Positions 1-35,934 of a stretch of 35,934 nucleotides of DNA are shown piece by piece. The first letter of the stretch is position 1; the number at the start of each line of letters is the position of its first letter. A model generated the notes under the pieces. That model was not told where the DNA came from, did no database searches, and saw nothing but the letters and a program-made list of their open reading frames with translations. A program made the translations under genes and the position numbers. The stretch spans positions 1 through 35,934 of the forward strand of contig MWCB01000014.1 in the NCBI GenBank assembly GCA_002069815.1. The letters run 5' to 3'. Origin of the DNA: Tenericutes bacterium ADurb.Bin239. Lineage in GTDB: Bacteria; Bacillota_I; Bacilli_A; RFN20; CAG-826.

Positions 1-34
1 ATCCTAAACGTAAAAGAAAGACATTATAATCCAT
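1..34 (-). CDS. N-terminal fragment of a leftward gene, cut by the window edge
   Basis: On the minus strand an ATG at 34-32 follows an AAAGGAG ribosome site with 8-base spacing and opens a frame reading MDYNVFLLRLG up to the edge. A plausible promoter lies just upstream (65-93). Only 11 residues are visible, so no function can be given. The ribosome site and promoter make a real gene start likely. Confidence 0.5.
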   Translation of the reverse strand, partial: MDYNVFLLRLG

Positions 35-64
35 ATTAAAAACTCCTTTATTCTATACCATCTC

Positions 65-93
65 AGTATATATAAAAGGAGTAAAAGTGACTA
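65..93 (-). promoter_or_regulatory. Putative sigma-A promoter for the leftward gene at the window start
   Basis: Read on the minus strand: TAGTCA as a weak -35 box, a 17-base spacer, then TATACT as the -10 box, about 30 bases before the ATG at 34. Confidence 0.4.
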
Positions 94-162
94 AAGCTGT
101 TAAATCAAGCGTGGAATTTTAAAAAAGTGTCCACGTTATATTTAATAGAGCCCTAATTTTAA

Positions 163-187
163 GGGTCGCTTCGGCGACTCTTTTTTT
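163..187 (+). terminator. Rho-independent terminator with UUCG tetraloop, no gene upstream
   Basis: GGGTCGC, loop TTCG, GCGACTC (7-bp stem with one G-U pair), then seven T. It sits directly in front of the promoter of the first lipoprotein gene, but no plus-strand gene ends before it. The arms match the terminators at 1337 and 2598. Confidence 0.8.
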
Positions 188-212
188 AGATGTTTTTTGG
201 TTCTAGCCTTAA

Positions 213-221
213 TGTTATAAT
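213..221 (+). promoter_or_regulatory. Extended -10 promoter of the first lipoprotein gene
   Basis: TGT followed by TATAAT (216-221) is an extended -10 element. No good -35 box is visible (T-rich 193-198). It lies 30 bases before the start codon, and a GAGGAG ribosome site is in between. Confidence 0.55.
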
Positions 222-251
222 TTAAATAGGTAAATGAGGAGATAATCGATT

Positions 252-1310
252 ATGAAATTAAAGAAAATAATGTTGTTTCCACTCTTAACAGTTCTTCTAA
301 GCGGATGTATTCAGTTTCATATTTTTGACTCAATTTCAAGTAGAGAATCAAGCAGCGAATCATCACTAATCACCGGAGATCCTGTTGCTAAAGAAGAAGC
401 AAATTCAAGAGTTTTAGCAGCCTACCAAGCGAATAAAGTTAAAGATGCAAACATTTATGCTGAAGACCGCGAATATGAAATTAGAAAAGAACAATCAATT
501 TACGCAAATGATGAATTAGAAGTGTATGTGAGTGATTACTATAAATTTAACACTGAGTTTAAAGCCACTGGGCTAAAGTCAACGGCTCCCCAATTCTATT
601 TGAAAGAGTTTTCCAATTATCAAAAAATAGAAGATGAATATGAAACAAAGTTTTCGGGCACTAATAGTAAGTTATATTATGAAAATGGGTGGCTTTATCT
701 TGATTACGATAATTATTCGCGTAACGGACCAGGTGCTTCTACCGAACGAACTCTTTTTAAAGAAAAAGAAAATTGCGGATTACTTAATGCCACCCAAATT
801 GAAGCTATATATGATGAAAAAGATTATAAAGATATATACATTACCGCTAGTCAACTATTAAGTAGAAGTGAGTGGTTAGAAAAAGTACAAACGGTCGAAG
901 CCTTAGAAAATAATGGGACGCTTTACGTTACTTATGATTTGACGAAAGATGACTTTATTAATGTCTATGTTGCCATCCGCTATGACGCTGATTTAAGCAC
1001 TATGACAAGTGAAGAAATCGCTAATCATGAAATATTAGTGGCGACAAGCACCACTTATTACCATGAAACAATTGATTTTAGAGAGTACAAACTAGTGCTT
1101 GAAGTAGATCCGGCTTGTTATGTATCAAGCCTACGCTTAGATTTTGATTATACTGAAAACTATGATCTCACGGAAGAACTCTCATCATTCATTGTGACGC
1201 AAGTAGATATTGCAAAAGGGTATTACATAACGAGAACAACGGTTAATAAACCAATAACAATGCCAGTTCCAGATTTAGAAGATTACAAGGATATCACATC
1301 TGCTTCGTAG
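252..1310 (+). CDS. Lipoprotein of unknown function, first of two tandem paralogs
   Basis: 352 residues. The N-terminus has Lys residues, a hydrophobic stretch and the lipobox LLSGC with Cys19, so the product should be a lipid-anchored surface protein. A short Ser/Glu-rich linker follows (about 28-45), then a mostly polar region with alternating strands and many Tyr, Glu and Asp residues. No known domain was recognised. It is paralogous to the next gene: both have E-E-x-N-S-R-V near residue 50 and a KAxGLxSxAPQ-like segment near residue 105. The ATG is preceded by GAGGAG at about 10 bases. It has its own promoter and terminator, so it is probably a single-gene transcript. Binding of an extracellular ligand is only a guess. 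Confidence 0.9.
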   Translation: MKLKKIMLFPLLTVLLSGCIQFHIFDSISSRESSSESSLITGDPVAKEEANSRVLAAYQANKVKDANIYAEDREYEIRKEQSIYANDELEVYVSDYYKFNTEFKATGLKSTAPQFYLKEFSNYQKIEDEYETKFSGTNSKLYYENGWLYLDYDNYSRNGPGASTERTLFKEKENCGLLNATQIEAIYDEKDYKDIYITASQLLSRSEWLEKVQTVEALENNGTLYVTYDLTKDDFINVYVAIRYDADLSTMTSEEIANHEILVATSTTYYHETIDFREYKLVLEVDPACYVSSLRLDFDYTENYDLTEELSSFIVTQVDIAKGYYITRTTVNKPITMPVPDLEDYKDITSAS

Positions 1311-1334
1311 TTAAAATATCAAAAGTTAAAGCAT

Positions 1335-1367
1335 GAGAGTCGCTACAAGCGACTCTTTAATTTTTTT
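1335..1367 (+). terminator. Terminator of the first lipoprotein gene (GAGTCGC type)
   Basis: GAGTCGC (1337-1343), loop TACAA, GCGACTC (1349-1355), then a T-rich tract. Confidence 0.85.
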
Positions 1368-1393
1368 GAGTTATTTATAAAAAATGAGTCGGT

Positions 1394-1413
1394 ATTCAAT
1401 GTGAACATTGAAT
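1394..1413. promoter_or_regulatory. Perfect 9-bp dyad, candidate operator
   Basis: ATTCAATGT, GA, ACATTGAAT: two perfect 9-bp arms around a 2-base centre, with no T-tract. It lies 23 bases upstream of the -35 box of the next gene, which suggests protein binding and not termination. Confidence 0.5.
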
Positions 1414-1436
1414 CTAGTTCAAAATCTAAAAAAATG

Positions 1437-1466
1437 TTGAATATCAAGTGTTGAGAGTGCTAAAAT
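1437..1466 (+). promoter_or_regulatory. Promoter of the second lipoprotein gene
   Basis: TTGAAT (1437-1442), 18-base spacer, TAAAAT (1461-1466). The start codon is at 1499 with an AAGGAGG site between. Confidence 0.6.
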
Positions 1467-1498
1467 GAAACGTAGTAAATAAAAAAGGAGGTTTTACT

Positions 1499-2572
1499 AT
1501 GAAAAAACTTAGGAAGTTGTTTTTACTTCCAATTCTCGCTTTGTTGCTCAGTGGATGTAATCTTATTAACAATTTAGAAAGTATTGTTGGAGGTACTAGT
1601 CAAACACCACCGACAACTGGGACAAGCGAAGTTGGCACAAGTGTTAGTAGAGAAGAAATAAATAGTCGGGTTGCCGCGGCTTTTCTAAATTCAGATCCTA
1701 CCACTAAAGAGACATTTCGGGTAGAAATAAAGCAAGATGCAACAATGGATAGTAAAGAATATGTGAATGATGAACTTACCGCGCATGAAGGCGAACACAT
1801 TGTCCAAGAAAAAAGTTTGAAAGCAAAGGGATTACAAAGCGCGGCGCCCCAATTAGCGGTTCATACCGAATTCGTTGGTCACGGATACGAATATGGGGTC
1901 GAAAATCGTTACGGAGAATTCACTCTAGATACATACTTTGTTGATGAGTGGATTTATAATAATGAAAATCTCCGTTTGCGTGAAGGTCCAGAAGGAACAC
2001 CTTTCACCGAAGAAAGCAGTAAAACTAAAATGTATGTTGGCCCACTGACAAGTGGAGACATACTTGAAGCAGCTATTTTTGGTGACGAAGGATCAATGTT
2101 AGTTCCCGCAATGTATTTCGGTCAACCTGGGGTGTTAGATGGAATAACTAATGTCAGCGGCATTGAAACTGGCGGTATTTTAAAAGTAACATATAATATA
2201 TCAAAGGCCGATTACCTTAATTTAGTGAGAACTATTATGTTAAGTACTATACCAGAAGAATTAACACCCGAGGAACAGGAAGAGTATGTAGAATTTATTA
2301 ATGGGATGGTTGCCCTTATGGATGAAGCATTAGAAATAACCTTATATAAACTTACGCTTGAAATCACAAGTGATAACCATATTAACAAATTACGTTCTGA
2401 TTTTAGCGTAAAGATGACATGGGTTTTTGAACCTAGTGAATGGGATCCAGAAGGAAGTACTGAAGTTATGACATCAGCGGGATATGAGGAAATGACAGCA
2501 GATTATAACCAAACCTTCAACATTGAGTTTCCGGACTTCAGTGATTATGAAGAAAGACAACCACCACAATAA
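1499..2572 (+). CDS. Lipoprotein of unknown function, second tandem paralog
   Basis: 357 residues with a lipoprotein signal (LLLSGC, Cys20), a Gly/Thr/Ser linker at about 30-50 and an acidic body. It shares with the preceding gene the signal, the EExNSRV segment and a KAKGLQSAAPQ segment, so the two arose by duplication, although overall divergence is large. No catalytic motif or known domain is evident. The ATG has a strong AAAGGAGG site. The gene stands between its own promoter and a GAGTCGC-type terminator, with a 20-base palindrome upstream that may control it. Likely an exported, membrane-tethered protein. Confidence 0.9.
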   Translation: MKKLRKLFLLPILALLLSGCNLINNLESIVGGTSQTPPTTGTSEVGTSVSREEINSRVAAAFLNSDPTTKETFRVEIKQDATMDSKEYVNDELTAHEGEHIVQEKSLKAKGLQSAAPQLAVHTEFVGHGYEYGVENRYGEFTLDTYFVDEWIYNNENLRLREGPEGTPFTEESSKTKMYVGPLTSGDILEAAIFGDEGSMLVPAMYFGQPGVLDGITNVSGIETGGILKVTYNISKADYLNLVRTIMLSTIPEELTPEEQEEYVEFINGMVALMDEALEITLYKLTLEITSDNHINKLRSDFSVKMTWVFEPSEWDPEGSTEVMTSAGYEEMTADYNQTFNIEFPDFSDYEERQPPQ

Positions 2573-2597
2573 TCTCATTACAGAAATCAAAGTAAAG

Positions 2598-2621
2598 GAG
2601 TCGCTACGGCGACTCTTTTTT
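2598..2621 (+). terminator. Terminator of the second lipoprotein gene (GAGTCGC type)
   Basis: GAGTCGC (2598-2604), loop TACG, GCGACTC (2609-2615), then TTTTTT. The arms are identical to those at 1337-1355. Confidence 0.9.
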
Positions 2622-2681
2622 AACACGTGATAAGCGAACAGCGATTGACTTTGATACAATAATTGTTAAAGGTAAAGGATT

Positions 2682-3182
2682 ATGGAAAAATGGGACTTAT
2701 ATACGAAAGATGAAGTGAAAACGGGTAAAACGATTAATAAAGGCGAAAAGATACCAGAAGGTTTTTATCATATAGTCGTTGAGACCCTTATTAAACACAC
2801 AGACGGTACTTATTTAGTTATGCAACGCTCTTTCGATAAAAAAGAATATCCTGGCAAATACGAAGGAAGTTGTGGGGGGTCAATTGTTGCGGGTGAAAGT
2901 AAAGAAAGCGGCGCCATTCGCGAAGTTTTTGAAGAATCAGGAATAAGCGTTACCGAAGTAGTGCCCACTTATTATTTTGTGCGGAGTGCCGCTAATGTTA
3001 TTAATCAAGGCTATTTAGCGATTACTGATGTAAAGAATAAAGATATTAAATATCAAAGAGAAGAAACCATTAATCATAAATGGTTGACGCTTGAAGAGTT
3101 AAAAACTTTTATTAAATCAAATGAATATAACGCAAGTCACGCAAGTCGATTATCAACATATCTAGATACAATTAAAGAATAA
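2682..3182 (+). CDS. Nudix hydrolase
   Basis: 166 residues. A complete Nudix box (G-x5-E-x7-R-E-U-x-E-E-x-G-U) is present at about 66-88: G66, E72, then REVFEESGI at 80-88. These residues bind the divalent metal that cleaves nucleoside diphosphate-linked substrates. The N-terminal segment (VIVxAx-like strands, then VMQRS at 46-50) fits the usual Nudix fold. The substrate cannot be read from the sequence; small cytoplasmic Nudix enzymes of this layout are often annotated as (oxidised) dNTP pyrophosphatases or IPP isomerase-like. AAAGG precedes the ATG. A nucleobase permease follows after 39 bases and may be co-transcribed. Confidence 0.9.
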   Translation: MEKWDLYTKDEVKTGKTINKGEKIPEGFYHIVVETLIKHTDGTYLVMQRSFDKKEYPGKYEGSCGGSIVAGESKESGAIREVFEESGISVTEVVPTYYFVRSAANVINQGYLAITDVKNKDIKYQREETINHKWLTLEELKTFIKSNEYNASHASRLSTYLDTIKE

Positions 3183-3221
3183 GTGATAGAATGATAACTA
3201 TTAAACAAAAGGAAAATAAAT

Positions 3222-4613
3222 ATGGATAAAGATTATAAGAAAAAGCGTTTACGTGGATATGCTAAAACGACTATTTTAAGTTTTCAACATATGTTTGCTA
3301 TGCTTGGCGCAACGGTCCTTGTTCCAATGCTGGCGGGTTTATCAATTTCGATAACGCTTATTACGGCGGGGATTGGTACAATTATTTTCTATTTTGTAAC
3401 AAAACGGAAAGTACCAGTATTCCTTGGGTCAAGTTTTGCCTACCTGCCAGCATTAATGACAATTATGGCGGGCAGCGGCGTAGTAGGTAGTTTAGCGTGG
3501 CAACAAAATATGGGTAAATTAGTGATTGCTATCTTTTTTACTGGTGTCGCTTATTTACTATTTGCCCTTGTTATTCGACTTATTGGGGTTGAAAAAGTTA
3601 GAAAGATGTTCCCGCCACGGGTCGTTGGTCCCGTTATCATTGTGTTAGGGATGCTTTTAGTTCCTTCAATCTTTTGGAATAATATTATTGCCCCTTACGC
3701 TCTTTATGGTGGGGTGGCGTGGAAAGAGTGGACGACAGCCTTAATTACCCTAATAAGCATTATTGCCATCAGTGCTTTTGCTAAACCAAAGTCATTCTTT
3801 AAGGCCGCCCCTATCTTACTTGGGTTTTTAATTGGATACATATACGCTGCAATTATTGGTTTGGTTGATTTTAGTGTTCTGCAAGGTACCGATATTGTTA
3901 TCTTCCAAAGTATCGGTTCACTTTTAGGTTTTTATAAATACTTAAAATTTGATTGGAACGCAATTCTTATGATGGTGCCCATTGCTTTTGTGACCTTAAT
4001 GGAACATATTGGTGATATAAGCGCAAATAGTACGGTATGTGGTCAAGACTTCTTTGTTGATCCCGGGATTGACCGCACTTTAGCGGGTGACGGTTTGGCG
4101 ATTATGGCGGCAAGTGCCTTAGGCGGACCACCGCAAACGACGTATGGGGAAAATACCGCTATTCTAGTTATTACTGAAAACTATGAACCAAAGAATGTTT
4201 TCTATGCTGCGGTTTTAGCCGTCATCTTTGGTGTTATTAGTGTTTTTGGGAATGTGATATCAACTATTCCTAGTGCTGTTATTGGTGGGGCATCAATTAT
4301 TCTGTTTGGAATGATTAGTGCTTCAGGCTTACGAATGGTCATTGAACATAAAGCTGATATTGGTAAGACCAAAGACTTAATCGTTGTTAGTGTCTCTCTC
4401 GCCGTCGGCTTAGGTTTAGGAGCGCTAAATACCGCTGCTGATATCATTGGGGCAATTGGGGTTGATACTTTTAATCCTAATACTTTACGAATTATGGTTG
4501 GTAATGTTCAGCTCTCCCCCTTAGCAGTCGCAACCTTAGTTGCTATTATCCTTAACATTATTATTCCTAATCCAAAAACAGTGGAAAAAGAAGAGCAAGC
4601 AGAAACTTCTTAA
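3222..4613 (+). CDS. uraA: Uracil/xanthine permease (NCS2 family)
   Basis: 463 residues, very hydrophobic, with about 12-14 membrane segments. The N-terminal QHMFAMLGATVLVP motif is diagnostic of NCS2 nucleobase transporters. The central MEHIGDI and the PPQTTYGEN motif carry the conserved Glu/His and Glu that bind the base in UraA-type carriers. The C-terminus is a short charged tail. It imports uracil (or possibly xanthine) by proton symport; the TTYGEN form favours uracil. AAAGG lies before the ATG. The gene follows the Nudix gene and ends at a hairpin shared with the convergent regulator gene. Confidence 0.92.
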   Translation: MDKDYKKKRLRGYAKTTILSFQHMFAMLGATVLVPMLAGLSISITLITAGIGTIIFYFVTKRKVPVFLGSSFAYLPALMTIMAGSGVVGSLAWQQNMGKLVIAIFFTGVAYLLFALVIRLIGVEKVRKMFPPRVVGPVIIVLGMLLVPSIFWNNIIAPYALYGGVAWKEWTTALITLISIIAISAFAKPKSFFKAAPILLGFLIGYIYAAIIGLVDFSVLQGTDIVIFQSIGSLLGFYKYLKFDWNAILMMVPIAFVTLMEHIGDISANSTVCGQDFFVDPGIDRTLAGDGLAIMAASALGGPPQTTYGENTAILVITENYEPKNVFYAAVLAVIFGVISVFGNVISTIPSAVIGGASIILFGMISASGLRMVIEHKADIGKTKDLIVVSVSLAVGLGLGALNTAADIIGAIGVDTFNPNTLRIMVGNVQLSPLAVATLVAIILNIIIPNPKTVEKEEQAETS

Positions 4614-4632
4614 TCTAGGCAAGATTCTAAAA

Positions 4633-4670
4633 AACAAACAAGACATCAATTACCGCTGTCTTGTTTTTAT
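4633..4670. terminator. Bidirectional terminator between permease and LacI regulator
   Basis: AACAAGACA (4637-4645), 11-base loop, TGTCTTGTT (4657-4665), T-rich on the right. The A-rich left flank gives a U-tract on the minus strand, so it can serve both convergent genes. Confidence 0.75.
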
Positions 4671-4674
4671 TTAT

Positions 4675-5739
<1,065 letters not shown>

Positions 5740-5754
5740 CAATAAAGTGCAAAA

Positions 5755-5776
5755 GTTTACTAAACAAATGGTAAAC
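5755..5776. promoter_or_regulatory. Candidate LacI operator, box A
   Basis: GTTTAC and GTAAAC form an inverted repeat 10 bases apart, and the left part contains the odd palindrome GTTTACTAAAC. The core TTTACTAAACAAATGGTAA matches box B at 17 of 19 positions. The boxes are 130 bp apart, which would allow looping. Confidence 0.55.
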
Positions 5777-5879
5777 ATTTATTTATATAACAAAGAAAAA
5801 CACTGATTATATGAAGGGTATAAAAAATAAAAATGGTCGAAAAATAAAATTTTGGCGTTTTACACTACTGAAAATCGGC

Positions 5880-5907
5880 TTGACTTTTACTAAACATATG
5901 ATAATCT
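5880..5907 (+). promoter_or_regulatory. Promoter of the arabinan operon with embedded operator box B
   Basis: TTGACT (5880-5885), 16-base spacer, TAATCT (5902-5907). The spacer contains box B, TTTACTAAACATATGATAA (5886-5904), so a repressor bound there would block RNA polymerase directly. Confidence 0.6.
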
Positions 5908-5947
5908 ATAGGTGACAAAAAATATTTGGTAAAGGGTAGAGAAATTA

Positions 5948-7393
5948 ATGTTTCACTATAATTTGGGCAAATTCTCATATTTGACGAAACGATTTCAGAC
6001 GGGTTTTTTGATATTGATTGCTCTTTTAGTGACGATAACATCTCTTACATCGTGTCAAGGAGGGAAAAGTATGAGTAATGGGCGAGATGAAGAATTAAAC
6101 GAAATCATTTATCCAACTAATCCAGCTTTCGGTAATAATGTAACCGCTCATGATCCTTCCATCTTTAAAGATGATAATGGTGATTATTATACCTTTGGTT
6201 CCCATTTTGCGGTGACCAAATCAACAAATTTAATACAGTGGAGTCAAGTCGCTGGTGATGGATCAAACATGCTATATGCGAGACCATGGCGAACGGTGTT
6301 AGCGGATGCTTTTGCTCACGTTGGGGAACGCCCTGGTAGCACATGGGCTCCGTGTGTTCATAAATTTGGCGATAAATATTACATGTATTACTCACTATCA
6401 ACCTTCGGTAGTAGTGTTTCTTATATTGGCCGCGTTGAAGGCGATAGTGCCCTAGGATCTTACGATAATTCAGTAGAAATTGTAAAATCAGATGGCAGAG
6501 GCGGTCCAAATGCGATTGATCCTGAATTATTCTTTGATAAAGAAGGACGATTATGGTTTGTGTATGGTTCTTTCTTTGCGGGTATTTATATTAAAGAAAT
6601 GCACGCGAGCGGGGAAAACATTGGCTTACCTAAAGAAGAAGGATATGGCAAACTTTTATGGCAAGGTGGCGATCAAGGTCCTGAAGGTCCTTTCATTTTT
6701 TATAATCCGAACACTGATTATTATTATTTAATGGCTTCACACGGGTCCTTGTCCACTAACTACAATATGCGCGTCGCGCGTGGTAAAACGCCCGATGGTC
6801 CATATACTGATCCCCGCGGAATGAGTGCAGAAACATATCGTAACTCAGGACTAAAACTAGCGGGCAATTATCAATTTAAAAATTATCCTACTGGATACGC
6901 TGCTCTTGGTCATAATTCAGTTTTAATTGAAAATGGTAAGTATTACGCTATTTATCACAGCCGCTATCGCACAGGGGCAACAGGCGTAACTGGTTATCAT
7001 AATCAATTTGTAAATCAAATGTTTTTCAACAAGAATGGTTGGCCAGTACTTGCGCCTAATCGCTATGCAGGCGAAGAACTACAAACCATTTCTATGGTAC
7101 AAGCGTCAAGAGAATATGACGTATTAATACATACAGGAGGTGATAGTGAAGGTTTTGCAACATCAGTAACTTACATGTTTAATCAAAATGGTGAAATAGT
7201 CGATAGTGAAAATGATGCTATCGGCACATGGAACATCACTGACGATTATTTCGTCACGATTAAAATTGGTCTTAACACTTATGAAGGAGTAATTGTTCCA
7301 CAATGGAATAATGACCTACAAAAAGCGGGGCTTTCCATCAGTGCTTACAGTCGCAATGGTTTAAGTCTTTGGGCCAATGAACACTTTAAATAA
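5948..7393 (+). CDS. GH43 endo-arabinanase, membrane-anchored lipoprotein
   Basis: 481 residues. A basic N-terminus and a hydrophobic helix end in SLTSC (Cys36), indicating a surface lipoprotein. A five-bladed GH43 propeller follows, with the catalytic triad visible as Asp69 (AHDPSIF), Asp191 (AIDPELF) and Glu246 (GPEGPF). From about 370 there is a small beta-rich domain as found at the C-terminus of Abn2-like arabinanases. It should cut alpha-1,5-arabinan internally. It is first in the operon, 40 bases after the promoter. The ribosome site before ATG 5948 is weak (AAAGGG, far). An internal ATG at 6071 (Met42) has an ideal AAGGAGG, but starting there would lose the signal peptide. GH43 also includes xylosidases; the operon supports arabinan. 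Confidence 0.9.
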   Translation: MFHYNLGKFSYLTKRFQTGFLILIALLVTITSLTSCQGGKSMSNGRDEELNEIIYPTNPAFGNNVTAHDPSIFKDDNGDYYTFGSHFAVTKSTNLIQWSQVAGDGSNMLYARPWRTVLADAFAHVGERPGSTWAPCVHKFGDKYYMYYSLSTFGSSVSYIGRVEGDSALGSYDNSVEIVKSDGRGGPNAIDPELFFDKEGRLWFVYGSFFAGIYIKEMHASGENIGLPKEEGYGKLLWQGGDQGPEGPFIFYNPNTDYYYLMASHGSLSTNYNMRVARGKTPDGPYTDPRGMSAETYRNSGLKLAGNYQFKNYPTGYAALGHNSVLIENGKYYAIYHSRYRTGATGVTGYHNQFVNQMFFNKNGWPVLAPNRYAGEELQTISMVQASREYDVLIHTGGDSEGFATSVTYMFNQNGEIVDSENDAIGTWNITDDYFVTIKIGLNTYEGVIVPQWNNDLQKAGLSISAYSRNGLSLWANEHFK

Positions 7394-7429
7394 TAATTAA
7401 GCCGAAAAGGCATAATAAAAGGAGGAAAT

Positions 7430-8578
7430 ATGAAAAAAAGAAAATTAATTTTACTTCCAGTTTTCATGCTACTTTTAGCAGGATGTAAAGGTCCTGTCTC
7501 ATCAGCCAGCGTTGAAGACTCCACACCACCAGTTACAGATGTGGTTGATGATTCAAGTGAAGAAGCACCAGACACAAGTGAAGAAGGACCAGTCGCCGCT
7601 ATTGAATTTGGCGCTGATCCATTTGACGGAACGGCCGCAACCGGTGTCGCTGGTGTTGGTGTCGCTCTTTATTACGACGCTAAGGAGAATGGCGTCGCTG
7701 TTGCTTTTGACAAAGTAACCTTCACAGTTAATACTCCTGATGGCGTTCTCTTTGCGCCAGTCATTGGTTTAGTGGAGAAGTTAAGTGTTTATTATCTTCG
7801 TGCCCTTGAACCAGGAGATTATACTGTTACACTCTCAGTTAAAGATAGTGCGGGCTTAGTAGCTACAACTACTAAAGTAATTGCTGTTTCAACTGGGGAC
7901 TTATCAGGTGATGTAAATGCAATCAAAGCCGCTATTGCCGCAATTTACCCCGATAATATCTATACGAACCTTGACTATCGGACAAGTGAAGGTGTTTTTA
8001 ATGAATGGGTCGTTATTGGTAAAAACTTCACCGTTTTTGATCGTGAAGATTATACTGGAAACTACGCGACAGCCTTTATTCCATTTGCCCGTTTTGCAGG
8101 CGGTGAACCATTAGTTGACTTTACCATTTCATTTAAATACACCACTCTAAATCAAGTTTGGAAATTATTATTTAGTTTCTGGACTGGTGCAGCTGGTGCA
8201 GATGATTTCGCGGGGGACTATTTACGTCTTTTAACTAACCGTAATGCGATTGGTATTCAAGGCGACGCCCAACAAGCATCAGAATGGCAAGATGAAGGGG
8301 AAGCAACCGGCATCCCATTAAAAGAAGGACCAGTATGGATTAAATTTACCCGTAAGGTTACCAAAGTTGCTGATGATAATTACACAGTCATATTTAAACT
8401 TTATACATCGACTGATGGTGCAACCTTTACTAACAATACAACGGCAGTCTTAGAAAACCAAACCAATACTGCTGGTAAAACAGCGGGTGCCGTTACTGGA
8501 TTTCTCCCATTTTCCATTGATAATGACTTCATTATCGAAGATCTCGCCGTCAGTGGAAACGTATTTACATTAGAATAA
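7430..8578 (+). CDS. Lipoprotein with Ig-like and lectin-like domains, possible arabinan-binding protein
   Basis: 382 residues. The signal ends at LLLAGC (Cys19). A Ser/Thr/Glu/Pro-rich linker (about 21-52) leads to an Ig/PKD-like domain (about 53-150) ending in GDYTVTLSVKDSAG. The rest (about 165-382) alternates beta-strands rich in aromatic residues, with a terminal FIIEDLAVSGN segment as often seen in concanavalin A-like jelly-roll domains. No catalytic residues were recognised. A strong AGGAGG precedes the ATG, 36 bases after the GH43 gene. Position and layout suggest a surface protein that holds arabinan; this is inference. A hairpin lies between it and the next gene. Confidence 0.88.
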   Translation: MKKRKLILLPVFMLLLAGCKGPVSSASVEDSTPPVTDVVDDSSEEAPDTSEEGPVAAIEFGADPFDGTAATGVAGVGVALYYDAKENGVAVAFDKVTFTVNTPDGVLFAPVIGLVEKLSVYYLRALEPGDYTVTLSVKDSAGLVATTTKVIAVSTGDLSGDVNAIKAAIAAIYPDNIYTNLDYRTSEGVFNEWVVIGKNFTVFDREDYTGNYATAFIPFARFAGGEPLVDFTISFKYTTLNQVWKLLFSFWTGAAGADDFAGDYLRLLTNRNAIGIQGDAQQASEWQDEGEATGIPLKEGPVWIKFTRKVTKVADDNYTVIFKLYTSTDGATFTNNTTAVLENQTNTAGKTAGAVTGFLPFSIDNDFIIEDLAVSGNVFTLE

Positions 8579-8595
8579 TAATTTGATTAAGATGA

Positions 8596-8631
8596 AGTTC
8601 TTCCGATGTACTCTCCGTCGTCGGAAGAACT
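8596..8631 (+). other. Intercistronic stem-loop without U-tract
   Basis: AGTTCTTCCGA (8596-8606), 14-base loop, TCGGAAGAACT (8621-8631): a perfect 11-bp stem. No T-run follows, and the ribosome site of the next gene comes 8 bases later. It probably acts in the operon mRNA as a 3' stabiliser or processing site. Confidence 0.7.
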
Positions 8632-8650
8632 GTCAATGAAGGAGGTTCAA

Positions 8651-9964
8651 ATGAAAAAACTTCGCTATTTACTTATATTCCTTAGCGCCACGCTTTTATT
8701 AAGTGGATGTAATCGTGGTCGAGGTTCGGAAAAAGAAACTTTACCAGAATTAACAAATATGACAGTTGATGGCGTTATTGATGAAGAAGCTTATAACCTT
8801 ATCCCTGGCCGAACAGCAGGAGTTAAAGCTGGAGTTCTTGTTCAATATGCAGTAGGGACAAAAGGCGTATACTTTGGCTTAACTGTTACGGACACTAAAC
8901 ACCAAGTTTCCGCGCCTAGCGGTATTGTCGCTAGTGACTATGTTGGTCTCGCGGTTGATGCCCTTGCCGTTCCAAAAAGTGATGATGGTGTCTCCGAATC
9001 AACCAAACTATTCCGTGTTGATACGATGGGTCGCTATACATATACGACTGGGAATGAATATGGTGCCTGGGAAGACATCGCTAAAGGAGTTTATGACTCG
9101 GTAATAAGTGGTGAAAATCTCCCAACTATTGCCGTTAATATTGTGGAAGACGAATACTATATTGTTGAAATTTTCTTTTCATGGGAACATTTAGGCACAA
9201 CAGCGGAAGCTGCCGCTAAAAATAACTGTTTAATGTATTATATTGAACACCGTGACATGGGTGTTGATATTCACGCTGACGCTAATATTTTGGCGCCTGC
9301 AATGTATAATCGTCTTGTTTATCTTGGAGATCGTAAAGGAAGCAATCTTCCAGCAGAAGCACCCGAAATTACAATTGACGGTATACTTGATGAAGCATTA
9401 TGGGAGACAGCTTACGTTACAAACTCCGGAAACTTCCAAGAAAGAGTTCCAAGTGAAACCGCTGGTGATTATCGGGCTCTCGCAATTTGGGGTGAAAAGG
9501 GTATTTATCTAGGTGTTGAAGTGGAAGATCCACATATTGAAGCACCAAACGGAACGGGAGCCGCTTATAAAAATGCTGGTATGGAAATGCGCATTCACGT
9601 GTATAACAAAGATGGTTTACCGCTAAATTCCCTTAAATGGCTCTTTGATGTGTGGGGACCACAATGGCATGAAACAGGTGCGGGTGGTCTTAGTTCCTCA
9701 TTTGCGCCATATGCCGAATATAAATTTGTCATTAATGGAACAATTGATAATAATGATGACACTGATGAAGGGTGGAGTTTTGAAATATATATTCCCTTCT
9801 GTGAATTAGGTGTTACTGACGCTAATAACGATTATATTAATATTCTTCACGCAGTGGGGAGTCACGAACAAAATAATATGTTGCCACAGTCTTATCTTGA
9901 CTCACATCCAGATGTGAACTGGGATTATCCTGAAGATTACCCACAAATTAGGAAACCAGCGTAA
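8651..9964 (+). CDS. Lipoprotein with two CBM9-like carbohydrate-binding domains
   Basis: 437 residues from the ATG at 8651, which has GAAGGAGG at 5 bases. An in-frame ATG at 8606 lies inside the hairpin, has no ribosome site and would bury the signal peptide, so it is rejected. The signal ends at LLLSGC (Cys20). Two copies of a DOMON/CBM9-like fold follow: the first opens with MTVDGVIDEEAYN (about 37), the second with ITIDGILDEALWETA (about 240) and continues with YLGVEVEDPHIE. The xxIDGxxDEAxW start is the hallmark of family 9 binding modules. It lacks an enzyme domain, so it is likely a surface glycan-binding protein feeding the adjacent ABC transporter. Confidence 0.88.
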   Translation: MKKLRYLLIFLSATLLLSGCNRGRGSEKETLPELTNMTVDGVIDEEAYNLIPGRTAGVKAGVLVQYAVGTKGVYFGLTVTDTKHQVSAPSGIVASDYVGLAVDALAVPKSDDGVSESTKLFRVDTMGRYTYTTGNEYGAWEDIAKGVYDSVISGENLPTIAVNIVEDEYYIVEIFFSWEHLGTTAEAAAKNNCLMYYIEHRDMGVDIHADANILAPAMYNRLVYLGDRKGSNLPAEAPEITIDGILDEALWETAYVTNSGNFQERVPSETAGDYRALAIWGEKGIYLGVEVEDPHIEAPNGTGAAYKNAGMEMRIHVYNKDGLPLNSLKWLFDVWGPQWHETGAGGLSSSFAPYAEYKFVINGTIDNNDDTDEGWSFEIYIPFCELGVTDANNDYINILHAVGSHEQNNMLPQSYLDSHPDVNWDYPEDYPQIRKPA

Positions 9965-9976
9965 AGGAGGATGGCT

Positions 9977-11419
9977 ATGTTTAAAAAGAAATGGATGGGA
10001 TTGCTATTAGCGGTACCGCTACTTTTATCGGGATGTAAAGGCGGTCGTGGTGATGGAGTTACGATCTTTATCTATGGCCAAGCTCATGAACGGAGTATTT
10101 ATTCAAAAATTATTGAAAAGTTTACCGAAGAAACGGGTATTAAAGTTAAAGCTGATCTCGTAAATACTGATGGTTATGCAGAAACTTTAACTGCTTCCTT
10201 AGGTACTAAAAACGCTCCTGATGTCTTTTATTCAAATCCAGCTTCAATTGGCCGCTATGCGATGAACGGAGTTATTCTTGATCTTAAACCTTATTTAGAA
10301 GCTGAAGCTGAAGATGGTGGACTTGATTATAATAACTTCCTCGATGGTGTCGTGGATTACTATCGCTATGATACCGTAACTAAAAAACGCGGTGCAGGTG
10401 ATGCGGTATGGGCTATCCCGAAAGACGTATCATCTTATCCTTTAGGATATAACCGCAATATTATTAATCTTTCAGTCACCCTTGGTCACTGGGAAACCTA
10501 TACAAAATTAGGAGCGTGGGCGAGTCGTGAAGGTGGGATGCCTTTACCGTGGGAAAATGACCCGCGGACTAATAAGCAAATCGTGTATACGTTTGAAGAA
10601 TTCACTAATGCATGTCGCGCCACGAAGTTCATTCATGATGATATTGAATACTTTGGGACGGCCTTAATTGATACATGGGCTATGCATTCGTGGATTTGGG
10701 CTGCGGGGGGCAATTGGCTTTCCGAAGATGGTAAAACGGTCACAGTTAATACTCCTGAGTTCATTGCTGGCTTTACTGAATTCATTGATTTAATGGATAA
10801 TCGCGGTATTTCCCAAACGCGTGAGCAAATGGGGATTAAACCGCATTATGACCGCTGGATGGCGGGTGAAGTCGCTTTCTTTAACGTTGGCGTGTGGGAT
10901 GTCGCTGCTTTTGAAAGTGTTCCTAAAGAAGTACTAGATTATGGCCTAATGCCAACACCACGGAAAGATAATGCTAGTCCTAACTGGTATACATATATTG
11001 GTACTTTAGGTTACGCTGTTTCTTCGCGGACCAAAGTCGCGCCTGATGCTGTGAAACTTGCGCTCTATATGAGTATGAGTACTGAATCTTATAATCGGAT
11101 GACTAAATATCAAACGATTCAATTACCAAACAATAAAACGATGGTCGATGAATACTTAAATGATGAAACGATCAAACCTGAAAATAAAGGTATTTTCCTT
11201 GATGTCATTCAAAAGGGACACGGTAAACTTCATCCAACCGCGATGGCTTATAACTCATTATGGTATGACGCCTTTATTGCGGAGTTATCACGTGTTTGGA
11301 AAGTTACTGATGATGACCCCAGTGGTGAAATGTCGCCAGCACAATACGCGGCTTACGTACAACCGATAATGCAGGCTCAACTTGATATTGCATTAGCCGA
11401 TGAAGCGGCGGGTGTGTAA
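9977..11419 (+). CDS. ABC transporter solute-binding lipoprotein (family 1, AraN-like)
   Basis: 480 residues from ATG 9977. AAAGGAGG ends only 6 bases before it, whereas an ATG at 9971 directly abuts the ribosome site. The signal ends at LLLSGC (Cys20). The body is a family 1 extracellular sugar-binding protein, with IFIYGQAHERSIYSKI (strand and helix one), KNAPDVFYSNP, WAIPKDVSSYPLGYN and the aromatic-rich WAMHSWIWAAGGNWL segment expected in the oligosaccharide cleft. It captures arabino-oligosaccharides (inferred from the operon) for the two permeases downstream. A 13-bp hairpin after the gene probably raises its mRNA level over that of the permeases. Confidence 0.92.
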   Translation: MFKKKWMGLLLAVPLLLSGCKGGRGDGVTIFIYGQAHERSIYSKIIEKFTEETGIKVKADLVNTDGYAETLTASLGTKNAPDVFYSNPASIGRYAMNGVILDLKPYLEAEAEDGGLDYNNFLDGVVDYYRYDTVTKKRGAGDAVWAIPKDVSSYPLGYNRNIINLSVTLGHWETYTKLGAWASREGGMPLPWENDPRTNKQIVYTFEEFTNACRATKFIHDDIEYFGTALIDTWAMHSWIWAAGGNWLSEDGKTVTVNTPEFIAGFTEFIDLMDNRGISQTREQMGIKPHYDRWMAGEVAFFNVGVWDVAAFESVPKEVLDYGLMPTPRKDNASPNWYTYIGTLGYAVSSRTKVAPDAVKLALYMSMSTESYNRMTKYQTIQLPNNKTMVDEYLNDETIKPENKGIFLDVIQKGHGKLHPTAMAYNSLWYDAFIAELSRVWKVTDDDPSGEMSPAQYAAYVQPIMQAQLDIALADEAAGV

Positions 11420-11434
11420 TTAATTTATATCATT

Positions 11435-11465
11435 GCTCGAACATCGATTTTTTCGATGTTCGGGC
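11435..11465 (+). other. Stem-loop between binding-protein and permease genes
   Basis: GCTCGAACATCGA, loop TTTTT, TCGATGTTCGGGC (13-bp stem, one G-U pair), without a trailing U-tract. It ends 9 bases before the permease start codon and occupies the place of a ribosome site. Confidence 0.75.
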
Positions 11466-11474
11466 ATAGATTAG

Positions 11475-12395
11475 ATGAGTAATAATATGAACACAAATAT
11501 TGTAGAAAAATCAAAAAAAAGAAAAATTAAACATGTCCAAGAAAACTTAGTGGGATATTTATTTATTTTGCCAGTTTTTATTGGGATTGCTTTCTTCATT
11601 GTTTATCCTTTTTTCTATTCGTTAGTTTCAACTTTTAAAAACTGGAACGGACTTGTTCCCCTTAACGTGGCTCCAACAGTTGGTTTTGAAATGTATCGCC
11701 GCGTATTAAGCGATTCCTTATTTTGGCAAGCTTTTGGTAATACGCTTATTACCCTTATTGGGATTCCAATTGGGATAATTCTTTCAATTGCAATTGCGAT
11801 GTTATTAAACCGTGGACTTAAATTTACCGGTGTTTTTCGAGTCATTTTCTATATTCCCGTTGTTTCTTCAATTACCGCCATTATTATTTTATGGCGAGCA
11901 ATGATGAATACCCAAGGGCCAATTAATGATTTCATAACGCTCTTTGGTATAAAAGCAATTAACTTTCTTGGGGAACCAGGGTGGGCCCGTTTCTCCTTAA
12001 TTATGATGCTTGTGTGGAAAGGTTTAGGAACGTCAATCTTACTTTATTTAGCGGGCTTACAAGGTATCTCTGATACTTATAAAGAAGCAGCTAAGATTGA
12101 TGGCGCTAATGATTGGCAAATATTTTGGCGGGTTACTTTCCCTTTATTAGGTCCTACTCATTTCTTTATTGTAGTGACTGGCATCATTGGGGGGATGCAG
12201 CTCTATGTTGAACCTGAATTACTTTTAGGGGGCGGACCAAGTCGCGCGACTACGACCCTTTTAATCTACTTATTTGAACGCTTTGGCGCCCACCGTATTA
12301 GCGAAGCCTCGGTTGTCGCGTGGGTCCTAGGCGTGTTTGTCTTTATTATTACCGCGATTCAATTTTATACGAATTATCGGAGGGAAAAAGCATGA
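11475..12395 (+). CDS. ABC transporter permease, MalF/AraP-like
   Basis: 306 residues with six predicted membrane helices: the first at about 27-50 (YLFILPVFIGIAFFIVYPFF), the last at about 280-300. The EAA loop that contacts the ATPase reads EAAKIDGANDWQIFWRVTFP. It forms the channel with the next gene product and receives sugar from the preceding binding protein. No clear Shine-Dalgarno precedes the ATG, only a strong hairpin, so translation may be weak. Met5 is an alternative start. It ends in ATGA, overlapping the next gene by 4 bases, a sign of translational coupling. Confidence 0.93.
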   Translation: MSNNMNTNIVEKSKKRKIKHVQENLVGYLFILPVFIGIAFFIVYPFFYSLVSTFKNWNGLVPLNVAPTVGFEMYRRVLSDSLFWQAFGNTLITLIGIPIGIILSIAIAMLLNRGLKFTGVFRVIFYIPVVSSITAIIILWRAMMNTQGPINDFITLFGIKAINFLGEPGWARFSLIMMLVWKGLGTSILLYLAGLQGISDTYKEAAKIDGANDWQIFWRVTFPLLGPTHFFIVVTGIIGGMQLYVEPELLLGGGPSRATTTLLIYLFERFGAHRISEASVVAWVLGVFVFIITAIQFYTNYRREKA

Positions 12396-13246
12396 AAAAG
12401 TCGAGTATTAAAGCTAATCGTTCAATTAAGCGCGCCAAACTCTTTTCCGATATCAGTACTTACGTAATCTTGATACTCGGATCAGTGTTAATGTTAGCGC
12501 CACTTATTTGGATGCTTTCCGCATCATTAAAAGTTAATCAGTTTTCCCTTTATGGTCCCTTATTTCATGAATGGAAATTCTCTAACTATGTTGAAGTATT
12601 TAAGACAATTCCAGTGTGGACTGGTCTCTTAAATAGTATCTTAGTTGCCGTTCCTTCAATTGTAATAGGAACTTTTGTCTCGGGGTTAGCTGCTTATGCT
12701 TTTGCCAAAATTAAATTTAAATTCCGTAATATAATTTTTATTTTAATGCTTGCGGTAATGATGATTCCTTTCCCTGTTATTATGATTCCGCAGTATTATA
12801 TATTTTCCGATTTAGATTGGATTGGAACGTTATTGCCGCTTATTATTCCAAAGTTATTTGGTAATATTATGATGATTTTCTTCTTACGGCAATTTCTTAC
12901 TCATATTCCTGATGCTTTAGTCGAGAGCGCTAAAATTGATGGCGCGAATCATTTTCAAATTTTCTGGATTATTATCTTACCACTCTTAAAGCCGGCTTTA
13001 GCGGCGCAAACAGTGTTATGGTTTATTGGAATTTGGAATGATTACTTAGCGCCTAATTTCTTCTCAGCAGCATCGCCAACCTTACCTGTTGTCATTGGTG
13101 GATTAGTAAGTGACTTCCCCATTCAAGAGCCGGTCCATTTAAATATGGCGGCTTCAATTATTTCAATGATTCCCGTGCTTGCCGTCTTTGCTATTTTCCA
13201 AAAACAAATTATTAATTCATTCGTTCTCTCAGGAATGAAAGAATAA
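12392..13246 (+). CDS. ABC transporter permease, MalG/AraQ-like
   Basis: 284 residues from ATG 12392, which overlaps the preceding stop as ATGA and has GGAGGG 8 bases upstream. An upstream in-frame ATG at 12320 lies inside the permease gene and lacks a ribosome site. There are six membrane helices and an EAA loop reading ESAKIDGANHFQIFWIIILP. The C-terminal NSFVLSGMKE is typical of MalG-type subunits. It pairs with the MalF-like subunit. No ATP-binding subunit is encoded in the window, so a multitask MsmX-type ATPase from elsewhere is presumably used. Confidence 0.93.
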   Translation: MKKSSIKANRSIKRAKLFSDISTYVILILGSVLMLAPLIWMLSASLKVNQFSLYGPLFHEWKFSNYVEVFKTIPVWTGLLNSILVAVPSIVIGTFVSGLAAYAFAKIKFKFRNIIFILMLAVMMIPFPVIMIPQYYIFSDLDWIGTLLPLIIPKLFGNIMMIFFLRQFLTHIPDALVESAKIDGANHFQIFWIIILPLLKPALAAQTVLWFIGIWNDYLAPNFFSAASPTLPVVIGGLVSDFPIQEPVHLNMAASIISMIPVLAVFAIFQKQIINSFVLSGMKE

Positions 13247-13260
13247 GAAGGAGTAACAAT

Positions 13261-14739
13261 ATGAAAACTAAATTATTTGTCGACAAAAATCTAACGATTG
13301 GTAAAGTTAGTGATCTTCTCTTTGGAAGTTTTATCGAACACTTAGGAAGAGCGGTATATACCGGTATTTATGAACCAGGACATCCGCTGGCCGATAAAGA
13401 TGGTTTCCGTCAAGATGTAATTGATTTAATTAGGGAACTTAAAGTACCAATGGTGCGTTACCCTGGTGGTAATTTCCTTTCTGGATATAATTGGGAAGAC
13501 GGAATTGGTCCTAAAGAAAAACGCCCAGTAAGACTAGATTATGCCTGGCAAACAATTGAAGATAATACGTTTGGCACTGATGAATTTATGAAATGGTGTC
13601 AAAAAGCTGGTGTTGAACCGATGATGGCGGTTAATTTAGGAACAGGAAGCCCCAAAGACGCTGGTAATATTGTGGAATATTGTAATTTCCCCCAAGGTAC
13701 TTATTATAGTGACTTACGAATTAAAAATGGTCATAAGGAACCATATAACATTAAATATTGGTGTTTAGGGAATGAGATGGACGGCCCGTGGCAAATATGT
13801 CACTTAAACGCGGAAGATTACGCTAAAAAGGCACTAGAAACAGCGAAGATTATGCGTTGGGTTGATCCGTCCCTTAAATTAATTGCTTGTGGATCTTCTA
13901 ATGCTGAAATTGAAACTTATCCTGATTGGGACCGTATCGTCCTTGAAACACTTTATGACCACATTGATTATATTTCAATGCATCGTTATTATTGGTATGA
14001 AGATAGTTTAGAAGATTTCTTTGCATCTTATCACGATATGGATAATTTTATTCATACGATTAAAAGTACCGCGGATTTTGTTAAAGCGAAAAAACGGTCC
14101 GATAAAGTTATGAAGATTTCCTTTGATGAGTGGAATGTATGGTATTTAAATAAATGGAAACCAGGCGGTTGGCAAAAGGCACCACATATTCTTGAAGATA
14201 ATTACTCATTAAAAGATGCTCTTGTCTTTTCTGGTTTACTTAATACTTTGGTAAATAATGTTGACCGCGTTGAAATTGCTGCTTTAGCCCAGCTTGTTAA
14301 CGTAATTGCGCCGATTTTTACAAAAGAAAAAGGTGGTGTTTTTAAACAAACAATTTTCTATCCGTTTTATGCGGTGTCAAATTATGGTCGCGGAGTAGCG
14401 TTAAAAGCGATTAAAACGGGACCTAAATTTAATTCCAAGTTTGGGGAAGTAAATTATGTTTCTGAAGCGGTGACTTTTAACGACAAGAAACGCGAAATTT
14501 CAGTATTCCTTGTAAATTACGCTAAAGAAGCGATGGAAGTTGAACTTGAACTTCGCTCCTTTGGTAATGTTAGTGCGCTTAGTCATAAGGTTATGACACA
14601 TAACGATTTAGAAATTAAAAATACATTCAATAACGAAAACGTTAAATTTGTTGAAGGTAAATTACCAACAATTAAAAATGATGTTGCGACCCTTAAATTA
14701 GGCCCGCTTTCATATCACGTTTATCGCTTTAAATATTAA
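13261..14739 (+). CDS. abfA: GH51 alpha-L-arabinofuranosidase, cytoplasmic
   Basis: 492 residues, the usual GH51 length, with no signal peptide. The acid/base Glu172 lies in CLGNEMDGPW and the nucleophile Glu290 in ISFDEWNVWY. The N-terminal part is a (beta/alpha)8 barrel with the RYPGGNFLSGYNWEDGIGP signature, and a beta-sandwich closes the protein (about 385-492). It removes terminal arabinofuranose from imported oligosaccharides inside the cell, supplying L-arabinose to AraA. AGAAGGAG precedes the ATG, 14 bases after the permease gene. Confidence 0.96.
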   Translation: MKTKLFVDKNLTIGKVSDLLFGSFIEHLGRAVYTGIYEPGHPLADKDGFRQDVIDLIRELKVPMVRYPGGNFLSGYNWEDGIGPKEKRPVRLDYAWQTIEDNTFGTDEFMKWCQKAGVEPMMAVNLGTGSPKDAGNIVEYCNFPQGTYYSDLRIKNGHKEPYNIKYWCLGNEMDGPWQICHLNAEDYAKKALETAKIMRWVDPSLKLIACGSSNAEIETYPDWDRIVLETLYDHIDYISMHRYYWYEDSLEDFFASYHDMDNFIHTIKSTADFVKAKKRSDKVMKISFDEWNVWYLNKWKPGGWQKAPHILEDNYSLKDALVFSGLLNTLVNNVDRVEIAALAQLVNVIAPIFTKEKGGVFKQTIFYPFYAVSNYGRGVALKAIKTGPKFNSKFGEVNYVSEAVTFNDKKREISVFLVNYAKEAMEVELELRSFGNVSALSHKVMTHNDLEIKNTFNNENVKFVEGKLPTIKNDVATLKLGPLSYHVYRFKY

Positions 14740-14751
14740 GGAGGAATTAAT

Positions 14752-16371
14752 TTGCAACGTTTCCGCTTTTTAGTTAGCATTGTCGTTTTAGCGCTTACTG
14801 CCTGTGGGGTCACTGCCACTAGTAGTGAAACAAGCGTTACCGAAGCAGCTATAACGTATCCCGCTAAACCATATAGTGATGATGATCACATTATGAAGAA
14901 GGATCCGTATGCTTTTTACAATATTGCCGGAAATGATACTCGTTATTGGGGGAGCGCTAATACTCATGATCCCGCTATTATTAAAGAAGGCGATTATTAT
15001 TACGCTTTTTCAACCGACGCGAATATTGGGGTTACGTCTCAAAAAGGAATTCATATTCGAAAATCAAGTGACTTAATTCATTGGGACTTTATTGGAACAG
15101 CCTTAGATTTACCAAGTCTTCAAGATGGGTTTGATTATGTGGGTTATGACCGAGATGGCACGAAAGTAGATATATGCTGGGCCCCTGATATTATTAAACG
15201 CGGTAATGAATTTTGGCTCTATTACTCCATCAGTGGTTTTGGCCAACGAAATTCTTTAATGGGTGTTGCTAAATCGCTAAACATTGAAGGACCTTACGTT
15301 CACGCTAAAGAAATACTAAGAACAAGTCAGAGTGTCGGGGGAACCCCAAATGCGATTGACCCCGCTATTTTTGTAGAAAAAGTAGGTGGAGTCGAGAAGA
15401 TGTATATGAGTTATGGTTCGTGGTCAGCGGGAATTTATATTATTGAACTTGATCCTGCTACTGGTTATCCGCTTATAGCGCAATCACTAGTGGAACGAGA
15501 AGTAACTGTTAATACCGCCGAACCTGGTGTAACAGCGACGGAAACTAAATTAGTGCCTAGTTCCGCCGATGATCCTGCTTTTGGGACTAAAATACTCAGT
15601 ATTACTGCAAGTGAAGCTCCTTATATTATTAAGGAAAATGGCTATTATTATTTATTCATAACGAATGGTGTTGATTTAACTTATGATTATGATGCACGAG
15701 TATTTCGAGCCACAAATATTTTAGGTCCATATATTGATGGTAAGGGTGTAGCAGCTCTTAGTTCGACTAACTATCACTCATTTCGCCCTTATGGTAATAA
15801 AGTAACAATTGCGCATCAATTTACGTATAACGATGATGACATTAATTATAAGCGTGGGTGGGCGGCTATTGGTCATTCAACTGCTTTTAAAGATAACGGG
15901 GAGTGGTTTTTTGCTTCCCATTATCGGGGGACTTATATGGACCGACATCGTTTTTTTCTCGGGGTATGGAAGATGCATTTTATCAACGATTGGCCCGTTC
16001 TTGAACCAAATCGTTACACTGGTGAAGGTAGTATTGATTTAGAAAAAGCGGATATAAGTGGTAATTATCGAATTCAAATTTTACATCAGTCCGCTGTTAA
16101 TTCAGCGCTTACTGATGACGTTATCTCTATTGTAAAGCGCGCTGAAGCAATTACGCTTACTACTGAAAAAGATGGTGATTGGTACCTTGTAAGTGGGGAA
16201 TATGGTGGTCGCTATCGCATTAATGAAGGACTACTTGAACTTGAACTAGATGGAACGCTTTATAGTGGACGTATTACTCCGCAGTTTAATTATGAGTTTG
16301 AAGAAGGAGTTCTTGGTTTATCACTAATTAATGATGAAGGAACAGCCCTGTGGGGTAATCGCATAGGTTAA
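14752..16371 (+). CDS. Second GH43 arabinanase lipoprotein, TTG start
   Basis: 539 residues. The start is TTG at 14752: AAGGAGG, overlapping the previous stop, sits 7 bases before it and the frame then gives a short signal ending in LTAC (Cys18). Catalytic residues of GH43 are visible as Asp73 (NTHDPAI), Asp203 (AIDPAIF) and Glu288 (ASEAPYI). A C-terminal beta-barrel domain from about 430 resembles that of the first GH43 protein. It has an inserted, charged loop between blades at about 245-280. It probably cuts arabinan with another preference than the first enzyme (for example branched or longer chains); specificity cannot be read from the sequence. Confidence 0.9.
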   Translation: MQRFRFLVSIVVLALTACGVTATSSETSVTEAAITYPAKPYSDDDHIMKKDPYAFYNIAGNDTRYWGSANTHDPAIIKEGDYYYAFSTDANIGVTSQKGIHIRKSSDLIHWDFIGTALDLPSLQDGFDYVGYDRDGTKVDICWAPDIIKRGNEFWLYYSISGFGQRNSLMGVAKSLNIEGPYVHAKEILRTSQSVGGTPNAIDPAIFVEKVGGVEKMYMSYGSWSAGIYIIELDPATGYPLIAQSLVEREVTVNTAEPGVTATETKLVPSSADDPAFGTKILSITASEAPYIIKENGYYYLFITNGVDLTYDYDARVFRATNILGPYIDGKGVAALSSTNYHSFRPYGNKVTIAHQFTYNDDDINYKRGWAAIGHSTAFKDNGEWFFASHYRGTYMDRHRFFLGVWKMHFINDWPVLEPNRYTGEGSIDLEKADISGNYRIQILHQSAVNSALTDDVISIVKRAEAITLTTEKDGDWYLVSGEYGGRYRINEGLLELELDGTLYSGRITPQFNYEFEEGVLGLSLINDEGTALWGNRIG

Positions 16372-16385
16372 GAAAGGAGACATAT

Positions 16386-17690
16386 ATGTATTTAGGAATT
16401 GAATTTGGTTCAACCCGGATTAAAGGAATTGTTTTAAATGATAATTTTGAAGTAGTAGCGTCAGGAAGTTATTTATGGCAATCAACTTTAAAAGACGGCT
16501 ACTGGACATACGACTTAGCGGAAGTTTGGCAAGGGATGAATGAAGTTATTGATGAAATTGCTAAAGAAATTGATGTTAAAAAAATAAAGTCACTTGGTGT
16601 ATCAGCAATGATGCACGGTTTTTTACCATTTGATAAAAACGGAAAACTCTTAACCTCCTTTAGAACTTGGAAGAATGTCAATACGGAAGTAGCGGCTGCC
16701 GAGTTATCAAAATTATTTGAATTCAATATTCCACTTCGTTGGTCAATTGCTCATCTTTATCAAACTTATTTAGATAAAGAAAAATATGTATCTGAAATTG
16801 CTTATTTTACAACCCTAGCGGGTTATGTCCATATGTGTCTTACTGGTAAAAATGTTTTAGGGATTGGTGACGCAAGCGGGATGTTCCCTATTGATGTAAA
16901 AACGGGCCAATATGATTTAAAAATGATTAAAACGTTTAATAAATTAACAAACATGAAACTTGAAGAATTACTTCCAGTTATCATAGAGGTCGGGCAAAAT
17001 GCCGGTGAATTAACAAAAGAAGGGGCTAAATTACTTAATAATAAACTTCCAGTCGGTCTTCTTCTTGCGCCACCAGAAGGTGATGCAGAAACGGGAATGG
17101 TATCGACAAATGCTCTTAAACCTAAGACGGGTAACGTCTCCGCGGGAACATCCGTTTTTTCGATGATTGTTTTAGAAAAAGCACTTACTAAATGGTATCC
17201 CGAAATTGATATTGTACAAACCCCAACGGGTGATGCCGTCGCGATGGTGCACGCTAATGAATGTACATCGCGGATTGATCCGTGGATTGAGCTTTTCGGG
17301 GAAGCGATTGCAAGAGTGAGCGGCAGTGTTGATCGTGATAAACTTTTTGAAACACTCTACGAAGTAGCGCTTGAAGATACGCCGCTGGGTAACTTTATGA
17401 AAGAACGTCTCGTGGAAGCAATTATTGATTTAAAAACGGGAATGGATATTTTACTTCAGCAAGAAAAAGTAAAAATTGATTATTTATTAGGACATGGTGG
17501 TTACTTTAAATCTAAAAGCGCTGGGGCCAAAGTTATGAGCGAAACGCTTGGGATTCCTATCCGTTTATTAGAAACCGCAGGGGAAGGCGGGCCATGGGGA
17601 ATGGCGGTATTAGCCGCTTATCGTTATATTAATCAAACAAAGAAAATTAAATTTGATGCATTTATAAATCAAGTATTTAAAGGAGAATAA
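16386..17690 (+). CDS. FGGY-family carbohydrate kinase, predicted L-ribulokinase
   Basis: 434 residues. The N-terminal IEFGSTRIKG is the phosphate-1 loop of FGGY kinases. A catalytic Asp is expected at Asp233 in PPEGDAETG, and GNVSAGTSVFSM and LLGHGGYFKSKSAG form the C-terminal nucleotide-binding part. It is clearly shorter than classical AraB (about 550 residues) and belongs to another FGGY branch. Since araA and araD follow directly, it most likely phosphorylates L-ribulose to L-ribulose 5-phosphate; a xylulokinase-like role is the alternative. GAAAGGAG precedes the ATG; the gap to araA is 3 bases. Confidence 0.88.
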   Translation: MYLGIEFGSTRIKGIVLNDNFEVVASGSYLWQSTLKDGYWTYDLAEVWQGMNEVIDEIAKEIDVKKIKSLGVSAMMHGFLPFDKNGKLLTSFRTWKNVNTEVAAAELSKLFEFNIPLRWSIAHLYQTYLDKEKYVSEIAYFTTLAGYVHMCLTGKNVLGIGDASGMFPIDVKTGQYDLKMIKTFNKLTNMKLEELLPVIIEVGQNAGELTKEGAKLLNNKLPVGLLLAPPEGDAETGMVSTNALKPKTGNVSAGTSVFSMIVLEKALTKWYPEIDIVQTPTGDAVAMVHANECTSRIDPWIELFGEAIARVSGSVDRDKLFETLYEVALEDTPLGNFMKERLVEAIIDLKTGMDILLQQEKVKIDYLLGHGGYFKSKSAGAKVMSETLGIPIRLLETAGEGGPWGMAVLAAYRYINQTKKIKFDAFINQVFKGE

Positions 17691-17693
17691 ATT

Positions 17694-19130
17694 ATGAAAA
17701 CATTTTGGTTTATTGTTGGGTCACAATTTCTCTACGGAGAAGAAACATTACGACAAGTTGAAGAAAACGCGAAAACAATCGCAAAAGGATTAAAAACAAA
17801 GTATCCTGTCGTTTATAAAGGCACGGTTAAAACGTATGACGAAGCAATGCGCCTTATTAAAAGCGCTAATTATGAAGAGGAGTGTCTGGGTGTTATTACC
17901 TTCTGCCATACCTTTTCACCATCAAAGATGTGGGCTAATGCCTTAAAAGCATTACAAAAACCGTGGTGCCATTTCCATACGCAGTTTTATGATGAAATTC
18001 CGAACGAAGAAATTGATATGGATTATATGAATCTCCACCAATCAGCGCATGGTGATCGTGAGCACGGATTTATTGGGACGCGGTTACAAAAGAAGCGGAA
18101 AGTGATTGTTGGTCATTGGCAAGACCCAAAAACAAGTGTAGCTATTTCTAATTGGCAAGATGTTGTTGCCGCGGTAAATGAAAGTAAATCTCTTCGTGTT
18201 ATTCGCTTTGGTGATAATATGCGCGAAGTCGCGGTTACTGAAGGCGATAAACTTGAAGCGCAAACAAAACTTGGCTGGCAAGTAAATACAATTGGTGTTG
18301 GTGCCCTTGTTGAAGAAATTAAAGCGGTAACTAAAGCCGAACTTAACGCTAAACTTGCCGAATATAAAAAGAATTATGTTCTTAACACTGACAATTTAGC
18401 GTCAATTGAATATCAAGCCAAAGCAGAAATTGCTATGAAAAAGATTCTTGATGAAAATAACGCTAAAGCTTTTACTAATACATTTGAAGATCTCTATCAT
18501 ATGGAGCAACTTCCCGGGCTTGCAACCCAAAACTTAATGAAAATGGGATATGGATATGGCGGAGAGGGGGACTGGAAAACCGCGGCCATGACTCGAATTA
18601 TGAAAGCAATTGGCAAAGTAGCGACTTTTATGGAAGACTATACATATGACTGGAAACAGGGATTAATTCTGGGAGCCCATATGCTTGAAGTTTGTCCTTC
18701 AATCGCGGCCGCTAAACCAAAGATTGAAGTACATCATTTAGGCATTGGGGGGAAAGATGCTCCTGCGCGGTTAGTGTTTGAAGGTAAGCAAGGGAACGCA
18801 AAAGCTATCTCTCTAATTGATTTAGGTAATAGGTTCCGTCTTATTGCTCTTGATGTTGAATGCGTGAAACCGACAAAATCAATGCCAAACTTACCAGTGG
18901 CTCGGGTGATGTGGAAACCACTACCTGACTTAGAAACTTCAGCAGCGTGCTGGTTAATAGCAGGCGGCGCCCACCATACGACTCTAATCTATGACTTGTC
19001 ACTTGAATTCTTACGTGACTTTACAAATTTACTCGATATTGAGTTTGTCCATATTGGTAAGGACGCTGATCCTTATGTTCTCGAACAAATGATGAAAAAC
19101 AATGATATTTATTACCGATTAAGGGGGTAA
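17694..19130 (+). CDS. araA: L-arabinose isomerase
   Basis: 478 residues, close to the family length. It converts L-arabinose to L-ribulose in the cytoplasm with Mn2+. The four metal and catalytic residues are present: Glu291 (GEGDWKTAA), Glu314 (FMEDYTYDW), His329 (LGAHMLEV) and His428 (GGAHHTT). The N-terminal FWFIVGSQFLYGEETL is diagnostic. AAAGGAG lies before the ATG. It is the middle gene of the kinase-araA-araD trio, with gaps of 3 and 4 bases. Confidence 0.98.
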   Translation: MKTFWFIVGSQFLYGEETLRQVEENAKTIAKGLKTKYPVVYKGTVKTYDEAMRLIKSANYEEECLGVITFCHTFSPSKMWANALKALQKPWCHFHTQFYDEIPNEEIDMDYMNLHQSAHGDREHGFIGTRLQKKRKVIVGHWQDPKTSVAISNWQDVVAAVNESKSLRVIRFGDNMREVAVTEGDKLEAQTKLGWQVNTIGVGALVEEIKAVTKAELNAKLAEYKKNYVLNTDNLASIEYQAKAEIAMKKILDENNAKAFTNTFEDLYHMEQLPGLATQNLMKMGYGYGGEGDWKTAAMTRIMKAIGKVATFMEDYTYDWKQGLILGAHMLEVCPSIAAAKPKIEVHHLGIGGKDAPARLVFEGKQGNAKAISLIDLGNRFRLIALDVECVKPTKSMPNLPVARVMWKPLPDLETSAACWLIAGGAHHTTLIYDLSLEFLRDFTNLLDIEFVHIGKDADPYVLEQMMKNNDIYYRLRG

Positions 19131-19134
19131 AGGT

Positions 19135-19827
19135 ATGTATCAAGCATTAAAAGAAAAAACTTATAAAGCTAATATGGCTATTAAAAAATCAGGTCTTGTT
19201 CTTTTTACATGGGGAAATGTCTCAGTTAAAGACGATACTTTAAAAGTAGTGGCCATTAAACCATCAGGTGTCGCTTATGAAACAATGACGATTAATGATA
19301 TCGTAGTAGTGGATTTTGCTGGCAATATCGTTGAAGGAGAAATGCGTCCTTCCGTTGATCTGCCATCGCACCTTGCGCTCTACAAAGCTCATCCTGAAAT
19401 TGGGGCCATAGTCCATACGCACTCAACCTTTGCAACAGCGTGGGCGCAAAAAGGACGCGCAATCCCGATGTATGGAACAACGCACGCTGATTACTTTAGT
19501 GATGACATCCCGTGCGCGGATTATTTAAGTGCAGAAGAAATGCAAGATTATGAAAAAAATACGGGTGTCGTCATTGCTAAACTTATTAAGGCAGGTCACG
19601 CTAATGAACTCCCGGCGGCAATTGTTAAGGGACACGGTGCTTTTGCGTGGGGTAAAAATGCAAAAGACGCTGTTTATCACGCAGTGGTCCTTGAAGAAGT
19701 GGCAAAGATGGCTTATCTTACGGAAGCAATCCCCGGACCAAATAAGGTATTACCTAAGCATATTCGTGACACGCATTACACGCGAAAACATGGTCCCAAT
19801 GCAAGTTATGGACAAAAGAAAAAGTAA
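19135..19827 (+). CDS. araD: L-ribulose-5-phosphate 4-epimerase
   Basis: 230 residues, the standard length. It belongs to the class II aldolase/epimerase fold. The zinc ligands are His94 and His96 (IVHTHST) and His167 (VKGHGAF); Asp76 (SVDLPSH) is the usual catalytic acid. GTTHADYFSDDIPC is a strong family signature. It makes D-xylulose 5-phosphate, the exit to the pentose phosphate or phosphoketolase route. It is the last gene of the operon, 28 bases before a strong terminator. GGGGG-type ribosome site within the araA end. Confidence 0.98.
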   Translation: MYQALKEKTYKANMAIKKSGLVLFTWGNVSVKDDTLKVVAIKPSGVAYETMTINDIVVVDFAGNIVEGEMRPSVDLPSHLALYKAHPEIGAIVHTHSTFATAWAQKGRAIPMYGTTHADYFSDDIPCADYLSAEEMQDYEKNTGVVIAKLIKAGHANELPAAIVKGHGAFAWGKNAKDAVYHAVVLEEVAKMAYLTEAIPGPNKVLPKHIRDTHYTRKHGPNASYGQKKK

Positions 19828-19854
19828 TTTGTGAACAAAAATAAGCACGAAAGC

Positions 19855-19883
19855 ACCCCTTTGTAAAAAGGGGTCTTTTTTTT
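19855..19883 (+). terminator. Terminator of the arabinan operon
   Basis: CCCCTTT (19856-19862), loop GTAA, AAAGGGG (19867-19873), then TC and eight T. Confidence 0.92.
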
Positions 19884-19894
19884 GAGTAAAAGTC

Positions 19895-19922
19895 ATACGC
19901 TTTTTATGAGTAAGCGTATAAT
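19895..19922 (+). promoter_or_regulatory. -10 box and overlapping dyad before the GNAT gene
   Basis: TATAAT at 19917-19922; no clear -35. The dyad ATACGCTT (19895-19902) and AAGCGTAT (19912-19919) runs into the -10 box and could bind a repressor. Confidence 0.4.
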
Positions 19923-19962
19923 TATGATTATCAAAACAGGGAGAAAAAAAGCATATTTTTGC

Positions 19963-20430
19963 ATGATTGAAATCAAAGAACTCACGACCGACGAAATAGC
20001 GGATTTTTGGAAAGAACATATTAAATATTTAATTGAAGATGGATTAATTAAGGAACAAAGCGAAATAGAATATTACTCTGGGTTAAATTATCACAATACG
20101 ATTGAGTCATATATGAAAGAAGGAATTAATAAATTACATATGGTGTGGTTTATTAAAGACGGAGTGAAGATTGGGGCGACCCAATATAAAATTAATAAAA
20201 GTGGTGATGGTGAATGTTACATTTTAGACTTTTGGGTCTTCCCACCTTATCGCGGGCACAACACGGGACATGAATGCTTTAAAGCCTTAGAAGATTACAC
20301 TAAAATTGATGGGGCGATTTATTATAAACTTGATTCCGAAAAAGAAAATTCCATTCGGTTTTGGAAATCGCTTGGGTTTGTAGAATACGGCTATACACCG
20401 GAAGGTGATATTCTTTTTGTGCGCCGTTAA
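19963..20430 (+). CDS. GNAT-family N-acetyltransferase
   Basis: 155 residues if started at ATG 19963 (MIEIKEL). Earlier in-frame ATGs at 19882 and 19906 overlap the operon terminator or lie upstream of the -10 box, and 19924 lies at the likely transcription start. The ribosome site is weak (CAGGGAG, 19 bases away). The acetyl-CoA loop is seen as WVFPPYRGHNTGHECFKAL (about 88-106), followed by the ENSIRFWKSLGFVEYG ending typical of GNAT enzymes. The acceptor is unknown. A single-gene unit between two terminators. Confidence 0.82.
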   Translation: MIEIKELTTDEIADFWKEHIKYLIEDGLIKEQSEIEYYSGLNYHNTIESYMKEGINKLHMVWFIKDGVKIGATQYKINKSGDGECYILDFWVFPPYRGHNTGHECFKALEDYTKIDGAIYYKLDSEKENSIRFWKSLGFVEYGYTPEGDILFVRR

Positions 20431-20449
20431 AGAAAAGGAAAATATAAAG

Positions 20450-20479
20450 AGAGTCTACTTCTTGTGTAGACTTTTTCTT
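20450..20479 (+). terminator. Terminator of the GNAT gene
   Basis: AGTCTAC (20452-20458), 7-base loop, GTAGACT (20466-20472), then TTTT and a T-rich tract. Confidence 0.85.
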
Positions 20480-20540
20480 TAAAGAACAAAAATATTACTT
20501 ACAGTAAAAATTAAAAGTGTAAAAAAAGTGTAAAATATGC

Positions 20541-20569
20541 TTGACACATTTTTAACATATGTTTATACT
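20541..20569 (+). promoter_or_regulatory. Consensus sigma-A promoter for the HTH/membrane gene pair
   Basis: Perfect TTGACA, 17-base spacer, TATACT. Directly upstream, AAAAGTGTAAAA-like sequence occurs twice (20513-20535), and AAAAGTGT together with ACACATTTT forms an imperfect dyad reaching over the -35 box. This is a possible operator for the HTH protein. Confidence 0.75.
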
Positions 20570-20585
20570 TAAGGTAGGAGGTAAT

Positions 20586-20930
20586 ATGAAGAAAATCACA
20601 GAGTATATTACGATTACTGAACTAGCGCCCTTACTTAATGTCTCGCGACCGACTTTATATAAGTATATGCTTGATTATGAAGCGGGCGAAGTTCGTAATA
20701 TTAAATACGAACTCATTATAATTTTTGATTATATTACAAAAGAAGCCACAAATAAGGTTGATATTATTAATTTTATTAATAAACAAAAAGAAGGCGAAGA
20801 TTCGGCCCTCTTTCGCAAAGTAAAGAAACTCTTAAAAGAAGATAAAAAGTTTAAAGAGTTAATTACTCACTTATTAAAATCCTATGAAGATTATGAACCA
20901 CTTTTACTTGAATTAAAGAAAGGACAATAA
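20586..20930 (+). CDS. Small HTH protein, first gene of a two-gene operon
   Basis: 114 residues from ATG 20586 with GTAGGAGG at 5 bases. An in-frame ATG at 20559 lies in the promoter and is rejected. Residues 9-30 (TITELAPLLNVSRPTLYKYM) form a helix-turn-helix like those of resolvases and MerR-type proteins; the remaining 80 residues are helical and strongly charged. It may control its own operon through the AAAAGTGT repeats. No family was recognised for the C-terminal part. The partner gene begins 7 bases after the stop. Confidence 0.82.
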   Translation: MKKITEYITITELAPLLNVSRPTLYKYMLDYEAGEVRNIKYELIIIFDYITKEATNKVDIINFINKQKEGEDSALFRKVKKLLKEDKKFKELITHLLKSYEDYEPLLLELKKGQ

Positions 20931-20937
20931 AAGTACT

Positions 20938-21936
20938 ATGAATAATATTGATTTAAAGAAAATTGAACAAATTACCTTTTCCTTAAACATCATTCGGTTA
21001 AAGCGCGATATTGAATATCATGAAACGGAAGTTAAACGTACGAAGTTACACACTGTCGCTGAGACTGATCGCTTCTTTCAAGCCGCGGGGAAAGAAATTC
21101 AAAACTTAACGAATAAAAGAGCCTTTGAAAGTAATGCGAAGGCTCTCAAGCTTAAAAAAGCACATTTAGACAAACTTTACGCTGAAGCTAGCGAGTTAAA
21201 TGTAACCTTAATTGAAGATATTAACGAACTTGTCGCGTTCATCAATGAAGTGTTCGCTAATGAAGTTAATGATTTACGAAATGTTTATTTAGCCTTTAGT
21301 CTTATCTTTACTAGTCCCTATTACAACACTAACTTAAAAGAAGCTTTACGTAAAGAATCATTTAATGAATTTGAAAAAGCATTAGCGCTCCCTAATAACT
21401 TCTTTATTAATTATGAAAAAGATTTAGTGAAGAAATATCATCTCATCAGTGGTAAAGATCAAAATGAACTACTAGATGATGCGATAAAGTATGGCACGAT
21501 AGCGGGAATTATTGGTTTCTTTATTAGTCCGCTTATTGGCGCACTTGCCACGGGGACGACAATAGTAGCTTATACCCTAAGTAGTGCGGTTGGGACTGGA
21601 CTTATTATTGGGGTTTTAACTGGCAGCATTCGTTATGGCTTTAAAGCTAAGAGTAGTTATGAAGATGTTAAAAAAGCTTTTCAAGCGATGAATAAAGAAG
21701 AAGTTGACTTTATGCTTCTCCAAAAACTAGCGCTTATCGAAGCTTTAAATAAACATCGTGATAAAGAAGAAGTTAATGAAATCTTACAAGGACATATTGA
21801 TGAATTAATTAACTTAAAGAGTGACCTTGACCTAGCTCTATATGATTTTAGAGAAAACAAGGATAATTTAAACGCTAAAAAGAAAGAAAGTTTTACTCGC
21901 TTCGATAAATACTTACTTAAGACATTAGAAATATAA
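20938..21936 (+). CDS. Coiled-coil protein with a Gly-rich membrane hairpin
   Basis: 332 residues. Two long charged helical regions (about 1-180 and 235-332, coiled-coil-like heptads, e.g. ALKLKKAHLDKLYAEASEL) flank a hydrophobic Gly-rich block at 186-229 that reads as two membrane helices. No signal peptide, no enzyme motif and no recognised family. The shape resembles proteins that insert a helical hairpin in the membrane. The ribosome site is weak (AAAGG, 14 bases off), so it is probably coupled to the HTH gene. Possible roles are a membrane effector of a defence or toxin-like unit, or a structural protein; the sequence does not decide. Confidence 0.8.
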   Translation: MNNIDLKKIEQITFSLNIIRLKRDIEYHETEVKRTKLHTVAETDRFFQAAGKEIQNLTNKRAFESNAKALKLKKAHLDKLYAEASELNVTLIEDINELVAFINEVFANEVNDLRNVYLAFSLIFTSPYYNTNLKEALRKESFNEFEKALALPNNFFINYEKDLVKKYHLISGKDQNELLDDAIKYGTIAGIIGFFISPLIGALATGTTIVAYTLSSAVGTGLIIGVLTGSIRYGFKAKSSYEDVKKAFQAMNKEEVDFMLLQKLALIEALNKHRDKEEVNEILQGHIDELINLKSDLDLALYDFRENKDNLNAKKKESFTRFDKYLLKTLEI

Positions 21937-21961
21937 GCATTAAAATATCATTGTATATTCA

Positions 21962-21989
21962 AATAGGGTGGTAACCGCCCTATTTTTTT
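21962..21989 (+). terminator. Terminator of the HTH/membrane operon
   Basis: AATAGGGTGG, TAA, CCGCCCTATT (10-bp stem with one G-U pair), then a run of T. Confidence 0.88.
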
Positions 21990-22027
21990 AAAAAAGGATA
22001 GATGTAAAACTTAATGTGAAAAATAGG

Positions 22028-22076
22028 TTTGCTTTAGGGAACAAAAGATGTATAATTAAGTTATAAAGTTCCCTAA
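22028..22076 (+). promoter_or_regulatory. Promoter and 9-bp operator dyad before the Fic-like gene
   Basis: TATAAT at 22051-22056 with a poor -35 (TTTGCT, 22028-22033). TTAGGGAAC (22034-22042) and GTTCCCTAA (22068-22076) are perfect inverted arms that bracket the -10 box. As transcription should start near 22063, only one arm is transcribed, so this is more likely a protein-binding site than an RNA hairpin. The right arm runs into the AAGGAGG ribosome site. Confidence 0.65.
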
Positions 22077-22085
22077 GGAGGGGTT

Positions 22086-23036
22086 ATGGATAAAATAAAT
22101 GAAGTACAAGTGTTGTTATCTAAAAAGGCCGAACTAAACGCGAGACTATCATTGTTACCGTATGACGGAACACCTGAAATAAAAACTATCAGTGGTAAAG
22201 ATTATCTCTATGTTCGGAAAAGAGTATTAAATAAGGTGACGTCAACTTATGTTGACATTTATAATGAACATCTTTATAACACATTGCTTCGTAACAATGA
22301 AGAAGGAAAAAAGCTCAGGCGTGAAATTCGAAGGATAGACAAAGATTTAGCGGCTCTTGGTTATAAAGAAGGAACACTATTACCTAATGTTATTTTAGCG
22401 CGTGACTATGCCCGCGTAAATCGTAATTTAATTATTTATGATCAAGCGATATTAGAGGGAGTTGGTACAACTTTTCCAGATACAGAAGCAATTCTTGAAC
22501 AAGGCATCATTAAGAATGCAAAAGCTGAAGATGTGCAAAAAATTCTTAATTTAAAAAGAGCATGGGAATTTATTTTAGATGATAATGTTTTACTAACGAA
22601 AACAGATTTTCATCTTATTGCTTATATTGCCAAAATTGTAAATGAGGGTTTTTACACTAGTGGTGGCGAAGTTAGAATAGTACCTGTTAAAATTGGTGGC
22701 TCATCATATAATCCCCCAATCCCCCTTGAATCCCAAGTAAAAGAAGATATTCGTTCCTTATTGTCCCTCCCTTTAAATAATATTGATATTGCCATCGAAC
22801 TATGCTTATATGTTATGAAAACCCAAATCTTTAAAGATGGGAATAAACGAACTGCAGTTATCGCTTGTAACCACTATTTAGTTAGTAAAGGCATTGGCTT
22901 TTTGGCAATTGCTCATGATCAAGTTCCTAATTTTAAAGAAATGTTAATAAATTATTATGAAGATAAGAATATAGATGTAATTAAAGATTTTCTTAAAACT
23001 TGTTTACATAGAGTAGAAAATAATACTGAAATATAA
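22086..23036 (+). CDS. Fic-domain protein with Gln in place of the catalytic His
   Basis: 316 residues. Residues 1-100 form a small strand-rich piece (SGKDYLYVRKRV) and a charged helix; the Fic domain follows (about 105-300). The active-site loop, normally H-x-F-x-D-G-N-K-R, reads Q247-I-F-K-D-G-N-K-R255 and continues with TAVIACNHYLV. The His that activates the target hydroxyl is thus Gln, while the phosphate-binding Gly-Asn-Lys-Arg part is intact. ILEG (Glu124) is placed like the inhibitory Glu of class II Fic proteins. The flap GGSSYNPP is normal. The protein may bind nucleotide without classical AMPylation, or use other chemistry. AAGGAGG precedes the ATG. Confidence 0.88.
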   Translation: MDKINEVQVLLSKKAELNARLSLLPYDGTPEIKTISGKDYLYVRKRVLNKVTSTYVDIYNEHLYNTLLRNNEEGKKLRREIRRIDKDLAALGYKEGTLLPNVILARDYARVNRNLIIYDQAILEGVGTTFPDTEAILEQGIIKNAKAEDVQKILNLKRAWEFILDDNVLLTKTDFHLIAYIAKIVNEGFYTSGGEVRIVPVKIGGSSYNPPIPLESQVKEDIRSLLSLPLNNIDIAIELCLYVMKTQIFKDGNKRTAVIACNHYLVSKGIGFLAIAHDQVPNFKEMLINYYEDKNIDVIKDFLKTCLHRVENNTEI

Positions 23037-23049
23037 TAGTGGTCCGCTA

Positions 23050-23081
23050 ATTGTATGTCTACCCGAGTATAGACATACAAT
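23050..23081. other. Perfect 12-bp inverted repeat after the Fic-like gene
   Basis: ATTGTATGTCTA, 8-base loop CCCGAGTA, TAGACATACAAT. There is no T-tract on either side, so it is not a standard terminator; it may stabilise the 3' end of the mRNA or bind protein. Confidence 0.6.
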
Positions 23082-23112
23082 AAAACACTAATTTCTTATA
23101 CTTGCTAAATAT

Positions 23113-23160
23113 AAAAAGGGCTGTCAATTGCCTTTTAGGTTTTTAAACAGCCCCTCTTTT
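23113..23160. terminator. Bidirectional terminator between convergent genes
   Basis: GGGCTGT (23118-23124), 22-base loop, ACAGCCC (23147-23153), T-rich to the right and A-rich to the left, so it works for the rightward Fic-like gene and the leftward surface-protein gene. Confidence 0.75.
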
Positions 23161-23177
23161 TTCTTATCTTTTTTTAC

Positions 23178-23954
23178 TTAATTAACTTTTTTCTTAAGGA
23201 AGAAGTAACCACCAAGTGATAAGACACCAAAGGCACCAATAGTAAGAACGGCAAATAATGCAGTGTTATCATTATCCGCTAATCTGACAGGTGAGCCAGC
23301 AATAGGAGTAGTGATGCTATAGCGCGCCTTGAGATAGTTGAGACGATCTAAGCCAGTTTTACCACCACCAACGTTTAATGCTTTATATTGATTTTGTTCA
23401 AAAGTTGCAAGTCCATTGAATATATTAATCGCATCAGTAGCGGCTTCAGGAGAACAAGCTTCTGCAGCAGTGTCAATCGTGGCCGCAAAATCAGAAACAA
23501 CTTTGGTAGTTTTAATGGTTTGCCCCATAAAATAATGCGCAGTATTGCCATTTGGTGTTGTGCCTGTTGTCACATAATTTATGCCAACTTCGCCAGATAA
23601 TTCAATTGTATCAGTTCGTTCTAACATGACCGCATCGCTATCAGTTACGATGAAAATAACGTGAGTTACTGCAGTGGGGAAATCAATATACCACGCGGCA
23701 TTTTCACTATTATCGTATGTTAATGGTGTGCCTGGAAGACCCACAGATACTTCATCACCCCAATAAGTTGCTCTAATAACATTACTGGGACTTTGCCAGT
23801 TAGCAGATGCCATATCAGTAGCTAACCAGACTCTTTTGGTGATCTCAGATGCGTAAGTACGGACCGCATCTTGCTTCTTAAGTGCGTGACTAGCGCCAAA
23901 TGCTACTGAACCAAATAACAATCCAACAGTTAACAATCTAGTTAATTTTTTCAT
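23178..23954 (-). CDS. Membrane-anchored surface protein with CBM26-like domain, copy 1
   Basis: 258 residues. Signal peptide at about 1-22, no lipobox. Residues about 40-130 contain RATYWGD, PGTPLTYD and AWYIDFPTAVTHVIFIV, resembling CBM25/26 starch-binding modules (a strand with Tyr-Trp, a W/L-P-G turn and a final V-I-F strand). The next segment (about 165-225) has two motifs shared with copy 2: TFEQNQYKALNVGGGKTG and LDRLNYLKARY. A C-terminal membrane helix ends in FFLKKK; there is no LPxTG. GAGAGG precedes the ATG at 8 bases. It probably binds alpha-glucan or another glycan at the cell surface; this is inferred from weak motif likeness. Confidence 0.85.
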   Translation of the reverse strand: MKKLTRLLTVGLLFGSVAFGASHALKKQDAVRTYASEITKRVWLATDMASANWQSPSNVIRATYWGDEVSVGLPGTPLTYDNSENAAWYIDFPTAVTHVIFIVTDSDAVMLERTDTIELSGEVGINYVTTGTTPNGNTAHYFMGQTIKTTKVVSDFAATIDTAAEACSPEAATDAINIFNGLATFEQNQYKALNVGGGKTGLDRLNYLKARYSITTPIAGSPVRLADNDNTALFAVLTIGAFGVLSLGGYFFLKKKVN

Positions 23955-24060
23955 AATAAGTACCTCTCATTTTTTAGTAACAGCGCCTAAAAGGGGGCGC
24001 TATATTATATAAATAATATAAAAAACATTAATTGTCTATACTTTTGCTCAAAAAATAAAA

Positions 24061-24074
24061 TGAAAGCGTTTTTA
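24061..24074. promoter_or_regulatory. Catabolite-responsive (cre)-like element
   Basis: TGAAAGCGTTTTTA differs by one base from the CcpA consensus TGWNANCGNTNWCA. It lies 107 bases before the start of surface-protein copy 1. In such AT-rich DNA a chance match is possible. Confidence 0.3.
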
Positions 24075-24105
24075 AAAAAGAAAAGAGACGATTTCGCATC
24101 GTCTC
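24072..24105 (-). terminator. Terminator of surface-protein copy 2
   Basis: Minus strand: GAGACGAT, loop GCGAA, ATCGTCTC (perfect 8-bp stem, 24085-24105), then TTTTCTTTTTT. Confidence 0.88.
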
Positions 24106-24136
24106 CATTCTATGGTTTTATTAATAATTAATTTGA

Positions 24137-24934
24137 TTAATTAAATTGCTTTTTCTTTAAGAAGAAATAACCACCTAATGATAAAATACCAAGGCCACTA
24201 ATAGTAAGAATGGCAAACATTGCAGTTTTTTCATCATCAGTAATTCTAACTGGTGAACCGGCAAGGGGAGTAGTAATACCATAGCGGGCTTTAAGATAGT
24301 TAAGTCGATCTAAACCAGTTTTACCACCACCAACATCCATAGCTTTGTATTGGTTTTGTTCAAAAGTAGTGAGGTTATCATTAAAGGTATTAATTGCTGC
24401 TTGTGCTTTTGTAGCAGAACATGCTCCAGCAGCGGTATTAATACTTAAGTGGAAGTTGTTTACAACGACAGTAGTATATGGTTGCCCAGCAGGAAAGGCG
24501 ACAAAACTTCCTGGAGTTGTACCCCCGCCCCAGACAATAGGACCAGTTAAATCGAAATACTTACCAACGCTATCAGTGTAAGTAAGATCTGCTGTTTTTG
24601 CGCCCCAATCTTGTGTACCATCACCGCTCACGCGAATGAACATGTAGTGGGTAACATCATTTGGTAAATCGTAATAACATTTTTCATTGTTTTGATCCCA
24701 TTTTACTAAAACACCAGGCCAAGCTGTTCCGGTTGCACCACCCCAGTAATGAATTGCCGTGGCCGCACCATCTTTATCCCAGTCTGCGGTTATTGAGTTT
24801 TTCATCCATACCCATTTGGTTAGTGAAGATGCTTCTGTTCGTACTGCGTCTTGTTTATTAACAGCAGTTTTTACACCAAAAGCAACAGCGCCAAATAATA
24901 AACTGACAGTTAAAATTTTAATTATTTTTTTCAT
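24137..24934 (-). CDS. Membrane-anchored surface protein with CBM26-like domain, copy 2
   Basis: 265 residues, paralog of the next gene to the left. Signal peptide (about 1-22), then a domain with WVWMKN, AIHYWGG, TAWPGVLVKWD and CYYDLPNDVTHYMFIRV. The AWPG turn and closing aromatic strand are the core of CBM26 starch-binding modules, clearer here than in copy 1. The shared region with TFEQNQYKAMDVGGGKTG and LDRLNYLKARYG, and a C-terminal membrane helix ending FFLKKK, complete it. GAGGAGGG precedes the ATG at 6 bases. It has its own terminator, so the two copies are separate transcription units. Confidence 0.86.
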   Translation of the reverse strand: MKKIIKILTVSLLFGAVAFGVKTAVNKQDAVRTEASSLTKWVWMKNSITADWDKDGAATAIHYWGGATGTAWPGVLVKWDQNNEKCYYDLPNDVTHYMFIRVSGDGTQDWGAKTADLTYTDSVGKYFDLTGPIVWGGGTTPGSFVAFPAGQPYTTVVVNNFHLSINTAAGACSATKAQAAINTFNDNLTTFEQNQYKAMDVGGGKTGLDRLNYLKARYGITTPLAGSPVRITDDEKTAMFAILTISGLGILSLGGYFFLKKKQFN

Positions 24935-25089
24935 ATAAATCCCTCCTCATTAAGGTTTAGTTTAGCTTTATAGCCGCATTAAGCATATTATAGAATAATA
25001 TAATTTATAAAACAAGTCTATTTTACTTACTTTAAGGCGGTTATAAATAATAGTCTCATATAATGTTAATTTAAACTGCAATATTGTGG

Positions 25090-25689
25090 TTATCTTTTAG
25101 TGAAAAACCATAGTATTTGCGCTAATTGAGCAGGGATGCCAAGTAAGAATATTAACCAAAGATTAACACTAGTTAAAAACAAAATATGTAAGTATATAGC
25201 GGCAAGGACTGACCACCAGAAAACACTAAAGATAGCAAGGTGATATACTTTGTTGCCCCACATTTTGTTATAGAAATAAAGGACTAAACAGGAAATAGGC
25301 ACGCCAGTAACGAATATTAACCATCCGTTTTCTCCGTAGTCTCCTAAACTATTTTTAAACATAAGGGTGTAAATAAAACCAACTAAGGCAAAAGTCCACA
25401 CGATTGAAACACTAAAAAGAATAACAAATATTCGCTGAACTCTTTTTCCTTTTTGCTTTGGAGTACTCTTTATAGGAAAATTTTCGTCAAGAAGATCAGC
25501 GACAGTGATACCAAAATATTCGGCAATAGCGGCTAGTGTTTCAACATTTGGTGTTGCTTCACCCCGTTCCCAACGACTCACCGCATTGTCGCTATAATTT
25601 ATTTTACTAGCCAAATCTTGCTGTGTTAGGTCGTGTGTTCGCCGTAAGAATATAAGATTGTTAGCGATTACTTTACTAATATTGTCCAT
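25090..25689 (-). CDS. XRE-family HTH protein with four membrane helices
   Basis: 199 residues from the ATG at 25689 (MDNISKVIANNL), which has AAAGGAG at 8 bases; a longer frame to 25779 lacks a ribosome site. Residues 3-60 are a Cro/C1-type HTH (LTQQDLASKINYSDNAVSRW, then GEATPNVETL). After a basic linker come four hydrophobic helices (about 80-195). Such HTH-membrane fusions are common in Bacillota and are thought to be membrane-tethered regulators. The signal and target genes are unknown. It is divergent from the glycolipid cassette and might control it. Confidence 0.88.
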   Translation of the reverse strand: MDNISKVIANNLIFLRRTHDLTQQDLASKINYSDNAVSRWERGEATPNVETLAAIAEYFGITVADLLDENFPIKSTPKQKGKRVQRIFVILFSVSIVWTFALVGFIYTLMFKNSLGDYGENGWLIFVTGVPISCLVLYFYNKMWGNKVYHLAIFSVFWWSVLAAIYLHILFLTSVNLWLIFLLGIPAQLAQILWFFTKR

Positions 25690-25804
25690 AAACTTCGCTC
25701 CTTTACATTCGAAAAAATTGTAGCAATTATGGGTGTTTTTGTCAAATTCCCAGATTTTGAGAATTAGATTCTTAAACATTGATAATCATTTTTCACTAAT
25801 TCCC

Positions 25805-25833
25805 TTGGTAAAAAAGATTACTCCTTTTAATAT
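25805..25833 (+). promoter_or_regulatory. Promoter of the glycolipid cassette
   Basis: TTGGTA, 17-base spacer, TAATAT, 17 bases before the ATG at 25851. Confidence 0.55.
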
Positions 25834-25850
25834 GAGCGTGGGTGTGAGTT

Positions 25851-26627
25851 ATGAAACAAAAGCGAATTCTTTATTACACTGACCCCCTGAATGAAGATTT
25901 CGGGCCGAAACCGCGTAATCTTAAAGTGATTACTGGTAATTATCGCTATAATCGCGATAACTTTTGGGTGCGTATCTTTGATTTCTTCACCTATCGTTTC
26001 ATCTTAACCCCAATTGCGTTTATCTACACGAAGTTAATAGCGAAAATTAAGTTAGTAAATAAAAAGTTACTTAAAGATTTACGCAAAGAAGGAGTGATTG
26101 TGTACGCGAATCATACTCACCCCCAAGCCGATGCTTTTGGTCCAAATATTTATTTCTTTCCTCAAAAAGTTAGTATGGTCACTAATAGCGCAAATGTTTC
26201 GCTCCCTATCTTAGGAAATCTTACCAAAGCGTGGGGCGCCTTGCCGCTTCCTGAAGATTACACGGCGAGTAAGAATTTCCTAAAAGAGTTGGCGTTAAGA
26301 CTAAAGCGTAAAGGAGTGGTAGTTATTTATCCTGAGGCGCATCTTTGGCCTTATTACACGAAGATTCGCCCCTTTACTTATAACAACTTTGCCTATAGCG
26401 TGAAGTTTAATGTTAAAAGTTATGTGTTAACTACCACTTATCAAACAAAACGAAACGGAAAACTTAAAAGAGTTGTCTATCTTGATGGCCCTTTTAGTCT
26501 TTCACCACTGCTCACTAATAAAGAAGCCGCTGTCGCGCTTCGTGATGAAGTTTTTAAAGTGATGAATGAAAGAAGTAAATTATCAACTTATGAAAAGTAT
26601 GAATACGTTCAAAGGAGTAAAGCATGA
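25851..26627 (+). CDS. PlsC-like acyltransferase, first gene of glycolipid cassette
   Basis: 258 residues. The acyltransferase motif reads NHTHPQAD (Asn87-Asp94), i.e. His-x5-Asp instead of the usual His-x4-Asp; this longer spacing is seen in a subgroup with NHTQPxxDAF. A second conserved block is VVIYPEAHLWPYYTKIRPF (about 157-175). Hydrophobic residues near 47-62 may touch the membrane. It should transfer an acyl chain from acyl-ACP or acyl-phosphate to a glycerol- or sugar-type acceptor at the inner face of the membrane. It overlaps the next gene by 4 bases (ATGA). The acceptor is unknown. Confidence 0.87.
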   Translation: MKQKRILYYTDPLNEDFGPKPRNLKVITGNYRYNRDNFWVRIFDFFTYRFILTPIAFIYTKLIAKIKLVNKKLLKDLRKEGVIVYANHTHPQADAFGPNIYFFPQKVSMVTNSANVSLPILGNLTKAWGALPLPEDYTASKNFLKELALRLKRKGVVVIYPEAHLWPYYTKIRPFTYNNFAYSVKFNVKSYVLTTTYQTKRNGKLKRVVYLDGPFSLSPLLTNKEAAVALRDEVFKVMNERSKLSTYEKYEYVQRSKA

Positions 26628-27436
26628 ATATAGTATTTGCCGGAAACTATAAAGTATTTAAAGGGATGCTCTTAGGGGCTTTAAGTATTATTAAGCACTA
26701 TAAGGACAAAGTGCATTTTTACATATTAACAATGGATCTTCAAGAAGTAGATTCTGATTATATTACGGTAAGTGAGGAAAATATTAAATTACTTGAAAGT
26801 GTTGTAAAAGAAGTAAACAATGATTCAAGAGTAACAAAGATTGATGTAACTAGTCTCTATGTTAAAACACTACTTGAAAGTCCAAATAGTAAAACGCGTT
26901 ATACCGCTTATACTTTATTACGTTTACTATTAGATAAAATTCCGCGTATACCAAATAAAGTTTTATACTTAGACACTGATGTGCTAGCGTTTAACAATAT
27001 TAGCGAACTTTATAACATCGATATAAGTAATTATGAACTCGCGGGAGTAAAAGACCGCTACGGGCGTTTCTTTATGGGACCCTGTTACTTAAACGCAGGA
27101 GTCTTACTTTTTAATATGAAGAAGATTAAAGAGACGGGGTTATTTAAAAAATGCCGTGATTATCTAAATAAAAAGAAAGTATTCTTAAGTGATCAAACGG
27201 CAATTAATAAGTATGTGAAGCAAAAGAAAATACTTAAACGCCGCTTTAATGAACAAAAGAAAGTAAAAAAAGATACAGTCGTGCGTCACTTTAGTATGCA
27301 ATTTCGTCTCTTTCCTAAATTTCATTTTGTCAACATTAAACCGTGGCATAAACAAAGATTACATAACGAATATAAGTGTCACCATTTTGATGACATTTTA
27401 GAAAAATACGAAACAATAACAAAGGAACAATTATAA
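26624..27436 (+). CDS. GT8-family glycosyltransferase A
   Basis: 270 residues. The GT8 fold (GT-A) is shown by the N-terminal NIVFAGNYKVFKGML, the metal-binding DTD at 117-119 in KVLYLDTDVLAF, and the LNAGVLLFNMKKIKE acceptor-side segment. The Lys/Arg-rich C-terminus suggests contact with acidic lipids. It uses a nucleotide-sugar (UDP-glucose or -galactose in known members). It starts inside the stop of the acyltransferase gene and is followed by another GT8 gene after 2 bases, so it likely adds a sugar to the same lipid. Confidence 0.9.
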   Translation: MNIVFAGNYKVFKGMLLGALSIIKHYKDKVHFYILTMDLQEVDSDYITVSEENIKLLESVVKEVNNDSRVTKIDVTSLYVKTLLESPNSKTRYTAYTLLRLLLDKIPRIPNKVLYLDTDVLAFNNISELYNIDISNYELAGVKDRYGRFFMGPCYLNAGVLLFNMKKIKETGLFKKCRDYLNKKKVFLSDQTAINKYVKQKKILKRRFNEQKKVKKDTVVRHFSMQFRLFPKFHFVNIKPWHKQRLHNEYKCHHFDDILEKYETITKEQL

Positions 27437-27438
27437 TT

Positions 27439-28383
27439 ATGAAAAAAGAAATACCAATATTTTTTGCTTGTGATGATAACTATATTCCGCTGTTAGGAAC
27501 GGCCTTGCATACGCTTATTAAGCACGCAAGTAAGGATTATAATTATACAGTGATCGTATTAAACGCTGGACTGAAGCAAATAAATAAGCGTCGTGTAAAA
27601 ACTTTAGAGAAGAAAAATAAAAACTTGAAAGTTAAGTTTGTAAACATTAGTGACTTAATTAATAAACATTACAGTGAACTAGCGCTTCGGCTTCGTGATT
27701 ATTATAGCGTTGCTATTTATTACCGGATGTTTATTCCCACTCTTTTTAAAGAGTATGATAAGGCGATCTATTTAGACGCTGATTTAATTTTATTAGATGA
27801 TATTAGTGAACTCTATAATACAGATATTGAGGGAAAACTAGTAGCGGCGATTAATGATAAGCTTGTAAGTACTGTTCCCGTTTTTGCAAATTACGCGAAT
27901 AATGCCGTGGGAATTGATGCGAATGAGTACTTTAATTCAGGAGTGTTAGTAATGAACTTAAAGAAGTTTAGAGAAGATGATATTGAGACAAAATTTCTTA
28001 ATCTTCTAGAAAAATATAATTTTGATACGATTTGTCCCGATCAAGATTATTTAAATGTTTTATGTAAGGATGATAAAGTTTTACTGCCGACAGGATGGAA
28101 TAAAATGCCGCTTTATGATCCGGAGTTTGATTACACAACATTAAAACTTGTGCACTATAATTCATTTGAAAAACCTTGGCATCATGATCATGTATTGTAC
28201 GCAGATAAGTTTTGGGAAGCGGCCGAAGGTAGTCCTTTCTTTGAAGACTTAAAAAAGATTAGAGAAAATGTGGGTGAAGCTCATTTACAAAAAGAAGAAA
28301 AAGGAGTAAAGGCCTTAGTGGAAAAAGCTACTTACTTAGCGACAAGCGAAGAAGTAACTTTTAAAAAGGTCTTAGCGTTATAG
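27439..28383 (+). CDS. GT8-family glycosyltransferase B
   Basis: 314 residues. IPIFFACDDNYIPLLGTAL at the N-terminus, the DAD metal site (113-115, AIYLDADLILLDD), FNSGVLVMNLKKFRE and a late HYNSFEKPWHH motif mark a canonical GT8 enzyme like LPS or teichoic-type galactosyl/glucosyltransferases. A helical tail of about 50 residues follows. It is distinct from GT8 A, so the product probably carries two sugars. An AAAGGA site lies in the end of the previous gene. Confidence 0.92.
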   Translation: MKKEIPIFFACDDNYIPLLGTALHTLIKHASKDYNYTVIVLNAGLKQINKRRVKTLEKKNKNLKVKFVNISDLINKHYSELALRLRDYYSVAIYYRMFIPTLFKEYDKAIYLDADLILLDDISELYNTDIEGKLVAAINDKLVSTVPVFANYANNAVGIDANEYFNSGVLVMNLKKFREDDIETKFLNLLEKYNFDTICPDQDYLNVLCKDDKVLLPTGWNKMPLYDPEFDYTTLKLVHYNSFEKPWHHDHVLYADKFWEAAEGSPFFEDLKKIRENVGEAHLQKEEKGVKALVEKATYLATSEEVTFKKVLAL

Positions 28384-28387
28384 TTTT

Positions 28388-29176
28388 ATGAAAGATATTT
28401 TCGCGGCCTTACGTCCCAAAGTAAATGAAAACATAAAAAAAGCCATTGCCGCTGGTGATTTAAACGCGAAAGTAATGCCTGGAGACCACGTTGTTACTAA
28501 AGCAGAACGAGCAAAATATGTTGTTACTTATGACTTAGAAAAGAAAACCTTACGCAGTAAAGTTAAACGGATATTCGGAAATATTGCCGCTAATAAAAAA
28601 ACAAGAGATATCGCTAAATATATTGAAACTAATGGTTTAGAAAACGCCTTGCCTTTAAAAGGTAAAGCGTTTATTTTAACAAGCAATCACTATTCTCCCT
28701 ACGACAACTTAATTGCGAGACACTTAACAAATAAACTCGGTTATAAAAATAAGTTAAGCATTATTATTAATGAAAGCAATATCTTTATGCCAGGGAAATT
28801 AGGTAAAATACTTCGCAGTGTTGATGTTTTACCTTACGCTCAAGATTTTGAATATTTAGGCAAAAGATTTAATCCCGCTATTGGAAATGCTCTAAAGAAA
28901 AAAAGAGTAGTCTTAATCTATCCAGAACAAGAAATGTGGTTAGATTACCCGCGTACTAGACCACTTAAACCAGGCGCGTATCATTACGCTGCTAAGTTTA
29001 ATGTTCCGATCCTTCCTATTTTTGTAACATGGAAAAAAGATGAAGAAGGCGTTACTAAGTACATTATTAATATTGGTAAGCCGATATATAGTGACACTAA
29101 GCTTAGTCTTGCAGTTAATAAGAAGAATATGCTTACCGCTGATGACTCCTTTAAAAAGAGTATTAGTCCAAAGTAA
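28388..29176 (+). CDS. PlsC-like acyltransferase, last gene of glycolipid cassette
   Basis: 262 residues. The first about 90 residues are polar. The canonical NHxxxxD motif is NHYSPYD (100-106), followed by VLIYPEQEMWLDYPRTRPL and FNVPILPIFVTW. It differs from the first acyltransferase in motif spacing, so the two likely act on different positions or intermediates. The gene starts 4 bases after GT8 B and lacks a clear ribosome site, suggesting translational coupling. The hairpin at 29221-29243 can end the transcript. Confidence 0.88.
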   Translation: MKDIFAALRPKVNENIKKAIAAGDLNAKVMPGDHVVTKAERAKYVVTYDLEKKTLRSKVKRIFGNIAANKKTRDIAKYIETNGLENALPLKGKAFILTSNHYSPYDNLIARHLTNKLGYKNKLSIIINESNIFMPGKLGKILRSVDVLPYAQDFEYLGKRFNPAIGNALKKKRVVLIYPEQEMWLDYPRTRPLKPGAYHYAAKFNVPILPIFVTWKKDEEGVTKYIINIGKPIYSDTKLSLAVNKKNMLTADDSFKKSISPK

Positions 29177-29220
29177 ATTACTATAACTAATAACAAACAA
29201 TTTAAAATCCTAAATAAAGA

Positions 29221-29243
29221 CTTACCAAATTGGTAAGTTTTTT
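29221..29243 (+). promoter_or_regulatory. Operator O1 of the toxin-antitoxin operon, overlapping a terminator
   Basis: CTTACCAAATTGGTAAG (29221-29237) is a perfect odd palindrome followed by TTTTTT. As RNA it folds into a 6-bp stem with a 5-base loop and U-tract and can terminate the glycolipid cassette. As DNA it matches O2 at 14 of 17 positions and sits just before the -35 box. Confidence 0.7.
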
Positions 29244-29244
29244 A

Positions 29245-29272
29245 TTGACAAGTAATTGCGATAGTATATAAT
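29245..29272 (+). promoter_or_regulatory. Promoter of the HigB/HigA-type operon
   Basis: TTGACA (29245-29250), 16-base spacer, TATAAT (29267-29272): full consensus boxes, lying between operators O1 and O2. Confidence 0.85.
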
Positions 29273-29281
29273 ATTGATAGA

Positions 29282-29298
29282 GTTACCATTTTGGTAAG
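29282..29298. promoter_or_regulatory. Operator O2 of the toxin-antitoxin operon
   Basis: GTTACCATTTTGGTAAG, i.e. TTACCA, TTT, TGGTAA, at the expected transcription start. Its centre is 61 bp from that of O1. Most likely bound by the HTH antitoxin. Confidence 0.7.
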
Positions 29299-29311
29299 AA
29301 AGGAGTCATAT

Positions 29312-29665
29312 GTGGAAATTATCTATGATGATAACGAGGTAGAAAAAGTATTCAATGACTTCGAAATGATGAAAAGGAAAAAAGGGGCTGAAATAACGCG
29401 AAAAATTAAAAATAGGTACGACATCTTAGTAGCAGCAATAAACTTTATGGAATACCTAAACATTACCCCAGGCAAACCACATGCTCTCCAACAAAATAGA
29501 AAAGGACAGTATGCAGTTAGTGTCGATAAGAATAAGAGATTAATTATAGAACCTATAACAGATAATAACGACCTAAGTCCAAAAGCCTTAGAAAAATGTG
29601 AGAAAGTAATTATAAAAGGAGTGATAGATTATCATGGCGGAAAAGAAACAACATACATCCCGTGA
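29312..29665 (+). CDS. HigB/RelE-like toxin, GTG start
   Basis: 117 residues from GTG 29312, which has AAAGGAG 6 bases upstream. An in-frame TTG at 29291 lies in operator O2, and the ATG at 29310 is out of frame and closes after 10 codons. The pattern RYDILVAAINFMEYL, NITPGKPHALQ and RKGQYAVSVDKNKRLIIEP resembles HigB/killer-type RelE-fold toxins (basic helix, then R-K-G-Q-Y strand and Arg on the next strand), which cut mRNA on the ribosome. The order toxin then antitoxin, with a 32-base overlap, is typical of higBA. The assignment rests on pattern and context. Confidence 0.78.
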   Translation: MEIIYDDNEVEKVFNDFEMMKRKKGAEITRKIKNRYDILVAAINFMEYLNITPGKPHALQQNRKGQYAVSVDKNKRLIIEPITDNNDLSPKALEKCEKVIIKGVIDYHGGKETTYIP

Positions 29666-30548
29666 CTTGTTAATTCATCCTGGTGAAACTTTAGCAGAAA
29701 TCATTGAAGAACGAGGATATTCTCAAAAAGAATTAGCAATTAGAACTGGTGTTTCAGAAAAACATATTTCTAGTGTCATAAACGGTAAAAGTAATATCAC
29801 CAATGAATTTGCGCAAAAACTTGCAATTGCACTAAATAGTAGTAGTACATTTTGGATTAATCTACAAGCTAATTATGATAATGAACTATTCTACATTGAA
29901 CAAAATGCGAATATCACAATTGAAGAGCGAAAAATTGCTAATAAAATTAAAAAACCAGTTGAAAATATTCTAGGCTACAAGATTAGTGATAAACAACATA
30001 ATGAAGATATACATGAGTTACGGCGAGTATTAGGATTAAATAATCTTACTATTCTTAAAAATATTTCTTTTAATGAAAAAGATCGTAATCTTTTAGTAAA
30101 TCAAACGCTAAGCGATATAGAAATATACATATATCAATATTTATTAGAACAAAAAGCCCGTGGTCAAAATGTTGATGAGTTTGATGCGGAAAGATTAAAA
30201 AAGAGAGTAACAAATATTAAAAAAATAATGTTTGAAAAAAATGATAATGTTATTCATCTTCTTCAAGAAGAATTAAATGAGAGTGGCATCTATTTTTTAG
30301 TTTGTGAAGAAAATAAAATCCCAATTGAAAGCATAACCTTTAAAACAAAAACCAAAAGACCGCTGATTGCATTAACATACGAAGAAAATGAAAAGGATAA
30401 ATTTTGGTTTGATTTATTTTATGAAATAGGCAAAATCCTTCTTAGAGATTTTAAGCAAGTGAAAATAAATAATGAAATGAATAAAAAACTAGATAAAGCG
30501 GCAAACGAATTTGCTAATGAAGCAATTATGGATTCTAAAAGATATTGA
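29634..30548 (+). CDS. higA: HigA-like antitoxin fused to a degenerate ImmA/IrrE domain
   Basis: 304 residues, much longer than plain HigA (about 100). Residues 10-80 are the HigA HTH (IHPGETLAEIIEERGYSQKE, then LAIRTGVSEKHISSVINGK and STFWINLQANYD). A helical middle follows, and the C-terminus looks like an ImmA/IrrE metallopeptidase: KDKFWFDLFYEIGKILL is the HExxH helix, but both His are lost (Tyr263, Lys267), while AANEFANEAI keeps the later family motif. The chain stops just after it. It should neutralise the upstream toxin and repress the operon at O1/O2. Loss of zinc ligands argues against protease activity. Stop is TGA. Confidence 0.88.
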   Translation: MAEKKQHTSRDLLIHPGETLAEIIEERGYSQKELAIRTGVSEKHISSVINGKSNITNEFAQKLAIALNSSSTFWINLQANYDNELFYIEQNANITIEERKIANKIKKPVENILGYKISDKQHNEDIHELRRVLGLNNLTILKNISFNEKDRNLLVNQTLSDIEIYIYQYLLEQKARGQNVDEFDAERLKKRVTNIKKIMFEKNDNVIHLLQEELNESGIYFLVCEENKIPIESITFKTKTKRPLIALTYEENEKDKFWFDLFYEIGKILLRDFKQVKINNEMNKKLDKAANEFANEAIMDSKRY

Positions 30549-30611
30549 ATCAATAAACTATATGATTAGCGTTATTGAATTTTCACATTCCCATATTTAA
30601 TAAATAGCGTG

Positions 30612-30617
30612 TAAAAT
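30612..30617 (+). promoter_or_regulatory. -10 box close to the start codon, possible leaderless mRNA
   Basis: TAAAAT preceded by TG. It ends 8 bases before the ATG at 30626, and no ribosome site is visible, so transcription may start at or next to the start codon. Confidence 0.4.
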
Positions 30618-30625
30618 TAAAGTAT

Positions 30626-31348
30626 ATGGAAACCTTCACTAATTTAATATTGCATATACTTTTTACAGGTTGTTATTTTATTTGTGTCGCGATTATTGTT
30701 TTATTTATTAAGTATATTATTAAATTAAAAGGGGAGTGGTATCGAAAGATACTACACCTTTTCTTTATGGGCTCAATCTTCCCTTTTACTTATATTTTTC
30801 ATTATTGGTGGACAGCAGTGATTGCCCTAGTTGCATTTCTTGTGGTAGCGCTCATCGGCTTAAGTGTACTAGAAAAGTATCCCTTTTATAGTGAACTTCT
30901 AGCCGAACGAAAACCAGGCGAAATAAAAAGAAGTATAAGTATCGCTTTTATTGTTTTCATAACTATTATTAGTGTAGTGTGGGGCATATTTGGTGAAGAA
31001 TATAAATATATTATTATTGCTTCTATCTTAGCGTGGGGCATTGGGGATGCGCTTGCCGCACTAGTGGGGAAAAGAGAAAACACTAAAATTATTACTAATA
31101 AATTAGTAAAGAGTACTAAAACAATTGAAGGAAGTGTCGCAATGTTTGTTTCTTCCACTATTGTTATATTTTTAGTTATTTATTTTATGGGTAATAACCC
31201 AATATGGTATAGCATAATAATCTCCCTTGTAGCGGGAATAGTCGCCACACTAACGGAGATGTGGACAAAAGAGGGATGGGATACTTTAAGTGTTCCTATT
31301 GCAGTTATGATTATATTAGTTATGTGGGTTTCAACATTTATAACTTAA
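30626..31348 (+). CDS. Polyprenol/phytol (dolichol) kinase-like membrane protein
   Basis: 240 residues with about 7 membrane helices. It has the features of the SEC59/phytol kinase group: RKILHLFFMGSIFP near the N-terminus, WGIGDALAALVGKRENTKI (about 136-154) and KSTKTIEGSVAMF (about 163-175), which form the CTP-binding cytoplasmic loops. These enzymes phosphorylate long-chain isoprenoid alcohols using CTP. The gene has no visible Shine-Dalgarno. It lies 24 bases before the ATPase-TOPRIM gene, but a strong separate ribosome site there and different codon use make a common function uncertain. Confidence 0.85.
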   Translation: METFTNLILHILFTGCYFICVAIIVLFIKYIIKLKGEWYRKILHLFFMGSIFPFTYIFHYWWTAVIALVAFLVVALIGLSVLEKYPFYSELLAERKPGEIKRSISIAFIVFITIISVVWGIFGEEYKYIIIASILAWGIGDALAALVGKRENTKIITNKLVKSTKTIEGSVAMFVSSTIVIFLVIYFMGNNPIWYSIIISLVAGIVATLTEMWTKEGWDTLSVPIAVMIILVMWVSTFIT

Positions 31349-31372
31349 ATAAATAAAAAAGGAGGTATTGCA

Positions 31373-32575
31373 ATGAGTTTAGATGTATACATAGGACCAA
31401 ATGGTTTTGGTAAAACAACAAAATTAAATAATGTAAGAGATGATCTAATTGATTCAAAAGGCGTTCCCAAAAATGAAATTATATTTTTAAATTCAGAAAT
31501 TCTTTTAGTAGATGAAATGAAAGATACAAGAGATGAAAGTAAAACGATGGAATTTATAATTAACGAAGTGTTAAGTACTCCTGCACTTGAGATTGCCCGG
31601 CAACAATATGAAGAAGCAGTGGATAACGAAATTAATGCAAATGTAGATCGTATTAATAAAATTATTGATGACATATTATCAATAAATAATCAAGACAGGA
31701 ACATCAAAAAAGGTAAAAGCTCCGAATCTCTAAAAAATTTTATAGAAACCACTGAACAAAAAGAATACAAGAAATTAGTGAAAATAAATAGGGAAATAGC
31801 AGAAAAGAAAATGGGCAGTGGGCAAAAAATGCAATTAATACTCGCGTTGATTAAAGAAAGTTCAAAGAGTTATATTTTTCTCGATGAACCAGAAAAATAT
31901 TCACATCCTTCTTTGTTGCACAAAACAGCAAAACTGATTGAAGAAATATCGAAAACGAAAACAGTTTATATGGCTACTCACTCACCTAAGTTACTATCTA
32001 TGATTGATTTAGATATTTCGAGAATTTTTATTTTCAATGATAATTCTTATACTCCAAAAGTCATAGATTTTGTCAAAGTATGTAATAAATATAGTAGTTA
32101 TGCTAAAAAGGCGGGATTGAAGAAAAAAGAATTAACATATTTTAATGAAACAACATTACGAGACAATATTAAAAAATTTCATTATAGAGATTTTATTGAA
32201 GCATTATTTTCGAAAAGAGTGTATTTAGTAGAAGGTATAAATGACATTTTATTTATAAACAAAATGTTAAGAGACAACAATTTATACTATGAGGACTACA
32301 AAATCCTTCCATCATATGGAAAACATCGTATGATGTTATTTGCTGAATTATTTGAAAGTTTGGATATAGAAGTACATCTTTATTTTGATGAGGATGATGT
32401 TTCTCATATGATTCACAGTTACACGAATACTGAATTGTGTAAATTTCGACATTATTATATATTTAAGGAAAATCTTGAGGATGATTTAAAATTTATTGGC
32501 GATAAAAGTAATCAAATTGATTTTTCTAATCATTTAGAATCTATAATAATAGATTCTAAATACATTTGCTCTTAA
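31373..32575 (+). CDS. OLD/PARIS-like ATPase-TOPRIM protein, probable defence nuclease
   Basis: 400 residues. The N-terminal ABC-type ATPase has Walker A GPNGFGKT (8-15), signature GSGQKMQ (148-154), Walker B YIFLDEPE (167-174, Asp171/Glu172) and the switch His203 (ATHSPKLLSM). A linker leads to a TOPRIM-like domain: VYLVEGINDILF with Glu287, a SYGKHRMM turn and YFDEDD with Asp339/Asp341. This is the layout of OLD nucleases and of fused AriA-AriB (PARIS). It is shorter than most OLD proteins. AAGGAGG lies 7 bases before the ATG. Its partner gene follows after 105 bases. Most likely an ATP-controlled nuclease in phage defence. Confidence 0.87.
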   Translation: MSLDVYIGPNGFGKTTKLNNVRDDLIDSKGVPKNEIIFLNSEILLVDEMKDTRDESKTMEFIINEVLSTPALEIARQQYEEAVDNEINANVDRINKIIDDILSINNQDRNIKKGKSSESLKNFIETTEQKEYKKLVKINREIAEKKMGSGQKMQLILALIKESSKSYIFLDEPEKYSHPSLLHKTAKLIEEISKTKTVYMATHSPKLLSMIDLDISRIFIFNDNSYTPKVIDFVKVCNKYSSYAKKAGLKKKELTYFNETTLRDNIKKFHYRDFIEALFSKRVYLVEGINDILFINKMLRDNNLYYEDYKILPSYGKHRMMLFAELFESLDIEVHLYFDEDDVSHMIHSYTNTELCKFRHYYIFKENLEDDLKFIGDKSNQIDFSNHLESIIIDSKYICS

Positions 32576-32680
32576 AATTTGGTAGTTAGACTTATTTTCT
32601 AAATAATTAATAACAAAAGGTGAGCAAATTAAATTAGCAAATGATAGAATGGGGAAAAGTAAAAATAATTAGTTAAGAAG

Positions 32681-33814
32681 ATGGGGCAAAAAATGAAAAA
32701 TGATAATTTCTTAGAAAACAATTTATACATTGAAATAGCAGATTTATCAAAAGATGAAGAATATATTAGATTACCAGTTTATAATAGTGAGTATTATGAT
32801 AAATACGAAAATAGTAATGAAGTTATAGTACCTTTAACAGCTTACTACTATAATGCCTTAAAATTATGTATTGTGCCCTATTCAAATTTTAATATTCAAC
32901 CATTAGATGAATTTATTGATTTAATTAATAATCTTTGGTTTTTATGTGATGGAAACAATGTTGAGAATATAAATAGTCCAATTAGAATATATTCAAACAA
33001 GTTAAGAAATATTATAAGGGACAGTAAAAAAACATCAAAAGGTATATATTTAGAAAACTTAGAATCCTTTAATTTTTCTGACTTCGTTGAATATTTCTCA
33101 AAAAAAATTGAAAATTGGTACAAGGAAAGCAAAAACAAAAAAATAATTGATAATTTTAAAGAAGACAAGGGCTCTTGTGTGGCAATTGCTATCCCGTTAT
33201 GGAGAACATTAATGGATAAAGATAATTGCTACTTGTCATTGAGTGGTTCAAAAAAGGACTATAAAGGATCAAAACTATCTATTAAAATTAACGAATGGAT
33301 AGAAGAAAGTTATACAAGGATAAATGATTTATTGGAATATATTTTTTCCTTCAGATTTACTGAGTGTCACCTGACTGATGAAACAAGAAGATATACATAT
33401 ATTAGCAGTCAAATTGATTTAAAAAAACGTGATTTAAGAGGAAACGTCCTCGTAAGACCAATGAAATTCATAAAAGATTACGAACGTTATACAAAGAGAT
33501 ATGGAACTCCATTTGATCCTTTTACTATTTTAAGTAGGAATTATTCTTGCTGTGAAAAGAAAATATTAAATTATATGAATTTTGTTAATAAAGATTATTC
33601 GAAGTTAAAAAATAAACAAAAAGTAGTGAATATACTGACATCATATGAATTTAGAATACAGAAAAAACCATGTAGAATGTGTAGACCCGCACTTATAGGA
33701 TGTTATAACATCAGATATTACCATGATGTTAAGCCATTTATGTATTGTCCATCTAAAAAAAAGCAAATAGTAATGGGTTTGCCAAATACTAGGGAACCCC
33801 TAATCTTAAAATAA
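32681..33814 (+). CDS. Unknown protein with C-terminal C-x-E ... PCxxC motif, putative deaminase fold
   Basis: 377 residues from ATG 32681; Met5 (32693), with GGGG 6 bases upstream, is an equally possible start. The N-terminal half (about 1-160) is unrecognised and rich in Tyr, Asn and Asp. The C-terminal half has a strand YLSLSGS (184-190), then SCCEKKILNYMNF (289-301) and KKPCRMC (328-334): C290-x-E292 and P330-C331-x-x-C334, about 38 residues apart. These match the zinc and catalytic motifs ([HC]xE, PCxxC) of the cytidine-deaminase superfamily. Additional Cys at 341 and 356 could instead make it a zinc ribbon. It lies behind the ATPase-TOPRIM gene and uses mostly AGA/AGG arginine codons. 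Possibly the effector of that system. Confidence 0.8.
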   Translation: MGQKMKNDNFLENNLYIEIADLSKDEEYIRLPVYNSEYYDKYENSNEVIVPLTAYYYNALKLCIVPYSNFNIQPLDEFIDLINNLWFLCDGNNVENINSPIRIYSNKLRNIIRDSKKTSKGIYLENLESFNFSDFVEYFSKKIENWYKESKNKKIIDNFKEDKGSCVAIAIPLWRTLMDKDNCYLSLSGSKKDYKGSKLSIKINEWIEESYTRINDLLEYIFSFRFTECHLTDETRRYTYISSQIDLKKRDLRGNVLVRPMKFIKDYERYTKRYGTPFDPFTILSRNYSCCEKKILNYMNFVNKDYSKLKNKQKVVNILTSYEFRIQKKPCRMCRPALIGCYNIRYYHDVKPFMYCPSKKKQIVMGLPNTREPLILK

Positions 33815-33833
33815 TCTACACTTGATTATTTTT
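33808..33833 (+). terminator. AT-rich terminator after the putative deaminase gene
   Basis: AAAATAATC, 7-base loop, GATTATTTT, then T and C. The stem includes the stop codon. It is weak because it is almost all A-T. Confidence 0.5.
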
Positions 33834-33900
33834 CTCGAAAATATATTGTCATTAATATTTTCTTAGATTAGGAAGATAGTAAAAAAAGAAGTTAAAATAT

Positions 33901-33909
33901 TGCTATAAT
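33901..33909 (+). promoter_or_regulatory. Perfect extended -10 promoter, probably leaderless
   Basis: TGC followed by TATAAT (33904-33909). It ends 6 bases before the ATG at 33916, so transcription should begin at the start codon itself. No ribosome site is seen. Confidence 0.65.
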
Positions 33910-33915
33910 TATGGT

Positions 33916-34788
33916 ATGAATTATTTTGTTTGGATGGTCCTATTTTTATTTTCTACATTTAATATTAACAAAAATGTCTGTGATTATTTAGTTGGTTCCG
34001 AGAATGAAACTCCCATAATTACAGAAATAAATTATTCCTATTCTTCTGAAGAATTCGTTCTTAACTATGTGGAGTTATATAATCTTGTCAGTAGCGATGA
34101 CGTTGAGAAGACATTTATCAGCGTATTTACTGATGGTGAGGTAGAGTCCAAAAAATCTTTATCTAACCAACCATTATTTAATAAAGGATTTATTCTTGTG
34201 AGTTGTGTTGAAGATTATGATGTGCTTCCTGATTTATTCATTGGCAGCGTTACTTTCAATGAGTCGATTTTATTAGAATTAGTTATTGAACTAGATGGAG
34301 AGGATTTTATTTTTGATTCAATTCTATTAACCACTATTGGAGATAGTGAAGAAGGATTTGTTATTAACGAAGGCAATAACATATCTATAAGTAGAATAGA
34401 TGAGTATGGGGAATATATTAACACCAATGATTATAAAAATGACTTTTCACTTGCTAGTCCAACACCAATAAATAGTGCACTGACAGTTGCAATGTATATT
34501 ATGGAAGAAGATACTCCTGGCCAAGCACAATATAAACAACCAATAGCAAAAGAAATGCTCAAGCAACTTAGTGCACAACAATTAGATTATTTTAGAAATG
34601 ATAATCATTATTTATTAATTGAAGCGAGAGAAAGATATGAAAATTGGTCTTCGGCGGTCGGCGATGTAAATCCTTATGAGGATCGCAATATTAAAATGTC
34701 AAAAAGTAGTACGATTGTGATTATAATTCTTCTAGTAGGGCTGTTAGGTATTTGCTATATAGTATTCAAAAGACAAGTTAATAAATAG
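33916..34788 (+). CDS. Membrane-anchored extracellular protein with lamin-tail-like domain
   Basis: 290 residues. A short N-terminal hydrophobic segment (MNYFVWMVLFLFS) acts as signal. Residues about 32-186 resemble a lamin-tail domain: it opens with PIITEINYSY and NYVELYN and closes with SISRIDEYGE and SLASPTPIN, as in bacterial LTD proteins. A helical stalk (about 200-255) leads to one membrane helix (266-284) and a basic tail, so the protein is anchored by its C-terminus outside the cell. LTDs occur in secreted nucleases and surface proteins and may bind other proteins or DNA; the role here is unknown. No nuclease motif is visible. Confidence 0.82.
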   Translation: MNYFVWMVLFLFSTFNINKNVCDYLVGSENETPIITEINYSYSSEEFVLNYVELYNLVSSDDVEKTFISVFTDGEVESKKSLSNQPLFNKGFILVSCVEDYDVLPDLFIGSVTFNESILLELVIELDGEDFIFDSILLTTIGDSEEGFVINEGNNISISRIDEYGEYINTNDYKNDFSLASPTPINSALTVAMYIMEEDTPGQAQYKQPIAKEMLKQLSAQQLDYFRNDNHYLLIEARERYENWSSAVGDVNPYEDRNIKMSKSSTIVIIILLVGLLGICYIVFKRQVNK

Positions 34789-34796
34789 TATATTGT

Positions 34797-34820
34797 AAAA
34801 ATAAAACACACGATGTTTTA
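34797..34820 (-). terminator. Weak terminator of the leftward glycosyltransferase gene
   Basis: Minus strand: TAAAACA, loop TCGTG, TGTTTTA, then TTTTT. Confidence 0.5.
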
Positions 34821-34920
34821 AAATAGAAAAAAGAAAATTTCGGTTTTATTTCAAAAAAGTAAAATGATTTTAATAATGGTAATTCAAAGAATGTTCTATA
34901 ACGTTGGGTTACAAATTTAT

Positions 34921-35874
34921 CTAGGATATATATTTTGACAATTTTTTAAATAATTCATCTGGATTATATTCTTTAGATAATGACAAAGCATTGTTTCGCA
35001 TTTGCAGCATTTTTTCTGGATTTGAGTATAAAAGCATCACTTTTGAAACGATATCATCAACATTTTTAATGGGTACTAAAAAGCCATTGAAACCATCAAG
35101 TATAAACTCACTATTAAAACGCCAATTAGTTCCAATTATTGGCAAGGCTGATAAATATGAATCAATAATGACACCAGGATGCGCTTCCCCCACATAAAAT
35201 GTTGGAAAAAGCATGCACAAATATGTTTTTAACAAACTTGTGGTTTTATCAAAATCAGCAATACCTTTATAAAAAACATAGCCCTTATGTTTTTCTAAGA
35301 GCTCGTTAAATCTTTCTTCATATTCTGGAGCAATTTTACCATAAACATCCAATATAAAATCACTTTTTTCTTGTAATTTTTTAACAGCTTCTATCGCATA
35401 CTCAATACCTTTATCATATGCAACTCTAGAAAAAAAACAGAGACTTTTGAGATTTATTCCATCCAAACTTGTTAATTTTTCTATTGGCGCTATATTCTTA
35501 AAATTAGGGAAGTACTTAACTTTTTTTAAACCAATGTCCTGTAATTCTTCAACCTGTTTATGAGATTGTACCAACAATACTTCATATTTATTAAGATAGC
35601 GGACATATTTTTTGTTTTTACTAAGGAAAATTGGCAAGGAGCCTCCCACAACTATATAAACAATTTTTCTTTTCGCAAAAAAACTTAAGAAATTATACAA
35701 TTTTGAAATAACTTTTAATCCATTATTTGCTGGAAGAATAAAAATATTTTTAGATTTAAAATAAAGGTTTATTGTTTGGAAAAAAAATCGGAAAGGTCGT
35801 TTTTTCCAATTATAGGTGCTAGCTATTGTAATATTTTCATTTCCATAATGTTTTTTTAGTAATAGAAGAAAAGG
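34921..35874 (-). CDS. GT4-family glycosyltransferase, 5' end disrupted
   Basis: The C-terminal part is a clear GT4 Rossmann domain: SLCFFSRVAYDKGIEYAIEA (sugar-donor loop), DVYGKIAPEYEERF, and the acidic EAHPGVIIDSYLSALPIIGT region. The first usual start codon is a TTG at 35700 with no clear ribosome site, giving 259 residues. However, the frame stays open to 35874 and reads KKHYGNEN, TYNWKKRPF and NIFILPANNGLKVISKLYNF, which fits the missing N-terminal domain. A TAA at 35877-35875 blocks it, and no ATG, GTG or TTG occurs between 35874 and 35701. The gene is thus probably frameshifted, truncated or misassembled near the window end. It would make a surface polysaccharide or glycolipid. Confidence 0.75.
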   Translation of the reverse strand, partial: PFLLLLKKHYGNENITIASTYNWKKRPFRFFFQTINLYFKSKNIFILPANNGLKVISKLYNFLSFFAKRKIVYIVVGGSLPIFLSKNKKYVRYLNKYEVLLVQSHKQVEELQDIGLKKVKYFPNFKNIAPIEKLTSLDGINLKSLCFFSRVAYDKGIEYAIEAVKKLQEKSDFILDVYGKIAPEYEERFNELLEKHKGYVFYKGIADFDKTTSLLKTYLCMLFPTFYVGEAHPGVIIDSYLSALPIIGTNWRFNSEFILDGFNGFLVPIKNVDDIVSKVMLLYSNPEKMLQMRNNALSLSKEYNPDELFKKLSKYIS

Positions 35875-35934
35875 TTAAATTGACAAGATAAAAAACTGAA
35901 AGAATCATTTTTTGCAAAAAATGGTTTTTTTAGT

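Follow-up and report, generated by a model that had tools for sequence, protein, structure and literature searches.

What do four tightly packed genes, two for acyltransferases and two for glycosyltransferases, make in a bacterium that appears to be wall-less? In the window, that is, the whole 35,934-nucleotide stretch of DNA analysed, ORF calls and Pfam searches bore out the arrangement described in an earlier note: four packed genes at 25851-29176, in which two acyltransferases, one with a His-x5-Asp motif (PlsCa, HX5D, NH-THPQA-D) and one with a His-x4-Asp motif (PlsCb, HX4D, NH-YSPY-D), enclose two glycosyltransferases of family 8 (GT8). The genes follow one another with a 4-base overlap, a 2-base gap and a 4-base gap (Table 1), all four proteins score above the curated Pfam cut-offs (24.3 bits for PF01501 and 23 bits for PF01553), and no GT8 gene other than GT8a and GT8b was found in the genome. 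Beyond the genes listed in that note, the unit includes a divergently oriented regulator gene and a pair of operators. We judge it somewhat probable that these genes form an operon under local regulation and direct the synthesis of a membrane glycolipid, two glycosyltransferase-acyltransferase couples yielding a sugar-acylated product. Computation shows the operon and its recurrence, the fused domains, conserved sites that resemble operators and distinct PlsC clades.

Table 1. Features of the cassette and its upstream region (positions in the window)
Feature	Position	Strand	Length	Description
Divergent regulator	25090..25689	-		Cro/C1-type HTH; Pfam HTH_3 53 bits
Operator 1	25745..25765	none		palindrome AATTCCCA-N5-TGAGAATT
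Operator 2	25767..25787	none		weaker tandem copy, 22 bases downstream of operator 1 (GATTCTTAAACATTGATAATC)
PlsCa	25851..26627	+	258 aa	PlsC/LPLAT-fold acyltransferase; PF01553 28 bits
GT8a	26624..27436	+	270 aa	family 8 glycosyltransferase; PF01501 82.4 bits
GT8b	27439..28383	+	314 aa	GT8, LgtC/WbbM type; PF01501 167 bits
PlsCb	28388..29176	+	262 aa	PlsC/LPLAT acyltransferase; PF01553 39 bits

Gene order across relatives, the check on which the earlier note had staked its proposal of a single pathway, was kept in 12 further loci, which lie in four genera of the family (its own included), in three more families and in three MAGs labelled Clostridia/Ruminococcus. Chance does not account for the arrangement, which is found again in other genera and in other families, with protein identities of 28-91% that vary with gene and distance. 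In many relatives, GT8b and PlsCb form a single ORF of approximately 590 aa (586 aa in locus L037) that contains both Pfam domains, and the partner of GT8b was a PlsC-type acyltransferase in every fusion observed; in addition, PlsCa adjoins GT8a in all eight of the highest-scoring GT8a genomes in a sample of 392. The conserved order and the GT8b-PlsCb fusion thus support the assignment of the four genes to one pathway. Rearranged and partial versions exist (L036, L104, L107, L113 and L150), as would be expected if the genes were merely adjacent and acted on unrelated acceptors, but this explanation is extremely improbable, since fusions and repeated co-occurrence, even after rearrangement, argue against it and the fusions largely refute it. 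Distribution is patchy, with the full cassette missing from most relatives in the family, and because the unit is conserved but patchy, to label it a pathway of wall-less bacteria would overstate the case. In the part of the literature covered by our search, neither a GT8-PlsC nor a GT4-PlsC unit was described.

The two acyltransferases differ from the canonical enzyme. Where FPEGTR would stand, PlsCa has the signature YPEAHxWPxYTxIRPF (YPEAHLWPYY in the window) and PlsCb has YPEQxMWxxYxxxRPLKxGA (YPEQEMWLDY). Residues H88, D94 and E162 of PlsCa are invariant in 13 orthologues, and HX5D and HX4D are each invariant within the orthologues of their own protein; as a universal mark of the PlsCa clade, however, HX5D was ruled out, GT4-linked members carrying either HX4D or HX5D. 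Against TIGR00530 (cut-off 102.95 bits), PlsCb scored 27.5 bits and PlsCa gave no match. A canonical copy with FPEGTR is located elsewhere in the genome (contig C5), and in the tree PlsCa and PlsCb each branch as a clade of their own (support for PlsCb, 100/92). On these grounds and from their motifs, the role of housekeeping LPA acyltransferase was rejected for both. Searching PDB sequences with the cassette acyltransferases as queries returned nothing useful. The structures most similar to the predicted fold of PlsCa include LpxM and PatA, the best by E-value, and T. maritima PlsC, which has the highest TM-score among the relevant matches. Match quality is moderate (model pLDDT 67, TM 0.4-0.5); the predicted models were built on shallow alignments (5 and 7 sequences), and the fusion linker region is poorly predicted. 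PatA (mycobacterial PIM) and LpxM (lipid A) are LPLAT-fold acyltransferases of sugar-bearing lipids, a point in favour of sugar acylation, but they share only ~10% identity with PlsCa, belong to another superfamily branch and are accompanied by different glycosyltransferases.

Characterised PlsC relatives mostly acylate glycerol, and acyl groups could go to a glycerol backbone here too, an observation that counts against sugar acylation. Accordingly, the PlsC-like enzymes might acylate the glycerol backbone or a lyso-lipid while the GT8s glycosylate, giving a self-contained diglycosyl diacylglycerol route that does not involve sugar acylation. The nearest characterised PF01553 biochemistry, lysophosphatidic acid acylation, is consistent with such a route, as are the T. 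maritima PlsC match and one relative (G053) that has its only canonical PlsC, together with a YegS/DAGK lipid kinase, directly downstream of the cassette. We nevertheless consider it unlikely, as a canonical PlsC is encoded elsewhere in the host genome, neither cassette acyltransferase has FPEGTR, the two fall in separate clades, and CrtO-type neighbours point to sugar esters.

These neighbours are acyltransferase genes located immediately downstream of GT8b-PlsCb in six loci. In staphyloxanthin synthesis, the glycosyltransferase CrtQ acts first and an acyltransferase of the CrtO family then esterifies the glucose, an order that resembles the one proposed here; however, CrtO is not of the PlsC family, CrtQ is not a GT8 and the acceptor is a carotenoid. 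The six loci might suggest a terpenoid or another non-glycerol lipid, bearing sugar and acyl groups, as the product, but this is very improbable, given that the scan of neighbouring proteins revealed none recognisable as making a carotenoid or terpenoid backbone and that the cassette of the window has no CrtO-type neighbour. Where GT8a is missing, homologues of PlsCa adjoin a GT4 or are fused to one; a GT4 or GT8 lies within 1.5 kb in 24 of the 30 best PlsCa loci, and Pfam confirmed the GT4-PlsC fusion with the domains in either order. In NCBIfam, the PlsCa-linked GT4s score far below cut-off, their best matches including the lipid glucosyltransferases IagA/BgsA and Mgs. In genome G172, which we take to be Acholeplasma laidlawii, a true Mgs is present; an orthologue link to this genome was ruled out, its PlsCa-like match falling outside the PlsCa and PlsCb clades. 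The CrtO-type neighbours, the GT4/GT8 linkage and the fusions, all of them linkage evidence, support acylation of the sugar; the canonical PlsC and lipid kinase genes downstream of the cassette in G053 likewise count in favour of the glycolipid reading. More tentatively, GT8-PlsC and GT4-PlsC pairs and fusions may represent an acyl-glycolipid synthase family of small-genome Bacilli that acylates the newly added sugar, with two couples in series in this host leading to a multiply acylated diglycosyl saccharolipid. Such a lipid, if made, could help to stabilise a membrane that has no wall, and the family would be the kind of acyltransferase that is missing for sugar-acylated glycolipids of wall-less and other bacteria.

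Both GT8 proteins look active, because they retain the DxD metal motif and the C-terminal H...KPW motif, which are invariant in one alignment (A4) and nearly so in another (A1). In GT8a, D117/D119, H222 and K239/W241 are invariant in 14 homologues; in GT8b, D113/D115, H239 and K245-P-W247 are invariant among homologues. Since both are GT8 by Pfam, the possibility that they are GT4 diacylglycerol glucosyltransferases (Mgs/Dgs/BgsA) was ruled out. The relatives of GT8b in the PDB, WbbM and LgtC, have the family and catalytic motifs in common with the cassette enzymes, but they act on LOS or O-antigen without an acyltransferase partner, whereas the cassette GT8s have PlsC-like partners. LPS cores and polysaccharides are likewise assembled by GT8 enzymes, which counts against the glycolipid reading. 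A second route would be the synthesis and acylation of an oligosaccharide or surface glycan on a polyprenyl or protein carrier, with the acyl group as decoration; it agrees with the solved relatives LgtC (LOS), WbbM (O-antigen) and GlyE (adhesin glycan), with GT8a-like paralogues in relatives that are fused to ABC-transporter ATPases or lie beside LPG-synthase-type membrane proteins, and with GT2 genes next to or inside some cassettes. It is distinctly unlikely, however: in the loci examined, the cassette is not repeatedly accompanied by a polymerase, a flippase or a priming transferase, and GT8b was always fused to a PlsC-type acyltransferase in the fusions observed.

In the host genome, which is 94% complete and in which absences rest on family searches, neither MurG (PF04101) nor a PBP transpeptidase (PF00905) was found, fitting the wall-poor host that the earlier note had assumed. 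Its suggestion of a lipoglycan anchor fared less well: no LtaS-type sulfatase (PF00884) was found in the same genome, a strong though not absolute absence, and an LTA or lipoglycan anchor pathway was rejected. The note had also set the cassette against the GT4/GT2 enzymes usual in such bacteria; the cassette does use GT8, but the usual GT4 type is present as well, an IagA/BgsA-family diacylglycerol glucosyltransferase on contig C12 that scores above the curated cut-off. Replacement of GT4 by GT8 was therefore rejected, and since this conventional enzyme of the diglucosyl-diacylglycerol type is present, the cassette comes on top of it. PF00483 matched only GlgC, GlgD and GlmU and no GalU-type UDP-glucose pyrophosphorylase, which makes UDP-glucose a hypothetical donor and counts against the glycolipid reading.

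For the lipid acceptor, sugar acylation, step order, sugar identity, topology and regulation, we infer the following scheme. PlsCa would be coupled with GT8a, and GT8b with PlsCb. GT8 enzymes are retaining (alpha) transferases that use nucleotide sugars, so that each would add one alpha-linked sugar at the cytoplasmic face, most likely to diacylglycerol or to glucosyl-diacylglycerol from the host's own GT4; the PlsC-like enzymes would next esterify fatty acids onto sugar hydroxyls, giving an acylated mono- or diglycosyl lipid. Of the acylated diglycosyl lipid proposed earlier, the acylated glycosyl lipid stands as the best reading of the linkage, with one or two sugars as alternatives. The substrate itself is unreadable from sequence, which counts against the sugar-acylated reading.

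The cassette would be a variant within known bacterial glycolipid synthesis. The GT4 glucolipid pathway of Acholeplasma and Firmicutes (Mgs and Dgs; BgsB/BgsA and IagA), which leads to mono- and diglucosyl-diacylglycerol, attaches two sugars in turn to a membrane lipid, as proposed for the cassette, which however has GT8 instead of GT4 and, in addition, its own pair of acyltransferases, in many cases joined to the glycosyltransferase in one protein. Acylated glucolipids of Acholeplasma are the nearest natural products. In the glcABC glucosedilipid operon of Rouxiella, the PlsC-superfamily enzyme GlcB adds the second acyl chain to the glucose of a glucolipid, a precedent for the sugar acylation proposed here, but the operon has a GNAT enzyme and a phosphatase in place of a glycosyltransferase, and what it makes is a lipid of glucose, not a membrane lipid that has been glycosylated (PMC12299268). 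Sugar-acylated glycolipids are known natural products, and for some the acyltransferase is unassigned, as stated for the cholesteryl acyl-galactoside of Borrelia (PMC8168883). Because GT8 and PlsC occur naturally as one polypeptide, expression and assay of a single protein would put the question to a direct test; the proposed function, if true, would account for some of the membrane chemistry in uncultured Bacilli that seem to have no wall.

The membrane-bound HTH regulator probably controls the cassette through the two tandem operator-like sites. Its C-terminal part has four predicted transmembrane segments, and although the ORF as listed extends to 25779, the start common to orthologues is Met31. 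The -35 box of the promoter predicted for the regulator itself (-35/-10 at 25745-25717, minus strand) overlaps operator 1. The motif TTCCC-N7-GRGAA is kept in five genomes, where the best score per genome, which refers to the best site and not to operator 2, beats 98.8-100% of shuffles, with a consensus derived from the same sequences as those scored; the tandem copy is aligned in the same five genomes. Orthologues of the regulator hold the same position in other cassette loci.

The four cassette genes, all on the + strand, have exactly the location and spacing described in the earlier note, with a 4-base overlap, a 2-base gap and a 4-base gap as successive junctions, and the motifs read there, HX5D in PlsCa and HX4D in PlsCb, were also confirmed. 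When conservation of the gene order in relatives was checked, we found the order PlsCa-GT8a-GT8b-PlsCb in 12 further loci: in two genomes of the same genus (G002 and G003, the latter with disrupted reading frames and a stretch of N), in three other genera of the family (G023, G034 and G037), in three other families of the order or class (G051, which has an extra GT8b, G053, G066 and G144) and in three loci from metagenome-assembled genomes (L034, L035, whose contig stops inside GT8b, and L037). Rearranged forms occur at L036, L104 (genome G276) and L150 (G251), and partial forms at L107, L113 and, together with a GT2, at L056 and L108; L033 and L042 are one and the same contig. In a 392-genome sample of the phylum, 89 genomes had PlsCa-like matches and 27 had GT8a, and in each of the eight that scored highest for GT8a, PlsCa directly adjoined it. 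Because the order recurs, yet most genomes of the family lack the full set, the cassette is a unit with a patchy distribution.

Features of the window and of other loci
Feature	Sequence	Position	Strand	Remark
PlsCa	window	25851-26627	+	Pfam Acyltransferase, above curated cut-off
GT8a	window	26624-27436	+	Pfam Glyco_transf_8, above curated cut-off
GT8b	window	27439-28383	+	Pfam Glyco_transf_8, above curated cut-off
PlsCb	window	28388-29176	+	Pfam Acyltransferase, above curated cut-off
Arabinan/arabinose utilisation cluster	window	4675-19827		
Exported-looking protein	window	23178-23954	-	no Pfam match
Exported-looking protein, paralogue	window	24137-24934	-	no Pfam match
HigB-like/HigA-type pair	window	29291-30548		directly 3' of cassette
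ATPase with OLD-like TOPRIM domain	window	31373-32575		
GT4-family ORF	window	34921-35700	-	259 aa
GlmU	contig C13	33698-34345		
IagA/BgsA-type GT4 and Mf1 relative	L175 (contig C12)	3765-5616		convergent
GT8a-like	L140	2415-4196		~595 aa
GT8a-like	L141	4005-5792		~595 aa
GT8a-like	L142	11524-13308		~595 aa
GT8a-like	L143	4470-6257		~595 aa
GT8a-like	L158	12128-13912		~595 aa
GT8a-like	L159	4847-6631		~595 aa
GT8a-like	L146	5589-6734		beside a membrane protein, LPG_synthase_TM (PF03706)
GT8a-like	L151	5279-6505		beside LPG_synthase_TM
GT8a-like	L152	5136-6287		beside LPG_synthase_TM

PlsCa and PlsCb (ACYLTRANSFERASES) are non-housekeeping acyltransferases. Elsewhere in the genome are a canonical, FPEGTR-bearing PlsC (contig C5) and another, distant PlsC (contig C7); at the FPEGTR position, PlsCa has YPEAHxWPxYTxIRPF and PlsCb has YPEQxMWxxY. 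In the tree, PlsCb forms one clade (100/92), and PlsCa and its GT4-linked relatives form another (100/99). These motifs, the separate clades and the canonical copy on C5 rule out either protein as the housekeeping PlsC. HX5D is present in all GT8a-linked PlsCa proteins examined and in some GT4-linked ones, and is thus not a mark of the whole PlsCa clade. The predicted PlsCa model (pLDDT 67, pTM 0.72) supports the fold and not an acceptor: its matches were LpxM and PatA when judged by E-value, and T. maritima PlsC when judged by TM-score. No GT8 genes other than GT8a and GT8b were found in the genome (1.29 Mb), and both look catalytically active because they retain DxD and the C-terminal H...KPW.

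GT8b and PlsCb are joined into a single protein of about 590-630 residues at L037, L044-L048, L051, L106, L131 and L139; the one fusion scanned contained both Pfam domains, and the GT8 half of the fusion matched WbbM and LgtC. Where GT8a is absent, PlsCa homologues adjoin a GT4 or are fused with one, in either domain order (GT4-PlsC in G275, PlsC-GT4 in G014), and a second PlsC clade also has GT4-PlsC fusions in other families of the class. A GT4 or GT8 gene lies within 1.5 kb in 24 of the 30 best PlsCa loci; we estimate chance adjacency at a few per cent, assuming about ten such genes in a genome of this size. At six loci, GT8b-PlsCb is directly followed by a protein of the CrtO family, named in Pfam glycosyl-4,4'-diaponeurosporenoate acyltransferase (assigned by a scan for one member and by similarity to it for the rest); CrtO esterifies glucose in staphyloxanthin. 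All three types of linkage, GT8b-PlsCb, PlsCa-GT4 and the CrtO neighbour, point in the same direction. G053 has its sole canonical PlsC gene and a YegS/DAGK lipid kinase gene immediately 3' of the cassette, an arrangement that ties the cassette to glycerolipid metabolism.

The most economical reading, to which we give marginally better than an even chance, is that of two couples in series, each pairing a glycosyltransferase with an acyltransferase which would esterify the fresh product of its partner. A lipid acceptor is well supported, and acylation of the sugar by the cassette acyltransferases moderately so. A direct precedent is Rouxiella GlcB, likewise a PlsC-superfamily enzyme, which acylates the sugar of a lipid (PMC12299268). 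Every enzyme family of the cassette is already known, and a search of the accessible part of the literature turned up neither a GT8-PlsC nor a GT4-PlsC unit; the cassette would be a form of bacterial membrane glycolipid synthesis, known in kind, with dedicated and often fused acyltransferases.

Upstream of the cassette, on the opposite strand, is the gene of a Cro/C1-type HTH protein predicted to have about four membrane segments, whose family's common start corresponds to Met31 of the listed ORF. An orthologue occupies this position in the remaining cassette loci of the family, in G022 and in two of the loci labelled Clostridia, and some GT4-PlsCa pairs are also adjoined by this kind of protein. 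The intergenic region contains two tandem TTCCC-N7-GRGAA sites 22 bases apart. Site 1, which shares bases with the -35 box of the promoter predicted for the regulator gene, is kept in all five genomes compared and outscores nearly all shuffles in each genome, with a consensus derived from the same sequences; site 2, recognised by alignment, is weaker. The regulator and the two candidate operators likely form a local, autoregulated switch.

No MurG-type GT28, transpeptidase or LtaS-type sulfatase was found in the 94%-complete genome, which fits a wall-less cell and, through the missing sulfatase, argues against the lipoglycan anchor suggested earlier, at least one of the lipoteichoic acid type. 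Contig C12 encodes a GT4 above the cut-off of the IagA/BgsA model and, at 419 bits, below that of 500 for the processive diacylglycerol glucosyltransferase Dgs, so the usual glucolipid chemistry probably operates here as well; this route could supply the acceptor for the cassette. A PF00483 search of the genome revealed GlmU and a GlgC/GlgD pair and no GalU-type enzyme. With GlmU present and neither MurG nor a transpeptidase found, glycolipid or glycan synthesis may be what UDP-GlcNAc is used for. The neighbour of the C12 GT4 is distantly related to Mf1, the Mycoplasma fermentans glycolipid cholinephosphotransferase (91 bits, cut-off 225), and a phosphocholine-glucolipid route is possible.

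Several of the ~595-aa GT8a-like genes are adjoined by a ~340-aa gene. According to Pfam, the GT8a-like ORFs of L140 and L142 themselves carry an ABC-transporter ATPase domain at the C-terminal end, and an ABC-2 membrane protein gene adjoins the one in L142; such a glycosyltransferase/ATPase fusion would be unusual. The window's GT4-family ORF aligns with its relatives over their C-terminal half alone, and is perhaps truncated or frame-shifted.

Elsewhere in the window, the two exported-looking paralogues share a C-terminal block (VGGGKTGLDRLNYLKARY...) and have a C-terminal membrane segment and a KKK tail. The HigB-like toxin scored below the cut-off, and its HigA-type partner has a long C-terminal extension. 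The TOPRIM-containing ATPase is weakly similar to the defence proteins GajA and Old. The arabinan/arabinose cluster comprises a LacI-type regulator, arabinanases, an ABC transporter, an arabinofuranosidase, a sugar kinase, AraA and AraD.
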